Source of the DNA: Streptomyces sp. RKND-216
Lineage (GTDB): Bacteria > Actinomycetota > Actinomycetes > Streptomycetales > Streptomycetaceae
Reading direction: 5' to 3'
Length of the DNA: 64,000 nucleotides
Assembly: GCF_004795255.1 (NCBI RefSeq)
Contig: NZ_SSBQ01000002.1
Span: 4,680,001-4,744,000 of the forward strand
Both the position numbers and the translations under genes were made by a program. Positions 1 through 64,000 of this stretch are shown piece after piece. Under the pieces are notes generated by a model, which saw only the letters and a list, made by a program, of their open reading frames with translations, was not told where the DNA came from and did no database searches. The stretch's first letter is position 1; each line of letters opens with the position of its first letter.

Positions 1-921
1 GCCGCCGCCACCCGGCAGAAGGTCCTGGCCGCGCTGGACGTCCTCGGCTACGAGCGCCCGGTGCGGCTGCGGCGGCGCAGCGCCGGACTGGTCGGGCTGG
101 TCATCCCGGAACTGACCAACCCCATCTTTCCCGCGTTCGCGCAGGTCATCGAGCAGGCGCTGAGCGGATACGGCTACACGCCGGTGCTCGGCACGCAGAT
201 GCCCGGCGGCGCCACGGAGGACGAGCTAGTCGACCAGCTCGTCGAACGCGGCGTCACCGGCATCATCTTCCTCTCCGGCCTGCATGCCGACCTCTCCGCC
301 GACCCCGAGCGGTACGCCCGCCTGACCGGGCGCGGTGTGCCGTACGTGCTGATCAACGGCTACAACGACCGTGTCCAGGCGCCGTTCGTCTCGCCGGACG
401 ACCGCGCGGCGGCCGGGATGGCCGTACGGCATCTCGCCGACCTCGGACACCGCCGCATCGGCCTCGCCGTCGGCCCGGCCCGCTTCGTGCCGTCCCTCCG
501 CAAGGCGGAGGGCTTCACGGCGGCGCTGGCCTCGTCCGGCGGCGTCACCGGCTGTGTCCAGCACACCCTCTTCACCGTCGAGGGCGGCCACGCGGCGGCC
601 GGCGCTCTGCTGGACGAGGGCTGCACCGGCATCGTCTGCGGCAGCGACCTGATGGCGCTGGGCGCCGTGCGGGCCGCGCGTCAGCGCGGCCTGTCCGTGC
701 CGGGCTCCGTGTCGGTCGTCGGCTACGACGACTCCCAGCTCAACGCCTTCACCGACCCGCCGCTGACCACTGTCCGCCAGCCCGTCCGCGCCATGGCGAA
801 CGCCGCCGTGCATGCCCTCCTGGAGGAGATCGGCGGCAACCCCGTCCAGCGCACCGAGTTCGTCTTCCAGCCGGAGTTGGTCGTCCGCAACTCCACGGGA
901 GCCGCCCCGGACACGGCCTGA
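1..921 (+). CDS. malR: MalR/Reg1-like LacI-family maltose regulator (5' partial)
   Basis: The reading frame is open from base 1, so the gene starts left of the window. The visible 306 residues begin at the end of the LacI helix-turn-helix and hinge (RQKVLAALDVLGYERPVRLR) and continue through the whole periplasmic-binding-protein-like sensor domain to a TGA at 919-921. Phrases such as YERPVRLR, PGG-TEDEL, FVSPDDRAA and TDPPLTTVR closely recall Streptomyces Reg1/MalR, which represses maltose and alpha-amylase genes and is relieved by maltodextrins. The amylase genes 11 kb downstream carry GCAAG repeats that such a protein could bind. The family is sure; the maltose assignment rests on remembered sequence similarity. 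Confidence 0.85.
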   Translation, partial: AAATRQKVLAALDVLGYERPVRLRRRSAGLVGLVIPELTNPIFPAFAQVIEQALSGYGYTPVLGTQMPGGATEDELVDQLVERGVTGIIFLSGLHADLSADPERYARLTGRGVPYVLINGYNDRVQAPFVSPDDRAAAGMAVRHLADLGHRRIGLAVGPARFVPSLRKAEGFTAALASSGGVTGCVQHTLFTVEGGHAAAGALLDEGCTGIVCGSDLMALGAVRAARQRGLSVPGSVSVVGYDDSQLNAFTDPPLTTVRQPVRAMANAAVHALLEEIGGNPVQRTEFVFQPELVVRNSTGAAPDTA

Positions 922-934
922 CCTCAAGCTCGGC

Positions 935-948
935 CGGGCTTCGGCCCG
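935..948 (+). terminator. Short TTCG-loop hairpin after malR
   Basis: CGGGC-TTCG-GCCCG lies 14 bases after the malR stop. The stem is only 5 bp but has a stable TTCG tetraloop. No T-run follows, as usual in actinomycetes. It is a weak terminator candidate. Confidence 0.3.
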
Positions 949-1019
949 CAAAGCGGTCCGTGAGCCCTTCCGAGCCGAACCAGGGCGCCGAGGACGAGGC
1001 ACGGCTGCTTGTCCACGGA

Positions 1020-1246
1020 CCGCCACGCGAAGGACCCGGCAGGCCGTGGCGGTACAGAGCGTGAACGAACTTCCCTGCCCGTGGTGGCTCGGATTCAACC
1101 GGACGATGCCGCAGGCCACGTTCCCTCTCCTGACGACGGCGTTGTCCAGCGCGCTCACCGGGAGCCGGGCCTTCATCCGGGTGTCGATGGAGTCCCCGAC
1201 GATCCGGCCGGAGCAGGCCTCCTTGACCGTGCACAGGTACACCTCT
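1020..1246 (-). pseudogene. IS3-family transposase (OrfB) relic
   Basis: On the minus strand the translation contains EVYLCTVKEACSGRIVGDSID, TRMKARLPVSALDNAVVRRG and, after a frame change, GKFVHALYRHGL. These match consecutive pieces of the DDE integrase core of IS3-type OrfB proteins (YLCAVKD..SNRIVGYSID.RMK, then the D-R-G-S-Q-F region and a serine/arginine-rich helix). Only about 75 codons remain, with a frameshift and no start, and no terminal inverted repeats were seen. It is a dead insertion-sequence fragment next to the maltose regulator. Confidence 0.75.
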
Positions 1247-1335
1247 TGCCTTGCCCGGTGGGATGTTCGGTTGTGTCGGTCGGCCACAGGAACGGCCGGT
1301 GTCCCACGGAGAGGAGGGCTGCGGACATTCAAGCG

Positions 1336-2259
1336 CTATCTGGTAGGCGGCGTGTTGTCTGTCGGTGTCTTGTCCTCCCCGGGTCCGGCACGAGTTGCGT
1401 CCTGAAGTGGGTGCTCCGCCGACTGGTCGGTGACGCGGCGCCTGCGGGTGCTGCGGAGGAGCACGGCGACGGCCGCTGCGGCGGCGACGGCTGCGGCAGC
1501 GAGCAGGAGGGTGCGGTCGGAGACCGCTGTGCCGAGGTGGGAGATCTGCTGTTCGATTGCGTATTCGGTGTCGACGTCGAGGAGGGAGGGGAGCGCGGAT
1601 GTGCCGTCGAACCGCAGGAAAAGGGCCCCGAGGGTGATGAACATAGCTCCGCCTGCCAGAGATGTGGTGTGGAGGCGGAGCCGCCCCAAGCTGATCTCGC
1701 GACCGCGGAGCCAGCGTCGGTGGCCGAGGTCGAACCGGTCCCAGAGCAGCGCGAGGACGAACAGCGGCAGTGCCATGCCCAGGGCGTAGACGGCCAGGAG
1801 TGTGCTGCCGTACACCGGGTCGCCGCCCAGGGCGGCGACGGTGAGGATGCCGCCGAGTACCGGGCCGGCGCAGAAGCCCGCCAGCCCGTAGACGGCGCCG
1901 AGTGCCCAGGTGGAGAAGGCGGTGCTGGGTTTGAGTCCGGCGGCGGTCTGTTGCAGGCGGCGGGAGCCGAAGCCGAGGCCGAGGATCTGGGCGAGGCCGA
2001 GGGCGATGACGGTCCAGCCGCCGATGGTGATGAGCAGGTCGCGGTGCCCGTAGAACAGGCGGCTGGCGAAGGAACCGGCGGCTCCGAGGGGGACCAGGGT
2101 GGTGCACAGCCCCGCGTAGAAGAGTGCGGTGCGTCCGGCCAGTCTGGTGGCGGTGGTGAAGGAGTAGGCGAAGAAGGCGGGAAGGAGGAGGGCACTGCAG
2201 GGGCTGAGCAGGGTGAGGAGGCCGCCGAGCAGGGCCAGCAGGTAGCCGGTGTCGCTCAC
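1336..2259 (-). CDS. ccdA: CcdA/DsbD-type transmembrane thiol-disulfide reductase
   Basis: A 307-residue integral membrane protein. It starts with GTG inside GTGA, overlapping the stop of the upstream DsbA-like gene by 4 bp, which implies translational coupling. The first helix carries LLGGLLTLLSPCSALLLPAF, the conserved P-C of the CcdA family, and a second redox cysteine lies in GLAGFCAGPVLGG. Proteins of this family carry electrons from cytoplasmic thioredoxin across the membrane to reduce extracytoplasmic thiol proteins, here presumably the adjacent DsbA-like protein. The C-terminal 60 residues, after an alanine-rich last helix, are charged and probably disordered. Confidence 0.88.
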   Translation of the reverse strand: MSDTGYLLALLGGLLTLLSPCSALLLPAFFAYSFTTATRLAGRTALFYAGLCTTLVPLGAAGSFASRLFYGHRDLLITIGGWTVIALGLAQILGLGFGSRRLQQTAAGLKPSTAFSTWALGAVYGLAGFCAGPVLGGILTVAALGGDPVYGSTLLAVYALGMALPLFVLALLWDRFDLGHRRWLRGREISLGRLRLHTTSLAGGAMFITLGALFLRFDGTSALPSLLDVDTEYAIEQQISHLGTAVSDRTLLLAAAAVAAAAAVAVLLRSTRRRRVTDQSAEHPLQDATRAGPGEDKTPTDNTPPTR

Positions 2260-3005
2260 CGCTTCGACTCCTTGGCGGCCTTCTCGATGGCCTTCTCGAA
2301 GGTGGGGGTGGGCATGGCGCCGAGGATGGGAGTGTTGTTGACCAGGAAGGCGGGGGTGCTGGTCACGCCCAGGCGGTAGCCCTCCTCCTTGTCTTGTTGC
2401 AGGGCGTCGCGGGCGGCCTTGCTGTTCATGTCGTTGCGGAACTCCTCCAGGTCCGGGACGCCCGCCTTGCGGGCGAAGTCGACGAGGTTGTCGGGGGTGA
2501 AGACGCCGGAGTTGCGCGCGCGTTCCTGGGAGTAGAGCAGTTCGTGGAACTCCCAGAACGTGTTCTGCTGCGCTGCGGCCCAGGCGGCGAGAGCCGACTG
2601 GTCGGACTCCTGTCCGAAAACGGGGAAGTTGCGCCATTCGATGCGCAGGACACCCTTCTTGACGTAGTCACGGATCAGTTCGGGTTCGGTCTCGCGGGCG
2701 AACTTGCCGCAGAACGGGCACTGGAAGTCGGCGTATTCGATGAGGACTACAGGGGCGTCGGTCTGGCCCAGCGCCATGGGGTCGCCGGCGTCCCGGCGCG
2801 CGAGGTGGCTCAGGTCGGGCCCCTGCCTGGAGGAGTCGTCAGGGCGTGCGCTGGGGGTGTTGACCGGGGAGGACCCCTCGCTCCGGCCCGAGGGATCGTC
2901 CCCTCCGGTGGTGAGGAAGGTGACGACTACGGTGAGGGACAGCGCGAGGACGGTCGCGGCCAGGGCGATGTGACGGCGAGTGGTCGACTGCTTCGTGGCA
3001 GGCAT
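2256..3005 (-). CDS. Membrane-anchored DsbA-like thioredoxin-fold protein
   Basis: 249 residues. An N-terminal signal-anchor (residues about 13-32, IALAATVLALSLTVVVTFL) is followed by a serine/proline linker and a thioredoxin-fold domain with the active site DFQCPFCGKF (CPFC) and the cis-proline loop GVTSTPAFLVNN. This layout is typical of extracytoplasmic DsbA/thiol oxidoreductases of actinomycetes (Thioredoxin_4 family). It lies between a CPVC membrane protein upstream and CcdA downstream on the same strand, so the three probably form an envelope disulfide relay. The ATG at 3003-3005 was chosen because the signal-anchor begins directly after it. Confidence 0.88.
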   Translation of the reverse strand: MPATKQSTTRRHIALAATVLALSLTVVVTFLTTGGDDPSGRSEGSSPVNTPSARPDDSSRQGPDLSHLARRDAGDPMALGQTDAPVVLIEYADFQCPFCGKFARETEPELIRDYVKKGVLRIEWRNFPVFGQESDQSALAAWAAAQQNTFWEFHELLYSQERARNSGVFTPDNLVDFARKAGVPDLEEFRNDMNSKAARDALQQDKEEGYRLGVTSTPAFLVNNTPILGAMPTPTFEKAIEKAAKESKR

Positions 3006-3061
3006 AGGAGTACTCCGGAAGAGCGTACGAGGCTGCGGGTGAGTGTTCGCGCGGAGCCGGT

Positions 3062-3562
3062 TCAGGCTGCGGACGCGCGAGCGGCGGTGGGGGTGGGGCA
3101 GGCGTCGGCGGTGGCCAGGCGCCGCAGGGCCGCCTCGGCCAGCAAGCCGATGGAGGCCAGCGCGACCAGCGGCTGCAGCGGCGCCCAATAGCTCAGCGCG
3201 CCGGAGGTGCCCAGCAGAAGCAGCACCAGCTTGTTGCAGACCGGACAGCCGACGGCGAAGAACGACAGCACACCGCCCACTGAGCCGAGACGCCCGGCCG
3301 TGGGAGTCCCCGCGGCATCCGGTGTACGGATGTAGGTGGCCAGCACGATGCCGGCCAGGGCCGCGGTCACGGCGAGCGTGGGGTAGTTCCACCACTGCAC
3401 GGGGACGGACCGGGAGAAGAGCGGATTGGGCACCACATCGGTCGGCATGCCGACCAGCAGTGCGGTGACGAGGGCGCCTGCGGCGGCGGTGGCCCATCGG
3501 TTGTGGGGCCAGCCGGTCAGTGAGCGGGCCGCACGGCGAGGCGACCTACTGGAAGAAGTCAC
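3062..3562 (-). CDS. Small membrane protein with CPVC motif, likely redox partner of the DsbA-like protein
   Basis: 166 residues from a GTG preceded by a GGAG ribosome site. Four hydrophobic segments are visible (about 27-40, 62-80, 94-116, 124-145). The third begins FFAVGCPVCNKLVLLLLG, placing a C-x-x-C at a membrane interface. Small Streptomyces membrane proteins of this type often sit beside thioredoxin-fold proteins, but I cannot name a family with confidence. VKOR and DsbB proteins place a CxxC similarly, yet their other cysteines are absent. The job is inferred from position: first gene of the transcription unit leading into the DsbA-like and CcdA genes. Confidence 0.7.
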   Translation of the reverse strand: MTSSSRSPRRAARSLTGWPHNRWATAAAGALVTALLVGMPTDVVPNPLFSRSVPVQWWNYPTLAVTAALAGIVLATYIRTPDAAGTPTAGRLGSVGGVLSFFAVGCPVCNKLVLLLLGTSGALSYWAPLQPLVALASIGLLAEAALRRLATADACPTPTAARASAA

Positions 3563-3619
3563 GACAAAGAGCTCCTGATTCCGAGATGTGTCACGGACGC
3601 GGGGTGGTTGCCGCGCGTC

Positions 3620-4036
3620 CTACACCCGCAGGACGGAGAGCTCTTCGTAGGACGGTGGAGAAGGCGGCGGTGGTGCCGGGCCGCCACGGCCCGGCACCAC
3701 CCGTGCGCCGCCGTGATCCCGGGCCGTGGGCGCGCCTGGGACAGCGACGGGCGTGGAGGCCGCCTCGTGGCGGATGGATGCCGGTGCCTCGGCCTGCTCG
3801 TCGGCAGCGTTCGCGCAGCCGGACGAAGAGGCGGTGGCATCGGTGGAGGGACCGTCGGCCGCTTGAAGCTGCACATGCGGCTGAGCGGCAGCGGACGAAG
3901 GGGCGGCAGGATGGTGCGAGGCCGCGGTGGCGGAGGCCTGCGTGCAGGCGAGACCGGCGACGGCGATCAGCAGCGCCATGGCGGTACGCAGCGCGAACCC
4001 GTAGGCCGCGTTTGTCTGGCGCCTGGTGGCTCTCAA
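3620..4036 (-). CDS. Small secreted protein of unknown function (TTG start)
   Basis: 138 residues. The start is TTG, placed by a strong AAGGAGG ribosome site 6 bases upstream. Residues about 14-36 form a signal peptide (ALRTAMALLIAVAGLACTQA), possibly a lipoprotein-type site at the cysteine. The rest is low in complexity, rich in Ala, Pro, Ser and His, and ends PPPPSPPSYEELSVLRV. No domain is recognised. The tidy start, signal peptide and distinctive C-terminus make it more than a chance reading frame, but conservation is unknown. Confidence 0.5.
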   Translation of the reverse strand: MRATRRQTNAAYGFALRTAMALLIAVAGLACTQASATAASHHPAAPSSAAAQPHVQLQAADGPSTDATASSSGCANAADEQAEAPASIRHEAASTPVAVPGAPTARDHGGARVVPGRGGPAPPPPSPPSYEELSVLRV

Positions 4037-4124
4037 GCCTGCCTCCTTCCCGCGGCGGCAAGCCTAGCTGACAGCCGGGGCCGGCCACGTGGGGGCGCCG
4101 GGTTGCCGCAAACTCGCGGCTGCG

Positions 4125-4916
4125 TCACGAGGCCAGCACCGAGGGCGCGAGCAGCGCGGTGGTGGCGACGGCTGCGGCGACGGCGAGGACGACGTACGCG
4201 AAGGCGCGGCGTATGGTCGCGGCCGGGAGCCGGGGCGCGACGCGGGCGGCCAGCAGCGAGACGATCACGGACGATGCGGCGAAGAGCACCAGGACGGTGT
4301 AGTCGATGCCGCCCACGGCGCTCGCGTGCGCGCTGAGTCCGGCGACGGAGTTGATGAACACCACGGCGAGGGAGGTCGCGACGGCCTGCTGGGCGCCCAG
4401 CCCGAGCAGGAGGCTGAGGGCGGGAACGATCACGAAACCGCCGCCGACGCCGAACAGACCGGTCAGCAGCCCGACGCCGGCGCCGGCGAGAATCGACTTG
4501 GGCAGGCAGCTACGCCAGTTGATGCCGCCCTCGCGGGTGCGGCAGGCGCCGCCGGCCTCGTCGCTGCCACGGAGCATGCGCACCGCGACGACCACCATGA
4601 GGGCGGCGAAGGCGAGGAAGAGCCAACGCTCGGGGATCAGGCGTCCCAGCGCGGCGCCGGCGAAGGCGGCCGGGATGCCGGCGGCGCCGAAGACACCGGC
4701 GATGCGCCATTGGACCGCGTGCCGGCGTTCCCGGGGGAGGACGCCGCCGAGGGAGGAGACGGCCACTACCGCGAGGGAGGCGGGGATGGCGGCGTGGAGT
4801 GGCTGCCCGACGCCGTAGACCAGGGCCGGCACCGCGAGGATGGATCCTCCGGCACCCAGGAGGCCGAGCGCGAGTCCGATGACGGCGCCGAAGAGCACGG
4901 CCAGAATGCTGATCAC
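4125..4916 (-). CDS. tauE: TauE/SafE-family sulfite/organosulfur exporter
   Basis: 263 residues with about eight membrane helices. Two related glycine-rich repeats are visible, GLLGAGGSILAVPALVYGVG at the N-terminus and GLFGVGGGFVIVPALSLLLG near residue 160, the signature of the duplicated TauE/SafE fold. Members export sulfite, sulfoacetate or related anions. It is the last gene of the rhodanese and CstB-like unit, and a tauE gene is also part of the staphylococcal cst locus, so export of sulfite or thiosulfate made by CstB is a reasonable inference. A GTG at 4961 would add 15 residues; the GTG at 4916 is preferred because the first helix starts there. Confidence 0.87.
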   Translation of the reverse strand: MISILAVLFGAVIGLALGLLGAGGSILAVPALVYGVGQPLHAAIPASLAVVAVSSLGGVLPRERRHAVQWRIAGVFGAAGIPAAFAGAALGRLIPERWLFLAFAALMVVVAVRMLRGSDEAGGACRTREGGINWRSCLPKSILAGAGVGLLTGLFGVGGGFVIVPALSLLLGLGAQQAVATSLAVVFINSVAGLSAHASAVGGIDYTVLVLFAASSVIVSLLAARVAPRLPAATIRRAFAYVVLAVAAAVATTALLAPSVLAS

Positions 4917-5040
4917 CTCATGTGTGTAGGGCGCCCCGCGGATCGTCAGGGCGGACACCACTGGTAGCGACGTGCCGGGGCGGGGTCGGTGACCGGGGCT
5001 GCGAGCGCCCCGGTCACCGACCCGATGATGGCCGGCTCAG

Positions 5041-6465
5041 TCAGGCGCCGGTCACGGGTACCCCGGCGCCTTCGGCGGTGTCGAAGTGGTCGTCGACGAT
5101 GACCGCGCGGCGGCCTGCCTGTTCCAGGACCGAGGCTGCGGCAGTGGCGCGGTAGCCGCTGCCGCAGTGCACCCACACGGCGCCGGCAGGGATATCGCCG
5201 ACGCGATCCTTGAGCTCGTACAGCGGGATGTGCACCGCGCCCTCGACGTGCGAGGCCCTGAACTCGTTGTTGGTCCGCACGTCCAGGACCACGTCCGCGG
5301 CCGGCAGGCCGCCGGTGCGGCCCTGCAGCGCGGCGGCCAGGTCGGCGAAGCTGGCCGTGTCGGCGTCTTGGAGCTGGTCGGGGTCGGCGGCGAGCTCGGC
5401 GGGCTGGCCAGTGGCGGCGCCGGCGAGGTCGTCGATGCCGATGCGTGCCAGTTCCCGCTGTGCTGCGGCGACCTGCTCACTGCTCTCGCCGACCAGGGTC
5501 ACCGGGGCGCCCCAGTCGATCATCCAGCCGAGCCAGGTGGCCATGGGGCCGTCGAGGCCGAGGCTGACGATGCCAGCGAGGTGGGAGGCGGCGTATGCCT
5601 TGCGGTTGCGCAGGTCGACCACCCACTCGCCGCTCTCCAGGCGCTGCGCCAGCTCCTGCGGTGTGGTGGTCGCCGGGGCGCGCAGGTCCAGCGGCTCGGG
5701 CCCTTCGGCGTTCTTCACGCCCATGTGCGCGTAGTAGGCGGGGTAGGCGTCCAGGCCGGACAGTGTCTGCTCGACGAACTCCTCCTGGGCAAGCGTGAGG
5801 GCGGGGTTGATGCGGCGCTGTTCGCCGATGTCGGCGGTGTCGCCGGCCGCCTGGGTGGCCGAGCAGAAGCTGCCGAAGCCGTGGGTGGGCCACACCTGTG
5901 CACCGTCGGGCAGCAGGTCGGCGAGCTTGTGGGCGGAGGCGTGCTGGTGGCGGGCCAGTTCGTGGCTGTGCTCGGTGCCCAGGAGGTCGGTGCGGCCGGT
6001 GGTGCCCAGCAGCAGCGAGCCGCCGGTGAACACGCCGACCGGACCGGAGTCGCCCTCCAGCGCGTAGGACAGGTGGTGGAAGGTGTGCCCCGGGGTAGCG
6101 AGCACCCGGACGCGCATCCGGCCGGAGAGTTCCAGCACCTCGCCGTCGCGCAGTGGCCGGTGGGCGAACGGCGCCTGGTCCGCTGCGGCCACGCCGTACT
6201 CGGCACCGGTCAGCCGGGCCAGCTCCAGCCCGCCGGAGACGTAGTCGTTGTGCACGTGCGTCTCCAGCACGGCCGCGATCCGCACGCCGAGCCGCCCGGC
6301 CTCGGCGATCACCCGGTCCACGTCCCGCTGCGGGTCGACCACCACGGCCACCTCGCCGTCGGCCGCGAGATAGCTGCGGTCACCGAGCGACGACGTCGCC
6401 ACCGTTGACACCGACAGCCCGCCCGGGAGCGTCTCCTCGGCCTGCTTGTTCGCCGTGTCCGTCAC
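5041..6465 (-). CDS. cstB: CstB-like persulfide dioxygenase with two rhodanese domains
   Basis: 474 residues. Residues about 15-255 are a metallo-beta-lactamase fold of the ETHE1 persulfide dioxygenase type, with iron ligands in LETHVHNDYVSGG (H70, H72), PGHTFHH (H127) and GRTD (D160). Residues about 270-360 are a rhodanese-like domain without a catalytic cysteine, and residues about 375-470 are a second rhodanese with active-site HCGSGYR (C434). This MBL, dead rhodanese, live rhodanese order is that of CstB, which oxidises low-molecular-weight persulfides and yields thiosulfate. Its GTG overlaps the stop of the upstream rhodanese in GTGA. Confidence 0.9.
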   Translation of the reverse strand: MTDTANKQAEETLPGGLSVSTVATSSLGDRSYLAADGEVAVVVDPQRDVDRVIAEAGRLGVRIAAVLETHVHNDYVSGGLELARLTGAEYGVAAADQAPFAHRPLRDGEVLELSGRMRVRVLATPGHTFHHLSYALEGDSGPVGVFTGGSLLLGTTGRTDLLGTEHSHELARHQHASAHKLADLLPDGAQVWPTHGFGSFCSATQAAGDTADIGEQRRINPALTLAQEEFVEQTLSGLDAYPAYYAHMGVKNAEGPEPLDLRAPATTTPQELAQRLESGEWVVDLRNRKAYAASHLAGIVSLGLDGPMATWLGWMIDWGAPVTLVGESSEQVAAAQRELARIGIDDLAGAATGQPAELAADPDQLQDADTASFADLAAALQGRTGGLPAADVVLDVRTNNEFRASHVEGAVHIPLYELKDRVGDIPAGAVWVHCGSGYRATAAASVLEQAGRRAVIVDDHFDTAEGAGVPVTGA

Positions 6466-6782
6466 TGCTTCGCTCCTTCGACTTCGCGACCGGACTCGAT
6501 CCACGCCGACGTACCGCCGGCGACCGAGACGGCCGTCACTCCTGATTGCTCCAGCGCGCGCGCAGCTTCGAGGCTGCGACGGCCGGACTGGCACACCACG
6601 TGCACACCGTCCGATCCCGCGCTCGCGGGATCGGCCAGCAACTCCTCCAGCGGCACATTCACCGCCCCCGGCACATGGCCCTGCGCGTACTCCTGCGGCG
6701 AGCGCACATCGAGTACCCGCACCCCGCGCTCCCGCGCGGCGGCCAGCTCTTCCACGGTCACCTCGCGCACCGTGCTGTTCAT
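6462..6782 (-). CDS. Single-domain rhodanese sulfurtransferase
   Basis: 106 residues, one rhodanese fold. It shows DVRSPQEYAQGHVPGAVNVP and the active loop VVCQSGRRS with the persulfide-carrying cysteine, then GGTSAW. The ATG at 6780-6782 has an AAGGAG site 8 bases upstream; a GTG one codon earlier is less likely. It is the first gene of a minus-strand unit running into the CstB-like gene (4-bp overlap) and then TauE. Two palindromic operators lie upstream of it. It probably delivers sulfane sulfur to or from the CstB-like enzyme. Confidence 0.9.
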   Translation of the reverse strand: MNSTVREVTVEELAAARERGVRVLDVRSPQEYAQGHVPGAVNVPLEELLADPASAGSDGVHVVCQSGRRSLEAARALEQSGVTAVSVAGGTSAWIESGREVEGAKQ

Positions 6783-6793
6783 CACCGAGACTC

Positions 6794-6811
6794 CTTACCC
6801 GAGGGGGTATT
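6794..6811. promoter_or_regulatory. Candidate CstR operator 1 (7-4-7 palindrome)
   Basis: CTTACCC-GAGG-GGGTATT lies directly in front of the rhodanese ribosome site. It shares the half-site and 4-bp spacing of the two sites at 6887 and 7666, with two mismatches in the left half. C-tracts flanked by TA are typical of CsoR-family operators. Confidence 0.65.
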
Positions 6812-6886
6812 TTTCGGGTTGCCGCAGGGTGGCGCCTGGAAACCCGGCAGCGGTGGTTCCCGTCGCCGGTATCCACCCACATCTAC

Positions 6887-6904
6887 AATACCCGGGGGGG
6901 TATT
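6887..6904. promoter_or_regulatory. Candidate CstR operator 2 (perfect AATACCC-N4-GGGTATT)
   Basis: The perfect inverted repeat AATACCC-GGGG-GGGTATT lies about 105 bp upstream of the rhodanese start, where a promoter for the rhodanese-cstB-tauE unit is expected. It has the same half-sites as the operator in front of the regulator gene itself. Confidence 0.75.
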
Positions 6905-7046
6905 TATTCCGTTGCAGGGGCCTGTCGGCGGCGGGGTGGGGTCTAGGCACGGGAGGCCGGGGCCCGCTTCTCGCGCCCAAGCCGCGGGGTGTCCGGGTGG
7001 AAGGCGTCTCGGTCCAGGAATGGGCCGCTGCGGCGCCCCGGTTCCG

Positions 7047-7616
7047 CTAACGGTCCAGGTTGCTCAGGGTGTCGCGGAGGTCGCACTGGGGTGTGCGGTT
7101 GTGGGGCAGCTTGGCCAGCACGGCGGCCATGCCGCACGTGTCGGTCACGGCGGAGAAGACCAGGCCGGCCGCGATGCCCGCGGACAGCAACTGGAAGGCC
7201 GGGTGCACCAGAAGGCCGAGGAGGAGTCCGGTGAGGACGAGTGCGCCTGCGGTGAGGCGGACCTGGCGTTCCATGCCCCAGGTGGTACGGGCTCCCTCGG
7301 GGCGGTGGACTTCGCCTCCGTGCTGGGTCCACGCCTGCGTGCCGCCAGTGAGCGTGGTGGCGCTTACGCCGTGTTCTGCGAGCGTGGCGGATGCCTGGCT
7401 GGAGCGCGCGCCGGAAGCGCACACGACCAGCAGCTCACCGCGGGCGGCTGCGTTCTGCAGCGTCGGCAGAGCGGTCGAAAGCTGGTCGAGGGGCACATTG
7501 TGTGCTCCCGGAAGGTGACCGGAGGCATACTCCCCCGGCGTGCGGACGTCGATGATGGTGTAGTCCTCCAGGCGTGAGGCCGCCTGTGTGGGGTGGACCG
7601 CGGTGGGGGCGGGCAT
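7047..7616 (-). CDS. Rhodanese fused to a DUF2892-type membrane domain
   Basis: 189 residues. Residues about 10-105 form a rhodanese with DVRTPGEYASGHLPGAHNVP and active loop VVCASGARSSQ. After the linker comes a hydrophobic hairpin (RLTAGALVLTGLLLGLLV and the following glycine-rich helix) ending TDTCGMAAVLAKLPHN, which fits the DUF2892 inner-membrane domain often joined to rhodaneses. It is divergent from the CstR-like regulator, with operator 3 between them. A membrane-tethered sulfur carrier in sulfide or persulfide metabolism is the likely role. Confidence 0.88.
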   Translation of the reverse strand: MPAPTAVHPTQAASRLEDYTIIDVRTPGEYASGHLPGAHNVPLDQLSTALPTLQNAAARGELLVVCASGARSSQASATLAEHGVSATTLTGGTQAWTQHGGEVHRPEGARTTWGMERQVRLTAGALVLTGLLLGLLVHPAFQLLSAGIAAGLVFSAVTDTCGMAAVLAKLPHNRTPQCDLRDTLSNLDR

Positions 7617-7640
7617 CGATGAGTGTCCTCTCGGTGTTGA

Positions 7641-7979
<339 letters not shown>

Positions 7980-8000
7980 GGAGCCCGTCACCCTCTCTCG

Positions 8001-8030
8001 GTCTGCGAGGGTCTGCGAGGGTCTGCGAGG
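8001..8030. repeat. Three perfect tandem copies of a 10-bp unit
   Basis: GTCTGCGAGG is repeated three times without a mismatch, just after the cstR stop and 20 bp before the ArsR::VOC relic. It may mark slippage at a deletion junction. Confidence 0.9.
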
Positions 8031-8051
8031 GTCCGCTGGGCGTGCGCCGGG

Positions 8052-8411
8052 CCTCGCCGGCGCATCCTCGGCGAGCTGGCGGAACGGGACGGCCAGACGC
8101 TGGTGAAGAAGCGCGACGTACCGCTCGGTGAGGCGCGCTCGCTGACCGTGGTCTCGCCCGAGGACCCCGACGGCACCGAGCTGCTGCTGGAGCCTTCCGG
8201 GCACCCCGCCGTGCAGCCGTACAAGACCTCGCTCGTCCAGGACGGCATCCCGGCCACCTCCTTCGCCGTGGCCGACGTACCGGCGGAAGCCGGCCGGCTG
8301 CGCGAGCTCGGCGTGCAGTTCACCCAGGAACCCCTGGAGATGGGGCCCGTCACCACCGCGGTCTTTGACGACGCCTGCGGCAACCTGATCCAGATCGTGC
8401 ACAGCAAGTAG
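8052..8411 (+). pseudogene. In-frame ArsR::VOC fusion relic
   Basis: The frame reads PRRRILGELAERDGQTL, the first DNA-binding helices of an ArsR-family repressor, and then runs directly into VKKRDVPLGEARSLTVVSPE and the rest of a glyoxalase/VOC protein up to IVHSK and a stop at 8409-8411. In Streptomyces an arsR gene commonly precedes such a VOC gene. Here the C-terminal part of ArsR and the first half of the VOC domain are missing and the halves are joined in frame. No start exists for the ArsR part; a GTG at 8103 could at most give a 102-residue half domain. It is almost certainly not functional. Confidence 0.75.
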
Positions 8412-8563
8412 CTATTGGTCCGGGCCGGGAAGGGCGGAGGAAGGCGGGGCGGGAGTACCGTGCGGGGGAGAGCTACCCGTCGGGATGGTGCGTACGAAGA
8501 GCGCACCGGCGTCGGTGTCCCGCTCGACGCTCGCGTACAGCCCAGCACAGAAGGAAGTCAGAC

Positions 8564-9253
8564 ATGGCGGAATCCGACAGCGGCGGTCCGGTGAGAAGCG
8601 ACACCTCCGGGAAGGTCACGCTCACCAAGAGTGCCCCCAAGGTCTCACTCGACAAGCCCCGTTCCGGCGGTGAACTCACCGTGAATCTCAACTGGAACGC
8701 CCGTGGTGCCGAGGGTGCGGCAGGCGGGACGGGTAAGCGGGGCCTGATGGCCAAGCTGCAGACGGCGTTGCAGCCGAAGCAGGGGATTGACCTCGACCTC
8801 GGCTGTCTTTGGGAGTTCACCGACGGCTCCAAGGGCGCGGTCCAGGCAGTCGGCAACTCCTTCGAGGCCCGGGACTCCTCCGGGCGGCCCGTGCTCCAGC
8901 TGGACGGCGACGACCGTTCCGGTGCCGCGGCGGGCGGCGAGAACCTGCGTATCGACCTGGGTCGGATCGACTCCCTCAAGCGGGTCCTGGTCTTCGCCAT
9001 GATCTACGAGGGTGTGCCGAACTGGGAGGCCGCGCGGGCGGTCGTGACGCTGGACGCCCCGGCTCAGGCGCCGATCGAGGTCCTTCTCGACGAGGCCGAC
9101 CCCAACGCCCGGATCTGCGGCGTCGCGCTGATCGAGAACACCGCTCAGGGCCTTTCCGTGCGGCGCGAGGTCCGTTACGTCAAGGGTTCCCAGCGCGTGC
9201 TGGACCAGGCGTACGGCTGGGGGCTGAGCTGGGCTCCTGGGCGGAAGGACTAG
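8564..9253 (+). CDS. TerD-family protein
   Basis: 229 residues. The beta-rich TerD domain is visible: LTVNLNWNAR, then an acidic loop GIDLDLGCLWEF, a second LDGDDRSGAAAGGENLRIDL and VFAMIYEG. The acidic DLDL and DGDD segments are the calcium-binding sites of TerD-family proteins. A 50-residue insertion with lysines (RGLMAKLQTALQPKQ) between the first strands marks the TerZ/TerA-like Streptomyces variant. The family is linked to tellurite and general stress resistance; it stands alone here. ATG at 8564 with an AAGGAA site. Confidence 0.88.
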   Translation: MAESDSGGPVRSDTSGKVTLTKSAPKVSLDKPRSGGELTVNLNWNARGAEGAAGGTGKRGLMAKLQTALQPKQGIDLDLGCLWEFTDGSKGAVQAVGNSFEARDSSGRPVLQLDGDDRSGAAAGGENLRIDLGRIDSLKRVLVFAMIYEGVPNWEAARAVVTLDAPAQAPIEVLLDEADPNARICGVALIENTAQGLSVRREVRYVKGSQRVLDQAYGWGLSWAPGRKD

Positions 9254-9337
9254 CACCAGGGGCGCGGAGACGGCGAGGAGCCCGTCCGCGTCCGGACGGC
9301 GCGCCGCGCTTCACGACGGAGCCGAAGAACCGGTGGG

Positions 9338-9700
9338 TCAGCCCCAGCCGAGTTCTCCGGTGGAGGTGGCGTGCGGCTGGTCGAACGGCGGCGGGTCCGG
9401 CATGCGGCCGGTCGTGAGCACGTCGGCGAACGTCTCCAGGCAGGCGCCGAGGGAACGCCAGGCGGCGGCTTCGTCGAACGTGCCCGGGGCGTCGTGCGGG
9501 ACCAGGCCCATGCGTCCCCGGCCGGGGCCGGGTCGCATGTCGAGGCATTCAAGGTCGCCCTGGAAGTGGGTGACCGGCATCCACAGGCGATGCCCCCGCA
9601 CCAGGCGGGCGAACTCGTCGCGGGTCAGGCTCGCGTGTTCGCGGAGCGCCTGGACGACCGCGCCGAAGGTGCGGAGGCTGTCGGAGCCTCCGGTTCGCCG
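9338..9700 (-). pseudogene. In-frame XRE regulator :: SMI1/KNR4-like fusion relic
   Basis: The minus-strand frame contains SDSLRTFGAVVQALREHASL and TRDEFA, the N-terminal helices of the Streptomyces XRE regulators that normally continue to SKHTVASIE. At about 9607 it switches in frame to GHRLWMPVTHFQGDLECLDM and RPGPGRGRMG, which looks like the C-terminal half of an SMI1/KNR4-type protein, ending GELGWG and a stop. The rest of both proteins is absent and no good start was found, so this is best read as a deletion scar between two former neighbours. Confidence 0.6.
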
Positions 9701-9886
9701 CCCGCGTTGTCCTTGCCGTTCCTGCTCTCGCCCCTTCCGGCCACCCTCCCGCAGTACCCGCCCGCCTGACGGATCGTCACACTGTCTAACGCGTACCGCA
9801 GCCGTTGGTGCGCGTACGCTCCCGGCGCGTACGCGCACGCCACGGGGCTGCCGACGGGGCGTGCCGGGCCGGGGGATGCTCTGCGC

Positions 9887-10324
9887 ATGGCCGTCTTCCG
9901 CGACTTCAACTTCAAGCTGCTGGTCGTCGAGCAGCTCATGTACCGGCGCGAACTGCTCACCCCGCAGTTCCGGATCGCCGACCGCATGCGGGAGCGCGGC
10001 GTCACGGACGTGCAGGGCTGGACGTTCGACAACGACCTCGCGTTCACGGTGCTGGAGGAGTCGCGGGCGTACTTCGCGGAGCTGGAGATCCCGGACGACC
10101 TGCTGGCGAAGGTCGAGGAGCTGTGCGTCGACGGTGGGCTGGAGGTTTACCAGGAGTGCGCGCCCGTCTGGGACGGAGAGGACGACCTGTTCGACGTCCG
10201 CTCACTGGACGACCTGGACCTGCTGCCGAACCTCCGGCGCGTCGAGGGCGTGGAGGCCTGCGCGATCATGTCGGTGCCGGACGCCGTCGAACTCCTCGCG
10301 GCACGGGGCATCGTGGCCGACTGA
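9887..10324 (+). CDS. Conserved small protein of unknown function (DUF6892-like)
   Basis: 145 residues, soluble and acidic (DDLDLLPNL, WDGEDDLFDVRSLDDL). The N-terminus FRDFNFKLLVVEQLMYRREL resembles the DUF6892 family, proteins found near SMI1/KNR4-like and toxin-immunity genes. No catalytic motif is visible. The neighbouring broken SMI1/KNR4-like gene suggests a remnant immunity cluster, but that is inference. Codon use is typical of the genome. Confidence 0.65.
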   Translation: MAVFRDFNFKLLVVEQLMYRRELLTPQFRIADRMRERGVTDVQGWTFDNDLAFTVLEESRAYFAELEIPDDLLAKVEELCVDGGLEVYQECAPVWDGEDDLFDVRSLDDLDLLPNLRRVEGVEACAIMSVPDAVELLAARGIVAD

Positions 10325-10417
10325 GGGGGCACGCGTACGTGGCGCCGCGGTGCCGCGTACGACGGCTCGCAGTACGCGGACCCAGGCTGGAAAACGGGCG
10401 TCCGCGCAGGTCAGGGT

Positions 10418-10870
10418 GTGTCCATGCGATCGACCTCCGCCCCCGAGGGCACCGGCGCCGTGCGCCTGTTCACGCAGCGGTTCAGCTCCACGCGGCTCGG
10501 CGCGCGGCTCGCGCGGCACCTGGCGCTGCATCAGCTGGAGCGCTGGGACCACCCGCACGGCACGGCCGTGTCCGACGCCGCCGCGCTGCTCGTGGCGGAG
10601 CTGGCGGCGAACGCCGTCACCCACGGCCGCGTTCCCGGGCGGGACTTCGAGCTGCGGCTCCTGCTGGCCTGCGGCACGCTCCGGGTCGAGGTGACCGACG
10701 CGCGGGACGAGCGACGACCGCCGCCACCGGGTCACCTTCCCGAGCCGAAGCCGCACGCCGAGCGCGGGCGCGGCCTGCACCTCGTCGAGGCGCTGGCCGA
10801 CCGGTGGGAGGTGCTGGACCGGGTGCCGGTCGGCAAGACGGTCGCCGCCGAGCTGGACCTGCCACGCTGA
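10418..10870 (+). CDS. RsbW/SpoIIAB-type ATP-binding regulatory protein
   Basis: 150 residues, a stand-alone GHKL/HATPase_c_2 domain. The N-box LVAELAANAVTHG and the G-box region AERGRGLHLVEALADRW are visible, with a proline-rich lid between them. Streptomyces have dozens of such proteins; they act as anti-sigma factors or serine kinases, or modulate partners by ATP-dependent binding. No anti-anti-sigma or sigma gene is adjacent, so the partner is unknown. Its TGA stop lies inside the terminator stem. Confidence 0.85.
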   Translation: MSMRSTSAPEGTGAVRLFTQRFSSTRLGARLARHLALHQLERWDHPHGTAVSDAAALLVAELAANAVTHGRVPGRDFELRLLLACGTLRVEVTDARDERRPPPPGHLPEPKPHAERGRGLHLVEALADRWEVLDRVPVGKTVAAELDLPR

Positions 10871-10912
10871 CCCCGGCCGCGCCCCGCCGCACGGCGGGGC
10901 GCGGCCGGGGTC
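10869..10912. terminator. Bidirectional terminator, 21-bp perfect stem
   Basis: GACCCCGGCCGCGCCCCGCCG and its exact complement are separated by only CA. The hairpin overlaps the stop codons of the two convergent genes on either side, so it can end both transcripts. Confidence 0.85.
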
Positions 10913-11171
10913 ACTCCTCCCGGGGGCGTGCGGCGGCCTGCTTGCGGTCGTAGTAGACCCCGAAGATCAGTCCCGCGAAACCCATGGCGATGCCAGCCAG
11001 CGCGCCCTTCGCCGCGATGCTGTTCAGCGGCGTGGTGAGCAGCACCGCGACGGTCATAGCGACCAGCAGCACCCCCACCGCGATCTGCATCGGGACCTTC
11101 CACCGCTGCATGCGGGCCACCTCTCCGTTCTGCCGGAACCGCTCGTTCCGTTCTGTGTTGCCGTACTGCAT
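10911..11171 (-). CDS. Small two-helix membrane protein of unknown function
   Basis: 86 residues. Two hydrophobic helices (about 29-46, IAVGVLLVAMTVAVLL, and 55-74, GALAGIAMGFAGLIFGVYY) are followed by a basic tail YDRKQAAARPREE. No family is recognised. The true start may be the methionine of MQRWKVPMQ rather than the ATG at 11171, since no clear ribosome site precedes the latter. The shared convergent terminator supports it being expressed. Confidence 0.5.
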   Translation of the reverse strand: MQYGNTERNERFRQNGEVARMQRWKVPMQIAVGVLLVAMTVAVLLTTPLNSIAAKGALAGIAMGFAGLIFGVYYDRKQAAARPREE

Positions 11172-11352
11172 GGTGAGCCACCGCCCCGCACGTCGACACC
11201 GGACCCGACGGCTTCCAGCACTTCCGCCAGCAGGTGCGCCGCATCGCGGATGAGCGCCCCGCGAGTGGGTAGAAGCTGGTGTCGCCAGGTCGTGACCGGC
11301 CCAGGCGGTGATGAGCCTGCGGGTCCCGCCGACGGATCAGGCGATGCCGCTC

Positions 11353-11614
11353 TCAGCTCTGGACGGGGGCGATCGGTGTGCTCTGCTCCAGGCGGCTCCC
11401 CGGGGTTGCGGCGAAGTCCTCGGCCGTCTCCAGCCGCATGCAGCTTCTCCACCTGTTCGGCGGCGGGTGCTGGTAGGTTCGCACGCGCTCCAGCAGAGCA
11501 TCGCGCTCATCGGCGTCCGGGCCGGTCTCCTCGTAGTGCCGAATGGTGCGCAGGGGCAGTTCCGTCCGCGCGACCAACCATCTCGCCGATCTGCAGGTGC
11601 CTGGTCTTCACGCC
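11353..11614 (-). pseudogene. MerR-family regulator relic with internal deletion
   Basis: It starts as a MerR protein should, VKTRHLQIGE, then shifts frame into ARTELPLRTIRHYEETG, the winged-helix recognition segment. The sequence next jumps to DADERDALLERVRTYQ, the C-terminal dimerisation helix, and ends with a damaged coiled coil (RLETAEDFAAT). The central wing and the first part of the long helix are missing. At least one frameshift plus one internal deletion make it non-functional. Confidence 0.7.
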
Positions 11615-11724
11615 CGCGTTCCCTGGTCCTTCCACCGGACGGCGGGCGCAGTACGGCACCCGCGTCGGCCGCGTGCGCTGGCCTGACGCTCAGCCCCCGT
11701 GCGTCGTAGTCCACGGTCCGAAGC

Positions 11725-12213
11725 CTATTCGGCGGCAGCGGCCAGGCGACGCCGCAGCTCCTCATCCGGGACGTCCTCCAGGTGGGTGAGGAAGACCCAC
11801 ATGTGCCCCTGGGGGTCCTTGAGGATGACGGTGCGGTCGCCGTGGAACATGTCCGTCGGGGGCTGGAGGATCTCGGCGCCGGCGCCCTCGGCACGCTCCG
11901 CCAGGTCGTCGACGTCCGGTACGAAGACGTGCAGCGCGACGGATGTACCTCCGCCCAGTGCGGCGGGGGAGGCGAAGCGGCCGGCCTCCGCCTCGTCCAC
12001 GCTGGCGTCGCCCAGCATCAGCGCCGACCGTCCGACGGTGATCTCGGCATGCAGGATCCCGCCGCCCGGGGCGTCGATCCGGAAGTCCTCGCGGGCGCCG
12101 AACGCCCGCCGGTAGAAGTCGATCGCGGCGGCGGCGTCGTCGACCATGATGTGCGGGACCACGGCGTAGTGGTACTGCTCGGGAATCTCGACGGCGGTGG
12201 CGTGCTCGGGCAT
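11725..12213 (-). CDS. VOC-family (PhnB-like) glyoxalase-fold protein
   Basis: 162 residues. Two beta-alpha-beta-beta-beta modules are seen, with VVPHIMVDDAAAAIDFYRRAFGA at the start, HAEITVGRSALMLGD, VALHVFVPDVDDLAERAE and DRTVILKDPQGHMWVFLTH at the end. This is the PhnB/YdcE-like branch of the VOC superfamily, usually of unknown substrate. ATG at 12213 follows a GAGGGA site. It is complete, unlike the VOC relic at 8.1 kb. Confidence 0.87.
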   Translation of the reverse strand: MPEHATAVEIPEQYHYAVVPHIMVDDAAAAIDFYRRAFGAREDFRIDAPGGGILHAEITVGRSALMLGDASVDEAEAGRFASPAALGGGTSVALHVFVPDVDDLAERAEGAGAEILQPPTDMFHGDRTVILKDPQGHMWVFLTHLEDVPDEELRRRLAAAAE

Positions 12214-12328
12214 GGTGAAGCTCCCTCTCCGGGCGCCGCAGGTCGGTCCGACGGCTCTGGAACGAACGTAGAAGTTCACCTTTGGTTCAAGTCAAGCGCC
12301 GGTGTCGGGCGGGTGCACGCAACGGCGC

Positions 12329-12355
12329 GCAAGGTCTTCCGCAAGTTTCAGCAAG
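12329..12355. promoter_or_regulatory. GCAAG direct repeats upstream of the amylase gene
   Basis: GCAAG occurs at 12329, 12341 and 12351, that is with 12- and 10-bp periods, about 205 bp before the amylase start. Similar GCAAG/CTTGC repeats lie in promoters of Streptomyces alpha-amylase genes, where they are operators for MalR/Reg1-type repressors. The rest of the 12214-12559 gap holds no gene that I can see. Confidence 0.55.
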
Positions 12356-12559
12356 CTGTTACGTTCCTTCCCGTCCGGCCCGGTCGGCCGGGGCCCGCCG
12401 CATCGGGCCCACGCGCCCGGTCGGCCGGGCCGGTTCACACCGGCAGCTTCAACCGCCTTGCGGGCAGCGGCGCGTGGCCCGGCGGGGCGGCACACCCATC
12501 CTCCCGAGGGCCTCCGACCCCGGGAGGGATCACCCCCAGCCCACCCCCAAGGAGGCATT

Positions 12560-13948
12560 GTGGCCAGGAGAAGGACCACGGGGGCCGCACTCGCGTCGGT
12601 CGCGACCGTCGCGGGACTGCTGACCGTCGCGCCCACCCCCACCGCAGAGGCCGCCCCGCCTGGAGGCAAGGACGTCACAGCCGTCCTCTTCGAGTGGGAC
12701 TTCGACTCCATCGCCCGCGAATGCACGAACACCCTCGGCCCGGCCGGCTACGGGTACGTACAGGTCTCGCCGCCGCAGGAGCACATCCAGGGCGGCCAGT
12801 GGTGGACGTCGTACCAACCGGTCAGCTACGAGATCGCCGGACGGCTCGGCGACCGCGCCCAGTTCCGGAACATGGTGAACGCCTGCCACGGCGCGGGCGT
12901 CAAGGTCGTCGTGGACGCCGTGATCAACCACATGACCGCCGGCTCCGGCACGGGCACCGGCGGCTCGTCGTACACGCACTACGACTACCCCGGCACGTAT
13001 TCCGGCGCGGACATGGACGACTGCCGGGACGACATCAGCAACTACGGCGACCGGTACCAGGTGCAGCATTGCGAACTGCTCGGCCTCGCGGACCTGGACA
13101 CCGGCGAGGACTACGTGCGCGGCCGGATCGCCGGCTACCTGAACGACCTGCTGTCGCTCGGTGTGGACGGCTTCCGCGTCGATGCCGCCAAGCACATCCC
13201 CGCCGGGGACCTGGCCAACATCAAGAGCCGGCTCAGCGACTCCGGGGTGTACCTCAAGCAGGAGGTCATCCGGGCGGCCGGTGAGCCGGTCACGCCCGAG
13301 GAGTACCTGGGCGTCGGCGACGTGCAGGAGTTCCAGTACGGCAGGGACCTCAAGCGGGTCTTCGAGAACGAGAAGCTGGCCTACCTCAACAACTTCGGCG
13401 AGGGCTGGGGCTACCTGGACAGCGGCAGGGCGGGGGTGTTCGTCGACAACCACGACACCGAGCGCAACGGCGAGACGCTCAACTACAAGAGCGGCGCGAA
13501 CTACACCCTCGCCAACGTGTTCATGCTGGCCTGGCCGTACGGCTCCCCGGACGTCAACTCCGGCTACGAGTGGTCGAACAAGGACGCCGGACCGCCCAAC
13601 GGCGGCCGGGTGGACGCCTGCTGGCAGGGAGGCTGGAAGTGCCAGCACGCCTGGCCGGAGATCGAGTCGATGGTCGCCTTCCGCAACACCACCCGCGGTG
13701 AGCCGGTCACCGGCTGGTGGGACAACGGCAACGACCACATCGCCTTCGGGCGCGGGGGCAAGGGCTACGTCGTGATCAACCACGAGGGCTCCTCCGTCAC
13801 CCGCACCTACGACAGCGCGCTGCCCGGCGGCACGTACTGCGACGTGCAGAGCGGCACCACCGTGAGCGTGGACGGCGAGGGCCGCTTCAGCGCCACCCTC
13901 GGCGCGAACACGGCGCTCGCCCTGCACACCGGCGCCCGCTCCTGCTGA
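12560..13948 (+). CDS. Secreted alpha-amylase (GH13)
   Basis: 462 residues. GTG start at 12560 with AAGGAGG just upstream; signal peptide about 1-31 ending TAEAAP. The GH13 barrel shows [10 protein letters not shown], the nucleophile in GFRVDAAKH (D208), the acid/base in YLKQEVI (E235) and FVDNHDTER (D299). It ends with the small C-terminal beta domain and has no starch-binding module, which is the usual layout of short Streptomyces endo-amylases. It hydrolyses internal alpha-1,4 bonds of extracellular starch. The amylopullulanase follows after a terminator-like hairpin. Confidence 0.95.
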
Positions 13949-13994
13949 CCGCCGCACTCCCGCTCCGATCGCTCTGAGGCGGGACCGCACCACC

Positions 13995-14037
13995 CGGGCC
14001 GCCCGGCACGCTCCGAACCCCGCTGCCGGGCGGCCCG
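13995..14037 (+). terminator. Hairpin between amylase and amylopullulanase
   Basis: CGGGCCGCCCGGCA pairs exactly with TGCCGGGCGGCCCG across a 15-base loop. It lies 47 bases after the amylase stop and 52 before the next start, so the two genes probably have separate transcripts or attenuated read-through. Confidence 0.7.
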
Positions 14038-14088
14038 TTCCAGCCACTCACCCTCCCCCTCCTCCACCGCCCCTGAAGGAGAGCCACC

Positions 14089-17000
14089 GTGCTCGGTTCC
14101 TCCGCGCGCAGAGGGGTGGCCGCGGGCATAGCGGCCGCCGTTCTCACCACCCTCGTCACCGCCGCCGCACCCGCGGCCGCGAAGAAGGCGCCACCGCCGC
14201 CGTCCGACAAGTCCCTCGCCGCTGAGGTGACGCGGCACGACCTCACCCGCGAGCAGTTCTACTTCGTGCTGCCCGACCGTTTCGCCAACGGCGACACCGG
14301 CAACGACGAGGGCGGCCTGACCGGCGGACGCCTCCGGACCGGCTTCGACCCGACGGACAAGGGCTTCTACCAGGGCGGCGACCTCCAGGGCATCATCGAC
14401 CGGCTGGACTACATCGAGGACCTCGGGACGACGGCGATCTGGATGGCGCCGATCTTCAAGAACAAGCCGGTGCAGGGCGAGGGGAAGAACGCCAGCGCCG
14501 GCTACCACGGCTACTGGATCACCGACTTCACGCAGGTCGACCCGCACTTCGGCACCAACGCACAGCTCGAGACGCTGATCGAAGCGGCCCACGACAAGGG
14601 CATGAAGGTCTTCTTCGACGTCATCACCAACCACACCGCCGACGTCGTCGGGTACGAGCCGGCGTCCTACGACTACCTGTCCAAGGGCGCCTTCCCCTAC
14701 CTGACGAAGGGCGGCAAACCGTTCGACGACCGCGACTACGCCGGCGGGAAGCCCTTCCCGAAGGTGGACGAGGGCTCCTTCCCGCGTACGCCCGTCGTGC
14801 CGGAGGCGGAGCGGGACGTCAAGGTGCCGTCGTGGCTCAACGACCCGGCGATGTACCACAACCGCGGCGATTCCACGTTCGCCGGCGAGTCCAGCGAATA
14901 CGGCGACTTCGCGGGGCTCGACGACCTGTGGACCGAACGCCCCGAGGTCGTGCGGGGCATGGAGCGGATCTACCAGCGGTGGGTCCGCGACTTCGACATC
15001 GACGGCTTCCGCATCGACACCGTCAAGCACGTCGACATGGACTTCTGGTCGCAGTGGGCCACCGCACTGGACCGGTACGCCGCGAAGAAGGGGCGTGACG
15101 ACTTCTTCATGTTCGGCGAGGTCTACTCCTCCGACGTGAAGACAACCGCGCCGTACGTGACGCGGGGCCGGCTGGACTCCACCCTCGACTTCCCCTTCCA
15201 GGACGCCGCCCGCGGCTTCGCCTCCCAGGGCGGCTCCGCGCAGAAGCTGGCCGAGGTGTTCGCGCAGGACTACCGCTACACCACCGAAGCGGCCAACGCC
15301 TACGAGCAGGTCACCTTCCTCGGCAACCACGACATGGGCCGCATCGGCGCCTTCGTCCGCCAGGACAACCCCGACGCGGACGAGGCTGAACTGCTGCGCC
15401 GCGACGCCCTCGCCCACGAGCTGATGTTCCTCAGCCGCGGCAACCCGGTGATCTACTACGGCGACGAGCAGGGCTTCACCGGCGCCGGCGGCGACAAGGG
15501 CGCCCGCCAGACCCTCTTCGCCTCGAAGACCCCCGACTACCTCGACGACGACCAGCTCGGCACCGACCGCACCCACGCCGAGGACGCCTACGACACCCGC
15601 CACCCGCTGTACCGCGCCGTCGCCCGACTCTCGAAGCTCACCACGAAGCACCCGGCGCTGCGCGACGGCGTGCAGGTCGAACGGCACGCGGCCGACGGCC
15701 CCGGCGTGTACGCCTTCTCCCGCTTCCCCGCCGAGCAGGACGCACCGGCCCGCGAGTACCTGGTCGCCGTCAACAACGCCGAGGAGAAGCGGACCGCCAC
15801 CCTCGACACGGCCTCGCCCGGCACCCGCTTCCGCACCCTCCACGGGGAGGGCAAGCCCGTCACCAGCCAGGCCGACGGCACGGTGAAGGTCACCGTGCCC
15901 CCGCTGTCCGCCCGGGTGCTGCACGCCGCGCAACCGGTGCCGGAGCCGGAGGACGGGCCGTCCGTCACCCTCACCGCCCCCGAGGCCGGCGCCACTGGCA
16001 CCGTCGAGCTGAGCGCCGACGTGGACGGCGGCCCCCTCACCCGCGTCGTCTTCGCCGCCCAGGCCGGCGACGGGACGTGGCGCACCCTCGGCACCGCCGA
16101 CCACGCGCCGTACCGCGTCACCCAGCACGTCGGCGACGACGTCGCCGCCGGAACACCGCTGCGCTACAAGGCCGTCGCCGTGGACCGGCAGGGCCGCCTC
16201 GCCTCCGACACGGCCGGCAGCACCGCCGGGCAGCCGCCCGCCGAACAGCCGCCGTCCGCACTGGACCGTGACTGGGCGGTCGTCCATTACCAGCGACCCG
16301 ACGGCGACTACGACGGCTGGCAGTTCACCGCGGGGGAGCGGACCGCACCCTTCACCGGACGGGACGCCTACGGCGCGTTCGCCTGGGTCACCGTCGCGGA
16401 CGGCGAGAGCGCCGTCGACTTCCGCATCGAGAAGGACGGCTCGGCCGACGGCGGGGAGCGCAGCATCGACCTGGGCCGCACCGGCGAGGTGTGGGTGCGG
16501 CAGGGCGGCGAGGAGACGCTGCCCGAGGCGCCCGACGGCGCGTACCCGCCGCAGGACGAGAACACCGCCGTCGTCCACTACCACCGCCCCGACGGCGACT
16601 ACGACGGCTGGGGCCTGCACACCTGGACCGGTGCCGCCGACCCCACCGACTGGGCGGAGCCGCTGCAGCCCACCGGCCGCGACGCGTTCGGCGTCACCTT
16701 CGAGGTGCCGCTCGCCGAGGGCGCGGGATCACTGAGCTACATCCTGCACAAGGGCGACCAGAAGGATCAGGCCGCCGACCAGTCCCTCGACTTCGCCACC
16801 CACGGCCGCGTCGCGTGGAAGCTCAGCGGCAAGGACGGCTACCTGCTCCCCGCCGGCGGCAGCGCACCCGACCTCGACCTCACCAAGGCCGAGGCGCAGT
16901 GGATCGACCGCGACACCGTCGCCTGGAACGTCGAGGCCACCGGCGCCACCAGCGAGCAGCTCGTCCACGACCCGAAAGGCCGCATCGGGATCGAGGACGG

Positions 17001-19458
17001 CGCCCTGTCCCACGAGGGCCGGTGGATCCGGCTCACCCCGGTCGTGGGCGGGCTGACCGAGGAGCAGCGCGCGCAGTACCCGCACCTGGAGGACTACGCC
17101 GCCTTCCGCATCGATCCGCGCGACCGCGACCGGGTGCACGAGGCGACCCGCAACCAGCTCGTCGCCACCCAACGGGCGCAGAACGGCGCCCTGCTGGCCG
17201 CCACCGGCGTGCAGCTCCCCGGTGTGCTGGACGACCTGTACGGCGCCCGGGCCAAGGACGCCGAGCTGGGCCCGGTCTTCGACGGCCGGGGACGCCCCAC
17301 GCTGTCGGTGTGGGCCCCCACCGCGCGCACGGTCTCCCTGGAGCTGGACGGCCGCACGGTGCGGATGCGGCGCGACGACGCCACCGGCGTGTGGAGCGTG
17401 CGCGGCGGCCGGAACTGGGAGGGGAAGCCGTACCGGTACGTGATCGAGGTGTGGGCGCCGACGGTGCAGAAGCTCGTCACCAACAAGGTCACCGACCCGT
17501 ACGCGACGGCGTTGACGACCGACTCGAAGCGGAGCCTGGTCGTCGACCTGTCGGACCGGAAGCTGAAGCCGGAGGGCTGGGAGCAGCTGGACAAGCCGGC
17601 TGCCACGCCGCTGCGCGACGCGCAGATCCAGGAACTGCACGTCCGCGACTTCTCCGTCGCCGACGACACCAACCGCCACCCGGGGAAGTACCTCGCCTTC
17701 ACCGACGAGGACTCCGACGGCATGCGGCACCTGCGGAAGCTGGCGAAGGCCGGTACCTCCTACGTGCACCTGCTGCCCACCTACGACCTCGCCTCCACGC
17801 CCGAGCGGCGCGGCGACCAGAAGGAACCCGACTGCGACCTGGCCGCGCTGCCCGCCGACTCGGCGAAGCAGCAGGAGTGCGTCGGCGCGGTGCGCGGCGA
17901 GGACGCGTACAACTGGGGTTACGACCCGCTGCACTACACCGTGCCCGAGGGCTCGTACGCCACCCGGACGGACGGGCCGCAGCGCACCCGCGAGTACCGG
18001 CGCATGGTGCAGGGACTCAACGACGCGGGCCTGCGCGTCGTGCAGGACGTGGTCTACAACCACACCTACGCCGCCGGGCAGGACGGGAAGTCGGTGCTCG
18101 ACCGCATCGTTCCCGGCTACTACCAGAGGCTGCTGGACGACGGCACCGTGGCCACGTCCACCTGCTGCGCCAACACCGCGCCCGAGCACACCATGATGGG
18201 CAAGCTTGTCGTCGACTCCGTCGTCACCTGGGCGAAGGAGTACAAGATCGACGGCTTCCGCTTCGACCTGATGGGCCACCACCCGAAGGCGAACATGGTC
18301 GCGGTGCGCGAGGCGCTGGACGAGCTGACGCCGGCGAAGGACGGCGTCGACGGATCGTCGATCATCCTCTACGGCGAGGGCTGGAACTTCGGCGAGGTCG
18401 CGGACGACGCCCGGTTCACCCAGGCCACGCAGAAGCACATGGCCGGCACCGGCATCGCCACCTTCTCCGACCGGGCACGGGACGCGGTGCGCGGCGGTGG
18501 CCCGTTCGACGAGGACCCCGGCGTGCAGGGCTTCGCCTCCGGCCTCTACACCGACCCCAACGACTCGGAGAACAACGGCACCCGGGAGGAGCAGAAGCAG
18601 CGCCTGCTGCACTACCAGGACCTGATCAAGGTCGGGCTCACCGGCAACCTCGCCGACTACGCCTTCACCGACTCGGGCGGGAAGCGGGTCACCGGAGCCG
18701 AGGTCGACTACAACGGTTCGCCGGCCGGGTACGCGGACGCTCCCGGCGACGCGCTCGCCTACGCGGACGCGCACGACAACGAGAGCCTGTACGACGCGCT
18801 CGCCTACAAGCTGCCGAAGGACACGACGGCCGGGGAGCGGGCCCGCATGCAGGTCCTCGCGATGGCGACCGCGGCACTCTCGCAGGGACCGGCGCTGAGC
18901 CAGGCCGGTACCGACCTGCTGCGCTCCAAGTCGCTGGACCGCAACTCCTACGACTCCGGCGACTGGTTCAACGCCATCCACTGGGACTGCCGCGACGGCA
19001 ACGGCTTCGGCCGCGGGCTGCCCCCCGCGTGGGACAACGAGGACAAGTGGCCGTACGCCAAGCCGCTGCTCACGCGGGACGCGCTGACGCCGGGGTGCGA
19101 GGAGATCCGCGGGGCGTCGGGCGCGTACCGCGACCTGCTGCGCATCCGCGCCCGAGAGGACGCCTTCTCGCTGGGGACGGCCGCGCGGGTGCAGGAGCGC
19201 GTGTCCTTCCCGCTGTCCGGGACGGACCGGCAGGTCGCCGGGGTGATCGCGATGGAGGTCGGCGACCTGGTCGTCGTCCTCAACGCGACACCCGAGCGCC
19301 GGCGGGTCGCCGACGACGGGTGGCAGGACGGCGGCTTCGCCCTGCACCCCGCCCAGGCCCGTGGCTCGGACGAGGTCGTGAAGTCGGCGGAGTTCGACGC
19401 CGCGACGGGCACGTTCGAGGTGCCGGGACGTACGGTCGCGGTGTTCGCCGCCCGCTGA
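14089..19458 (+). CDS. pulA: Secreted bifunctional amylopullulanase with two GH13 domains
   Basis: 1789 residues with signal peptide (about 1-34). Residues about 50-620 are an alpha-amylase-type GH13 domain with GFRIDTVKH (D310), FGEVYS (E344) and GNHDMGR (D415). Two CBM41-like modules follow, each with VVHY-RPDGDYDGW (about 725-815 and 823-925). A pullulanase N2/CBM48 region and a second GH13 domain come next, with YNWGYDPLHY, GFRFDLMGHH (D1393), YGEGWNFGE (E1430) and DAHDNES (D1563). The YNWGY motif marks alpha-1,6 specificity. The protein can thus cut both alpha-1,4 and alpha-1,6 bonds of starch and pullulan outside the cell. Confidence 0.95.
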   Translation: MLGSSARRGVAAGIAAAVLTTLVTAAAPAAAKKAPPPPSDKSLAAEVTRHDLTREQFYFVLPDRFANGDTGNDEGGLTGGRLRTGFDPTDKGFYQGGDLQGIIDRLDYIEDLGTTAIWMAPIFKNKPVQGEGKNASAGYHGYWITDFTQVDPHFGTNAQLETLIEAAHDKGMKVFFDVITNHTADVVGYEPASYDYLSKGAFPYLTKGGKPFDDRDYAGGKPFPKVDEGSFPRTPVVPEAERDVKVPSWLNDPAMYHNRGDSTFAGESSEYGDFAGLDDLWTERPEVVRGMERIYQRWVRDFDIDGFRIDTVKHVDMDFWSQWATALDRYAAKKGRDDFFMFGEVYSSDVKTTAPYVTRGRLDSTLDFPFQDAARGFASQGGSAQKLAEVFAQDYRYTTEAANAYEQVTFLGNHDMGRIGAFVRQDNPDADEAELLRRDALAHELMFLSRGNPVIYYGDEQGFTGAGGDKGARQTLFASKTPDYLDDDQLGTDRTHAEDAYDTRHPLYRAVARLSKLTTKHPALRDGVQVERHAADGPGVYAFSRFPAEQDAPAREYLVAVNNAEEKRTATLDTASPGTRFRTLHGEGKPVTSQADGTVKVTVPPLSARVLHAAQPVPEPEDGPSVTLTAPEAGATGTVELSADVDGGPLTRVVFAAQAGDGTWRTLGTADHAPYRVTQHVGDDVAAGTPLRYKAVAVDRQGRLASDTAGSTAGQPPAEQPPSALDRDWAVVHYQRPDGDYDGWQFTAGERTAPFTGRDAYGAFAWVTVADGESAVDFRIEKDGSADGGERSIDLGRTGEVWVRQGGEETLPEAPDGAYPPQDENTAVVHYHRPDGDYDGWGLHTWTGAADPTDWAEPLQPTGRDAFGVTFEVPLAEGAGSLSYILHKGDQKDQAADQSLDFATHGRVAWKLSGKDGYLLPAGGSAPDLDLTKAEAQWIDRDTVAWNVEATGATSEQLVHDPKGRIGIEDGALSHEGRWIRLTPVVGGLTEEQRAQYPHLEDYAAFRIDPRDRDRVHEATRNQLVATQRAQNGALLAATGVQLPGVLDDLYGARAKDAELGPVFDGRGRPTLSVWAPTARTVSLELDGRTVRMRRDDATGVWSVRGGRNWEGKPYRYVIEVWAPTVQKLVTNKVTDPYATALTTDSKRSLVVDLSDRKLKPEGWEQLDKPAATPLRDAQIQELHVRDFSVADDTNRHPGKYLAFTDEDSDGMRHLRKLAKAGTSYVHLLPTYDLASTPERRGDQKEPDCDLAALPADSAKQQECVGAVRGEDAYNWGYDPLHYTVPEGSYATRTDGPQRTREYRRMVQGLNDAGLRVVQDVVYNHTYAAGQDGKSVLDRIVPGYYQRLLDDGTVATSTCCANTAPEHTMMGKLVVDSVVTWAKEYKIDGFRFDLMGHHPKANMVAVREALDELTPAKDGVDGSSIILYGEGWNFGEVADDARFTQATQKHMAGTGIATFSDRARDAVRGGGPFDEDPGVQGFASGLYTDPNDSENNGTREEQKQRLLHYQDLIKVGLTGNLADYAFTDSGGKRVTGAEVDYNGSPAGYADAPGDALAYADAHDNESLYDALAYKLPKDTTAGERARMQVLAMATAALSQGPALSQAGTDLLRSKSLDRNSYDSGDWFNAIHWDCRDGNGFGRGLPPAWDNEDKWPYAKPLLTRDALTPGCEEIRGASGAYRDLLRIRAREDAFSLGTAARVQERVSFPLSGTDRQVAGVIAMEVGDLVVVLNATPERRRVADDGWQDGGFALHPAQARGSDEVVKSAEFDAATGTFEVPGRTVAVFAAR

Positions 19459-19479
19459 CGGGCCGCGTCCGCGGTCCTT

Positions 19480-19520
19480 CCTCGCCGGGACGGCTCCAAG
19501 CGGGAGCCGTCCCGGCGAGG
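19480..19520 (+). terminator. Strong hairpin after the amylopullulanase gene
   Basis: CCTCGCCGGGACGGCTCC pairs perfectly with GGAGCCGTCCCGGCGAGG (18 bp) across a 5-base loop AAGCG. It starts 22 bases after the stop codon. Confidence 0.85.
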
Positions 19521-19550
19521 CATGAGCGGAGAGTGGTGAGTGGAGTGGCC

Positions 19551-20195
19551 GTGCAGTACGTCCTGCTCGACGTCGACGGCACGTTGATCGACGCCGTGGA
19601 CAACCAGCGGCGCGTGTGGCGCACCTGGTCGCGGCGGCACGGGCTGGACGCCGACGAGGTCTACCGGGTGGCAGTGCGGACGAGGCCGCTGGAGACCTTC
19701 GCGGAGGTCGCTCCGGGCCGTGATCCGCAGCAGTGCCTGGCCCTGCTGCACGAACTGGAGGACGAGGACGTCCGGTCCGGTACGTACGCGGCCTTCGACG
19801 GCGCCGCGGAACTCCTGGACAGCCTCCACCCCGGGACCTGGGCCGTGGTGACCTCGAACTACGCGCACCGGGTCCGCGGGCGCTTCGCCCGGACCGGCCT
19901 GCGGGTGCCGGAGGTGCTCGTGGACGCGGCAGCGGTCGAGGAGGGCAAGCCGTCGCCCGTGCCGTACCTGCGGGCGGCCGCGCTCCTCGGGGCCGCTCCG
20001 GAGGACTGCCTCGTGGTCGAGGACGCCCCGTCGGGCGTGCGGTCCGGGCTGGACGCCGGGATGACGGTCTGGGGTGTCAACACCCCGGCGGCGGTGGACG
20101 GAGTGCACCGTCACTTCGCCACCCTGCGCGCAGCGGTCCGCGAGATCCTCGCCGTCACCTCCGGCCGGGACGCCTCGGACGCTTCGGACCGCTAG
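19551..20195 (+). CDS. HAD-superfamily phosphatase (phosphoglycolate/beta-PGM type)
   Basis: 214 residues. Motif I is LLDVDGTLID, motif II VVTSN, motif III the lysine in EEGKPSPVPYLRAA, and motif IV VVEDAPSGVRSGLDAG. The alpha-helical cap between motifs I and II marks subfamily I. Small-molecule phosphate esters are the likely substrates. GTG codons at 19536 and 19545 are also possible starts; 19551 is preferred because GGAG lies 5 bases upstream and the first beta strand begins at once. Confidence 0.87.
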   Translation: MQYVLLDVDGTLIDAVDNQRRVWRTWSRRHGLDADEVYRVAVRTRPLETFAEVAPGRDPQQCLALLHELEDEDVRSGTYAAFDGAAELLDSLHPGTWAVVTSNYAHRVRGRFARTGLRVPEVLVDAAAVEEGKPSPVPYLRAAALLGAAPEDCLVVEDAPSGVRSGLDAGMTVWGVNTPAAVDGVHRHFATLRAAVREILAVTSGRDASDASDR

Positions 20196-20208
20196 CGCCC
20201 TCCTCGGC

Positions 20209-20937
20209 CTACGGCCCGTGCGGGGCTTCGGTGGGGTGGGGCAGGAGGGCGAGGAGTCCGGCCACGAGGTCGGAGAGCGGGCCGTCCGCCGGCTCCTGCT
20301 CCACGACCCGCCGCACGACGGCCGCCGTCTCCTCGTCGTGCACGGCGGTCACGGCCGCCAGCGCCACGAAGTCGTGCACCAACTGCACCTCGAGCTCACG
20401 CCGTGGCACCTCCCGCCCGTCCAGCCAGGTCAGCGCGGTGGTCTCGGCCAGCCCCACCCAGGAGCGCACCACGAGCGACAGGCGCGGGCCGGGCGACTCG
20501 ATGCCCAGATGCGAGAGCACCTGCTCGTACGCGGCCTGCCGCACCTCGTCGATGACCGCGCCCGTCTGCGGCGAGCCCACGGTCGTGCCGCCGCGCAGCA
20601 GCGCGGAGAAGCCGGGGCCGTGGTCGGCGACGAAGTCGAAGTACCGGCGCATCACGCGCAGCAGGCGTCCGCTCAGCGGGCCCTCGTGCGGCTCACTGAA
20701 CCGTCCCGCGAGCTCCTCCGCCGCGATCCGGACGGCCGCCTGGTAGAGGCTCTGCTTGCCGGGAAAGTAGTGGTACACCAGCGGCCGCGAGATTCCGGCG
20801 GCGTTCGCGATGTCGTCGATGGACACGTCCTCCGGCGCGCGGCTGCTGAACAGCTCCAGGGCGACGGCGATCAGTTGCTGCCGCCGCTCCTCGACACCCA
20901 TCCTGCGGCGCGCACCGGCGGTCGGTGTGGTGGTCAT
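20209..20937 (-). CDS. TetR-family transcriptional regulator
   Basis: 242 residues. The N-terminal helix-turn-helix reads RRQQLIAVALELFSSRAPED, then SIDDIANAAGISRPLVYHYFPGKQSLY. The C-terminal ligand domain is alpha-helical and of the type seen in many Streptomyces TetR proteins of unknown ligand. It is convergent with the HAD gene, 13 bp away. Its target is unknown. Confidence 0.9.
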   Translation of the reverse strand: MTTTPTAGARRRMGVEERRQQLIAVALELFSSRAPEDVSIDDIANAAGISRPLVYHYFPGKQSLYQAAVRIAAEELAGRFSEPHEGPLSGRLLRVMRRYFDFVADHGPGFSALLRGGTTVGSPQTGAVIDEVRQAAYEQVLSHLGIESPGPRLSLVVRSWVGLAETTALTWLDGREVPRRELEVQLVHDFVALAAVTAVHDEETAAVVRRVVEQEPADGPLSDLVAGLLALLPHPTEAPHGP

Positions 20938-20981
20938 GTCCCCCAGACTAAGCGGTACCGGGCGCGTGTTCTGACAGGGCG

Positions 20982-21667
20982 TCAGGCCCTGGAAGGGGGC
21001 CTGCCCCGGTCCAGGTAGGCGAGGACCGCCAGGACGCGGCGGTTGTCGTCGTCGGAGGGCGGCAGGTCGAGCTTGGCGAAGATCTGGGAGGTGTGCTTGC
21101 CGACCGCCCGCTCGGTGATGACCAGCTGGGCGGCGACAGCGGCGTTGGAGCGGCCCTGGGCGACGAGTTCCATCACCTCGCGCTCCCGCGGCGTCAGCCT
21201 GCCCACCGGGCCCTCGTCCCGTTCGCGCCGGGACAGCAGCTGCCGGATCACCTGCGGGTCCATGGCCGTGCCGCCCGCGGCCACCCGCCGCACCGCGTCC
21301 ACGAACTGCTCCGCGTCGACCACCCGGTCCTTGAGCAGGTACCCGACGCCGCCGGAGCCGTCGGCGAGCAGTTCGCGCGCGTAGAGCTGCTCCACGTGCT
21401 GGGAGAGCACCAGTACCGGCAGCCCCGGGCGGGCGCGGCGTGCGGCCAGCGCGCACTGCAGGCCCTCGTCGGTGAAGGTCGGCGGCAGTCGTACGTCCAC
21501 ACCACCGCCACGTCCGGGACATCCTCCGCCAGGGCGCGGGTCAGCCCGGGGCCGGTGTCGACGGCGGCCGCGATCTCGAAGCCGTACGCCTCCAGCAGCC
21601 GCACCAGGCCGTCCCGCAGCAGGAACAGGTCCTCGGCGAGCACGACGCGCGCGGTACCGCCCGTCAC
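20982..21667 (-). pseudogene. NarL/LuxR-type response regulator, frameshifted at the phospho-acceptor
   Basis: The N-terminus VVLAEDLFLLRDGLVRLLEA is in one frame up to DVPDVAVV. It continues in another as DVRLPPTFTDEGLQ, a full receiver, and a LuxR helix-turn-helix (LTPREREVMELVAQG, RSNAAVAAQLVITERAVGKH). At the junction the minus strand reads GTGGTG-TG-GACGTA where GTGGTG-GACGTA would keep the frame. Two extra bases therefore break the gene exactly before the phospho-accepting aspartate. Upstream on the same strand is the remnant of the partner kinase. It is either a true mutation or a sequencing error. Confidence 0.8.
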
Positions 21668-21801
21668 GGCGTCACCACCTCCCCGGCGCGTGGCCCGGCG
21701 GGCGGGTCGCCGGGCGGGCCCCGAAAGACCCTGCGGTGCGGCGCGCGGTGACATAGCGTGTGCGGATCGAACACATCGGGCACGGAGGAGAAGCACCGGG
21801 T

Positions 21802-22566
21802 ATGGCACGTGTGAGCGTGATCAGCGGCGGGGGCACCGGCATCGGCCGGGCGACGGCGGAGCGCTTCGCGCGGGACGGCGACCGGGTCGTGCTGCTCGGG
21901 CGGCGGGCGGAAGTGCTGGAGACGGCGGCGGACGACCTCCGGGCGCGTGTCGCGGGAGCCGAAGTGAGCACCCGGGCCGTGGACCTCGCCGAGCCCGCGC
22001 AGGTCGAGGATCTCTGCGCGGAACTGGCCCAGCGGTACGGCCGCGTCGACGTGCTGGTCAACAACGCCGGCGGCAACGTGGAGATCGGCGCTCCGGCGGA
22101 GGCGACGAAGGGACTGGCGGGCGCCGCCGCGCACTGGACCGGCAACTTCCGGTCCAATGTGCTGACCGCCGTGCTGCTCACCGAAGGGCTGCGCGATTCG
22201 CTCGCCTCGCCCGGCGGCCGGGTGGTGCTGCTCAGCTCCATCGCCGCCTTCCGCGGCTCCGGCACCGGCTCCTACGCCGCCGCAAAGGCCGCGCTGCACC
22301 CGTACGTCTACGACCTGGCGGGGTCCCTCGGACCGCGTGGCGTCACGGTCAACGCCGTGGCCCCCGGCTACATCGAGGACACCGAGTTCTTCCGCGGCGG
22401 GATGACCGACGCACGCAGGCGCGTCCTCGTCGAGCAGACCGACACCGGCCGGGCCGGCGTCCCCGAGGACGCCGCCGAGACCGTGCACTGGCTCTGCTCG
22501 CCCGGCGCGGGTCACGTCACCGGCCAGATCGTGCAGGTCAACGGCGGTGCCCGGAAGGGGAACTGA
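21802..22566 (+). CDS. Short-chain dehydrogenase/reductase
   Basis: 254 residues, classical SDR. The cofactor loop is SGGGTGIGRA, followed by NNAGG, the catalytic serine in VVLLSSIAA and Y-x3-K in SYAAAKAA. An arginine-rich stretch after the first strand (LLGRRAEVLE) favours NADPH. The C-terminus closes with GHVTGQIVQVNGG. It lies on the opposite strand between a histidine kinase and its response regulator and overlaps the kinase end by 29 bp, so it looks inserted into a two-component operon. Substrate unknown. Confidence 0.9.
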   Translation: MARVSVISGGGTGIGRATAERFARDGDRVVLLGRRAEVLETAADDLRARVAGAEVSTRAVDLAEPAQVEDLCAELAQRYGRVDVLVNNAGGNVEIGAPAEATKGLAGAAAHWTGNFRSNVLTAVLLTEGLRDSLASPGGRVVLLSSIAAFRGSGTGSYAAAKAALHPYVYDLAGSLGPRGVTVNAVAPGYIEDTEFFRGGMTDARRRVLVEQTDTGRAGVPEDAAETVHWLCSPGAGHVTGQIVQVNGGARKGN

Positions 22567-23556
22567 CCGGCTCCGCCGCGGGGGCGGCCGGCACCTCCAT
22601 GGTCACCATGGTCGGGCCGCCGGGCGGGCTGCTCACCGCGAGGACGCCGTCGAACCCGGCCAGGCGGCGTTCCACCCCGCGCAGGCCGCTGCCGGCGGAC
22701 GGGTCGGCGCCGCCCCGTCCGTCGTCGGTGACGGCGACGCACAGCGCGCCCCCGCCGCCCGCTGCCGGGGCGAAGTGCAGGTCCAGCCAGACGCGTCGCG
22801 CGCCCGCGTGCCGGGCCGCGTTGGTCAGCACCTCGCTGATCGCGAAGTAGGCTGCCGCCTCGACGGGTTCGCCGTACCGGCCGGGCAGGTCGATGTCGGT
22901 CTCCACCGGCACGCAGCAGTGCAGCGCCAGCGCCTCCACCGCGTCGGCGAGGCTACGCTCGGCGAGCACCGGCGGGTGGATGCCGCGCACCAGGTCGCGC
23001 AGTTCGGTCAGGGCTGCCGCGGACGACGAACGGGCCTGCGCCAGCAGTGCCTTGGCGCCCGCGGGGTCCTTCTCGATCAGTGCCAGAGCGGTGCCCAGGT
23101 CCATCCCCATGGCGACCAGCCGGGCCTGCGCGCCGTCGTGCAGGTCCCGTTCGATGCGCCGCAGGGCGGCCGCGGAGTCGTCCACCGCGTCGTGGCGGGT
23201 CTCGGCCAGGCGCCGCACCCGCTGCTCCAGCCGTGCCTCCCGCGTCGGCGCGAGCAGCGCCCGCACGAGGTGGAAGTGGGCGCGCAGCAGTGCCGGATTG
23301 GCCACCAGCCCGAGGGCGATCAGCGCCGCACCGAGGGCGGCGCACAGCACCGCGCTGCCGAAGCCCGAGACGGGGATGAACGCGTACCAGTAGGCGCCGG
23401 AGACCGCGTGCCACAGCCCGGCGAGCAGCACCAGCCCCTCGACGCCGTACGCGATCAGCGCCACCGGCAGCAGCGCCGTGACGAAACCGGCGACCGCGTC
23501 CACCAGCAGCCACAGCACGTCGCGCCAGGTGGCCGGGTCGCGCAGGAGCAGTGTGC
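22538..23556 (-). pseudogene. Sensor histidine kinase, 5' end lost by rearrangement
   Basis: The frame covers the last membrane hairpin (LWLLVDAVAGFVTALLPVAL), the HisKA_3 dimerisation box with phospho-histidine (RRIERDLHDGAQARLVAMGM), and an HATPase domain (SEVLTNAARHAG, DDGRGGADP-SGLRGVERR). Just upstream the frame shows CTLLLRDPATWRD, the usual link from the N-terminal sensor helices of this kinase family, but those helices are missing; part of them appears inverted next door. The native stop also seems lost, as the frame runs into the SDR gene. A GTG at 23518 could still give a shortened protein. Confidence 0.7.
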
Positions 23557-23562
23557 ACCGCT

Positions 23563-23673
23563 CGGGTGTCGCTCGCGCTGTTCATCGTCACGGTGGTCTC
23601 GCTCGCCTTCCTGCTGCTGGGCGTCGGCTTCCTCACGACGCCCGCCGTGCTCACGCTGGTGCGGATGCATGCC
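23563..23673 (+). pseudogene. Inverted fragment of a kinase sensor-domain helix
   Basis: On the plus strand the sequence encodes RVSLALFIVTVVSLAFLLLG and VGFLTTPAVLTLVRMHA. This is the pattern of the N-terminal membrane segment of the same Streptomyces kinase family whose C-terminal part lies on the minus strand directly to the left. A local inversion within the kinase gene explains the arrangement. The fragment ends just before a strong hairpin. Confidence 0.5.
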
Positions 23674-23677
23674 GCCG

Positions 23678-23715
23678 CCCCGCCGGGGGTGGTGCTGTCA
23701 CCACCCCCGGCGGGG
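23678..23715. terminator. 17-bp perfect hairpin at the kinase breakpoint
   Basis: CCCCGCCGGGGGTGGTG pairs with CACCACCCCCGGCGGGG across the loop CTGT. It separates the kinase remains from the SPW gene promoter and would stop transcription in either direction. Confidence 0.8.
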
Positions 23716-23746
23716 AACGTGGTTACCCGGTCAACCTTTTTGCCCG

Positions 23747-23808
23747 GGTATATACCTCTTCGGCGTTCCGGCGCGCACAATGGGAGAAGGCGACATGTAT
23801 ATGTCGCC
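23747..23808. promoter_or_regulatory. Two AT-rich palindromes upstream of the SPW gene
   Basis: GGTATATACC at 23747-23756 and GGCGACAT-GTAT-ATGTCGCC at 23789-23808 are perfect inverted repeats within 115 bp of the SPW start. Such AT-rich cores are rare in this DNA. They could be operators or part of a promoter; the binding protein is unknown. Confidence 0.5.
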
Positions 23809-23859
23809 CGGCTGAGCACCACGCGGTCGGACTTGCGACACGAGTAGGAGGCGAGTCGG

Positions 23860-24297
23860 ATGGCCGATGTGTCTCACCGGGGAGACCTGGCGGGTCACCC
23901 CGACGCGATGGAGATGCGGGAGAGGTACTCCCGCGTACTCAAGGGAAGGGACGTGGCGTTCGTCGACGGGCCGGTCTTCCTCGTCGGCCTGTACTGCGCC
24001 GTGTCCCCCTGGGTGGTGCACTACTCCGGCAATCAGCCCGCACTGACGACGCACGCCCTGATCATGGGCATCGCGATCGCCCTGCTGGCACTCGGATTCA
24101 CCGTGACGCCGGAGCGGATGTACGGCCTGAGCTGGGCCATGTGCGCGATGGGCGCATGGATCATCGTCTCGTCCTGGGTGGTCGGCGACAGTCCCGACGC
24201 CGGCATCATCTGGAACAACATCATCGTCGGCGGGCTCGCCTTCCTTCTGGGCGTGGCCTGCGTCGGCGTGGTAGCCAGGAGCGGCCGCGCCACGTGA
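23860..24297 (+). CDS. SPW-repeat membrane protein
   Basis: 145 residues with four membrane helices in two repeats. Each repeat carries the SPW-type motif at a helix end, CAVSPWVVHYS and IIVSSWVVGDS (the proline is lost in the second), followed by helices LIMGIAIALLALGF and IIVGGLAFLLGVAC. These are the hallmarks of the SPW family, found in actinomycetes and some proteobacteria; the function is unknown. An AGGAGG site precedes the ATG. Two palindromes lie upstream and a hairpin downstream, so it is probably a single-gene unit. Confidence 0.85.
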   Translation: MADVSHRGDLAGHPDAMEMRERYSRVLKGRDVAFVDGPVFLVGLYCAVSPWVVHYSGNQPALTTHALIMGIAIALLALGFTVTPERMYGLSWAMCAMGAWIIVSSWVVGDSPDAGIIWNNIIVGGLAFLLGVACVGVVARSGRAT

Positions 24298-24386
24298 CCG
24301 GAGCCCGGCGTAGGCCGGGGAAGGCACCGACGACACACACCCCGAACCCCGCAAGAGCCCGGAGGTGAAAGGGCCCGGGCACGGCT

Positions 24387-24417
24387 GGCGCGCCGCTCGC
24401 GCGAGAAGCGGCGCGCC
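24387..24417 (+). terminator. Hairpin after the SPW gene
   Basis: GGCGCGCCGCT pairs with AGCGGCGCGCC (11 bp) across a 9-base loop, 90 bases after the stop. Confidence 0.6.
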
Positions 24418-24449
24418 GCCCGGCGTACGGGACGGCCTACGCTGTCGGC

Positions 24450-25430
24450 ATGCCGATGACGACGCCGCACGACGACCTGCCCGGCACCCCGCACGGCGCG
24501 CCGCCGCCCGCACCTCTCCGCTTCGGTCTGCTCGGCACCGGACCGTGGGCCCACGCCACGCACGCGCCCGCGCTCGACGCCCACCCCGGCGTGGAGTTCG
24601 CCGGCGTGTGGGGGCGGCGGCCCCAAGCCGCCGCCGAACTCGCGGACCGGTTCGGCACCCGCGCCCACTCCGACGTCGACGCGTTGCTCGCCGGCTGCGA
24701 CGCGGTGGCCGTCGCCCTGCCACCCGACATCCAGGCACCCCTGGCCGTACGGGCCGCCGAAGCGGGCTGCCACCTCCTGCTCGACAAGCCGGTCGCCACC
24801 ACTCCCGGCGGCGCGGCGGAGGTCGCCGCCGCCGCCGAACGCGCGGGCGTGGCCTCCGTGGTGTTCTTCACCCTGCGGTTCAGCCCCACCACCGCCGGCT
24901 GGATCGACGCCCGGGCTGCCGCGGGCGACTGGCTGCTCGGCCGCGCCGACTGGCTGTCGCCGGTCTTTGGCGGCGCCGACTCCCCGTACGCGGCCTCACC
25001 CTGGCGCAAGGAGAAGGGCGCGCTGTGGGACGTCGGCCCGCACGCGCTGTCCGTCCTGCTGCCGGTGCTCGGCGACGTCGCCGACGTCGCGGCCGTGGCC
25101 GGCCCCGGCGACACCGTGCACCTGACGCTGCGGCACCACGGCGGAGCCTCCAGTACGGTCACCGTCAGCCACACCGTGCCGCCGGGCGCCGCGGGCGTCA
25201 CCGCCGAGGTGCGCGGGCCCGCCGGCGTCGCCGTGCTGCCCGAGCGCGAGGAGCCCCCGGCCGAGTCCTTCGCCCACGCGCTCGACGCCCTGCTCCGCGC
25301 GGTGCGCAGCGGCACGCCGGACGCCTGCGACCTGCGCTTCGGCCGGCGGGTGACGGAGATCCTGGCCGGGGCGGAGGCCGCCCTCGGCGCCGTGCCCGGT
25401 CAGGACACCGAGCGCGCCGCCGCGCGCTGA
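24450..25430 (+). CDS. Gfo/Idh/MocA-family oxidoreductase
   Basis: 326 residues. The Rossmann domain starts FGLLGTGPWAHATHAPAL and continues to CDAVAVALPPDIQAPLAV and the conserved LLLDKPVATT (the EKP-type lysine). The C-terminal substrate domain has the conserved GALWDVGPHALSVL with its histidine. Members oxidise or reduce sugars, inositols or related substrates with NAD(P). No sugar-transport genes are adjacent, so the substrate is open. Confidence 0.9.
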   Translation: MPMTTPHDDLPGTPHGAPPPAPLRFGLLGTGPWAHATHAPALDAHPGVEFAGVWGRRPQAAAELADRFGTRAHSDVDALLAGCDAVAVALPPDIQAPLAVRAAEAGCHLLLDKPVATTPGGAAEVAAAAERAGVASVVFFTLRFSPTTAGWIDARAAAGDWLLGRADWLSPVFGGADSPYAASPWRKEKGALWDVGPHALSVLLPVLGDVADVAAVAGPGDTVHLTLRHHGGASSTVTVSHTVPPGAAGVTAEVRGPAGVAVLPEREEPPAESFAHALDALLRAVRSGTPDACDLRFGRRVTEILAGAEAALGAVPGQDTERAAAR

Positions 25431-25462
25431 CGCGGACGGGCCGTCCGGCCCGCAGGGGGGCG

Positions 25463-25489
25463 CTGCGGCGCGGCGTCGCCGCGCCGCAG
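25463..25489. terminator. Convergent terminator
   Basis: CTGCGGCGCGGCG and CGCCGCGCCGCAG are exact complements separated by one base. The hairpin lies between the convergent oxidoreductase and ArsC-like genes. Confidence 0.75.
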
Positions 25490-25540
25490 ATCCGGAACCC
25501 CGCGACGTACCCCCGCACCCCCTACCCCGGCGGGGCTTCA

Positions 25541-25900
25541 TCAGCGGGAGAGCACGTCCCGGACCGCTTCCTCGCTGCGGCCCACCACGGCCGTACCGTC
25601 GTCTGCCGTGATGATCGGCCGCTGGATCAGCTTCGGATGCCCGGCCAGGGCGGCGATCCAGCGGTCGCGGGACGCGGCGTCGCGCGGCCAGTCCTTCACG
25701 CCCAGTTCCTTCGCGGCCGCCTCCTGGGTCCGCGTGATGTCCCACGGCTCCAGACCCAGCCGGTCCAGCACGGCGCGCAGCTCCTCCTCGCCCGGCGGGT
25801 CGTCCAGGTAGCGGCGGACGGTGTAGTCCCTGCCCTCCTCGTCCAGCAGTTTCACCGCGCTGCGGCACTTCGAACAGGCGGGATTGATCCAGATCTCCAT
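25541..25900 (-). CDS. arsC: ArsC/Spx-family thioredoxin-fold protein
   Basis: 119 residues, the full length of the ArsC/YffB/Spx family. The N-terminus NPACSKCRSAVKLLDEEG shows a C-x-x-C (C9, C12), and LIQRPIITADDGTAVVGR is the conserved LIxRP loop of arsenate reductases. It could reduce arsenate or act as a redox regulator. No ars operon accompanies it, so a general thiol role is equally possible. Confidence 0.85.
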   Translation of the reverse strand: MEIWINPACSKCRSAVKLLDEEGRDYTVRRYLDDPPGEEELRAVLDRLGLEPWDITRTQEAAAKELGVKDWPRDAASRDRWIAALAGHPKLIQRPIITADDGTAVVGRSEEAVRDVLSR

Positions 25901-25937
25901 GCCGGCAACGGTAGCGCCGGGCGCGGAGCACCGCCGG

Positions 25938-26954
25938 TCAGGCGTGCTCCACCGCCCCGGCGTGCGCCGGCGCGGTGCCCGCGGGCAGGTGGTCCGGCAG
26001 CCCGAAGGTCTCGAACAGGCTCAGGTCGAAGAACGCGGCGACGTGCGACACGCGGTCGCCCTCCAGCGACAGCACCATCGTGCTGAACGGCAGGAAACGC
26101 CCGTCCTCGCCGCGCATGTACATCGCGAACGCGGGCTGCCCGTTCAGCCCCGTCGGTATTAGGCGCAGCTCGTCCGGACCGGCCGGGCAGTTGAGGTCGA
26201 TGAGCGTGCGGATGCTCTCCGGGCCCTGGTACCAGCCGATGAACGGCGGCATCTCCCAGACCGCCTCCTCGGTGAACAGCCCGACGATGGCCTTCATGTC
26301 CTTCTTCTCGAAGGCCGTCACATACCGGTCCAGCAGCTCGCGCTGCTCCGCGGAGACCGGCTCACTCGTCCCGCTCTCGCTGGGGGCCACCTTGCCGAGC
26401 TGCGCGCGGGCGCGCTGGAGTGCGCTGTTCACCGACGCGGTCGTGGTGCCGAGCAGGTCCGCGGCCTCCGCGGCCTTCCACTTCAGCACCTCGCACAGCA
26501 GGAGCACCGCACGCTGTCGCGGCGGCAGGTGCTGGAGGGCGGCGACGAACGCCAGCCGGATGCTCTCCCGCGACGTCACGATCGCCGCCGGGTCCGCGCC
26601 TTCCGCACCCACCATGGCGTCCGGCACCGGCTCCAGCCAGGGCACCTCGCGCTGCTCGACCAGGTCGTCCACCGGGTCGGTGCTCGGAGCTCCCAGGCCG
26701 GTCGGCAGCGGGCGCCGGCCACGGCTCTCCAGCGCGTCCAGGCAGGTGTTGGTGGCGATCCGGTGCAGCCAGGTGCGCATCGAGGACCTGCCCTCGAACC
26801 TGTCGTACGCCCGCCAGGCGCGGAGGTAGGTCTCCTGCACCAAGTCCTCCGCGTCGTGCACGGAGCCGAGCATCCGGTAGCAGTGGGCCAGCAGCTCACG
26901 CCGGAAGGGATCGGCAAGCTTCGGGAAATCCTCGCTGACCTGGTTCTCCGCCAT
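25938..26954 (-). CDS. SigG-type ECF sigma factor with SnoaL-like C-terminal domain
   Basis: 338 residues. Sigma region 2 is PFRRELLAHCYRMLGSVHDA, EDLVQETYLRAWRAYDRFEG and WLHRIATNTCLDALE. Region 4 is LPPRQRAVLLLCEVLKWKAAEAADLLG. The C-terminal 130 residues form a SnoaL/NTF2-like domain (LLDRYVTAFEKKDMKAIVGL), typical of SigG/SigJ/ECF41-like factors whose activity is set by that domain rather than by an anti-sigma factor. It is divergent from a DoxX gene, a plausible target. ATG at 26954 follows a GAGAGGG site. Confidence 0.9.
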   Translation of the reverse strand: MAENQVSEDFPKLADPFRRELLAHCYRMLGSVHDAEDLVQETYLRAWRAYDRFEGRSSMRTWLHRIATNTCLDALESRGRRPLPTGLGAPSTDPVDDLVEQREVPWLEPVPDAMVGAEGADPAAIVTSRESIRLAFVAALQHLPPRQRAVLLLCEVLKWKAAEAADLLGTTTASVNSALQRARAQLGKVAPSESGTSEPVSAEQRELLDRYVTAFEKKDMKAIVGLFTEEAVWEMPPFIGWYQGPESIRTLIDLNCPAGPDELRLIPTGLNGQPAFAMYMRGEDGRFLPFSTMVLSLEGDRVSHVAAFFDLSLFETFGLPDHLPAGTAPAHAGAVEHA

Positions 26955-27132
26955 GGTCCACGCCCTCTCTCGCAGGAGCTCCGATGCGGATGGGGACATC
27001 CTGGCACCGGGGTCTGACAATCGCCCCCGAAACGACCGCGACCGCCCTTCGCCGACCCCACCGATGAGTTTCCGGCCCGGCCGCCGTCTCCCTGTGCGAC
27101 ACGCGACACCCTCGCTACGAGAGGCCAAGACC

Positions 27133-27618
27133 ATGACCGCTCCGACGCCGGACACAGCGACCACGACCACAGCCGCAGCCACCTCGGCAACCGCCACCCG
27201 GGCGAACGCCACCCCCTCCACCCTCGGCTCCCCGCCCCGCAGCCGCAAGGCGAACGTGGCGCTGTGGACGCTCCAGATCGTCACCGCGCTCCTCTTCGTC
27301 AACGGCGGCGTGCTCAAGCTCGGCGGACTCGCTGGATCCCCCGAGGCGTTCGCGGAGCTGGGGCTGGGCCTGCCCGGCATGTACCTGGTGGGCATGGCCG
27401 AGCTGGCCGGCGGCATCGGCCTGCTGGTGCCGCGCCTGGCCGGGCTCGCCGCGCTGTGCTTCGTGCCGATGATGGCCGGTGCCATCGTCCTGGAGCTCGC
27501 TGTGCACGGGCCGGTCATGGCCGTCCCGCCCCTCGGCGCGCTGATCTTCGTCGCGATCCTCGCGCGGTTCCGCCGGGACAGCGCGCTGCGGCTGCTGCGC
27601 GCCGTCCGCCGCCCATGA
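27133..27618 (+). CDS. DoxX-family membrane protein
   Basis: 161 residues. A threonine/alanine-rich N-terminal 40 residues precede four helices of the DoxX fold (ALWTLQIVTALLFVNGGVLK, MYLVGMAELAGGIGLLVP, AALCFVPMMAGAIVLELAVH, PPLGALIFVAILARF). DoxX-like proteins act in quinone and thiol redox or are of unknown role. Its divergent position to the SigG-type sigma factor gene suggests joint control, as often seen for such sigma genes and small redox membrane proteins. Confidence 0.83.
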   Translation: MTAPTPDTATTTTAAATSATATRANATPSTLGSPPRSRKANVALWTLQIVTALLFVNGGVLKLGGLAGSPEAFAELGLGLPGMYLVGMAELAGGIGLLVPRLAGLAALCFVPMMAGAIVLELAVHGPVMAVPPLGALIFVAILARFRRDSALRLLRAVRRP

Positions 27619-27824
27619 CCGTCCGCCGGAGCCGCGCCCTCGGGGGCGTGGCGCGGACGGTCACCGGGCGTCGCGGCCCCCTTCCGCTCGTCGGGGGAGG
27701 GAACGCACGGCTATCGGGTGACCCGTGGGCGGGCCTTCCGGCCGTCCGGCGCACGTCCGGGGCATGATCGTCGCGGATCGGGCCCGCTCCGCGGGCCGCG
27801 CCCCGGACGGCCGGGAGGTCGACG

Positions 27825-29621
27825 TTGCACATTCTGCTGGTGGCCGGCGCCTTCAACAGCCTCACCCAACGCGTCCACGCCGAGCTGACCGCACGCGGTC
27901 ACGCCGTCGCCGTGGAGACGGTCGCCGACGGCGAGGCGATCCGGACGGCCGTACGGCGGCACCGCCCCGGACTGGTGCTCGCGCCCATGCTGAAGGCCGC
28001 GATCCCGCGCGAGGTGTTCACCGCCCACACCTGCCTGGTCGTGCACCCCGGACCGCCCGGTGACCGCGGTCCGTCCTCCCTGGACTGGGCCATCGCCGGG
28101 GGAGCGCGCCGCTGGGGCGTGACCGTCCTCGAGGCCGAGGCGGAGATGGACGCCGGACGTGTCTGGGCCTGGGCGCCCTGCCCGCTCCCGGAACGCGGGA
28201 AGAGTGACCTGTACCGCGGCGAGATCGCCGACGCCGCCCTGACCGCCGTGCACCTCGCCGTCGAACGGTTCGCCTCCGGCGCCCACACCCCAACCCGGCA
28301 GGACGACCCGGCGCTGGGCGCCGGGGTGTGCGTACGGCCTGGGATGCGGCAGGCCGACCGGCGCCTGGACTGGCACCGGCACACCACTGCCGACGTGCTG
28401 CGCATTCTTCGCGCCGCCGACTCCCAGCCCGGCGTCCGCGACACCCTGCTCGGCGCGGAATGGTTCCTGCACGGCGGGCACCCCGAGTACGGGCTGCGGG
28501 GGCGGCCCGGCACGCTCCTGGCCGTCCGCGCCGGTGCGGTGTGCCGGGCCACCGCCGACGGCGCCGTGTGGCTGCCCGTCCTGCGCGAACGACGCACGGA
28601 CGGCCGTCGTGGCATCGCCCTGCCCGCCGTCACCGCCCTCGGAGACCGGCTGCCCGACCTGCCCGAGGAGCCGGTCCCGCTGGCCCAGGAGGCGCCGCCC
28701 GGGCCCGGTGCCCACGGGGACCCGGACGCGCGTACGGCCTGGTCGGACATCCGCTACCGGGAGCAGGGCGCCGCCGGATTCTTGCAGTTCTCCTTCCCCG
28801 GCGGCGCGATGAGCACCGCGCACTGCCGTCGCCTGCTCGACGCCTACCGCTACGCCTGCACCCGCCCCACCCGGGTGCTGGTCCTGGGCCCCGCCCGCGA
28901 CTTCTTCTCCAACGGCATCCACCTCGGCGTCATCGAGGCCGCCGCCGACCCCGCCGCCGAGTCGTGGGCCAACATCGAGGCGATGAACGACCTGGTGCGG
29001 GCCGTTCTCACCACCACCGACCGGTTGACGGTCGCCGCCCTCTGCGGCAACGCGGCGGCCGGGGGCGTGATGCTGGCGCTGGCCGCCGACGAGGTGTGGT
29101 GCCGCCGCGGCGTCGTGCTCAACCCGCACTACCGGCTGATGGGCCTGCCCGGTTCCGAGTACTGGACCGCCACCCTGCCCCGCCGCGTCGGCCCGCACAC
29201 CGCCCGCGACCTCACCGAGCGGGCGCTGCCGGTCGGCGCGGACCCCGCCCACCGCATCGGGCTGGTGGACCGCGTCCTGGAGACCTCCCCGCAGGGGTTC
29301 GCCGCGGAGACGGCCGCACGGGCCGCACGGACGGCGGGCTCGGCCGAGACCGAACGCCGCATCGGCGCGAAGAAGTCCGACCTGGAGGCGCGCGAGGCGC
29401 GCAGGCCCCTGGCCGACCACCGTGCGGAGGAACTCGCCGCGATGCGGGCCGTGTTCGACGACCCCGGCGCGCCGTACCACGCGCTGCGGGCGGCGTTCGT
29501 CCGCAAGGAGGCCCCGCCCGCCGGGGCCCCGCAGCCTCGCTTCGCCGCCCGTGCACCGGCCGCAGGCGACGGCGAAGCTTCACCACGTCGTCCCTCCACG
29601 GAAGCCCATCGCCCCGTCTGA
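27825..29621 (+). CDS. hypX: HypX/HoxX, CO-ligand synthase for NiFe hydrogenase
   Basis: 598 residues. The start is TTG at 27825 with GGGAGG 6 bases upstream. Residues about 1-270 resemble formyl-tetrahydrofolate transferase domains (ILLVAGAFNSLTQRV, LVVHPGPPGDRGPSSLDWAI, RLDWHRHTTADVLRILRAAD). Residues about 310-560 are a crotonase/enoyl-CoA hydratase domain (GPARDFFSNGIHLGVIEAAA, AALCGNAAAGGVMLALAADE). HypX takes the formyl group from formyl-THF via formyl-CoA to CO, the carbonyl ligand of the Fe in NiFe hydrogenases made in oxygen. Other hyp genes lie 16.6 kb to the right. Confidence 0.93.
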   Translation: MHILLVAGAFNSLTQRVHAELTARGHAVAVETVADGEAIRTAVRRHRPGLVLAPMLKAAIPREVFTAHTCLVVHPGPPGDRGPSSLDWAIAGGARRWGVTVLEAEAEMDAGRVWAWAPCPLPERGKSDLYRGEIADAALTAVHLAVERFASGAHTPTRQDDPALGAGVCVRPGMRQADRRLDWHRHTTADVLRILRAADSQPGVRDTLLGAEWFLHGGHPEYGLRGRPGTLLAVRAGAVCRATADGAVWLPVLRERRTDGRRGIALPAVTALGDRLPDLPEEPVPLAQEAPPGPGAHGDPDARTAWSDIRYREQGAAGFLQFSFPGGAMSTAHCRRLLDAYRYACTRPTRVLVLGPARDFFSNGIHLGVIEAAADPAAESWANIEAMNDLVRAVLTTTDRLTVAALCGNAAAGGVMLALAADEVWCRRGVVLNPHYRLMGLPGSEYWTATLPRRVGPHTARDLTERALPVGADPAHRIGLVDRVLETSPQGFAAETAARAARTAGSAETERRIGAKKSDLEAREARRPLADHRAEELAAMRAVFDDPGAPYHALRAAFVRKEAPPAGAPQPRFAARAPAAGDGEASPRRPSTEAHRPV

Positions 29622-29681
29622 CTCCGCAGACCCGGCATCGCCCCGGAACACCCGGGCGCCGGGAGGCATCGTGGAATCCCC

Positions 29682-29710
29682 GCCGGGGAAGAGCTGTTCT
29701 TCTCCCCGGC
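29682..29710. terminator. Convergent hairpin between hypX and a universal stress gene
   Basis: GCCGGGGA pairs with TCCCCGGC across a 13-base loop that can pair further with one bulge (AAGA/TCTT). It sits between two convergent genes. Confidence 0.55.
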
Positions 29711-29746
29711 TGAATTCCATGCCTGCCGTCCGGTCGCCGGATGGAG

Positions 29747-30610
29747 TCAGTCCCGGTGGGGGACGACGACGACCGAACAGTGGGCGTGGTGCAGAACCGC
29801 TTGGCTCACGGATCCCAGCAGCATGCCGGTGAAGCCACCCCGTCCGCGGCTTCCGACGACGACGAGCTGTGCCTGGCGGCTCGCCTCGATGAGCGCCTCA
29901 CGGGTGTCGTGGCGCAGCGGCGCCTGTTCGACCCGGACATCCGGATAGCGTTCGCGGTGGCCTGCGACCGCCTCGGCGAGCAGGCGCTCTTCCTGGGCCG
30001 CGAGCTCGCCCGGCTTGGCCGCGTAGGGCATGGACGGATCCTGAGGGGCCGGGGCCTCGGTGTTCCAGACGGTCCAGGCGTGCACGGCCATGACTCCGGT
30101 GCGGCGCAACGACGCCTCCGCGAACGCGAAGTCGAGTGCCGCGTCGCTCGGCGCGGAGCCGTCGACGCCCACGACCACGGCCCCCCGCCCCGGGGCCCCG
30201 TCCCGGACCACCATGACAGGGCAGTGGCTGTGAGCGGCGAGCTGAACCCCCGTCGAGCCGAGCAGGAGTCCCGCGAAAGCGCCCCTCCCGCGGTTGCCGA
30301 CCACAACGAGAGCCGCGGCACGCGAGTGTGCTTCCAGCACCACCAGCGGGTCGCCCTGTTCCACCTCGGCGATCACTTCCGCTTCCGGTTCTTCGGCCAG
30401 CGCGCAAGCGGCGGCGTCAGCGGCGACCTGCTCGGCGGTGGCACGAAGCCGGTCGGGCGGAAACCCGAGCGGCGGTTCCCAGGTGGGCATGCCGTATGCG
30501 TGCACCACCTGCAGTCGTACCCCGCGCAGCCGTGCCTCGTCGGCTGCCGCCTGTGTCGCCCTGATGCTCGACTCGGAGCCGTCCACTCCCACCACGACCG
30601 GACCCACCAT
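29747..30610 (-). CDS. Tandem universal stress protein (1)
   Basis: 287 residues with two UspA domains. Each begins VVVGVDGS and ends with the ATP-binding motif, GNRGRGAFAGLLLGSTG in the first and GSRGRGGFTGMLLGSVS in the second, so both halves can bind ATP (G-x2-G-x9-GS). The ATG at 30610 follows AAGGAG; a GTG two codons earlier is less likely. Tandem-domain USPs of this kind are core members of DosR/OsdR-controlled hypoxia regulons. It marks the left edge of the dormancy island. Confidence 0.9.
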   Translation of the reverse strand: MVGPVVVGVDGSESSIRATQAAADEARLRGVRLQVVHAYGMPTWEPPLGFPPDRLRATAEQVAADAAACALAEEPEAEVIAEVEQGDPLVVLEAHSRAAALVVVGNRGRGAFAGLLLGSTGVQLAAHSHCPVMVVRDGAPGRGAVVVGVDGSAPSDAALDFAFAEASLRRTGVMAVHAWTVWNTEAPAPQDPSMPYAAKPGELAAQEERLLAEAVAGHRERYPDVRVEQAPLRHDTREALIEASRQAQLVVVGSRGRGGFTGMLLGSVSQAVLHHAHCSVVVVPHRD

Positions 30611-31094
30611 GACCACTCCTTCGATTCACCGGTTCCCCGCGGATACGGGTGACCGGACGTTCTCATCCGGAACTTCGTATTGCGCATCGGTGCCGACCTC
30701 CTGCTCTGTGTCCGGCGCCAATGCGCCTCCGCGCAAGGAGATGTCCCGAGTGGCCTGCGGGGGTGGCAGCCAGACCGGTGCAGAGGCCGGACAATCGCAG
30801 GGAGGCGTGGTCGGCCGGGCCGCCACGGGGTCCGGCCCGGCCGTCACGAGGACGCCGAAGGTCGCGCCGTCGCTCCGGGTACCGCGGGCGCGCCTTTGTC
30901 CACCTGCGATGGGGCGGCTCCTCCTGCCGGTGGCGGGTGTGTGCCTTTGAGGATGCCGGGTGGCATCTGGTGTCCGCAGAGGTCGAATGTCCTTCGATGT
31001 GGTCCTGACGGCCCTGGCTCGGCCCGTGCCGGTGCTTCCAGCTCCCGGTGGGGCCAGGGCTGCGTCGGGATCTGCGTGGTGGGGCGGTGGTGCG
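30611..31094. other. 484-bp gap with no recognisable gene
   Basis: The gap separates the divergent USP gene and the P-type ATPase relic. Reading frames here are shadows without ribosome sites or known domains. A GGTCC-TGAC-GGCCC element at 31001-31014 matches 8 of 10 fixed positions of the island motif (see 36417) and lies about 80 bp before the relic start. Confidence 0.5.
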
Positions 31095-32195
31095 GTGAGG
31101 GACCGGGCGGGAGAGGCACAGGCGGCCGCGCGGGATCCGGGTCCGTCGGAAGCCGAGGCATCGCTGCGGCTTGCCGCTTGGTGGCCGAACGCAGTGCCTT
31201 CCGCGCCACCGGCCCCGTTGTGGCGGCGGGTGTTGCTCCAGCTGCGGGTCCCCCTGATCGTGGTGCTGGTGCTCCTGGCCGCCGCGCTGCTGACCGTTGC
31301 CACGGGTGACGTCTCGGACACGGTGGTCATCGCTTTTCATCGTGGTGGTGAACAGGGCGGTCGGTGTGTCTCGGGAGGTGCGGGCGGAGCGTGCTGTCGC
31401 CGCGCTGTCCGTCCTCAGCGCCCCGGCGGCGAGAGTGCTGCGGGACGGCCGGGCGCGTTCGGTGGCCGCCGACGGGGTCGTCGCGGGTGATGTGGTCCTC
31501 CTCGCGGAGGGCGATGTCGTCCCCGCCGACGGCCGGGTCCGTGAGGCGGCGATGCTGCTTGTCGACGAGTCCTCGCTCACGGGTGAATCCCTTCCCGTGG
31601 ACAAGGCGGCGGGTGACGGGGAGGGCGACATCGTGTCGGGGGGCACCGGCTGGCACGGTTCGGCCGGCTCCTCGCTGCCGTGACCGTGTTGCTGTGCACC
31701 GTGGTCTTCGCGACCGGGCTGGTGCGGGGGCAACCGCTGGAGCTGATGGCGGTCACGGCGGTCAGTCTCGCGGTGGCGGCGGTGCCGGAGTCGCTGCCGG
31801 CGGTGGTGACGTTGTCCTTGGCCCTGGGTGCACGGAGGATGGCCGTGCGTCGGGCGATCGTGCGGCGCTTGCCGGCCGTGGAGACGCTGGGTTCTGTGAC
31901 GGTCATCGCCACGGACAAGACGTCGCGCTCGGCGTCAGTCAACTGGGCGTCGCGCTGGGGTCCCGGGGGCCGGAACCCTCGCGAATCCGTTCCTGCTCCT
32001 GACGGTCTGTGCGGCTCTGGGCCTGCAGTGCGCGGCGATCCATCTGCCGCCGCTGCGCTCTCTGCTGGGGACCACGGCGCCGACCATGCCGGAGCTGCTG
32101 GCCGCTTGCGGATGTCGGTGCTCGGCTACCTCCTGATGCGCGTGCAGTCCCGGCTCTGGCCGGAGAGGTGGGCCGGACGAGGCGGGGCCGGTCCG
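31095..32195 (+). pseudogene. CtpF/PMA1-like P-type cation ATPase, decayed
   Basis: Pieces in correct order but in changing frames are: the N-terminal domain (SEAEASLRLAAWWPNAVPSA, RRVLLQLRVPLIVVLVLL); the actuator domain ([40 protein letters not shown]); the M4 helix and phosphorylation site ([35 protein letters not shown]); and C-terminal helices ([32 protein letters not shown]). About two thirds of the protein, including the nucleotide-binding domain, is gone. CtpF of M. tuberculosis is a DosR-regulon member, so the gene fits the island although it is dead. Confidence 0.8.
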
Positions 32196-32205
32196 CCCGG
32201 CTGTG

Positions 32206-32219
32206 GGGACCTTGGGCCC
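32206..32219. promoter_or_regulatory. Island motif GGGAC-CTTG-GGCCC upstream of the flavodoxin gene
   Basis: A perfect match to GGGAC-N4-GGCCC, 101 bp before the flavodoxin start. GGGAC is the core half-site of DosR/DevR operators in mycobacteria. Assignment to the island's response regulator is inference. Confidence 0.5.
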
Positions 32220-32320
32220 ACTGACCCCACCGACTCCTCGGCCGATGCTTGGGAGAGGACGGGACGTGGCCACGGACCGGAGCCGGACCTGGCGCACGAG
32301 CCGAGGAGGTCGGCGACAAC

Positions 32321-32878
32321 ATGCGGATACTGGTCGTCTACGCCACTGTGTACGGCTCGACCCGGCAGATCGCGGAGAGGATCGGAGCCCGGCTCGGAGC
32401 GTCTGGAGTTCACGTCGAGGTGCGCGCCGTCGACATGGTCGAGGACGTGTCGCGGTTCGATGCGTTCCTCGTCGGAAGCGCCATTCACGACCAGGCCTGG
32501 TTGCCCGAGGCGCAGGACTTCGTGCAGCGCCACCACGCGCTGCTGTCCCGATGCCCGGTGTGGCTGTTCAGCGTCGGCATGGCTGCCGCCCTTCCTCCGC
32601 GCATGCACGCTCTGGCGATGAGGCAGGAGCACATCGTTCTCGCTTCCCTGCCCCACGTCCATCCTCGTGGGCACCACGTGTTCTCAGGAATCGTGATGCC
32701 CGACCGCATACCCCTGCGCGCACGCCTGCTGTTCCGTCTACTCGGAGGCCGGTACGGCGACTACTGCGATCCGAAGGAAGCCGACAGATGGGCCGCGGGC
32801 ATCGCCGGCCGTCTGAACGGAGTCGCCGGTGCGGTGCAGTCTTCCCCTCCCCGCCGCCCTTCTGAGCCGACCGCGTAG
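32321..32878 (+). CDS. Flavodoxin-domain protein
   Basis: 185 residues. The FMN phosphate loop is [18 protein letters not shown], close to the YATxYGxT of protoporphyrinogen oxidase HemG and related flavodoxins. [20 protein letters not shown] is the second FMN-contact loop. The C-terminus has [21 protein letters not shown] soluble FMN electron carrier, probably used in hypoxic metabolism given the USP, nitroreductase and DevRS neighbours. ATG follows GAGGAGG by 11 bases. Confidence 0.87.
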
Positions 32879-32905
32879 CCGAACTCCCTTGAGAAAGGTG
32901 AGATC

Positions 32906-33400
32906 ATGCACGCCCTCGTCCACTACGGTCCCGAGAAGTTCGCCTGGGGGCACGTCCCCGATCCGGCGGTCAAGGACGCCGAGGACGCGGTGGTCCGTGT
33001 CGACTGCACGACCATCTGCGGCACCGACCTGCACATCCTCAAGGGGGACGTGCCCGATGTCGTCCCTGGAAGGTTCTCGGGCACGAGGCCGTAGGCGAAA
33101 TCGTGGCAGCAGGCCACAACGTGACCGGGTTTCAGCCAGGAGGGTTCCTATGGGCAATGCCTTGGCGAATCATCGTCACCGACCTCGCGCCGAGCCGGCT
33201 CGCGGCGGCCGAGCAACTCGGCGCCGAGGTCGTCGTACAAGCGGCAGAGGAGCCCGAACGCGTGGTGCAGGACCTCACTGGCGGGCTGGGCGCGGATGTG
33301 GTGATGGAGGCCGTCGGTGTACCGGAGACCTTCGAGATGTGAACCCGCATGGTCAGGCGCGCCCGCACGACGGTCATCCCTCCTGTCGGCCGTTGTCACC
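32906..33400 (+). pseudogene. Zinc alcohol dehydrogenase relic
   Basis: The N-terminus MHALVHYGPEKFAWGHVPDP to CTTICGTDLHILKGDVPDV is intact with the catalytic zinc cysteine. A one-base shift then puts VLGHEAVGEIVAAGHNVTGF in another frame. After FQPG the sequence jumps to RIIVTDLAPSRLAAAEQLGA of the Rossmann domain, losing the zinc lobe and the GxGxxG loop. It ends at an early stop after VGVPETFEM. One frameshift, one internal deletion and one nonsense codon make it dead. Homologues are common in Streptomyces stress islands beside USP genes. Confidence 0.8.
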
Positions 33401-34014
33401 TACGGGTGCGCGCGTCCCGACCAATGCGGTTCCACCGCGTCCCACTCCTTCTCCCAACATGTGGCGTGGTGCCTCTCGAAGAGGCGGCGCAGTCCAACGT
33501 TGGCAGTGAGCGTCAGGGCGACGACGGCGCCGGCGGCCATGAGGCCCATCGCCCAGGCTTCGGCCTCGGGCGAGGGCCGGGCCTCCGGAGGGCTGGTGAG
33601 GCCACCGGCCCGGTCGAGCCAGACGCGTACGCGTTCGTTGCGCTCGGAGGCGGTGGGAACTTGGGCCGTACCGGTGTGGGTCTCACCGTCGGAGCCAGTC
33701 CAGCGGACCTGCGCCCATGTCGACGGGTCCCGGGTACCGGATTCCTGTGATTCCGTCGGATCCGTGACCACCCTCGCGGTGACTGCTCGTCGCTCCGCCA
33801 GCTCTGTCTGAACACGCGCCGTGTGCGCCGAGTGTCCGGCGTTCGCGGCCACGATGCCGGCGGTCACCGCGCCGACCACGAGTACCGCCGCCAGAATCAC
33901 TCGAAGCCACGACCACAGACGGTCGGAGGGGCGGCGCAGAGGGTTCTCGCGTCGCGAACTCCGGTGCGGTGGCGGTTCTGGTGCAGAAGGAAACGGTGAC
34001 CTACTCGGGTTCAT
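33400..34014 (-). CDS. Rv1733c-like two-helix membrane protein
   Basis: 204 residues. Helix 1 (about 39-58, VILAAVLVVGAVTAGIVAAN) and helix 2 (about 152-172, AWAMGLMAAGAVVALTLTAN) flank a soluble extracytoplasmic loop with QVRWTGSDGETHTGTAQVP and RVRVWLDRAGGLT. That is the layout of M. tuberculosis Rv1733c, a DosR-regulon protein of unknown function and common in Streptomyces hypoxia clusters. It follows the USP gene on the same strand by 31 bp, so the two are probably co-transcribed. Confidence 0.85.
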   Translation of the reverse strand: MNPSRSPFPSAPEPPPHRSSRRENPLRRPSDRLWSWLRVILAAVLVVGAVTAGIVAANAGHSAHTARVQTELAERRAVTARVVTDPTESQESGTRDPSTWAQVRWTGSDGETHTGTAQVPTASERNERVRVWLDRAGGLTSPPEARPSPEAEAWAMGLMAAGAVVALTLTANVGLRRLFERHHATCWEKEWDAVEPHWSGRAHP

Positions 34015-34045
34015 CGGATTCCCTTCCCCTTGCGACGCCCACGGT

Positions 34046-34921
34046 TCAGTCGTGGGGTACGACGGCCACCGGCGGTTCGGCGTGGTGCAGCACGGCGTGG
34101 GTGACGGAGCCGATGTGGGTGCCGAAGCGCGACCGGCGGTTGCGACGTCCGACGACGACGAGGGATGCGTCGGCGGAGGCGGTCAGGAGAGTGCGGGCCG
34201 GCCATCCGACGGGGGCCTGACAGGAGACGGTGGGACGGGGAAACTTCTCCTGCCACGGCAGGAGCAGCTTACGTACCGCTTCCGTCTTCTCTTCGACCAG
34301 TTCTTCCACCAGTCGGGGCGGGGCCGCGATCGGGCGTACCCCGAAGGCAGGCGGCAGTTCCCATCCGTGGACGACACGCAGAGCGGTTTCCCAGCGCTCC
34401 GCGGTCCGGAAGGCGAAGGAGAGGAGTTCGTCGGCGGACTCCTCCAGCTTGACTCCCAGTACGACCGGTCGTTGCTGAGGCTGCTGCGGTGCGTCGTCCT
34501 CGGCTTCCTGATTCCGTACGACCACCACGGGGCACCGCGCATGTGCGAGGGTGGGCAGTCCCACGGAGCCCACGAGGAATCCTGTGACCGGCCCCAGCCC
34601 CCGGGATCCGAGAACGAGCAGGTTGTCGCGGTCGCTGAAACTCACCAAGACCTTCGAAGGGCGCCCGGAGTAGTGATGCGTCGCTGTCCGCAGGCCGGGG
34701 TAGCGGCGGGCCAGGTCGGTCGCCGCCTCCCGGGTGGTCTCCTCCCCCCATTCGCGTTCGACCTCGTCGTCCATGAGGGGGGAGTAGGGGTAGGGGCCGG
34801 TCTCCCTGATCTGGACGAGGTTGAGTTCGGCGTCCCGGCTGAGGGCCTCTCGCGCAGCCCAGTCGACGGCCGCCCGACTCTCGCGCGAGCCGTCGATACC
34901 CACGGTGACGGTGGGAGTCAT
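34046..34921 (-). CDS. Tandem universal stress protein (2)
   Basis: 291 residues, two UspA domains. The first has VTVGIDGSRESRAAVDWAAR and the ATP loop GSRGLGPVTGFLVGSVG. The second has GRRNRRSRFGTHIGSVTHAV, where the glycine of the usual G-x2-G loop is an asparagine, so its ATP binding may be weak. The ATG has AGGAGG 6 bases upstream. An imperfect island motif lies 38 bp upstream of the start. It heads a unit with the Rv1733c-like gene. Confidence 0.9.
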   Translation of the reverse strand: MTPTVTVGIDGSRESRAAVDWAAREALSRDAELNLVQIRETGPYPYSPLMDDEVEREWGEETTREAATDLARRYPGLRTATHHYSGRPSKVLVSFSDRDNLLVLGSRGLGPVTGFLVGSVGLPTLAHARCPVVVVRNQEAEDDAPQQPQQRPVVLGVKLEESADELLSFAFRTAERWETALRVVHGWELPPAFGVRPIAAPPRLVEELVEEKTEAVRKLLLPWQEKFPRPTVSCQAPVGWPARTLLTASADASLVVVGRRNRRSRFGTHIGSVTHAVLHHAEPPVAVVPHD

Positions 34922-34958
34922 GGTCTACCTCCTGTCTGCAGCAAGCCGACGGGCACCC

Positions 34959-34972
34959 GGGCCACGGGTCTT
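34959..34972. promoter_or_regulatory. Imperfect island motif upstream of USP (2)
   Basis: GGGCC-ACGG-GTCTT on the plus strand reads as AAGAC-N4-GGCCC toward the gene, matching 8 of 10 fixed bases of the motif seen perfectly at 32206, 36417 and 36549. It ends 38 bp from the start codon. Confidence 0.35.
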
Positions 34973-35039
34973 CGTCTTCAGCGTCCGCCGTGCGAGGTGG
35001 GAGGTGGAGGGGCCACAGGTCCCTGCTCCGATCCGAGGG

Positions 35040-35537
35040 GCCCCGGCACGGGTCCCTCGAGGGTGTCGAGTACGTAGCAGCCGCCGGGCGCGCCGGTGAG
35101 CCAGGGGTACATCGCACCCGCGTGTCCGGCCGCCTGTGCCAACCTCAACCGCTCGTGGAAGCCGGCGGTGCCGGTAGGCGAGCAGGCCCCGGGAGACCTC
35201 CCGGCTTGCAGCGGTTGGCTGATGGCGCTGTCCCGTGAGGTGTGAACGGTCACGGCCTTCTTTAAGGTGACCGTGTGTCCCGGCACGACGGGCACGCTGA
35301 CCCGCTGCATCACGCTCCGCCGACGGGCGCGCGGCTCGGAGAACCCGGCTCCGGGAGAACCGGCCCGCTGCCGTGGTCCGCGGGCGCGGCTTCGGGAGCT
35401 GCCCCGCGCGTGGCGGAATAGCCGTTGCCCAGGGTGCACAGTGTCTCCCGCAGACGTTCTTGTTCCGGGGAGTAGCCCTGGTAGGTCCACGACCAGGCCG
35501 ACAAAGAGCCGGGGTCCTGAGGCGAGGGGTCGTTCAC
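35040..35537 (-). pseudogene. GH65 glycoside phosphorylase relic
   Basis: From a GTG that overlaps the stop of the HAD relic (GTGA), the frame reads WSWTYQGYSPEQERLRETLC, then TLGNGYSATRGAAPEA, the conserved N-terminus of family 65 trehalose/maltose/kojibiose phosphorylases. After a frame change come VPGHTVTLKKAVTVHTSRDS and, after a further gap, HERLRLAQAAGHAGAMYPW from the catalytic barrel. About 600 residues are missing. In Streptomyces a GH65 enzyme and a beta-phosphoglucomutase form an operon; both are broken here but the overlap is preserved. Confidence 0.7.
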
Positions 35538-36216
35538 GTCGCCGTCTCCGTGTGCGCGATGAGTTGATCGAGATCGTCGACGACGATGTCGGCGCCCCGC
35601 GAGCGGAGGTCGCCCGTGTGGGTGGGGGTTCTGCTGCGGACATCGAGCCGCCGCGCGGCCTCGAGGAAGAGCGCCGGGTCGGGTCTTCCCGGCAGGTTCA
35701 GCCTGGCCGCTTCGTTGCCGTCGACGACGGTGGTGAACAAGGCGAGGACCGCTGCCTTGTGCAGCAGTCCTCGGGCATGGCGGGAAGCGGAGACCGCTGC
35801 CATGGGGACGCGGAGTTCTGCCAGGGTGTGGAGCAGCTGCAGCGTCCCCGGCCAGGCGACGATGGCGCAGTGGCGCAGTGGCGCAGTGGCGCAGTGGCGC
35901 AGTGGCGCAGTGGCGCAGTGGCGCAGTCGGCACAGGAAGGCGCGTTCCTTGGCGGCCGCGAGCGCGTGAACGGTGGCGGACCCCGGCGGGTCGTCCGCCG
36001 TGCCCATCGGCAGTTCCAGGCCTCGTGTGGCGAGGAAGGACGCCACACCGTCCGTCCGGGCCCTGCCGTCCACGTAGCAGCGGTAGTCCTCGGCCGCGTC
36101 GAAGGGGACGCCCCCGTTGCGGCCAGGTAGTCGTCGAAGGCGTCCTTCCAGGCCGCCGCATGCACCTGCGCCGAGTCGGTGACCACGCCGTCCGTGTCGG
36201 AGATCATCGCGCGAAC
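35534..36216 (-). pseudogene. Beta-phosphoglucomutase-like HAD phosphatase, broken
   Basis: The start AMISDTDGVVTDSAQVHAAA (HAD motif I, with DTDG) is in one frame. A slip in a run of five G residues near 36110 moves the rest to another, VPFDAAEDYRCYVDGRARTD. The frame continues through a block encoding a repeated CATAPLRH from an 8-bp DNA repeat, then GTLQLLHTLAELRVPMAAVS, NLPGRPDPALFLEAARRLDV and a truncated end GADIVVDDLDQL. Motif IV is deleted. It normally converts beta-glucose 1-phosphate from the GH65 partner to glucose 6-phosphate. Confidence 0.75.
35864..35927. repeat. Eight perfect tandem copies of the 8-bp unit GGCGCAGT
   Basis: The unit is repeated eight times without error inside the broken HAD gene and is read as an eight-residue peptide repeat. 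Because 8 is not a multiple of 3, gain or loss of one unit would change the reading frame downstream. Confidence 0.95.
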
Positions 36217-36416
36217 CGCGTGGAGCGGCGGGGGCAAGGGGCAGCCGCACGGGGAAGGCCCTCCTTCCGCACGTCGTGTTCGCCGCACGCCGGGGTCAGC
36301 AAGCTTCCCGCCCCGGCGACGCTTCGGCGCACCGGACCGGACGGGCTGTGACGGTCCGGTCCCCACGGTGCCGCGGCTGCTCCTTCGGCATGCAGGGCCT
36401 TCCCGTACCGGACGCC

Positions 36417-36430
36417 GGGACCTGTGGCCC
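36417..36430. promoter_or_regulatory. Island motif GGGAC-CTGT-GGCCC
   Basis: Perfect match to the recurring motif. It is 215 bp before the cNMP-binding gene and about 200 bp before the divergent HAD relic, so it could have served either. Confidence 0.5.
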
Positions 36431-36548
36431 GATTCCCGTGGCGTTTCTCACCGGGGGCGTGCCGCACTGGTCGGGCGCGTCGCGGTGCGGCTCTCCGTCG
36501 GCGGAGGTCCGATGGACGGGGGAAGGCCGTGCTCTCAAGAGAGTCCTC

Positions 36549-36562
36549 GGGACGAGTGGCCC
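36549..36562. promoter_or_regulatory. Island motif GGGAC-GAGT-GGCCC
   Basis: Perfect match to the recurring motif, 69 bp before the cNMP-binding gene, the first gene of the cNMP-CBS unit. It agrees with the 36417 site at 12 of 14 bases. Confidence 0.55.
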
Positions 36563-36631
36563 CTACCGGTCGGCTCTGCCGCATTCCACGATGGTGGTGC
36601 AGGGGCCCGTGCCGCAGGGAGGTGAGTCCCA

Positions 36632-37105
36632 ATGGTGGAGGTCGGTCCTGTGCTGCTGGAAGCTCTTCCCCCAGCGGGCAGGGAGGCCCTGATGCGGGAG
36701 GCGAAGCCGGTGGAGTTCCCCGACGGTGCCCGGATCTTCCGTGAGGGGCAGCGAGCAGACCGCTTCTGGGTTCTGCGCAGTGGCTCGGTCCGTTTGGCGT
36801 GGGAGGTTCCGCTGCAGGCACCCGTGACGGTGGAGCGGCTGCATCGCGGGGAACTTGTGGGGTGGTCGTGGCTGTTTCCCCCGCACGAGTGGCATTTCAC
36901 CGCGCGGGCGGAAGGCCATGTCACGGCATGGGAGTTCGACGCTGCGGCGGCGCGTGAGTTGTGCGACTCCGATCCGGAGTTCGGCCGGTCTCTCGTATGG
37001 CAGGTGGCCCGCATCGTCGCGCATCGGCTGCAGACGGCTCGCATGCGTCTTCTGCACACGTACGGCCCATGGAGGCACGCCATGACGTCGGAGGGGGCGG
37101 AGTGA
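36632..37105 (+). CDS. Cyclic-nucleotide-binding-domain protein without a DNA-binding domain
   Basis: 157 residues, one Crp-type beta-roll. It shows FPDGARIFREGQRADRFWVL, RSGSVRLAWEVP and RLHRGELVGWSWLFPPHEWH, then the long helix (EFGRSLVWQVARIVAHRLQTARMRL). It stops where a Crp/Fnr helix-turn-helix would start, so it is a sensor only. The usual RxSA-like phosphate-binding motif is replaced by FPPHEWHF, so cAMP may not be the ligand. GGGAGG precedes the ATG, and its stop overlaps the CBS gene start in GTGA. Confidence 0.87.
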   Translation: MVEVGPVLLEALPPAGREALMREAKPVEFPDGARIFREGQRADRFWVLRSGSVRLAWEVPLQAPVTVERLHRGELVGWSWLFPPHEWHFTARAEGHVTAWEFDAAAARELCDSDPEFGRSLVWQVARIVAHRLQTARMRLLHTYGPWRHAMTSEGAE

Positions 37106-37827
37106 AGCACTCTCCTCATGTAGTGAACGACGTGATGACCCACACGGTGGTCGCGGTGGGTCCTGACGCCTCGTTCAAGGAGATCGTGGAAACGATGGAG
37201 AAGTGGAAGGTCAGTGCGCTGCCGGTGCTGGAAGGTGACGGCAGGGTCGTGGGGGTGGTCTCGGAGGCCGATCTGCTCTTCAAGGAGGAGTACCGGAACG
37301 GTCCGCCGACCCTCGCTGACGAGGCGCGGTATCCCGGGGACTTCGTGAAGGCCGGAGCACTGGTGGCTCACGATCTGATGACGGCGCCCGCAGTGTCGGT
37401 ACGTTCGGATTCGACGCTGGCCCAGGCGGCGCGCGCGATGGCCCGCCGACGGCTCAAGCGCTTGCCGGTCGTCGATGCAGAGGGGCACCTGACGGGAATC
37501 GTCAGCCGGAGTGATCTGTTGAAGGTGTTCCTGCGTTCCGACGAGGGCATCGCCGAGGAAGTCCGTGAACAGGTGATCGCTCCGCTGTTCCCGTTCGAAG
37601 AGGCGACGGTGCACGTGACCGTCGAGGGAGGCGTGGTGACGTTCCTCGGCTGGTTCCGGGACACTTCCCTGGTTCCCATGGCGGCACGCATGGCTCGCTC
37701 CGTCGAGGGAGTGGTCGATGTCGACTTCCGCCTCAGCCACCCGGGCGACGCACCGGGCCGTACGCTGCCTGGAGAGCGGAGAGCTGCTGCGTCACCGGGA
37801 CGTTCCGGCGATGATGAGGCTACGTAA
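37102..37827 (+). CDS. CBS-pair protein with BON domain (1)
   Basis: 241 residues. CBS 1 is about 7-65 (VVNDVMTHTVVAVGPDASFK, LPVLEGDGRVVGVVSEADLL). CBS 2 is about 90-150 (HDLMTAPAVSVRSDSTLAQA, RLKRLPVVDAEGHLTGIVSR). A BON domain is about 155-220 (VHVTVEGGVVTFLGWFRDTS, VPMAARMARSVEGVVDVDFR). CBS pairs bind adenine nucleotides and BON domains contact membranes or partners. The GTG start overlaps the cNMP gene by 4 bp, so the two sensors are co-translated. Hypoxic induction is inferred from context. Confidence 0.9.
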   Translation: MKHSPHVVNDVMTHTVVAVGPDASFKEIVETMEKWKVSALPVLEGDGRVVGVVSEADLLFKEEYRNGPPTLADEARYPGDFVKAGALVAHDLMTAPAVSVRSDSTLAQAARAMARRRLKRLPVVDAEGHLTGIVSRSDLLKVFLRSDEGIAEEVREQVIAPLFPFEEATVHVTVEGGVVTFLGWFRDTSLVPMAARMARSVEGVVDVDFRLSHPGDAPGRTLPGERRAAASPGRSGDDEAT

Positions 37828-37852
37828 CCGCTCCTCCTCGAGGTGACTGGCG

Positions 37853-38560
37853 ATGCCCGACACAGGTGCTCATCCGGCCGCGGCCCCCGAACAACCGCTC
37901 CGTGTGTTCCTGCTCGACGACCACGAGGTCGTCCGGCGTGGCCTGAGTGATCTCCTGGGAAGCGAATCCGACATCGAGGTGGTGGGTGAGGCCTCCACCG
38001 CCGATCAGGCTCTCGCTCGAGTGCCCGCCCTCCGGCCCGACGTGGCGGTCCTGGACGTGAGGCTGCCGGACGGCAACGGGATCGTCGTGTGCCGGGAACT
38101 GCGTTCGCGGATGCCGCATCTCGCGTGCCTGATGCTCACTTCCTTCGACGACGACGACGCTCTGCTCGATGCGATTCTGGCCGGAGCCGCCGGGTACGTT
38201 CTCAAGCAGATCAAGGGATCCGATCTGCTTGCCGCCGTGCGGACGGTCGCAGCGGGGCAGTCGATGCTGGACCCGGCGACGACCGGTCGGCTGATGAACA
38301 GCCTGCGGGGAGAGACGCAGGAACCCGCGGAGCAGGAGAGCCTGGCAGGTCTCTCGACGCGCGAGCGCGAGATCCTGGCACTGATCGGCGAGGGCTTGAC
38401 CAACCGGCAGATCGGGAAGCGGCTCTATCTGTCGGAGAAGACCGTAAAGAACAACATCTCCCGGTTGCTGAGCAAGCTGGGTGTGGAGCGCCGGGTGCAG
38501 GCGGCGGTGATCGCGACGCAGTCGGGTCTCCGTCCGGCGCCGGAAGAGCACCGGGGCTGA
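37853..38560 (+). CDS. devR: DevR/DosR-like response regulator
   Basis: 235 residues. The receiver domain starts [20 protein letters not shown] with the acceptor in [13 protein letters not shown], then [20 protein letters not shown] and [13 protein letters not shown], followed by a LuxR helix-turn-helix ([40 protein letters not shown]). The [17 protein letters not shown] and EKTVKNN-S segments match mycobacterial DosR/DevR and Streptomyces OsdR, which turn on hypoxia and dormancy genes. The kinase is encoded convergently 64 bp downstream. It probably acts through the GGGAC-N4-GGCCC sites. Confidence 0.92.
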
Positions 38561-38624
38561 CGAGGGCGCGTGGGGTTCGCGGAGGCCGGAGCGGCCGGCT
38601 TCCCCCGGCTCCGGCCGGACGGGA

Positions 38625-40346
38625 TCAGCCCGGTCCACCGGTCAGTGGAGCGGACCATTCCAGGGAGGTGCCGCCCTCGCGCCGCCTGGACACGCGGAGG
38701 CGACCACCGAGTTTCTCTGCGCGCTCGGCCAGATTCCGCAGGCCGCTGCGCCGGCCCCCGTTCTCCGGCATGCCCACCCCGTCGTCCTCCACCGACAGGA
38801 TCGCCGAGCCGTTCGCCGCGGTCAGGGAGACCTCCACGGCGGCCGCCCCCGCGTGCCGGACCACGTTGGTAAGGGCCTCCCTCAGGACTGCTTCGACGGC
38901 GTCGGCGACATCTGCGGGGACGTCGGTGTCGATCAGTCCATGCATGCGCAGCGCGGGGGTGAAGCCAAGGGGTGCCACCGCGTCTTCCACGGCCTTGACG
39001 ATTCTCGACCGCAGCCCGTTCTTCCCGGTTCCTTCTCGTCGGCGCAGCCCGAAGATCGTGGAACGGATGATCCTCGTCGTCTCATCCAGGTCGTCGACTG
39101 CCCGGAGCAGTCGCTCGCGTGCCTCGGTGTGTTCGACGAAGCGCAGTGCGCTCTGCACCGAGATCCCGGTGGCGAACAGGCGCTGGATGGCAAGGTCGTG
39201 CAGGTCCCGTGCGATGCGGTCCCGGTCCTCGAGCAGGGTGATCTGCTCGGCGTCGCGTCGACGGTCGGCGAGTTCCATCGCCAGTGCGGCCTGCCCCGCG
39301 TAAGCGAGGAGAGGGGCGGTCTCCAGGTCGGTGAAGACGGCGAGGGGGTCTTTGCGCGCCAGGAGGAGCACTCCGCGGGCTCCGTCTTCGGCAGCCATGG
39401 GCACGGCGGCGGCGGGGCCGAAGGCACGCCAACGTGGGGGGCCGGCCGTGATGCGGGGGTCGCGGGAGATGTTGTGGCTCGTGATGGGCCTTCCGGCAGC
39501 GACGGCGGCGCCCGCGAACGACCCGCGGCGCGGGAGGACGAGCCCTTGGTGTCGTTCGGCCTCTGCTCCTGTGGCCAGCGCCACCCGCAGGGTGCTCGGG
39601 TCGTCTTCGACGAGTGCGAGGGCGCCCAGGTCTGCTTTCAGAATCCGACGAGCGTGATCGACGATGAGTTCCAGGACTGCCGGTTCCTCGGTCCCGGAGA
39701 GCAGGCTGGCGGTGACTTCCGCGTTGGCTTCCAGCCATCGTTGCCGGTTGCGGGCCTGCTCGTACAGCCTGGCGTTGTCGACGGCTATGCCGGCGGCGAC
39801 AGCCAGAGTGGACAGGACCGCTTCGTCTTCGCTGTCGAACTCCCGGCCGTCCCGCTTCCCGGCGAGGTACAGGTTCCCGAACACTTCTCCGCGGATCTTC
39901 ACCGGTACGCCGAGGAAGGTGTGCATGGGTGGGTGCCGCGGCGGAAAGCCCCGGGAGGCCGGGTGGCGGGAGATCTCGGCAAGGCGCAGGGGCTCGGGGT
40001 GGCGGATGAGTTCGCCGAGAAGACCATGGCCAGTGGGCAGGGGGCCGATGGCTTCGATCTGCTCCTGGGTGAGCCCCACGGGCACGAACTGCGACAGCCC
40101 TCCCTCCTCCCCGATGACCCCGAGGGCGCCGTACTCGGCATCGACGAGGACCGTTGCCGCCTCGACGATCCGTCGCAGGGCCTGAGGGAGATCGAGTTCG
40201 CTCCCTACGGACAACACCGCTTCGAGCAGATGATGAATGCGGTCGCGGGTACCGCGCATCGCCTCGATGCGCGCCTGCAGCTCCTCCAGCAACTGGTCCA
40301 AGTGGAGTCGCGGCAGGTGGTCGGGGGTTCGGCTGTCCTGGGTCAC
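38625..40346 (-). CDS. devS: DevS/DosS-like two-GAF sensor histidine kinase
   Basis: 573 residues, soluble. GAF-A (about 50-195) holds FPPRHPPMHTFLGVPVKIRG, with H138 where DosS/DevS carry the haem-binding histidine in HPPM-TFLG. GAF-B is about 215-355. The HisKA_3 box is DRDRIARDLHDLAIQRLFAT and the ATPase has REALTNVVRHAGAAA and DDGVGMPENGGRRSGLRNLA. DosS-type kinases sense oxygen, NO, CO or redox state. GTG at 40346 follows GGAGGG. It pairs with the DevR-like regulator although the genes face each other. Confidence 0.92.
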   Translation of the reverse strand: MTQDSRTPDHLPRLHLDQLLEELQARIEAMRGTRDRIHHLLEAVLSVGSELDLPQALRRIVEAATVLVDAEYGALGVIGEEGGLSQFVPVGLTQEQIEAIGPLPTGHGLLGELIRHPEPLRLAEISRHPASRGFPPRHPPMHTFLGVPVKIRGEVFGNLYLAGKRDGREFDSEDEAVLSTLAVAAGIAVDNARLYEQARNRQRWLEANAEVTASLLSGTEEPAVLELIVDHARRILKADLGALALVEDDPSTLRVALATGAEAERHQGLVLPRRGSFAGAAVAAGRPITSHNISRDPRITAGPPRWRAFGPAAAVPMAAEDGARGVLLLARKDPLAVFTDLETAPLLAYAGQAALAMELADRRRDAEQITLLEDRDRIARDLHDLAIQRLFATGISVQSALRFVEHTEARERLLRAVDDLDETTRIIRSTIFGLRRREGTGKNGLRSRIVKAVEDAVAPLGFTPALRMHGLIDTDVPADVADAVEAVLREALTNVVRHAGAAAVEVSLTAANGSAILSVEDDGVGMPENGGRRSGLRNLAERAEKLGGRLRVSRRREGGTSLEWSAPLTGGPG

Positions 40347-40611
40347 CGGCCCTCCAGAGGTACCCGAAACGCGTCGGAGACTCTCAGAACAACCGTAGCG
40401 GTTCGTCTTCGGCGGCGCTGCCGAAGACACCGCACGCGAGACCCTGCGTAGTCATCTCGATGCCTTGCGTAACGAGAAGAGGGGCAGTCCAACGACCAGA
40501 TGCGTCACCGGTGCCACGCACGCCGACAGCGGCCGGGCCCCTCGACGCCGCCCTCACACGCCGCGTGGCGGTGCGCGCCCCGTCCGCCGAGGACTCGCCC
40601 GCTGCCCGGCG

Positions 40612-41610
40612 TCAGGGCTCGATGACGAGAACGTCCGTGACCGGTCGGCGCGGAGCGCCGGTTCCGCGAGGGCCGTACCCCAGACGCATCAGCATCTGCA
40701 CATGTCCCACCCCGGTCATGGGGTCCTTCAGCGGCCACCGCGTGTCGGTCCACTCGAGCGCTTCGGTGGCGAAGGAGGTGGCCACGTCGTGGAGGGTCGC
40801 GGTGAGCAGGACACGTTCCATGGCCTGTCCGGCGCGCAGCCAGTCCGTGGGGCCGTCGTAGTAGGTGCTGATCAACGCGACCTGCGGGTGGTTCTCGAAC
40901 GATGTGGCACCCAGGTCGGACGAAGGGTGATTCCCGGCGAAGTCGCGCACCGGCGCCCGTCCTCCTCGCCGGCGCGGCCCGAACGCGTATTGCGGCACTC
41001 CGTCGGTCGCAATGTCCGAGGCTGCCGCTCCGACACGTGTCCAGCGTGCCAGTTCTTCGGCTCGTCCGGGGTCCTCCCTGTTCCGCGACGCCCCCTCCTG
41101 AGCGAGTTCGAGCACCCATCGCAGGTGCCAGTCGGAGGGGAAGGTCAAGATCGCACCCTCCCGGGCGGCCGCTTCGATCAGCTCGCTGCGGATATGGTCG
41201 GGAAGGGGTTTCGGGGCGAACGGATAGCGGCTGGTATGGCGCCGGGCGACGGCCGGATGGAGCACGGCCAGATCCTCGTCGGCGCCGAGTGAAGGGGAGG
41301 TGAGGCGCACTGTGGCCATCCGTTCCGGCTCGTCGCCGCTGGGCCGCAGCCGGGTGAGGGTGGAGTGCCCGGCCTGGCATGCCGCGGCGCGCAGGTTCAG
41401 CAGCGCGGCACCGCATCCGATGTGCAGTGCCCGTGCCTGGGGGTCGGTGTGCGGCAGGGCCCGGGTGAAGTCGCCGTAGAGGTGGAAGGTCGCGGTGCTG
41501 CGGGTGTAGCGGAAGCGCCACGGCTGGGCGTTGTGCAGCGAGGGGGCAGCGACTGCGGCTTGAGCCAGTGCCCGCACATGCTGGTCATCGGCTGGCGGCG
41601 TCTGCTTCAC
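40612..41610 (-). CDS. Acg-family nitroreductase-like protein
   Basis: 332 residues. The N-terminus holds AAVAAPSLHNAQPWRFRYTR, the FMN-binding start of the family. The second half has HTSRYPFAPKPLPDHIRSEL, ATSFENHPQVALISTYYDGP, DWLRAGQAMERVLLTATLHD and the end RLGYGPRGTGAPRRPVTDVL. This is the Acg (Rv2032) branch, FMN proteins lacking the usual dimer partner segment; Acg is strongly DosR-dependent in M. tuberculosis and may sequester flavin. Start is GTG with a GAGGAG site. Confidence 0.9.
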   Translation of the reverse strand: MKQTPPADDQHVRALAQAAVAAPSLHNAQPWRFRYTRSTATFHLYGDFTRALPHTDPQARALHIGCGAALLNLRAAACQAGHSTLTRLRPSGDEPERMATVRLTSPSLGADEDLAVLHPAVARRHTSRYPFAPKPLPDHIRSELIEAAAREGAILTFPSDWHLRWVLELAQEGASRNREDPGRAEELARWTRVGAAASDIATDGVPQYAFGPRRRGGRAPVRDFAGNHPSSDLGATSFENHPQVALISTYYDGPTDWLRAGQAMERVLLTATLHDVATSFATEALEWTDTRWPLKDPMTGVGHVQMLMRLGYGPRGTGAPRRPVTDVLVIEP

Positions 41611-41990
41611 GGCCGATCTCCTCGACTGCTGTAGTGGCCCCCGGCTGGATGGAGGACGGGTCGAGGGTTCGTCCGCTTCTCGCGGACCCTGATCGCGCGG
41701 TGAGCGGCCGGGAACGTCCGTTTCTCCGCGCCTACCGGTGGGCCCCCGACCCGCTTCTCAGTGCACCGCGTCGGCGGTCGGCGTGCCAGGGGCCGACCGG
41801 CCTCGTTCTGACAGGGCCGGACGGGCGGGGGCCTCGTCGGGCGGCGGGGAATTCTCAGCTGTGCCCGGTGCGCCGCATGCCCGAGCAGGTACCGAAGGTC
41901 CCCAGGCCCGCACCCGCTCGGCCCTCGCCGGCCATGCCGCAGGAACGGCACCGTGAAGACGAGAGCACCAGCGCATCCAGGGAGGACGCC
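41611..41990. other. 380-bp gap without a recognisable gene
   Basis: The gap lies between the divergent Acg gene and the Hsp20 relic. Frames here show no domain or ribosome site. AGGTC-CCCA-GGCCC at 41896-41909 matches 8 of 10 fixed positions of the island motif, 82 bp before the relic's start. Confidence 0.5.
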
Positions 41991-42167
41991 ATGCACACAT
42001 CGATGGAGCCTCGTCACGGCACGATGTCGCTCCCCGACCTGTTCGACCGGATCGTGCCGGAGTTCCCTGTGATGTCCGGGGTCCGCGGCATCCTCACGGT
42101 CACGGTGCCCGTGCCCGAGGAGTCCGCGAAGGGCTGCCGCACCATCGCTGTGCAGGGCCCCGAATGA
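41991..42167 (+). pseudogene. Hsp20 (alpha-crystallin) gene with the core deleted
   Basis: A 58-codon frame with an intact GGAGG site and ATG. Residues 12-32 (SLPDLFDRIVPEFPVMSG) look like the N-terminus of actinomycete Hsp20, and residues 33-58 (GILTVTVPVPEESAKGCRTI) like its C-terminal strand and I-x-V tail. The whole alpha-crystallin core of about 70 residues is missing, yet the join is in frame. HspX/Acr, an Hsp20, is a leading DosR target, which fits the island. Whether the mini-protein is made is unknown. Confidence 0.6.
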
Positions 42168-42233
42168 GTGAGGACGTGCCGGTCGATGTCGCCTGGTCCC
42201 GTCGCCGCCGATCGGCACTCTTCGGGTGGGCTC

Positions 42234-42247
42234 GCGACCATCGGCCC
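42234..42247. promoter_or_regulatory. Island motif (9 of 10) upstream of USP (3)
   Basis: GCGAC-CATC-GGCCC lies 33 bp before the start of the third universal stress gene, differing from the motif at one position. Confidence 0.4.
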
Positions 42248-42279
42248 GTGACGGCACGAGCGGCACCGCGGAGGACGAC

Positions 42280-43158
42280 ATGACGGATCGACCGGTTGCG
42301 GTCGGAGTGGACGGCTCCGAACCGAGCATGGCGGCCGTGCAATGGGCGGCGGACGAGGCAGCGGCGCGTGGGGCACCGCTACGCCTCGTGCATGCCCGTG
42401 TGTGGCGCGGCAGCAACGAGCAGTTCTCCATCGGCCTCTCGGCTCAGGAGGACTGGGCCCGGGACAGGATCAGGGACGCCTGGAGGCAAGCCTCCGCCCA
42501 GCACCCCGAGCTGGACATCAGCAGCGACGAGACGCTGGAGGCACCGGCGAAGGTGCTCCTCGAAGCGTCACGCGAGTCGCAGCTGCTCGTTCTCGGCTCT
42601 CGGGGCACAGGAATGGTGTCGGGGTTCTTGACCGGCAGCGTGGCCCTGCCGGTGGTGGCTCACGCCACCGGGCCGGTGGTTCTCGTCCGTGAGAGGCCGT
42701 CGGCAGAGAACGGGGAGGACGAGCGGCGTCGGCCGGTGGTGGTGGGTCTGGACCTGGAGCACCGGGTCGACCCGGTGCTGGAGTTCGCCCTGCGGGCGGC
42801 GGCACGCACAGGCCGGCGGCTTCGTGTGGTGCACGTCTGGCCCAGGTCGTCCGTGTACGCCTACCCGTCGGCGCTACCGGACCCGCACGTGGGAGCCGGC
42901 CTGGAAGCGAACGCGCGGAAGGACCTGGACGCCGCCCTGGCCGCCTGGCAGGACTCCTTTCCCGAAGTGGAGATCGAGCGGGTGCTGCTGGACGGCTCGG
43001 CCGCCCCTCGCCTGCTGGAAGCCGGCACGAACGGGCACCTGATCGTGGCCGGGCGCCTTATGCGCAGGCACGTCAAGATCGCCACCTTCGTGGGCCCGGT
43101 GACACACGCTCTGCTGCATCACGCGTCCGTGCCCGTCGCCGTCGTCCCGCACTACTGA
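42280..43158 (+). CDS. Tandem universal stress protein (3)
   Basis: 292 residues, two UspA domains. The first has VAVGVDGSEPSMAAVQWAAD and the ATP loop GSRGTGMVSGFLTGSVA. The second domain ends AGRLMRRHVKIATFVGPVTH, without the G-x2-G, so only the first half is likely to bind ATP; this mirrors USP (2). The CBS gene follows 29 bp later on the same strand. A near-perfect island motif lies upstream. Confidence 0.9.
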   Translation: MTDRPVAVGVDGSEPSMAAVQWAADEAAARGAPLRLVHARVWRGSNEQFSIGLSAQEDWARDRIRDAWRQASAQHPELDISSDETLEAPAKVLLEASRESQLLVLGSRGTGMVSGFLTGSVALPVVAHATGPVVLVRERPSAENGEDERRRPVVVGLDLEHRVDPVLEFALRAAARTGRRLRVVHVWPRSSVYAYPSALPDPHVGAGLEANARKDLDAALAAWQDSFPEVEIERVLLDGSAAPRLLEAGTNGHLIVAGRLMRRHVKIATFVGPVTHALLHHASVPVAVVPHY

Positions 43159-43186
43159 GATCCGGCCCCGACCCGGGAGAAAGAGC

Positions 43187-43861
43187 ATGCGGCACCGCAC
43201 GGTGAGGGATCTGATGACGCGGAACGTGGTCAGTGCCCGCTACGACACCTCGTTCAAGGAGATCGTCCGCCTGATGACCGAGAACGAGATCACCGCGCTT
43301 CCTGTGATCGATGCCGGAGGCAGGCCCCTCGGAGTGGTCTCCGAGGCGGACCTGCTGCGGAAGGAGAGTGATCAGCCCGGCATCGCCGGGCGTGCGCCGG
43401 TGCCTCCGCTGGAGGCATGGGAGCGTGCCAAGGCGCGAGGAGAACGAGCCGAGGACTTGATGTCCGCCCCGGCGATCTGTGCGCGGCCGGAGTGGTCCGT
43501 CGTCGAGGCCGCTCAGCTGATGGAGACCCAGCTGGTCAAGCGTCTCCCGGTGGTGGACGAGACGGACCGACTGTTGGGCGTCGTCAGCCGGAGGGACCTG
43601 TTGCGCGTCTTCCTGCGCAAGGATCGGGCGATCCGCGAGGAGATCGAACAGGATGTTTTGCAGGACACCCTGGGTCTGGCACCCGCGCAGGTTGCGGTCG
43701 CCGTACGAGAGGGACGAGTCGAACTGTGCGGTGTGGTCGACAGCAGGAGCCTGATTCCGGTCGTCCTGCGCCTGAGCGCCTCCGTCGACGGAGTCGTCGG
43801 CGTCACCGACCGGCTGTCCTACCGCATCGACGACGTGCGCCCCGCTCGTTCCGGCCCATGA
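43187..43861 (+). CDS. CBS-pair protein with BON-like domain (2)
   Basis: 224 residues, a paralogue of the protein at 37102. CBS 1 is about 5-62 (VRDLMTRNVVSARYDTSFKE, LPVIDAGGRPLGVVSEADLL), CBS 2 about 85-145 (EDLMSAPAICARPEWSVVEA, KRLPVVDETDRLLGVVSRRD). A BON-like tail follows (VAVAVREGRVELCGVVDSRS). The two CBS-BON genes in one island, each beside a different sensor gene, point to duplication. Confidence 0.9.
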   Translation: MRHRTVRDLMTRNVVSARYDTSFKEIVRLMTENEITALPVIDAGGRPLGVVSEADLLRKESDQPGIAGRAPVPPLEAWERAKARGERAEDLMSAPAICARPEWSVVEAAQLMETQLVKRLPVVDETDRLLGVVSRRDLLRVFLRKDRAIREEIEQDVLQDTLGLAPAQVAVAVREGRVELCGVVDSRSLIPVVLRLSASVDGVVGVTDRLSYRIDDVRPARSGP

Positions 43862-44189
43862 GGCCGCCCCGCTGACCGCCGACGCCGTCCTCGGTGAGCC
43901 GTCGCCTCCGACGCCCTCGCGGCCGGGGCCACTCGCACGGGCAGCACTCCCACGAAGCGCGGTGGTTCCGGGGGCCGGGGAGCACCGCTGATGCCGGGTA
44001 TCCCACGACCACCGACATCCGCAGACTCCCTCCGGCGGAATCCAGTCGACCGGCTGTCGGGTTGCCCGAGGTGTGGATTCCGAACGGCTCCGTCCGGCCG
44101 GTGCGCTCATGTGACGACTCGTAGTCGCGTGCCCCGCGCGGGCTGCTGTCCGCAGCCGCTCGGCGGTGGGGGCGCGGGCCCGCTCCCGT
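43862..44189. other. 328-bp gap with no recognisable gene
   Basis: The gap lies between convergent CBS and antiporter genes. Frames are short shadows. No clear hairpin or repeat was found. Confidence 0.5.
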
Positions 44190-45356
44190 TCACGCCTCGC
44201 GGCCGGGGGGCCGTAGCCCACTGGGGACCGAGCCCCCGGCGATGCGTGTCGTCACGGGTCCGGCGACGGCGAGGATGAGGACGTAGGCGGTCACAAGCGG
44301 GCCGAGCCTGTCGTCCAGCGTCCCGGCCAGGGCGATGATGACGATCGAGAACTCACCGCGGGCGATGAGTGCGGTCCCCGCCCGTAGGCGGGCCTGCACA
44401 CCGGCGCCGTCCCGTGCAGCGGCGTACCAGCCGACCACCAGTTTCGTACCCGCCGTGGCCGCGGCCAGCGCCAACGCGACGGGAAGCATGGGCAGCAGGC
44501 TGCCAGGGCTCACGGACAGTCCGATGGCCAGGAAGAACACTGCGGCGAAAAGATCGCGCAGCGGGCCGAGTACCGATCGCGCGCGGTCGGCTGCCTCTCC
44601 GGTGAGGGTGAGTCCCACGAGGAAGGCGCCGACCGCCGCGGAGATGTGGACGGCCTCGGCGAGGGCCGCGACGATGAGGGTGAGTCCCAGAGCGCGGAGG
44701 AGAACCTGTTCCGCGTCGGGGTGGGAGACCAGGCGGCCCAGGTGACGGCCCCACCAGTACGAGGCGGCGAAGGCGACCGCCACCGCGCCCACGGCGAGGA
44801 GCGCGCCCCCGAGCGCCTGGCTCCAGGTGCCGCCGGAGACGACAACGGCCAGCACGGGAAGGTATGCGGCCATGGCGAAGTCCTCCAGGACGAGCACGGA
44901 GAGAACGGCCGATGTCTCCTTGTTTCCCAGCCGCCGCAGGTCTCCGAGGAGCCGGGCGATGATGCCGGACGAGGAGATGTAGGTGACGCCCGCGAGAGCC
45001 AGCATGCCCCCCGCGTTCCACCCGAGCAGCCACCCCGCCAGGGCTCCCGGCGCCGCGTTGAGGACGAGGTCGAGACCGGCGGACGGTACGTGACGACGCA
45101 GGCTGACGGTGAACTCGAGGACAGTGAACTCCAGGCCGAGGGTCAGGAGCAGGAGGACCACGCCGATGGAAGCGCCGATCTCCACGAACTCTCCGGCGGC
45201 CGGCACGGGAGCGAGGCCTCCCTCACCGAGGAAGAGTCCAGCCAGGAGATACAGGGGCACGGGCGAGAGTGCGAGGCGCTGCGCGAGGGCGCACAGCACG
45301 CTCAGGACTCCGAGGATGATGCCGAGTTCCAGCAGCAGAGCGGTCGAGGTGTGCAC
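44190..45356 (-). CDS. khtU: CPA2-type cation/proton antiporter (KhtU-like)
   Basis: 388 residues with about 12 membrane helices. The family features are LYLLAGLFLGEGGLAPVP, VGVVLLLLTLGLEF, the helix-break region ALAGVTYISSSGIIARLLGD and LVLEDFAMAAYLPVLAVVVS with the ion-pathway E-D, then FLVGLTLTGEAADRARSVLG. The cytosolic subunit gene lies 5 bp upstream on the same strand. KhtU with KhtT exports K+ in exchange for H+ and is used under alkaline or methylglyoxal stress. Confidence 0.9.
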   Translation of the reverse strand: MHTSTALLLELGIILGVLSVLCALAQRLALSPVPLYLLAGLFLGEGGLAPVPAAGEFVEIGASIGVVLLLLTLGLEFTVLEFTVSLRRHVPSAGLDLVLNAAPGALAGWLLGWNAGGMLALAGVTYISSSGIIARLLGDLRRLGNKETSAVLSVLVLEDFAMAAYLPVLAVVVSGGTWSQALGGALLAVGAVAVAFAASYWWGRHLGRLVSHPDAEQVLLRALGLTLIVAALAEAVHISAAVGAFLVGLTLTGEAADRARSVLGPLRDLFAAVFFLAIGLSVSPGSLLPMLPVALALAAATAGTKLVVGWYAAARDGAGVQARLRAGTALIARGEFSIVIIALAGTLDDRLGPLVTAYVLILAVAGPVTTRIAGGSVPSGLRPPGREA

Positions 45357-45361
45357 CGGGA

Positions 45362-45841
45362 TCAGCCGCGAATGATCTGTTCCACACCCGCGATCCCGCC
45401 GTGAGTACCGATCACCACCAGCACGTCACCACCACGCAGTACGTGTTCGGGCCCGGGGGAAGCGATCACTTCGACGCCTCGTACTACGGCCACGATGGAC
45501 GCGCCGGTGCGGGTCCGGGCTCGGGTGTCTCCCAGCGGCCTGCCGTCGAAGGCGCTGCCGCCCCATACTTCGATCTGTCCGGCGCTGAGCCCGGGGACTT
45601 CCTTGGTGAGGTCGGCGAAGCGCTCCGCGATCCGCGGGGCGCCCAGGATCTCTGCGAGGACGTCGGCCTCTTCGCTGGTGAGCCGGAGCACGGAGCCCGC
45701 CCTATCGGGGTTGTCGGCCGCGTACACGACCACTTCGAACGCCCCTGAGCGCAACGCCACCACGCCGATGCGGTCGTCGTCCTGGTTGGTGAACTCGTAT
45801 CGCAGTCCCACCCCGGGGAGGAGCACCTCGTTCACGTCCAT
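45362..45841 (-). CDS. khtT: KhtT-like antiporter regulatory subunit (TrkA-C/RCK domain)
   Basis: 159 residues. The N-terminal half MDVNEVLLPGVGLRYEFTNQ, DDRIGVVALRSGAFEVVVYA is the KhtT/YhaT type. Residues about 80-159 are a TrkA_C/RCK_C domain (QIEVWGGSAFDGRPLGDTRA, VLRGGDVLVVIGTHGGI). It controls the membrane subunit encoded directly downstream. A TGTCCC-GAA-GGGACA palindrome lies 29 bp upstream of the start and may be its operator. Confidence 0.9.
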   Translation of the reverse strand: MDVNEVLLPGVGLRYEFTNQDDDRIGVVALRSGAFEVVVYAADNPDRAGSVLRLTSEEADVLAEILGAPRIAERFADLTKEVPGLSAGQIEVWGGSAFDGRPLGDTRARTRTGASIVAVVRGVEVIASPGPEHVLRGGDVLVVIGTHGGIAGVEQIIRG

Positions 45842-46246
45842 CCGCAGATTGTCGTCAGAGAGGTGCCGCTGTCCCGAAGGGACATGGTCGGCATACGGGT
45901 GGACGTCACTTCCCTTTCCGGAGGGGAAGGACCGCTCGGCCGTCGGCGGTCAGAGAGAGGTCATCGCGGAGGCCGTGCAGGTGAGGGGTGCACCGCAGTC
46001 CTCACCTGCACCCGGCCCCCGGAGCGTGCACGCGGGCATGGCCCGAACGGTGCCACTTGGCCCGGAATGTGCTGTGCCCGGGTGAACGGCAGTCCTGGTG
46101 GCGCTTCCACACCGGATCCGCAGGGAAGGACGCCGGTTCCGGTTGTGCGCGGCTCGGTCGCTCCGGTCGTGAGCTCCTGACCACCCGCCACCCGACCGAC
46201 CTCAGACCGCACGACCGCACGACCGCACCGACGAAAGGCGCGACGC
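45842..46246. other. 405-bp divergent gap between khtT and the hyp operon
   Basis: No gene or hydrogenase structural remnant is visible on either strand. It holds the palindrome TGTCCC-GAA-GGGACA at 45870-45884, and an 11-bp inverted repeat TGCAGGTGAGG/CCTCACCTGCA at 45976-45986 and 46000-46010. The promoter of the hydrogenase maturation operon must lie here. Confidence 0.55.
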
Positions 46247-46585
46247 ATGGCCGGCAGTACGGAGCCCACCGCCGAGGAGACGCCCTGGTGGCACCCCGAG
46301 GCCGAACGCAGCGTGGACCCCGCGCGTGACCGGGTGCAGGTGCAGGGCGCGTCGATCGGCGCCGGGGACCGCGTCGTGCTGCGGCCCGGACAGCGCCGCA
46401 GCGACGCCCAGGACGTCTTCCTCGACGGCCGCACGGCCGTGGTGGAGGAGGTGCTGCACGACGTGGACGGCTCCGTGCACCTCGCGGTGACCGTCGAGGG
46501 CGATCCGGGCACCGAACTGCGCCGTGCCCAGCGCCGCTACTGGTACTTCCAGCCCGACGAGGTCACCCTCCCGGAGGAGGCGTGA
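46247..46585 (+). CDS. Small conserved protein of actinobacterial hydrogenase clusters
   Basis: 112 residues. It starts ETPWWHPEAERSVDPARDRV and has GDRVVLRPGQRRSDAQDVFL, DGRTAVVEEVLHDVDG, HLAVTVEGDPG and the end RRYWYFQPDEVTLPEEA. Proteins with this pattern (a small beta-barrel-like domain) commonly accompany NiFe-hydrogenase genes in actinomycetes, but the function is unknown to me. Its stop overlaps the GTG of the maturation protease by 4 bp, so it is the first gene of the maturation operon. Confidence 0.75.
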   Translation: MAGSTEPTAEETPWWHPEAERSVDPARDRVQVQGASIGAGDRVVLRPGQRRSDAQDVFLDGRTAVVEEVLHDVDGSVHLAVTVEGDPGTELRRAQRRYWYFQPDEVTLPEEA

Positions 46586-47196
46586 GCAGCCCGGAGACGA
46601 ACGGCCCGCGGGCGAACGGCCCGGCCGTCGGCAACGCGGACGCGAACACCGGCCCGGAGACCGCGCCCGGCCGCATCCTCGTCGCCGGCATCGGCAACAT
46701 CTTCCTCGGTGACGACGGCTTCGGCGTCGAGACCGCGCGCCGGCTGCGCGAGGAGACGATGCCGCCGGGCGTGGAGGTGCAGGACACCGGCGTGCGCGGC
46801 GTCCACCTCGCCTACCAGCTGCTCGACGGCTACGCGGGCCTGGTCCTCGTCGACGCCGTACCCGGGGACGACCCGCCCGGCACGCTCCGCGTCATCGAAC
46901 CCGGTCCCGACCCTGCGGGGGGCCCGGTGGCCGTGGTCGACGGCCACCGCATGACCCCGGACGCCGTGCTGGGCCTCCTGGACACCCTGGCCGAAGGCAC
47001 CGGTGAGGCCGGCCCTCGCCGGGTGCTGGTGGTCGGCTGCGTGCCCGAGACGGTGGAGGAGGGGATGGGCCTGTCCCGGTCGGTGGCCGCGGCGGTGCCA
47101 GAGGCCGTGCTGCTCGTGCGTGAACTCGTCGACGACCTGGTCGCCGAGCTCCTGCCGCACCCGGAGGCGGGAGCGGCGGCTGGCGGCCCCTCCTGA
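46582..47196 (+). CDS. NiFe-hydrogenase maturation endopeptidase (HupD/HybD type)
   Basis: 204 residues. After a 30-residue disordered start the peptidase fold begins RILVAGIGNIFLGDDGFGVE. The nickel-sensing residues of HybD-type proteases are all seen: the glutamate in DGFGVE, the aspartate in LVLVDAVPGDDPPG and the histidine in VVDGHRMTP. This enzyme removes the C-terminal peptide of the hydrogenase large subunit once nickel is in place. Its presence implies a cognate large subunit elsewhere in the genome. Confidence 0.92.
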   Translation: MSSPETNGPRANGPAVGNADANTGPETAPGRILVAGIGNIFLGDDGFGVETARRLREETMPPGVEVQDTGVRGVHLAYQLLDGYAGLVLVDAVPGDDPPGTLRVIEPGPDPAGGPVAVVDGHRMTPDAVLGLLDTLAEGTGEAGPRRVLVVGCVPETVEEGMGLSRSVAAAVPEAVLLVRELVDDLVAELLPHPEAGAAAGGPS

Positions 47197-47324
47197 GCCG
47201 AACGGGCCAGCCGCCCCGGCTGCGGCGGCGTGTCAGCCCGGGGCCCACCCGGGCCCGTCCTGTAATGAGCGGAGGGGCAGCGGGAGGCGCCGCGCACCCG
47301 ACGTCCACGCGAGAAGAGACCACG

Positions 47325-47717
47325 ATGCACGAGATGTCCATCGCCATGGCGGTGGTGCAGCAGGTCGAGGAGGCGCCGCCGGAGGACGTCAACGGCGCCG
47401 TCGAGTGCGTCCGGCTCCAGGTCGGCGAACTCGCCGGCGTCGTCCCCGACGCCCTCCGCTTCAGCTTCTCCCTGGCCTGTGCCGGGACCGTCCTGGAGGG
47501 CGCGGAGCTGCTGATCGATGCCGTCCCCGGCCGTGCCCGCTGCATGACCTGCGACCACGCGTGGGCGACGGGCATGCCGCCCCGCCTGGCCTGCCCGCAG
47601 TGCGACGGGGCGGACACCGAACTGCTCGCCGGCCGGGAGCTGCGGATCACCGCGCTCCGGTGCTCCGGTGCCCGCCCCGACCCCGTCCCGTCCGCCCCGG
47701 TGCCCGAGGAGAGCTGA
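47325..47717 (+). CDS. hypA: HypA nickel metallochaperone
   Basis: 130 residues. It starts M-H-E-M with the nickel-binding histidine at position 2. VRLQVGELAGVVPDALRFSF is the conserved core and the zinc knuckle is formed by CMTCDHAW and CPQCDG. HypA with HypB inserts nickel into the large subunit. An unusually long tail after the zinc site (ITALRCSGARPDPVPSAPVP) is probably disordered. The HypB gene follows after 2 bp. Confidence 0.93.
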   Translation: MHEMSIAMAVVQQVEEAPPEDVNGAVECVRLQVGELAGVVPDALRFSFSLACAGTVLEGAELLIDAVPGRARCMTCDHAWATGMPPRLACPQCDGADTELLAGRELRITALRCSGARPDPVPSAPVPEES

Positions 47718-47719
47718 CC

Positions 47720-48511
47720 ATGTGCCGTGCCGTCGACCTGCAACAGGCCGTACTCGCCAAGAACGACGACAGCGCGCGGACGCTGCGCGCCGACCTCGCC
47801 GCCCGCGGCACCACCGTGGTCAACCTGCTCTCCAGCCCGGGCAGTGGCAAGACCGCGCTGCTGGAGACCGAACTCGGGCACGCCTGCCGCCGGGGCGTGC
47901 CGGTCGCCGCGCTCACCGCCGACCTCGCCACCGAGAACGACGCGGTGCGCCTCGCCCGCTCGGGCGTCCCCGTCAAGCAGGTCTGCACGGACGGGCTGTG
48001 CCATCTGGAGGCGCACATGCTCCGCGGTCACCTGGAGGGCTGGCTGCCGGACGACACCCGGCTGCTGTTCGTGGAGAACGTCGGCAACCTGGTCTGCCCC
48101 GCCTCCTATGACCTCGGCGAGACCCTGCGGATCGCGCTCGCCTCCGTCACCGAGGGGGAGGACAAGCCGCTCAAATACCCCACCGCATTCGGGCTGTCGA
48201 ACCTGGTGGTCGTCACGAAGAACGACATCGCGGCCGCGGTCAGCTTCGACCGCGCCGCGTTCGAAGCAAACGTGCAACAGGTCAACCCCGGCGTCGAGGT
48301 GCTGTTCACCTCCGCGCGGACGGGGGAGGGGAGCGGCGACGTGCTCGACCGTGCCCTGGCCGCGCACGCCGGGGAGCCCGTCCATCGGCCTGTGCTGGCC
48401 CGCACCTCCGACGACCACGGACACGACCACGCGCACGGGCACCACGATCACGGCCACCACGTCCACGACCACCAGGCCGCCCACCCGCACGTCCACGAGC
48501 ACGCCCGCTGA
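47720..48511 (+). CDS. hypB: HypB nickel GTPase with a C-terminal histidine tail
   Basis: 263 residues. The P-loop is LLSSPGSGKTALLETELG, followed by LTADLATENDAVRLARSG, the metal site CTDGLCHLEAHM, FVENVGNLVCPASYDLGE and VVTKND. The last 33 residues contain 15 histidines (HDHAHGHHDHGHHVHDH and on). In rhizobial HypB the nickel-storing histidine stretch is at the N-terminus; here it is at the C-terminus and the N-terminal CxxCGC is absent. The function should be GTP-driven nickel insertion plus nickel storage. Confidence 0.94.
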   Translation: MCRAVDLQQAVLAKNDDSARTLRADLAARGTTVVNLLSSPGSGKTALLETELGHACRRGVPVAALTADLATENDAVRLARSGVPVKQVCTDGLCHLEAHMLRGHLEGWLPDDTRLLFVENVGNLVCPASYDLGETLRIALASVTEGEDKPLKYPTAFGLSNLVVVTKNDIAAAVSFDRAAFEANVQQVNPGVEVLFTSARTGEGSGDVLDRALAAHAGEPVHRPVLARTSDDHGHDHAHGHHDHGHHVHDHQAAHPHVHEHAR

Positions 48512-48512
48512 C

Positions 48513-51095
48513 ATGAGCGCCGACGCCCTGCCCGCTGCGGCAGCCACCGCGGCCCCGGAACGACGCCGGTGCCGGGTCACCGTGCGCGGTGTGGTGCAGG
48601 GAGTCGGCTTCCGCCCCTTCGTGTACGCGCTCGCCACCGAACTCGGACTGCACGGCCACGTCGCCAACACCCCCGAGGGGGTCGTGGCCGAGGCCGAGGG
48701 GGCGGAGCGAGCCGTGACGGCGTTCCTCGAACGGCTCGCCACCGACGCACCCCCGCTCGCCCTGGTCGAGTCCGTCACCCCCGAACCGCTCCTCGCCACC
48801 GGCACCGGCGGCTCGGCCGGCTTCGCCATTCACGAGTCCCGCGGCGGCGCGGCGGCCCGTACCCTCGTCTCCCCCGACACCGCCACCTGCGCCGACTGCC
48901 TGGCCGAACTGTGCGACCCCGCCGACCGGCGGTACCGGCACCCCTTCCTCACCTGCACGCACTGCGGGCCGCGCTTCACCATCGTCACCGCGCTGCCCTA
49001 CGACCGGGCGCACACCACCATGGCCGGCTTCCCGATGTGCGCGGACTGCGCCCGCGAGTATGCCGACCCGGCCGATCGCCGCTTCCACGCCCAGCCGGTC
49101 GCCTGCCACGCCTGCGGTCCCCGGCTGCGCCTGTTGCTCCCCGCCGACGGCGGCGGAACCGGTGTCCCGGGCGGACCCGCCGCCCACGCCGAGCACACCG
49201 CCCACGCCGACCACACCCAGTACGACGGCGAGCCGGTCGCCCGCGCGCGGGAGCTGCTGGCCGCCGGGGCGATCGTCGCGGTCAAGGGCCTGGGCGGCTA
49301 CCACCTGGCCTGCGACGCCGCGAACCCCGAGGCCGTGCGGGCCCTGCGCCGTCGCAAGGCCCGCGGCGACAAGCCGTTCGCCCTGATGGCCCGCGAACTC
49401 GCCGACCTCGCGCCCCGCGTGCACCTCGGCACCGCCGAACGGGACCTGCTCACCGGCCCGGCCCGGCCCATCGTGCTGCTCCGCCGCCGCCCCGCCGCGC
49501 ACGTGCCCGCGGACGCGGTGCCGCTCGCCGACGCCGTCGCCCCCCGCAGCGCAGACCTGGGCGTGATGCTGCCCTACACGCCCGTGCACCATCTGCTGCT
49601 CGGGCTCCCCGGGGACCCGCCCGGTCCCCGGCTGCTGGTGATGACCAGCGGCAATCTCGGCGGCGAGCCCATCGTCACCGACGACGACGAGGCGCTGGAA
49701 CGGCTCGCGGGACTCGCCGACGCGTGGCTCGTCCACGACCGTCCCATCCACGTGCCGTGCGACGACTCCGTGCTGCGCGTGGTGGGTGGCGAGGCCCTGC
49801 CGGTGCGCCGCTCGCGCGGCCACGCACCGTTTCCCGTCACCCTGCCGTTCCCCGTACGCCCGGCCCTGGCCGTCGGCGGCGACCTGAAGAACACCTTCTG
49901 CCTCGGTCGCGGCCGACGCGCCTGGCTCTCGGCGCACATCGGCGACATGGACGACCTCGCGACCCTCACCGCCTTCACCGACGCCGAAGCGGCGCTGGAA
50001 GGGCTCACCGGCGTCACCCCGGAACTCCTCGCCGCCGACCGGCACCCCGGCTACCGCAGTACCGGCTGGGCCCGGCGCCACGCCGCAGGCCGGCCACTAC
50101 GGCGGGTCCAGCACCACCACGCGCACGTCGCCGCCGCGATGGCCGAAGCCGGGCACGACGGCACCCGCCCGGTGCTCGGCGTGGCCTTCGACGGCACCGG
50201 CTACGGCGACGACGGCGCCGTGTGGGGCGGCGAGTTCCTGCTCGCCGACTACGACGGTTACCGGCGCTTCGCACACCTGGGTTACGCCGCGCTGCCCGGC
50301 GGCGACGCGGCCGTGCGCCACACCCGCCGGATGGCGCTGTCCCACCTGCACGCCGCCGGGCTCCCGTGGGACCCCGCGCTGCCCCCGGCGGCGGCCTGCG
50401 CCCCCGACGAACTGCGCCTGCTGGCACGCCAGTTGGAGCGCGGCCTGCACTGCGTACCCACCTCCAGCATGGGTCGGCTGTTCGACGCGGTCTCCTCCCT
50501 CGCCGGGATCTGCCACCACGCCGGTTACGAGGCCCAGGCCGCCGTCGAACTCGAGGCTGCCGCCCACGCGCACCTGGGCGAACACGGCGCGGAAGACCCG
50601 GATTCCGCGCACGACGCGGACTTCGCGCTCCGGCGGCCCCCGGCAGGGCAGGACGGCCGGCCGAGAGACGACGGGCCGCTGATCGCCGACCCGGCGCCCG
50701 TGATCCGCGCGGTGGCGGACGCGGTGCGGCGCGGCGACCCGCCGGGCGCGATCGCCGCCCGCTTCCACGCCTGCGTCGCCCGCCTCGTGCGGCGCGTGTG
50801 CGCCGCCGCCCGCGACCGGCACGGCACGGACACCGTCGCCCTCAGCGGCGGCGTGTTCGCCAACGCGCTGCTCGCGCGCGACTGCGTGCAGGGACTGCGG
50901 GCGGACGGTTTCACCGTGCTGACCCACCGTCTCGTCCCCCCGAACGACGGCGGGCTGGCACTCGGCCAGTTGGTGCTCGCCGCCCGCGAGGACCCTGTGG
51001 GCCCGGCCGGGCCCCGCCCCGACGAAACCAGAGAGCGAGGAGGAGCCCATGTGTCTGGCGGTACCCGGCAGGGTGCTCACCATCGAGGAGCGTGA
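48513..51095 (+). CDS. hypF: HypF carbamoyltransferase
   Basis: 860 residues. The acylphosphatase-like domain (about 18-105) has VTVRGVVQGVGFRPFVYALA. The double zinc-finger region has CADC, CTHCGPRFTIV, CADCAREYADP and CHACGPRL. A YrdC-like domain (about 245-430) includes AVKGLGGYHLACDA and RRRKARGDKPFALMAR. The Kae1-like domain (about 440-840) has HHHAHVAAAMAEAG, GVAFDGTGYGDDG and ALSGGVFAN. With HypE it makes the cyanide ligands from carbamoyl phosphate. Its last 47 bases overlap hypC. Confidence 0.94.
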   Translation: MSADALPAAAATAAPERRRCRVTVRGVVQGVGFRPFVYALATELGLHGHVANTPEGVVAEAEGAERAVTAFLERLATDAPPLALVESVTPEPLLATGTGGSAGFAIHESRGGAAARTLVSPDTATCADCLAELCDPADRRYRHPFLTCTHCGPRFTIVTALPYDRAHTTMAGFPMCADCAREYADPADRRFHAQPVACHACGPRLRLLLPADGGGTGVPGGPAAHAEHTAHADHTQYDGEPVARARELLAAGAIVAVKGLGGYHLACDAANPEAVRALRRRKARGDKPFALMARELADLAPRVHLGTAERDLLTGPARPIVLLRRRPAAHVPADAVPLADAVAPRSADLGVMLPYTPVHHLLLGLPGDPPGPRLLVMTSGNLGGEPIVTDDDEALERLAGLADAWLVHDRPIHVPCDDSVLRVVGGEALPVRRSRGHAPFPVTLPFPVRPALAVGGDLKNTFCLGRGRRAWLSAHIGDMDDLATLTAFTDAEAALEGLTGVTPELLAADRHPGYRSTGWARRHAAGRPLRRVQHHHAHVAAAMAEAGHDGTRPVLGVAFDGTGYGDDGAVWGGEFLLADYDGYRRFAHLGYAALPGGDAAVRHTRRMALSHLHAAGLPWDPALPPAAACAPDELRLLARQLERGLHCVPTSSMGRLFDAVSSLAGICHHAGYEAQAAVELEAAAHAHLGEHGAEDPDSAHDADFALRRPPAGQDGRPRDDGPLIADPAPVIRAVADAVRRGDPPGAIAARFHACVARLVRRVCAAARDRHGTDTVALSGGVFANALLARDCVQGLRADGFTVLTHRLVPPNDGGLALGQLVLAAREDPVGPAGPRPDETRERGGAHVSGGTRQGAHHRGA

Positions 51096-51405
51096 CGGCA
51101 CCCGGATGGCCGAGGTCGACTTCGGCGGCGTGGTGAAGGAGGTGTGCCTGGAGTACGTGCCCGACCTCCGGGTCGGCGAGTACACCATCGTGCACGTCGG
51201 CTTCGCGCTCCAGCGGCTGGACGAGGAGTCTGCGCGGCAGACACTCGAACTCTTCGCCGGACTCGGTCTGCTGGAGGAGGAGTTCGGCGACGCCTGGCTG
51301 CAGGCGGCCGAAGAGAGCGGGCAGCCCGTACCGCACGCAGCGGAGGGGCCCGGCGGGGCAGCAGGCGTCCCCGCCGCCCAGGACACGGTGGAGGAGGCCC
51401 GGTGA
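51049..51405 (+). CDS. hypC: HypC Fe(CN)2CO chaperone
   Basis: 118 residues. The obligatory N-terminus M-C-L-A-V-P-G-R is present with the essential cysteine at position 2, followed by [20 protein letters not shown] and [25 protein letters not shown] site lies inside the end of hypF. The tail beyond residue 80 is longer than in E. coli HypC (90 residues). HypC binds HypD and carries the Fe ligand group to the large subunit. Confidence 0.94.
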
Positions 51406-52535
51406 AATACATCGACGAGTTTCAGGACCCCGAGCTGGCGCGGCGCCTGCTGGACGGCATCCACGCCACCGTCACCCGGCCCTGGGCGCTCATGGAGGTC
51501 TGCGGCGGACAGACGCACACCATCATCCGGCACGGCATCGACCAGCTGCTGCCCGAGCAGGTACGCCTGATCCACGGGCCCGGCTGCCCGGTGTGCGTGA
51601 CCCCGCTGGAGGTCATCGACAAGGCGCTGGCCATCGCAGCCCGCCCCGGGGTGATCTTCTGCTCCTTCGGCGACATGCTTCGTGTCCCCGGCACCGACCG
51701 CGACCTGTTCCGGGTGCGCAGCGAGGGCGGCGACGTGCGCGTCGTCTACTCGCCGCTGGACGCGCTCCGCGTCGCGCAGGAGAACCCGGACCGTGAGGTG
51801 GTGTTCTTCGGGATCGGCTTCGAGACGACCGCCCCGCCCAACGCCATGACGGTGTACCAGGCCCGCAGGCTCGGCATCCGCAACTTCAGCCTGCTGGTCT
51901 CGCACGTCCGCGTCCCGCCCGCCATCGAGGCCATCATGACCTCGCCGGACTGCCAGGTGCAGGGCTTCCTCGCGGCCGGGCACGTGTGCAGCGTGATGGG
52001 CGTGGAGGAGTATCCGGAGCTGGCCGAACGCCACCGGGTGCCGATCGTCGTCACCGGCTTCGAGCCGCTGGACATCCTGGAGGGTGTCCGCCGCACCGTG
52101 CAGCAGCTCGAACGTGGCGAGCACACCGTCGACAACGCCTATGCCCGCGCCGTGCGCCCCGAGGGCAACCCGGCCGCGCGCGCCATGCTGGCGGACGTCT
52201 TCGAGGTCACCGACCGGGCCTGGCGCGGCATCGGCGTCATCCCCGACAGCGGCTGGCGGCTCTCCGAGCGCTACCGCGACTACGACGCCGAGGAGCGCTT
52301 CCCCGTCAGCGGCATCACCACCGCGGAGCCGGCCGCCTGCCGCAGCGGCGAGGTGCTCCAGGGCCTGCTCAAGCCGAACGAGTGCGAGGCGTTCGGCACC
52401 ACCTGCACGCCGCGCACGCCGCTCGGCGCCACGATGGTCTCCAGCGAGGGGGCCTGCGCCGCTTACTACCTCTACCGCCGCCTCGGCGGCCCCGTGAGCA
52501 CCACCACCGCGCAGGAGGCGACCACCGTTGGCTGA
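51402..52535 (+). CDS. hypD: HypD iron-sulfur scaffold
   Basis: 377 residues. Conserved motifs are [55 protein letters not shown], the hinge [13 protein letters not shown] and C-terminal cysteines near [20 protein letters not shown] that hold the 4Fe-4S cluster. HypD and HypC assemble Fe(CN)2CO. Start is GTG overlapping the hypC stop in GTGA. Confidence 0.94.
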
Positions 52536-53616
52536 GACCACTGCCGAACGCACCACCGGCCACCCGGCACCCGATTTCTCCGGCTGGACCTGCCCGGCGC
52601 CGCTGCGCGACCAGCCGCGCATCGTGATGGGCCACGGCGGCGGCGGCGCTCTGTCCGCCGAACTGGTCGAGCACGTCTTCGCCCCCGCCTTCGGCGGCGA
52701 GACGCTCGCCACGATGGCCGACTCCGCCGCCGTCACCCTCGGCGGCGCCCGTCTCGCCTTCTCCACCGACACCTTCGTGGTGCGCCCGCTGTTCTTCCCG
52801 GGCGGCTCCATCGGAGACCTGGCCGTCAACGGCACCGTCAACGACCTCGCCATGAGTGGCGCCCGCGCGGCGTACCTGTCCTGCGGCGTGGTGCTGGAGG
52901 AGGGCGTGGAGATGCCCGTCGTGGCCCGTGTCGCCGAGGCGATCGGCGCCGCCGCCCGGACGGCGGGAGTGGAGATCGTCACCGGGGACACCAAGGTCGT
53001 CGAGGCCGGCCACGGCGACGGCGTCTACCTGAACACCGCCGGCATCGGCCTGATCCCCGACGGCGTCGACATCCGCCCGCAGCGCGCCCGGCCCGGCGAC
53101 GTGGTGCTCGTCAGCGGGCAGATCGGCCTGCACGGCGTCGCGGTGCTCAGCCTGCGCGAAGGGCTGGAGTTCGACGTGCAGGTGGAGAGCGACTGCGCCC
53201 CGCTGGGCGGACTGGTCGAGGCGATGCTCGCCGTCACCCCCGACCTGCACGTGCTCCGCGACCCGACACGTGGGGGAGTGGCGGCGGCCCTCGGTGAGAT
53301 CGCCGCCGCGGCGGGTGTGGGCGTGGCCGTCGACGAGCGGCACCTGCCGGTCCCCGAGCCCGTCGCCGGAGCCTGCGCCATGCTCGGCCTGGACCCGCTG
53401 TACGTGGCGAACGAGGGCAAGCTGGTCGCCTTCGTGCCCCGCGACCACGCCGACGCGGTGCTGGAGGCGATGCGGGCCCACCCGCTGGGCGCAGACGCGG
53501 CCGTCATCGGCGCGTGCGTCGCCGACCACCCCGGAATGGTCGTCGCCCGCACCGGCCTGGGCGGTACCCGGGTCGTCGACCTGCCGCTCGGGGAGCAGCT
53601 GCCCCGCATCTGCTGA
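52528..53616 (+). CDS. hypE: HypE cyanide-forming dehydratase
   Basis: 362 residues. Start is TTG, placed by an AGGAGG site and by an 8-bp overlap with hypD. The N-terminus shows [20 protein letters not shown] and [20 protein letters not shown], the ATP-binding parts of the PurM fold. The protein ends PRIC, where the terminal cysteine accepts the carbamoyl group and is dehydrated to thiocyanate. It is the last gene of the operon. Confidence 0.95.
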
Positions 53617-53640
53617 CCGCACCGCCGCCCACTCATCGAC

Positions 53641-53687
53641 CCGCCGGCCCGCCTGCCCGTTCCGGGCGCGTGAGGGCGGGGCGGCGG
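53641..53687 (+). terminator. Hairpin at the end of the hyp operon
   Basis: CCGCCGGCCCGCC and GGCGGGGCGGCGG pair with a single mismatch across a 21-base loop, 25 bases after hypE. Confidence 0.5.
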
Positions 53688-53882
53688 GGTACCCGGCCCC
53701 GGTTCCCGACCCCGGCCCGCGCGGCGGGCGACCGACGAGGACGTCGAAGCCGGAGGTGAGAGGCCATGCAGGCTGCGGTGCGGCCCGGAAACCGGGACGT
53801 GAGGCCCAGAGACGGCGGGGCCCGGACGCCCGCGCCGATGCCGGAACGGTAGCGCCCCGGCTACCGCGGCGACGGGACGGAC

Positions 53883-54527
53883 GTGCGGGACGACGGCCGG
53901 GGCGGCAGGCGGAACCCGGAACGGATCTGGGGAGCCCTCAGCATCGTGACGGCCCTCATGGTCACCGGGTACTTCCTGCTGCCCCTCGACGCGTTCGGCT
54001 CCGAGCGCCCCGTGATCGGCTGGTCCGTCTTCGTCCTGCTCCTCACGCTGATCGCTGTGCTGCTGCTCAAGCAGATGCGGGACGTGCTGCTGGACCGCAT
54101 GGGCGTGCATCCGGGCTTCGTCATCCCGCTTCTGGTGGCACTCACGGTGCTTGCGTTCTCCGCGGCGTACTACACGCTGGCCAAGGAGCCCGGGCAGTTC
54201 CACGGACTGCGCACCCGGCTGGACGCGCTGTACTTCACGGTCGTCACCCTGGCGACGGTCGGCTACGGCGACATCCACCCGCGGGGACAGACGTCCCGCC
54301 TACTGGCGGTCATCCAGATCACGTACAACCTGGTCTTCCTCACCGCGGCCGCCACCACGCTGTCCCACCGCTTCCGGCGGCACGTCGGCCGCCACTGGGG
54401 CGGCCGGGGCGGCGGCGCGGTGCGGCCCGCCGACCGTGAGGGCCCCGATGGCCGGCCGGACACGGGCGGGCCCCATGACGCCGGACCGGACGGCGAGGAT
54501 GACGGCGGGCCGCCGCTGCGTCCCTAG
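53883..54527 (+). CDS. Two-helix potassium channel
   Basis: 214 residues. After two N-terminal helices (VTALMVTGYFLLPL and WSVFVLLLTLIAVLL) comes a K+-channel pore: ALTVLAFSAAYYTLA, the pore helix YFTVVTLATVGYGDIHP with the TVGYGD selectivity filter, and the inner helix VIQITYNLVFLTAAATTL. The C-terminal 50 residues are glycine- and aspartate-rich and disordered. No RCK or voltage-sensor domain is present. GTG start at 53883. Its end overlaps the convergent lyase gene by 4 bp. Confidence 0.9.
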   Translation: MRDDGRGGRRNPERIWGALSIVTALMVTGYFLLPLDAFGSERPVIGWSVFVLLLTLIAVLLLKQMRDVLLDRMGVHPGFVIPLLVALTVLAFSAAYYTLAKEPGQFHGLRTRLDALYFTVVTLATVGYGDIHPRGQTSRLLAVIQITYNLVFLTAAATTLSHRFRRHVGRHWGGRGGGAVRPADREGPDGRPDTGGPHDAGPDGEDDGGPPLRP

Positions 54528-55666
54528 TGAGTACTGCGAGGCGACCCGGCTCGCAAGAATCCGAGGAACTGCGCGGTGCCATCCGCGACGTCCTCCGCCG
54601 TCCACTCCAGCGCCGACGCCGACACCGTGACCTCCGTGTGCGAGAGGCCGGGCAGCAGACTTTCCTGCCAGATGCCGAACACCAGCGTCTTGGTCTCCTC
54701 CGCCTGCCGCAGCCCGGCTTCGTTCAGCACGTCCGCCGGGTACGGCAGCCACACCTGGAACTGGTGCGTGCACGGCGTCTGCGGATGCACGCGGAAGAAC
54801 GGCACCTCTGCCGCCAGCGCCTTGCGCAGCGCCGCGGCGACGGTCGCCGCGTGCGCGACGTACCCCGGGAGCCGCGGCAGCTCGTGGTCCAGCCCGTACA
54901 GCGCGGACAGCACCGCCGGCCACTGCTGGAACGGCAGCCCGCCGTACCGGTGCCGCCACGCCTTCGCCTCCGCGACCAGGTCGGCGGAGGCCGCCAGCGC
55001 GGCTCCCGAGACGCCACCCAGCGACTTGTAGAACGACACGTAGACGCTGTCCGCGAGGTCCGCGATCTCCGGCAGCGGCCGCCCGAAGTGGGGCGTGCAC
55101 TCCCAGAGCCGGGCGCCGTCGAAGTGCACCACCGCGTCGCGTTCCCGCGCGGCCGCCACGGTCGCCGTCAGCTCCTCCCACGACGGCAGCACGAACCCGG
55201 CGTCCCGCAGGGGCAGTTCCAGCATGAGCGTGCCGAACGGTTCCGCCAGGTCGCGCACTTCCGCCGCGTCCGGCAGCCGCTCCTCCCGCGTCGGGTGGAC
55301 CGTGCGCAGTCCGGCCACCGCGCCGAGGGCCCCGCCCTCGTGCACCTCCGGATGCGCGTGCGGGTGCAGGGCGACCGTGGCGTTGCCCGTGCGGCCCGCC
55401 CAGCAGCGCAGCGCCACCTGCTGCGCCATCGTCCCGGTGGGGAAGAACGCGGCGTCCTCGGTGCCCAGCAGCTCTGCGACGCGCTGCTCCAACCCCGCCA
55501 CGGGGCCGTCGCCGTACATGTCCGGTGGCCCGTCCAGGTCGTAGCTCTCCAGCCGCGTCAGCCGTTCGCGCATCGTCGGCCACCTGCCCGCCGACAGCAG
55601 CCGGTCGCAGCCGTTCACCGCCGCCGTCCGCCGCGCCCGCAGCGCCGCCCGCTCCTCGTCGGTCAT
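54524..55666 (-). CDS. Threonine-aldolase/beta-eliminating-lyase family PLP enzyme
   Basis: 380 residues, aminotransferase fold type I. Seen are DMYGDGPVAGLEQRVAELLG, FFPTGTMAQQVALRCWAGR, the aspartate of HFDGARLWE and the PLP lysine region SVYVSFYKSLGGVSGAALAA. This matches the low-specificity threonine aldolase group, which splits threonine to glycine and acetaldehyde. An unusual feature is the serine-tyrosine-lysine SFYKSLG in place of SKGLG-like sequences, common in the Streptomyces subgroup. Confidence 0.88.
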   Translation of the reverse strand: MTDEERAALRARRTAAVNGCDRLLSAGRWPTMRERLTRLESYDLDGPPDMYGDGPVAGLEQRVAELLGTEDAAFFPTGTMAQQVALRCWAGRTGNATVALHPHAHPEVHEGGALGAVAGLRTVHPTREERLPDAAEVRDLAEPFGTLMLELPLRDAGFVLPSWEELTATVAAARERDAVVHFDGARLWECTPHFGRPLPEIADLADSVYVSFYKSLGGVSGAALAASADLVAEAKAWRHRYGGLPFQQWPAVLSALYGLDHELPRLPGYVAHAATVAAALRKALAAEVPFFRVHPQTPCTHQFQVWLPYPADVLNEAGLRQAEETKTLVFGIWQESLLPGLSHTEVTVSASALEWTAEDVADGTAQFLGFLRAGSPRSTH

Positions 55667-55819
55667 CCGCCGATTCTCGCACCGGACGCGCCTGCGCGGG
55701 CCGATGGGAACCGGCCTCTGCAGTGGGTGTGCGGGCCGGGTGCCGGAACTGGCAGGATGAAGCCAGGGGCTCCGCTCGGCCCCACGCCACCATCCGCGTC
55801 CCTCGGGGGGTCCAGCGCC

Positions 55820-56341
55820 ATGTCCGATCCGCACCAGAACCCGTACCCGGAGCAGCAGCCCCCGGCCAGCGGCTACGGCTACCCCCAGCAGCCGAGCCCG
55901 CAGCCCGGCACCCCGCCGCCCTACGGCACGCAGCCGCCGTACGGCGCCGACCCGTACGGCCAGCAGTACGGCGGCCAACCGTACGGAGACCCGCAGTTCG
56001 GCCAGCAGTACGGTCAGCAGTTCGCCGGTCAGCCGGGCTACGGCTACCCCGGCCAGCCCGGTGCGATGCCCGTGCCCTACGGCTACGACCCGGCGGCGCC
56101 CTACGGCTACGACCCGTACGGGCGGCCCTACTCCGACAAGTCCCGCATCGTCGCGGGCGTGTTGACGCTGTTCGCCGGCGGCTTCGGCATCGGCCGGTTC
56201 TACACCGGCCACGTCGGCATCGCGCTCGCCCAGCTCTTCACCTGCGGCGGACTCGGCTTCTGGGCACTCATCGACGGCATCATCACGCTCACCAACAAGG
56301 ACGCGACCGACAGCGAGGGCCGGGTGCTGCGTGGCGGCTGA
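55820..56341 (+). CDS. TM2-domain membrane protein
   Basis: 173 residues. The first 105 are disordered, rich in Pro, Tyr, Gln and Gly with repeated PYG and QQYG. The TM2 domain follows: AGVLTLFAGGFGIGRFYTGH, then GIALAQLFTCGGLGFWALID and the polar DGIITLTNKD. The GIGRFYxGH loop between two helices is the family signature. Function unknown. The following DUF2752 gene overlaps it by 11 bp, so they are coupled. Confidence 0.9.
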   Translation: MSDPHQNPYPEQQPPASGYGYPQQPSPQPGTPPPYGTQPPYGADPYGQQYGGQPYGDPQFGQQYGQQFAGQPGYGYPGQPGAMPVPYGYDPAAPYGYDPYGRPYSDKSRIVAGVLTLFAGGFGIGRFYTGHVGIALAQLFTCGGLGFWALIDGIITLTNKDATDSEGRVLRGG

Positions 56342-56768
56342 CGGGGGCGCGGCGGCCGGTCGCGGCCTCGTCCGGCTCCGTGCGGCACTGCGCCACCCGC
56401 TGGCCCTGCCCGTCGGGCTGGCCGCGTTCGCCGCTGCCGGTGCCGCCTACCTGTACCGGACGAACCCGCACCAGCCCGGTCAGCTCCTGCCCCGCTGCCC
56501 CTTGGAGTGGGCGACGGGGCTGCTCTGCCCGGGCTGCGGCGGCACCCGCATGACGTACGACCTGCTGCACGGCGATCTCGTCGCCGCCTTCCACGACAAC
56601 GCGGCGATGCTGCTGCTCGGGCTGCCGGCCGCCGCGTACCTGTTCACGCGGATGCTGCGCGAGGGCCTGCGGGGCCGTCACTACCGCCCCGAGCCGACCC
56701 GTCTCGGCACGGCCGCGATCGTCGCGACGGCCCTGGTCTGGACGGTCGGACGCAACGTCGCCGGGTGA
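56331..56768 (+). CDS. DUF2752 membrane protein
   Basis: 145 residues with three helices. The conserved motif LEWATGLLCPGCGGTRMTYD (C-P-x-C-G-G-T-R) and LLHGDLVAAFHDNAAMLLLG are diagnostic for DUF2752. Such proteins often follow TM2 genes in actinomycetes, as here. Function unknown; the cysteines at a membrane interface could bind metal or be redox-active. Confidence 0.88.
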   Translation: MAADGGAAAGRGLVRLRAALRHPLALPVGLAAFAAAGAAYLYRTNPHQPGQLLPRCPLEWATGLLCPGCGGTRMTYDLLHGDLVAAFHDNAAMLLLGLPAAAYLFTRMLREGLRGRHYRPEPTRLGTAAIVATALVWTVGRNVAG

Positions 56769-56772
56769 CACG

Positions 56773-56816
56773 CCCGCGGGTGACACACCCGCGGGTGACA
56801 CCGGCCCGCGGGTGAC
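56773..56816. repeat. Three direct repeats of CCCGCGGGTGAC
   Basis: Copies at 56773, 56788 and 56805 lie between convergent genes. Each contains the palindrome CCCGCGGG, so neighbouring copies can pair in alternative hairpins. It probably acts as a terminator. Confidence 0.6.
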
Positions 56817-56837
56817 CGCGGGGGCGGCGACGACCCG

Positions 56838-59558
56838 TCAGACCTGCGCGGCGGGGGCCACCGGCTGTTCGGTCCAGATCACCTTGCCGTTCGGCGTGTA
56901 CCGGGTGCCCCAGCGGTCCGAGAGCTGGGCTACCAGGAACAGCCCGCGGCCGCCCTCGTCCATCGTGGCGGCGTGCCGCAGGTGCGGCGAGGTGCTGCTG
57001 CCGTCCCAGACCTCGCAGATCAGCGCACGGTCCAGGATCAGCCGGGCGCGCACCGGGCTGGAACCGTAGCGGATCGCATTGGTGACCAGCTCGCTCAGGA
57101 TCAGCTCCGTCGCGAACGCCTCTTCGGACACGCCCCACCGCTCGAGCACCTCGCCCACCGCGGCGCGCACCTCGGCGACCGCCGCCGGGTCCGAGGGCAC
57201 GTCCCACTCGGCGATCCGGTCGGCGGGCACCGAACGGGTCCGGGCCACCAGCAGCGCGATGTCGTCCTCCTGCTGTTGCTGCTGGGGCAGCAGCGTCTCC
57301 AGCACGCCCCGGCAGGTCTCCTCGGCGCCGTCGCCGTCCGCACCGGCCAGTGCGTCCCGCAGCAGGCCCAGGCCGTGGTCGATGTCCCGGCCGCGCCGTT
57401 CCACCAGCCCGTCGGTGTACAGCACCAGGCGGCTGCCGGTGGCCAGCTCCATTTCGGCCGACTCGATGGGCAGCCCGGGCACGCCCAGCGGCGGCCCGGC
57501 CGGTACCTCGGCGAACGTCACCGAGCCGTCCGGCGCCACCACCGCGGGCGGCAGGTGTCCCGCCCGGGCGACGGTGCAGCGCCGGGCCACCGGGTCGTAG
57601 ATGGCGTACAGGCACGTCGCGCCGGTCAGCCCCGCGCCGCTGAGGTCCGCGCCGTCCGGATCGCTCTGCAGCGCCAGTTCGTTCAGCCGGCCCAGCAGTT
57701 CCTCGGGCGCCATGTCGAGGGAGGAGAAGTTGTGCACGGCGGTGCGCAGCCGTCCCATCGTGGCGGCTGCGTGCAGGCCGTGCCCCACCACGTCGCCGAC
57801 GACCAGCGCGACCCGGGCGCCGGGCAGCGGGATGACGTCGAACCAGTCGCCGCCCACCCCGGCCTGCGCCGGCAGGTAGCGGTAGGCGACCTCCAGGGCA
57901 CGCTGTTCCGGCAGCCCGCTCGGCAGCAGACTCTGCTGGAGGGTGACCGCCATGGAGTGCTCGCGGGTGAAGCGGCGGGCGTTGTCCACGCAGGCCGCTG
58001 CGTGGGCGCAGACCTCCTCCGCGAGCGACAGGTCGTCCACCTCGAAGGGCTCGGAACCCTCCGTGCGCCAGAAGTTCGCCAGGCCCAGCACGGTGTTCCG
58101 GGACCGCAGCGGGACGGTGATCATCGAGTGGATGCCGTAGTCCATCAGGGCCTGCGCGCGCTCCGGGTCCTGCGCCTGCCAGCCCGGCGACTCCCGCAGG
58201 TCGGCGGCGAGTACCCCGCGTGCCCGGCCGACGCCCTGGGCCTGCGGAGAGGACTCCACGAACCGGATGAGCCGGCCGACGGGGAAGAACGGCGGCCCCT
58301 CCGCGATACCGCTGAGCGCGGCCCGGCGCATCTCCACCGACGACGCCGACCCCGGCTCCTCACCGGCCAGCACACCGTCCAGCAGGTCCACCGTGGTGAA
58401 GTCGGCGAAGCCGGGCACGGACGCCTCGGCCAGCTCCTGGGCGGTGCGCCGCACGTCCAGCGTCGTGCCCACGGTCACGCTGATGTCGTACAGCAGGCGC
58501 AGCCGGTCGCGGGCCAGCGCCGCCTTGCCGGACAGCTCGTGCAGCTCGGTGGTGTCGCGGAGCGTGGCCACGGCTCCGGCCGGGCTGCCGTGCCGGTCGG
58601 CGGGCCGGTTGTTCACGGCGAGCAGGCGGTCGCCGGAGGCCACCACCTCGTCGGTCGCCACCCGGCCTGTCGCCAGCAGATCGGTGATGTGCGCGTCCAT
58701 GCCCAGGTCGACGACCGGGCGGCCTTCTGCGTCGGCGGGGAGGGACAGGAGGCGGCGCGCCTCGTTGTTGGCCATCAGCAGCCGCCCGTCGCCGCCGACG
58801 ATCAGCACGCCCTCGCGCACGGCGTGCAGCACCGCGTCGTAGTGCTCGTACATCCGGGCCATCTCGGCCGGGCCCAGCCCGTGCGTCTGCCTGCTGAGCC
58901 GCCTGCCCACGAGCACCATGCCGGTTGTCGCCACCGCCAGCGCGACCGCCGCACCGCCGAGCAGCACCGGCAGCTGACGGTCCACCACGTCGCCCACCGC
59001 GCTGGTGAGCACCCCGGCCGACACCAGGCCGACGACGTCGCCCTGCTCGTCCTTCACCGGGACGACGGCCTGCACCAGCCGTCCGATCGTGCCGTCGATG
59101 GTCTCGGTGACCGCCCGCCCGCCGAGCGGCGTCTCGATGTCCCCGACGAACTTCTTGCCGATCCGGTCGCGTTCGGGGTGGGTGTAGCGGATGCCCTGAT
59201 CGTCAGTGATCACCACGAAGTCCACCCGGGTGCGCTCCCGGACCGCCTCGGCCCGCCGCTGCAGCACGCTCGTGGGGTCGGGGGACCGGAGGGCCTCGAC
59301 GATGCCGGGGGACCGGGCGAGGCTCTGCGCCACGGCGAGCGACCGGTCCTTCGCCGCACGCTCGCTGTAACGTTCCGTCTGGAGCAGCAGCGCGGCCACG
59401 CCCGCAGCGACGATCAGCAGCGCCAGCACGACCTGGAGCACCAGCGCCTGGCCGGCGACGGTGCGCATGCCCAGCATCGACCGTCCCCCGCCGCCCCACC
59501 GCCACGGACGACGCCGGGAGGGGGGTTCCGCGTTCGTCCGGGACCCGAGACTCACCAT
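56838..59558 (-). CDS. Membrane sensor with PAS, GAF, SpoIIE phosphatase and HATPase domains
   Basis: 906 residues. Helix 1 (about 36-60), an sCache-like outer domain (about 60-195, VDFVVITDDQGIRYTHPERD) and helix 2 (about 195-215) are followed by PAS (about 235-350), GAF (about 360-540, LLYDISVTVGTTLDVRRTAQ), a PP2C/SpoIIE domain (about 570-765, GGDWFDVIPLPGARVALVVG, DVVGHGLHAAA) and a GHKL ATPase (about 780-900, SELVTNAIRYGSS). Such proteins both dephosphorylate anti-anti-sigma factors and bind partners through the RsbW-like end. It stands alone; the target is unknown. Confidence 0.92.
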   Translation of the reverse strand: MVSLGSRTNAEPPSRRRPWRWGGGGRSMLGMRTVAGQALVLQVVLALLIVAAGVAALLLQTERYSERAAKDRSLAVAQSLARSPGIVEALRSPDPTSVLQRRAEAVRERTRVDFVVITDDQGIRYTHPERDRIGKKFVGDIETPLGGRAVTETIDGTIGRLVQAVVPVKDEQGDVVGLVSAGVLTSAVGDVVDRQLPVLLGGAAVALAVATTGMVLVGRRLSRQTHGLGPAEMARMYEHYDAVLHAVREGVLIVGGDGRLLMANNEARRLLSLPADAEGRPVVDLGMDAHITDLLATGRVATDEVVASGDRLLAVNNRPADRHGSPAGAVATLRDTTELHELSGKAALARDRLRLLYDISVTVGTTLDVRRTAQELAEASVPGFADFTTVDLLDGVLAGEEPGSASSVEMRRAALSGIAEGPPFFPVGRLIRFVESSPQAQGVGRARGVLAADLRESPGWQAQDPERAQALMDYGIHSMITVPLRSRNTVLGLANFWRTEGSEPFEVDDLSLAEEVCAHAAACVDNARRFTREHSMAVTLQQSLLPSGLPEQRALEVAYRYLPAQAGVGGDWFDVIPLPGARVALVVGDVVGHGLHAAATMGRLRTAVHNFSSLDMAPEELLGRLNELALQSDPDGADLSGAGLTGATCLYAIYDPVARRCTVARAGHLPPAVVAPDGSVTFAEVPAGPPLGVPGLPIESAEMELATGSRLVLYTDGLVERRGRDIDHGLGLLRDALAGADGDGAEETCRGVLETLLPQQQQQEDDIALLVARTRSVPADRIAEWDVPSDPAAVAEVRAAVGEVLERWGVSEEAFATELILSELVTNAIRYGSSPVRARLILDRALICEVWDGSSTSPHLRHAATMDEGGRGLFLVAQLSDRWGTRYTPNGKVIWTEQPVAPAAQV

Positions 59559-59669
59559 GTTCGAGATGCTTCCACACCGCTTCCGCCGGGGCGAAGCCGC
59601 ACACCGTACGGGCCGCGTACCGGGTACGGCGCCCAACCGGCCGGGGGGTGTCCGCCGGGCCGCCGCACG

Positions 59670-59711
59670 CCCGCAGGCCGTGCCCCGGAGTGCGGGGGCA
59701 CGGCCTGCGGG
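59670..59711 (-). terminator. 17-bp perfect hairpin after gap
   Basis: CCCGCAGGCCGTGCCCC pairs with GGGGCACGGCCTGCGGG across an 8-base loop, 36 bases downstream of the GAPDH stop on the minus strand. Confidence 0.85.
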
Positions 59712-59746
59712 TTACCGGGCAACGCCGGAGGGCGGAACCGGGCGGA

Positions 59747-61192
59747 TCAGGCCAGCGGGGCCGGGAAGGTCGGGTACTCGGCGCCCGAGACGTGCTGCAC
59801 GATCCGGACGACCTGGCAGGAGTAGCCGAACTCGTTGTCGTACCAGAGGTAGAGGATCGCGTTGTCGCCGTCGACCTTGGTGGCGCCGGCGTCGACGATC
59901 GAGGCGTGACGCGAGCCGATGAAGTCGCTGGAGACGGCGTCGGGGGCGCTGATGAAGTCGATCTGGCGCTTGAGCGGCGAGGTGAGCGAGACGTTGCGGA
60001 GGTAGTCGAGGACCTCCTCGCGCTCCGCCTCGCGGGCGAGCTGGAGGTTGAGGATGGCGATCGACACGTCCGGCACCGGCACCCGCACCGAGCTGCCGGT
60101 GATCTTCGCCTTCAGGTCCGGCAGCGCCTTCGCGACCGCCGAGGCGGCACCCGTCTCGGTGATCACCATGTTGAGCGCGGCCGAACGCCCGCGGCGGTCC
60201 GAGCCGTGGTAGTTGTCCAGCAGGTTCTGGTCGTTGGTGAACGAGTGGACGGTCTCCACGTGGCCGCGCAGCACGCCGTACTCGTCCGCCATGGCCTTCA
60301 GCGGCGGCACGATCGCGTTCGTGGTGCAGGACGCGCACGAGATGATCCGCTCGTCCGGCTTGATCGTGTCGTGGTTGACGCCGTGCACGACGTTCGGCAC
60401 GTCGCCCTTGCCCGGGGCGGTCAGCACGACCTTGTCGATGCCGGGACGCAGGTGCTTCGCCAGGCCCTCACGGTCGCGCCAGCGGCCGGTGTTGTCGATG
60501 AGGACGGCGTCCTTGATGCCGTACGCCGTGTAGTCGACCGTCGTCGGGTCGTCGGAGTAGATGACCTTGATCTCGTTGCCGTTGGCGATGATCCTGCTGT
60601 TCGCCTCGTCGACGGTGATCGTGCCCTGGAAGGCGCCGTGGATGGAGTCGCGCCGCAGCAGCGAGGCGCGCTTCACCAGGTCCTGGCCCTTGCCCTTGCG
60701 CACCACGATGGCGCGCAGCCGCAGGCCGTTGCCGGAACCGGCCTTCTCGATCAGCAGGCGGGCGAGGAGCCGGCCGATGCGGCCGAAGCCGTACAGCACG
60801 ACGTCCCGCGGCTCGCGTCGGTCGATCTTGTGCTCGCCCATGGCGCCGGCCACGGCGTCGGCGGTGAACTCCTCCACGGACAGCCCGCGGTCGTCGGCCC
60901 TGTAGGTCGCGGCGAGCATGCCGATGTCGATCTGGGAGGGGCCCAGGTCGAGCGTGGTCAGCGTCTTCAGGAAGGGCAGCGTCTCGGTGACCGAGAGCTC
61001 CTCTCCGGCGATCTGCCGGGCGAACCGGTGAGTCTTGAGGATGCTCACCACCGACTTGTTCACCAGTGAGCGGCTGTGGAGGAGGACGGTCACGTCCCGC
61101 TCCCGGTGCAACGTGCCGATGATCGGGATCATCGACTCCGCGATCTCCTCGCGGTTTTTCCAGTTGGTGAACGCGTCCTCGTTGACAGTCAC
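59747..61192 (-). CDS. gap: Long-form glyceraldehyde-3-phosphate dehydrogenase
   Basis: 481 residues. An N-terminal extension of about 125 residues (TNWKNREEIAESMIPIIGTL and following) precedes the NAD-binding DVVLYGFGRIGRLLARLLIE. The catalytic loop is IISCASCTTNAIVPPLKAMA with the active cysteine, then HSFTNDQNLLD and the C-terminal WYDNEFGYSCQVVRIVQHV. The extension sets it apart from the usual 335-residue enzyme; similar long forms occur in actinomycetes. It should oxidise glyceraldehyde 3-phosphate in glycolysis or gluconeogenesis. GTG start at 61192. Confidence 0.9.
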   Translation of the reverse strand: MTVNEDAFTNWKNREEIAESMIPIIGTLHRERDVTVLLHSRSLVNKSVVSILKTHRFARQIAGEELSVTETLPFLKTLTTLDLGPSQIDIGMLAATYRADDRGLSVEEFTADAVAGAMGEHKIDRREPRDVVLYGFGRIGRLLARLLIEKAGSGNGLRLRAIVVRKGKGQDLVKRASLLRRDSIHGAFQGTITVDEANSRIIANGNEIKVIYSDDPTTVDYTAYGIKDAVLIDNTGRWRDREGLAKHLRPGIDKVVLTAPGKGDVPNVVHGVNHDTIKPDERIISCASCTTNAIVPPLKAMADEYGVLRGHVETVHSFTNDQNLLDNYHGSDRRGRSAALNMVITETGAASAVAKALPDLKAKITGSSVRVPVPDVSIAILNLQLAREAEREEVLDYLRNVSLTSPLKRQIDFISAPDAVSSDFIGSRHASIVDAGATKVDGDNAILYLWYDNEFGYSCQVVRIVQHVSGAEYPTFPAPLA

Positions 61193-61342
61193 AGTTCTTA
61201 TCTTTCGAGCTAGGCGGTGCTCATATGTTAAACACATCCCTAGTCGATCACCCGACCGCCCCACCCGGACCGGCCAGCCCTGGGGAAGCGGTCGGGCAGG
61301 GGCCCGGGTGTCCCGGGGACGAGGCACCCGGCGCCCGGCGGT

Positions 61343-62092
61343 TCAGCGTGCCGCGCCCGCATCCGCGCAGCAGGCGCAGCCGGGTGAGCATCCGCATCCG
61401 GCCGACTCCTCGTCGGCGGTGTCCGGGCTCGCCCCTACGGGGGCGGAGGGCGCGCAGCAGCCCTTGCCCTGCCAGGCGTCACGGCCCTCCTTGACCGCGA
61501 TCGCCGCGATGACGAGGGCGGCGACCGGGTCGGCCCAGGACCAGCCGACGGCCGCGTGCAGGACCAGGCCCACCAGCAGCACCGCCGACAGATACGTGCA
61601 CAGCAGGGTCTGCCGGGAGTCCGCGACCGCGCTGGCCGAGCCCAGTTCGCGCCCGGCGCGGCGCTGGGCGGCGGACAGAAACGGCATCACCGCCAGCGAG
61701 AGCGCGGCGATGACGATGCCCGGCACCGAGTGTTCCGGCTCGCCGTCGCCGACGAGGGCCCGTACGGCGTCGATCCCCACGTACGCGGCGAGCGCGAAGA
61801 ACGACACGGCGATGATCCGCAGCGTGGTCCGCTCGCGTTCCTCCCGCACGGCGTGGTCGCGGGCGGAGAACTGCCAGGCGACCGCGGCGGCGGAGGAGAC
61901 CTCGATGACCGAGTCCAAGCCGAACCCGATCAACGCCGTGGACGAGGCCAGCGTGCCGGCGGTCAGCGCGACGACCGCCTCGACCACGTTGTAGGCGATG
62001 GTCGCGGCCACCAGCAGCCGCACCCGCCGGGCCAGCGCCTCACGGCGGGCCGGGGGTGCGCCGAGCGACAGGGGAGACGTCCGCGCGGCCAT
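61343..62092 (-). CDS. Cation-diffusion-facilitator-type metal efflux protein
   Basis: 249 residues with about six helices. The family pattern is YNVVEAVVALTAGTLASSTA, IGFGLDSVIEVSSAAAVAWQ, then SVPGIVIAALSLAVMPFLS and ADPVAALVIAAIAVKEG. The metal-site aspartate is in GFGLDSVIE. The C-terminal cytosolic domain of classical CDFs is replaced by a short cysteine-rich tail (GCCAPS, CGCSPGCACC). The ArsR gene upstream overlaps it by one base, so the pair is a metal-sensing operon. Confidence 0.88.
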   Translation of the reverse strand: MAARTSPLSLGAPPARREALARRVRLLVAATIAYNVVEAVVALTAGTLASSTALIGFGLDSVIEVSSAAAVAWQFSARDHAVREERERTTLRIIAVSFFALAAYVGIDAVRALVGDGEPEHSVPGIVIAALSLAVMPFLSAAQRRAGRELGSASAVADSRQTLLCTYLSAVLLVGLVLHAAVGWSWADPVAALVIAAIAVKEGRDAWQGKGCCAPSAPVGASPDTADEESAGCGCSPGCACCADAGAAR

Positions 62093-62427
62093 CAGCAGCA
62101 GCCCTCCGCGTCGGCGTCCGGACAGCTGCGGTCTCCCGCCACGGCGACCACCGCCGCGCGCAGGTCGTCCAGCGCGTGGCCCAGCCGTGCGTCGGCGAGT
62201 TCGTAGCGGGTGCGGCGCCCGTCGGGAGCGGACACGACCAGGCCGCAGTCGCGCAGACACGCCAGGTGGTTCGACAGCCGGGTCCGGGAGACGCCGAGCG
62301 CATCGGCGAGGTCCGCCGGATACGCCGGACCCTCCCGCAGCGCCAGCAGCACCCGGCACCGGATCGGATCCGCCAGCGCCCGCCCGAACCGCGCCAGCAC
62401 CTCGACCTCGGAAGCAACAGTCAGCAT
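62092..62427 (-). CDS. ArsR/SmtB-family metalloregulator (CmtR-like)
   Basis: 111 residues. The winged helix is LADPIRCRVLLALREGPAYP, LADALGVSRTRLSNHLACLR, DCGLVVSAPDGRRTRYELA. Cysteines occur in the recognition-helix region (NHLACLRDCGLV) and in the tail (DRSCPDADAEGCC), the arrangement of CmtR, the Cd/Pb sensor with cysteines in helix 4 and the C-terminus. It controls the downstream CDF gene. A perfect 14-bp palindrome lies 12 bp upstream. Confidence 0.9.
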   Translation of the reverse strand: MLTVASEVEVLARFGRALADPIRCRVLLALREGPAYPADLADALGVSRTRLSNHLACLRDCGLVVSAPDGRRTRYELADARLGHALDDLRAAVVAVAGDRSCPDADAEGCC

Positions 62428-62438
62428 TCCCGTGACTG

Positions 62439-62470
62439 TACACGATCTCCTGAATCCAGGAGATCGTGTA
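62439..62470. promoter_or_regulatory. 14-bp perfect palindrome, candidate ArsR operator
   Basis: TACACGATCTCCTG-AATC-CAGGAGATCGTGTA lies between the divergent arsR and AlkD-like genes. The symmetry and position suit an ArsR-family operator that would cover the promoter. Confidence 0.75.
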
Positions 62471-62534
62471 CCAGCGTTCTCCGTGCGGGGTGGCCGTCGT
62501 ACGCTGAGCGGCATGTGGGAGGCGGGAGGCCGGG

Positions 62535-63227
62535 ATGGCTGACGACACACGCACCGGCGCGACGGTGAACGAGGTGATGGCCGAGCTGGCCGGACTCGAG
62601 GACCCGAAGACACGCAGGGTGAACGAGAAGCACGGCGACGACCACGGCGTGAAACTGACCACACTGCGCGCGCTCGCCAAACGGCTGAGGACGCAGCAGG
62701 AACTCGCCCGCGAGCTGTGGCGCACGGGCGACACCGCGGCGCGACTGCTGGCGCTCCTGATCTGCCGCCCGAAGGCGTTCGGGCGCGACGAACTGGACGG
62801 CATGCTGCGCGAAGCGCGCATGCCGAAGGTGCACGACTGGCTCGTGAACTACGTGGTGAAGAAGAGCCCCCACGCGGAGGAACTCCGCGTGGCCTGGTTC
62901 GCCGACCCGGACCCCGTGGTCGCGAGCGCCGGCTGGGCGCTTACCACCGAACGCGTCGCGAAGCAGCCCGAGGGCCTCGACCTGCCCGGTCTCCTGGACA
63001 CCGTCGAGGCGTCGATGAAGGACGCCCCGGACCGCCTGCAGTGGGCGATGAACCACTGCCTGGCCCAGATCGGCATCGAGCATCCCGAGCACCGCGCCCG
63101 CGCCCTCGACATCGGCGAACGCCTCGGGGTGCTCAAGGACTACCCGACCTCCCCCGGCTGCACCTCCCCCTTCGCTCCCGACTGGATCACCGAAATGGTC
63201 CGCCGCCGGGAGGAGGCCCGAGGCTAG
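62535..63227 (+). CDS. AlkD-like DNA alkylation repair protein
   Basis: 230 residues, all-helical HEAT-like repeats. Seen are KLTTLRALAKRLRTQQELAR, ELWRTGDTAARLLALLICRP, HDWLVNYVVKKSPHAEELRV, DPDPVVASAGWALTTERVAK and MNHCLAQIGIEHPEHRARAL. This is the AlkC/AlkD superfamily, alkylpurine glycosylases that need no base flipping, though this subgroup also includes proteins without shown activity. The divergent ArsR-CDF pair is probably unrelated in function. Confidence 0.85.
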   Translation: MADDTRTGATVNEVMAELAGLEDPKTRRVNEKHGDDHGVKLTTLRALAKRLRTQQELARELWRTGDTAARLLALLICRPKAFGRDELDGMLREARMPKVHDWLVNYVVKKSPHAEELRVAWFADPDPVVASAGWALTTERVAKQPEGLDLPGLLDTVEASMKDAPDRLQWAMNHCLAQIGIEHPEHRARALDIGERLGVLKDYPTSPGCTSPFAPDWITEMVRRREEARG

Positions 63228-64000
63228 GGTCCGCCGGGACCCTCTACTGGTCGCGGAGCCGCCTCTCCGGCCCGCGGCTCGTCGAGGTACTGGTCGGCCC
63301 AGGCGCAGATGATGTGGGCGGCCCGTTGCGCCTGCCCACGCGCGGTCAGCAGGTGGTCCGCCCCTTCGAGGGAGATGAAGCTGCGCGGATGCCGCGCCTC
63401 CTGGAAGATCTCTGCGGCGTTGGCGATGTCGACCGTGGAGTCGGTGGGCGAATGGGCGACGAGGAGCGGCAGGTCAACCTCGCCGATCCGGTCACGCAGG
63501 TGCGCCCGGCGGACGTCCTCGACGAAGGCGCGCTTGAGGACCAGGGTCCTCCCGCCGACGAACCACTCGTGCGCCCCGTCCTCGAGGACGCGGTCCAGCA
63601 CCGAGTCGTAGTGCCGCTCGACGTCGCTGGGGTCGACGGGCGCGGCGATCGTGGCCAGCGCCCGGAGACCAGGGGTCTCGTGCGCGGCGGCGATCGCGGC
63701 CGCGCCTCCCCAGGAGTGCCCCACCAGCAGGTCCACCGGAGTCCCCCGCTCCGCCATGAAGGCCGCGGCCCGGACGGTGTCCCGCACCTTGACGGTGAAG
63801 GAACCGTCCCCCCAGTCACCCTCGGAGTCCCCGATCCCGAGGTTGTCGTAGCGCAGCATGCCGACGCCCTCGCGGGCCAGCTGCCTGCACACGCGCGAGG
63901 CGGCCGGAGAGTCCTTGCCGAGGGTGAATCCGTGCACGAACAGCCCCCAGCCCCGGATCTCCCCTTCCGGCACGTCGATCACCCCGGCCAGCTCGGGACC
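63224..64000 (-). CDS. Alpha/beta hydrolase (5' partial)
   Basis: The frame stays open to the right window edge, and the residues there (GPELAGVIDVPEGEIRGWGL) are internal for the family, so the start is outside. Visible are WGLFVHGFTLGKDSPAASRV, the nucleophile elbow LLVGHSWGGAAAIAAA (G-H-S-W-G), LLVAHSPTDSTVDIANA with the acid, and LEGADHLLT with the histidine. It resembles bacterial acyl-transfer or dienelactone-type hydrolases often fused to OsmC. Its stop overlaps that of the AlkD-like gene. Confidence 0.88.
   Translation of the reverse strand, partial: GPELAGVIDVPEGEIRGWGLFVHGFTLGKDSPAASRVCRQLAREGVGMLRYDNLGIGDSEGDWGDGSFTVKVRDTVRAAAFMAERGTPVDLLVGHSWGGAAAIAAAHETPGLRALATIAAPVDPSDVERHYDSVLDRVLEDGAHEWFVGGRTLVLKRAFVEDVRRAHLRDRIGEVDLPLLVAHSPTDSTVDIANAAEIFQEARHPRSFISLEGADHLLTARGQAQRAAHIICAWADQYLDEPRAGEAAPRPVEGPGGP

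Follow-up and report, generated by a model that had tools for sequence, protein, structure and literature searches.

Between positions 31001 and 42247 of a 64-kb stretch of the Streptomyces sp. RKND-216 genome (the window, analysed over all of its 64,000 nucleotides), the word GGGAC-N4-GGCCC recurs in an island of genes that includes one for a DevR/OsdR-type response regulator. Is this word the operator of the regulator, and which of its copies are likely to work? A preliminary description of the window had answered the first question in the affirmative and had counted three exact and four imperfect copies as members of one regulon.

Copies of the word and chance expectation

All three exact copies described initially, at 32206(+), 36417(+) and 36549(+), were recovered by an exact scan, but that list was incomplete, since the island contains four: the copy at 35010-35023(-) had been omitted, and its two-mismatch neighbor at 34959 was named instead. 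A fifth exact copy is found outside the island at 53794(+), and all five lie between predicted genes. The genome contains 38 exact copies in 5.61 Mb, a rate at which 0.068 copies would be expected in 31001-42247 compared with the four seen (Poisson P = 8.6e-7, which is too good because the motif was picked after inspection of the same DNA); an earlier guess of about one perfect copy by chance was too high. With 400 kb sampled from the genome as the reference, 0.11 exact copies would be expected in the island, and shuffled versions of the 64 kb contained a mean of 0.90 exact copies against the five seen, with 1 of 100 shuffles reaching five.

The imperfect copies carry the numbers of mismatches originally given (two of ten bases at 31001, 34959 and 41896, one of ten at 42234), and their membership has no statistical weight, the counts being near chance: with up to one mismatch, the island contains seven copies, including the four exact ones, versus 2.8 expected; with up to two, it contains 60 versus 42, and the whole window 240 versus 337 in shuffles. 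All four were therefore rejected as members; the island matrix gives 34959 a score of -7.8 and 41896 one of -6.5.

A comparison of gaps with coding DNA, suggested earlier as a check, gave a divided answer. Of the 33 exact copies that the genome has beyond the window, 23 are in predicted coding DNA and 10 in gaps (gaps make up ~15% of the sampled genome), whereas across 65 homologous islands, in two separate sets, 49 copies are in gaps and 5 in coding DNA. Equal frequency inside genes, or absence from orthologous promoters, had been named as outcomes that would count against the proposal; in the homologous islands the opposite was found, since the word is concentrated in gaps and recurs before homologous universal-stress-protein genes.

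The symmetric operator of homologous islands

The first island set was drawn from 80 regulator loci, of which 35 were used as islands, 15 served as core-paralogue controls, and 30 were left out because the taxon was distant, the contig short or the type unclear; the second comprised 31 of 40 regulator hits outside the RKND-216 genome, covered by 30 stretches from 19 genomes, with long contigs preferred. In these 65 islands, the symmetric word GGGCC-N4-GGCCC occurs 151 times in gaps and 28 times in genes (78 gap copies at 33 loci versus 13 coding in the first 35 islands, 73 versus 15 in the further 30), and the corresponding numbers for GGGAC-N4-GGCCC are 26 gap copies at 19 loci versus 3 coding, and 23 versus 2. 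The dominant operator of the DevR/OsdR family is the symmetric word, and GGGAC-N4-GGCCC is a one-sided variant of it, hereafter the hybrid. An exact hybrid is present within 300 bp upstream of 14 of 45 USP3-type genes and of 24 of 705 unlabelled genes. GGGAC-N5-GGCCC is likewise raised in the islands (17 gap, 4 coding), and by eye these copies look like symmetric sites with one base changed; when symmetric-matrix sites scoring at least 6 were masked, the enrichment of the hybrid was modest, with 7 copies in island gaps versus 7 in the whole background.

The island of the window contains one strong symmetric site, compared with ~7.6 at the mean gap density of the other islands, a comparison in which relics and a cNMP-binding-domain gene missed by the gene finder inflate its gap length. 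Because of this inflation, and since other loci with 1–3 sites exist, scarcity of symmetric sites is not claimed to set this genome apart. The mycobacterial DevR (DosR) dyad has GGGAC on both sides of a four-base spacer; the RKND-216 hybrid shares the half-site and the spacer with the M. tuberculosis operators, but has one GGGCC half where the mycobacterial dyad has GGGAC twice.

This kind of operator is already known: that of OsdR (SCO0204) from Streptomyces coelicolor was published as AGGGCCGATCGGCCCT, and the uspA site of that species, shown to bind OsdR, has the hybrid GGGAC/GGGCC form (PMC5069765). The S. coelicolor system, as presented there, resembles the RKND-216 island in its dyad with a four-base spacer, hybrid sites included, in the clustering of operators around the regulator gene, and in its gene company of universal stress proteins, a nitroreductase, a Crp-like protein and a DevS-like kinase (PMC5069765). 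It differs in that the RKND-216 kinase and regulator genes are convergent rather than a single operon, and that four exact hybrids and no exact symmetric site lie within ~10 kb of the RKND-216 regulator in the window, compared with 0–3 exact hybrids in each of the 65 islands. The symmetric site at 41790 scores 13.5 with the published-site matrix, inside the range of the 26 published OsdR sites (11.3–18.4), whereas the hybrid copies score lower (8.7 at 32206 and 5.8 at 36549, with 35010 and 36417 outside the top 40) because of their centers, the hybrid form itself being on the published list.

Promoter layout and individual sites

DevR sites are commonly closely packed, with the start-proximal site overlapping the -35 element (PMC3029386). 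In the other islands, a spacing of 20–22 bp is preferred: among 105 pairs of sites no more than 150 bp apart, 39 have it. A -10-like box (ANNNT) recurs 31–33 bp past the operator center among 239 operator-gene pairs, being present in 77 of 128 promoters in one set and 68 of 111 in the other, whereas ten shifted control windows per set gave 1–12 and 2–7, respectively; the operator would thus sit near -43. Gene starts were taken from a simple script. For hybrid sites with a symmetric-matrix score below 9, the GGCCC half points to the gene in 15 of the 16 site-gene pairs closer than 110 bp, and at 110 bp or more neither orientation is favored (6 sites same, 9 reverse). The +32 box and the 21-bp pairing seem to be newly seen: neither was found in the available part of the OsdR paper, whose main text has 0 occurrences of tandem, spacing or orientation (PMC5069765), nor in titles and the beginnings of abstracts on OsdR.

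A composite model of this layout was trained on the homologous islands, with the 64-kb window and a sample of 344 genes of the same genome kept out of training; rates in the islands are partly circular because the same islands trained the model. The three best sites in the 64 kb are centered at 35016(-), 36556(+) and 32213(+) (sites 35010, 36549 and 32206; Table 1), and the threshold of 12 was reached by none of the 344 sampled genes. The activating geometry upstream of a regulon gene is present at these three sites and missing at 36417 and 53794. The layout could therefore be used to find members of the regulon across many actinomycete genomes and to tell probably functional copies of the word from those due to chance. 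In place of a loosely defined motif, it offers an arrangement open to testing: a dyad centered near -43, sometimes preceded by another 20–22 bp further upstream, and a weak -10-like box at +31 to +33.

Table 1. Predicted operators, promoter elements and genes in the island (window coordinates)
Feature	Position	Strand	Remarks
Imperfect symmetric site GGGCCGGTCCGCCC	32185..32198	+	21 bp upstream of 32206, center to center; published-site matrix 10.9, island matrix 6.8
Predicted operator GGGACCTTGGGCCC	32206..32219	+	Exact match; before flavodoxin-like gene (32321-32878)
Predicted -10-like box GATGCT	32244..32249	+	Flavodoxin-like gene; A at +32, T at +36 from operator center
Universal stress protein USP3	34046..34921	-	Pfam Usp, E 3.8e-45
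Predicted -10-like box GACGCT	34980..34985	-	USP3 promoter; A at +32, T at +36 from operator center
Predicted operator GGGACCTGTGGCCC	35010..35023	-	Exact match; center ~95 bp before USP3; best-supported copy
Exact copy GGGACCTGTGGCCC	36417..36430	+	HAD/cNMP gap; same 14 bases as 35010; uncertain
Predicted operator GGGACGAGTGGCCC	36549..36562	+	Exact match; before presumed cNMP-CBS-DevR operon (autoregulatory position)
Predicted -10-like box CACGAT	36587..36592	+	cNMP-CBS-DevR operon; A at +32, T at +36 from operator center
cNMP-binding-domain gene	36632-37105	+	Pfam; missed by gene finder in window
CBS-BON gene	37102-37827	+	Pfam; directly upstream of regulator
DevR/OsdR-type response regulator, 235 aa	37853..38560	+	Pfam Response_reg and GerE
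DevS-type histidine kinase	38625..40430	-	Pfam GAF domains, HisKA_3, HATPase; convergent to regulator
Symmetric OsdR-type site GGGCCGACCGGCCT	41790..41803	.	Between nitroreductase-like gene (40612-41610, minus) and short ORF (41934-42167)

With a composite score of 20.9, the site at 35010 ranks first in the window, and in other islands hybrid sites of the same orientation lie 62–89 bp ahead of homologous USP3-type genes; USP3 is its presumed target, with a transcription start predicted at ~34973(-). The site at 36549 scores 17.1 (0.03 expected per 13 kb), and a composite promoter is present at 21 of 26 homologous cNMP genes; the cNMP, CBS-BON and DevR genes, whose order is repeated at three other loci (L083, L093 and L113), presumably form one operon, which would start at ~36599. 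The site at 32206 scores 14.7 (0.13 expected per 13 kb) and probably has its tandem partner at 32185, with a putative start of the flavodoxin-like gene at ~32256, but only 1 of 11 flavodoxin homologs has a composite promoter, which counts against an operator function here. The copy at 36417 is absent from the composite hits, has a low operator score in the reverse reading and, unlike these three, has no promoter context. The copy at 42234 was rejected, as its composite score of 8.4 is at chance level (1.27 expected per 13 kb) and its box would overlap the ribosome-binding site and start of USP2.

The site at 41790, overlooked in the preliminary description, is the strongest symmetric site of the island and, with the island matrix, the best of the 64 kb (15.96); no box was found at the expected place on either side (-10 scores 0.5 and 0.7). 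The adjacent short ORF, previously called an Hsp20 relic, gave no Pfam match for 41991-42164. Another good symmetric match, at 25437, was rejected: it lies between convergent genes and by eye resembles a terminator hairpin.

The regulator, its proposed action and competing explanations

The GAF domains of the kinase encoded at 38625 match 2vzw (E 2.1e-49) and DevS chains such as 2y8h (E 1.5e-46), and a FPPxHPPM stretch, whose His we take to be the haem ligand, is conserved. The regulator contains a receiver domain, a LuxR-type DNA-binding domain and the phosphorylatable Asp position (Pfam and 3c3w alignment), and matches DevR (PDB 3c3w) with E 8.1e-78. Asp54, the phosphorylated residue of DevR (PMC3029386), is conserved, as are Lys179, Lys182 and Asn183, which contact DNA (PMC4082495); the DNA-contact residues are retained within a conserved EKTVKN.

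GGGAC-N4-GGCCC is very probably the operator to which the DevR/OsdR-type regulator from the gene at 37853 binds. Of the original proposal, the reading of the word as a DevR/OsdR-type operator is supported by its gap concentration and its place before homologous stress-protein genes; inclusion of the imperfect copies and of 36417 is not supported. The sequence comparisons show that the element is conserved and concentrated in such islands, and they show its position, spacing and orientation; how the regulator would bind and activate, upon which signal and from which transcription starts, we infer as follows. A phosphorylated regulator dimer would bind the half-sites GGGAC and GGGCC (read inwards) across four bases; at 35010, 36549 and 32206, the operator center would lie ~43 bp before the transcription start, replacing the -35 element; its GGCCC half would be the one nearer the promoter, and a weak -10-like box follows. 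A second site, where present, would occupy the same face two helical turns (20–22 bp) further upstream. The DevS-like kinase presumably phosphorylates the regulator upon an oxygen or redox change, which would activate USP3, the flavodoxin-like gene and, via the cNMP-CBS-DevR operon, the regulator itself, extending the OsdR/DevR dormancy regulon to another genome.

It is also conceivable, but unlikely, that the sites are used mainly by a core paralogue or by both regulators, hybrid half-sites marking shared promoters. The genome encodes a second DevR paralogue (C2:2765540, a putative SCO3818-like orphan regulator) that is 64% identical to the island regulator and could share its sites, and the S. 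coelicolor kinase SCO0203 partners both SCO0204 and the orphan SCO3818 (PMC5069765). At 7 of 15 core-type loci of other genomes, GGGAC-N4-GTCCC occurs 44–64 bp ahead of the following gene, whereas the gaps of 35 islands contain this word just once; the paralogue could therefore be the regulator that prefers the GGGAC half. Recognition-helix residue 201 also differs, all 16 core regulators having Tyr and 61 of the 65 island regulators His or Asn, although His/Asn as the cause of hybrid use was not significant (P = 0.15). Against this explanation, none of the 15 core loci has the hybrid in a gap (its 3 copies there are coding), the paralogue locus of RKND-216 has a different next gene and no GGGAC-N4-GTCCC within the 3.6 kb examined, and the published uspA hybrid is bound by OsdR itself (PMC5069765). 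Quite unlikely is a related idea, that the two paralogues split one ancestral operator, the core orphan reading GGGAC-N4-GTCCC and the island regulator GGGCC-N4-GGCCC, and that the oriented hybrid at stress-protein promoters, its GGCCC half facing the promoter, is a meeting point of both inputs or the site of a mixed dimer. Since each paralogue has a different word nearby, the specificity of the two regulators is open to a direct test.

The word might instead be the -35 element of an alternative sigma factor (in a promoter with gACgcTGga) or the site of another regulator, as the constant distance to the -10-like box and the uniform orientation of near hybrid sites would allow; this is very improbable for a 14-bp dyad of inverted half-sites that is paired 20–22 bp apart, concentrated in regulator-encoding islands and matched by sites shown to bind OsdR (PMC5069765). 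That functionless GC-rich words arose by chance in GC-rich gaps fits the imperfect copies, the 33 exact copies outside the window with their 23 in genes, and probably the copy at 53794 (before an ion-channel gene, with no box), but is hardly credible for the island given the density of exact copies, the gap concentration in 65 other islands, the spacing, the orientation and the box, ANNNT being present at +31 to +33 in 3 of the 5 exact window copies versus 4 of the 33 elsewhere in the genome (P = 0.035).

The spaced word in the window and in homologous islands

Exact copies of GGGAC-N4-GGCCC (the hybrid word) occur five times in the whole window, at 32206(+), 35010(-), 36417(+), 36549(+) and 53794(+), and 38 times in the 5.61-Mb genome. 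The stress and dormancy gene island (31001–42247) holds four of them, against 0.07 expected at the genome rate or 0.11 from a 400-kb sample of the genome; with up to one mismatch there are 7 against 2.8 expected, and with up to two 60 against 42 (exact copies included), so that one- and two-mismatch copies are near chance number. The preliminary description named the perfect copies 32206, 36417 and 36549 correctly but missed 35010(-), giving its two-mismatch neighbor 34959 instead. The clustering in gaps that it proposed to examine genome-wide holds for the window, where all five exact copies lie in gaps, but not elsewhere in the genome, 23 of the 33 copies outside the window being in predicted genes.

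Words with spacings of 0–10 were counted in 35 loci carrying an island-type regulator (gaps, 111 kb; coding DNA, 557 kb), the control being 15 loci that carry the core-type paralogue, a second DevR-like regulator. All came from one scan, in which the named relatives are mostly Streptomyces, and at most of the 35 loci genes of the universal stress, CBS, cNMP, nitroreductase or kinase types lie close by. The symmetric word GGGCC-N4-GGCCC stands out (78 copies in island gaps at 33 of the 35 loci, 13 in coding DNA, 1 in control gaps), followed by the hybrid word (26 in island gaps at 19 loci, 3 coding, 0 in control gaps). GGGAC-N5-GGCCC is likewise raised (17 gap, 4 coding); read by eye, most of these copies are symmetric sites in which a single base is substituted. 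A second set of 30 stretches from 19 genomes, free of near-duplicates (>93% identity over >3 kb) within itself and with the first set, gave 73 gap against 15 coding copies of the symmetric word and 23 against 2 of the hybrid word. When symmetric-type sites were masked at a low threshold, hybrid enrichment was modest (7 in island gaps, 7 in all background), and the top remaining words were mostly ribosome-binding and start signals. The island-type regulator (E ≤ 1e-85) was found in 28 of 61 searched genomes, own genome counted, some with two or three copies; the island is thus patchy.

Features of the regulatory region and of the core-type loci
Feature	Position	Remark
Copy 32206 (+)	32206	Composite site before flavodoxin-like gene
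Copy 35010 (-)	35010	Composite site before USP3
Copy 36549 (+)	36549	Composite site before cNMP-CBS-DevR genes
Receiver/LuxR regulator	37853–38560	Domain matches
Kinase, convergent to regulator	38625–40430	DevS-like GAF domain; FPPxHPPM stretch present
Best symmetric site	41790	Between nitroreductase-like gene and proposed Hsp20 relic
Core loci with GGGAC-N4-GTCCC (L117, L119, L123, L125, L126, L129, L142)	about 10.6–10.9 kb	

The regulator and the OsdR operator

The best solved relative of regulator 37853 is Mycobacterium tuberculosis DevR (3c3w; E 8.1e-78), and alignment with it shows that Asp54, Lys179, Lys182 and Asn183 are kept; the roles of these residues in DevR are described in PMC3029386 (Asp54) and PMC4082495 (the other three). 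The operator of OsdR, a Streptomyces coelicolor regulator that appears homologous to regulator 37853 (the residue alignment here being with DevR 3c3w), is given in PMC5069765 as the 16-bp palindrome AGGGCCGATCGGCCCT; the site list there includes hybrid sites, such as the uspA site GGGGCCGACCGTCCCT, which OsdR binds in vitro. The opposite strand of this site reads GGGAC-GGTC-GGCCC, i.e., the hybrid word. The idea that the word is the operator of the DevR-like regulator is very probably right, and the operator is of a known kind; the word counts in both sets, 65 islands in all, are independent of the window.

Promoter layout and composite sites

A matrix from the 35 islands, together with exact hybrids, gave 365 sites in the gaps of the 65 islands. 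Of 105 site pairs no more than 150 bp apart, 39 are spaced 20–22 bp. Hybrid sites scoring <9 by this matrix have their GGCCC half facing the gene in 15 of 16 site–gene pairs at <110 bp, against 6 of 15 at ≥110 bp. The exact hybrid word lies within 300 bp upstream of 14 of 45 USP3-type homologues, against 24 of 705 unlabelled genes. Eleven hybrid sites 62–89 bp before USP3-type genes share one orientation; 10 of them read GGGACC(A/T)G(C/T)GGCCCCT, 6 are followed by GACGCTG, and, judged by eye, most are preceded at about 21 bp by a symmetric-type site.

Counted from the operator center, A recurs at +32 and T at +36 (239 operator–gene pairs). ANNNT at +31 to +33 was found in 77 of 128 pairs of the first set and 68 of 111 of the second, against 1–12 and 2–7, respectively, in ten shifted control windows for each set. 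If this box is the -10 hexamer, the operator would be centered near -43, over the -35 region, as is likewise described for M. tuberculosis DevR promoters in PMC3029386. This layout is a useful addition to the known operator.

A composite model of operator plus box was trained without the window; genes and starts came from a simple script, which missed the window cNMP gene supported by Pfam. The three top composite sites in the 64 kb, 35016(-), 36556(+) and 32213(+) (expected 0.00, 0.03 and 0.13 per 13 kb), are copies 35010, 36549 and 32206; the fourth, 46600(-), lies inside a gene (score 12.6, expected 0.29). Autoregulation is suggested because site 36549 precedes the cNMP-CBS-DevR genes. Composite promoters precede 21 of 26 cNMP, 49 of 69 DevR-type and 26 of 45 USP3-type genes and 1 of 11 flavodoxin homologues, frequencies that are partly circular; among 344 genes sampled from the own genome, none has one. 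The homologues of kinase 38625–40430 have one in 1 of 52 cases (65 islands), against the 49 of 69 for DevR-type genes, and the kinase seems to lie outside the feedback covering the latter.

Among the seven copies originally listed, 32206 and 36549 are well supported, 36417 is a candidate, and 31001, 34959, 41896 and 42234 stand at chance, as does the composite score of 42234. The box search found none at 36417 or 53794, nor one at the expected place at 41790; 35010 and 41790 should be added to the list. The proposed Hsp20 relic has no Pfam match.

The second regulator and the island surroundings

The second DevR-like regulator of the same genome is 64% identical and may share sites. GGGAC-N4-GTCCC, the mycobacterial-type dyad, lies 44–64 bp before the gene following the core paralogue at 7 of 15 core loci; at L119, the one case examined, that gene matches Pfam Pyridox_ox_2 (pyridoxamine-phosphate-oxidase type). 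On this basis the two paralogues might have split one ancestral operator, a reading that we consider quite improbable; the dyad was not found at the paralogue locus of the own genome.

The island is flanked by a formyltransferase/enoyl-CoA-hydratase fusion gene (27840–29618), which we take to be HypX/HoxX-like, and by a hydrogenase maturation gene run (46582–53616) comprising a maturation protease, CobW/HypB, HypD and an AIRS-domain protein taken for HypE. A run of an 8-bp unit (GGCGCAGT) at 35855–35934 lies within a weak HAD-like gene, where copy-number change would shift the frame, 8 being indivisible by 3. Fragments at 31342–31683 and 32906–33342, matching an E1-E2 ATPase and a zinc alcohol dehydrogenase (two pieces), are putative relics beside intact stress genes.
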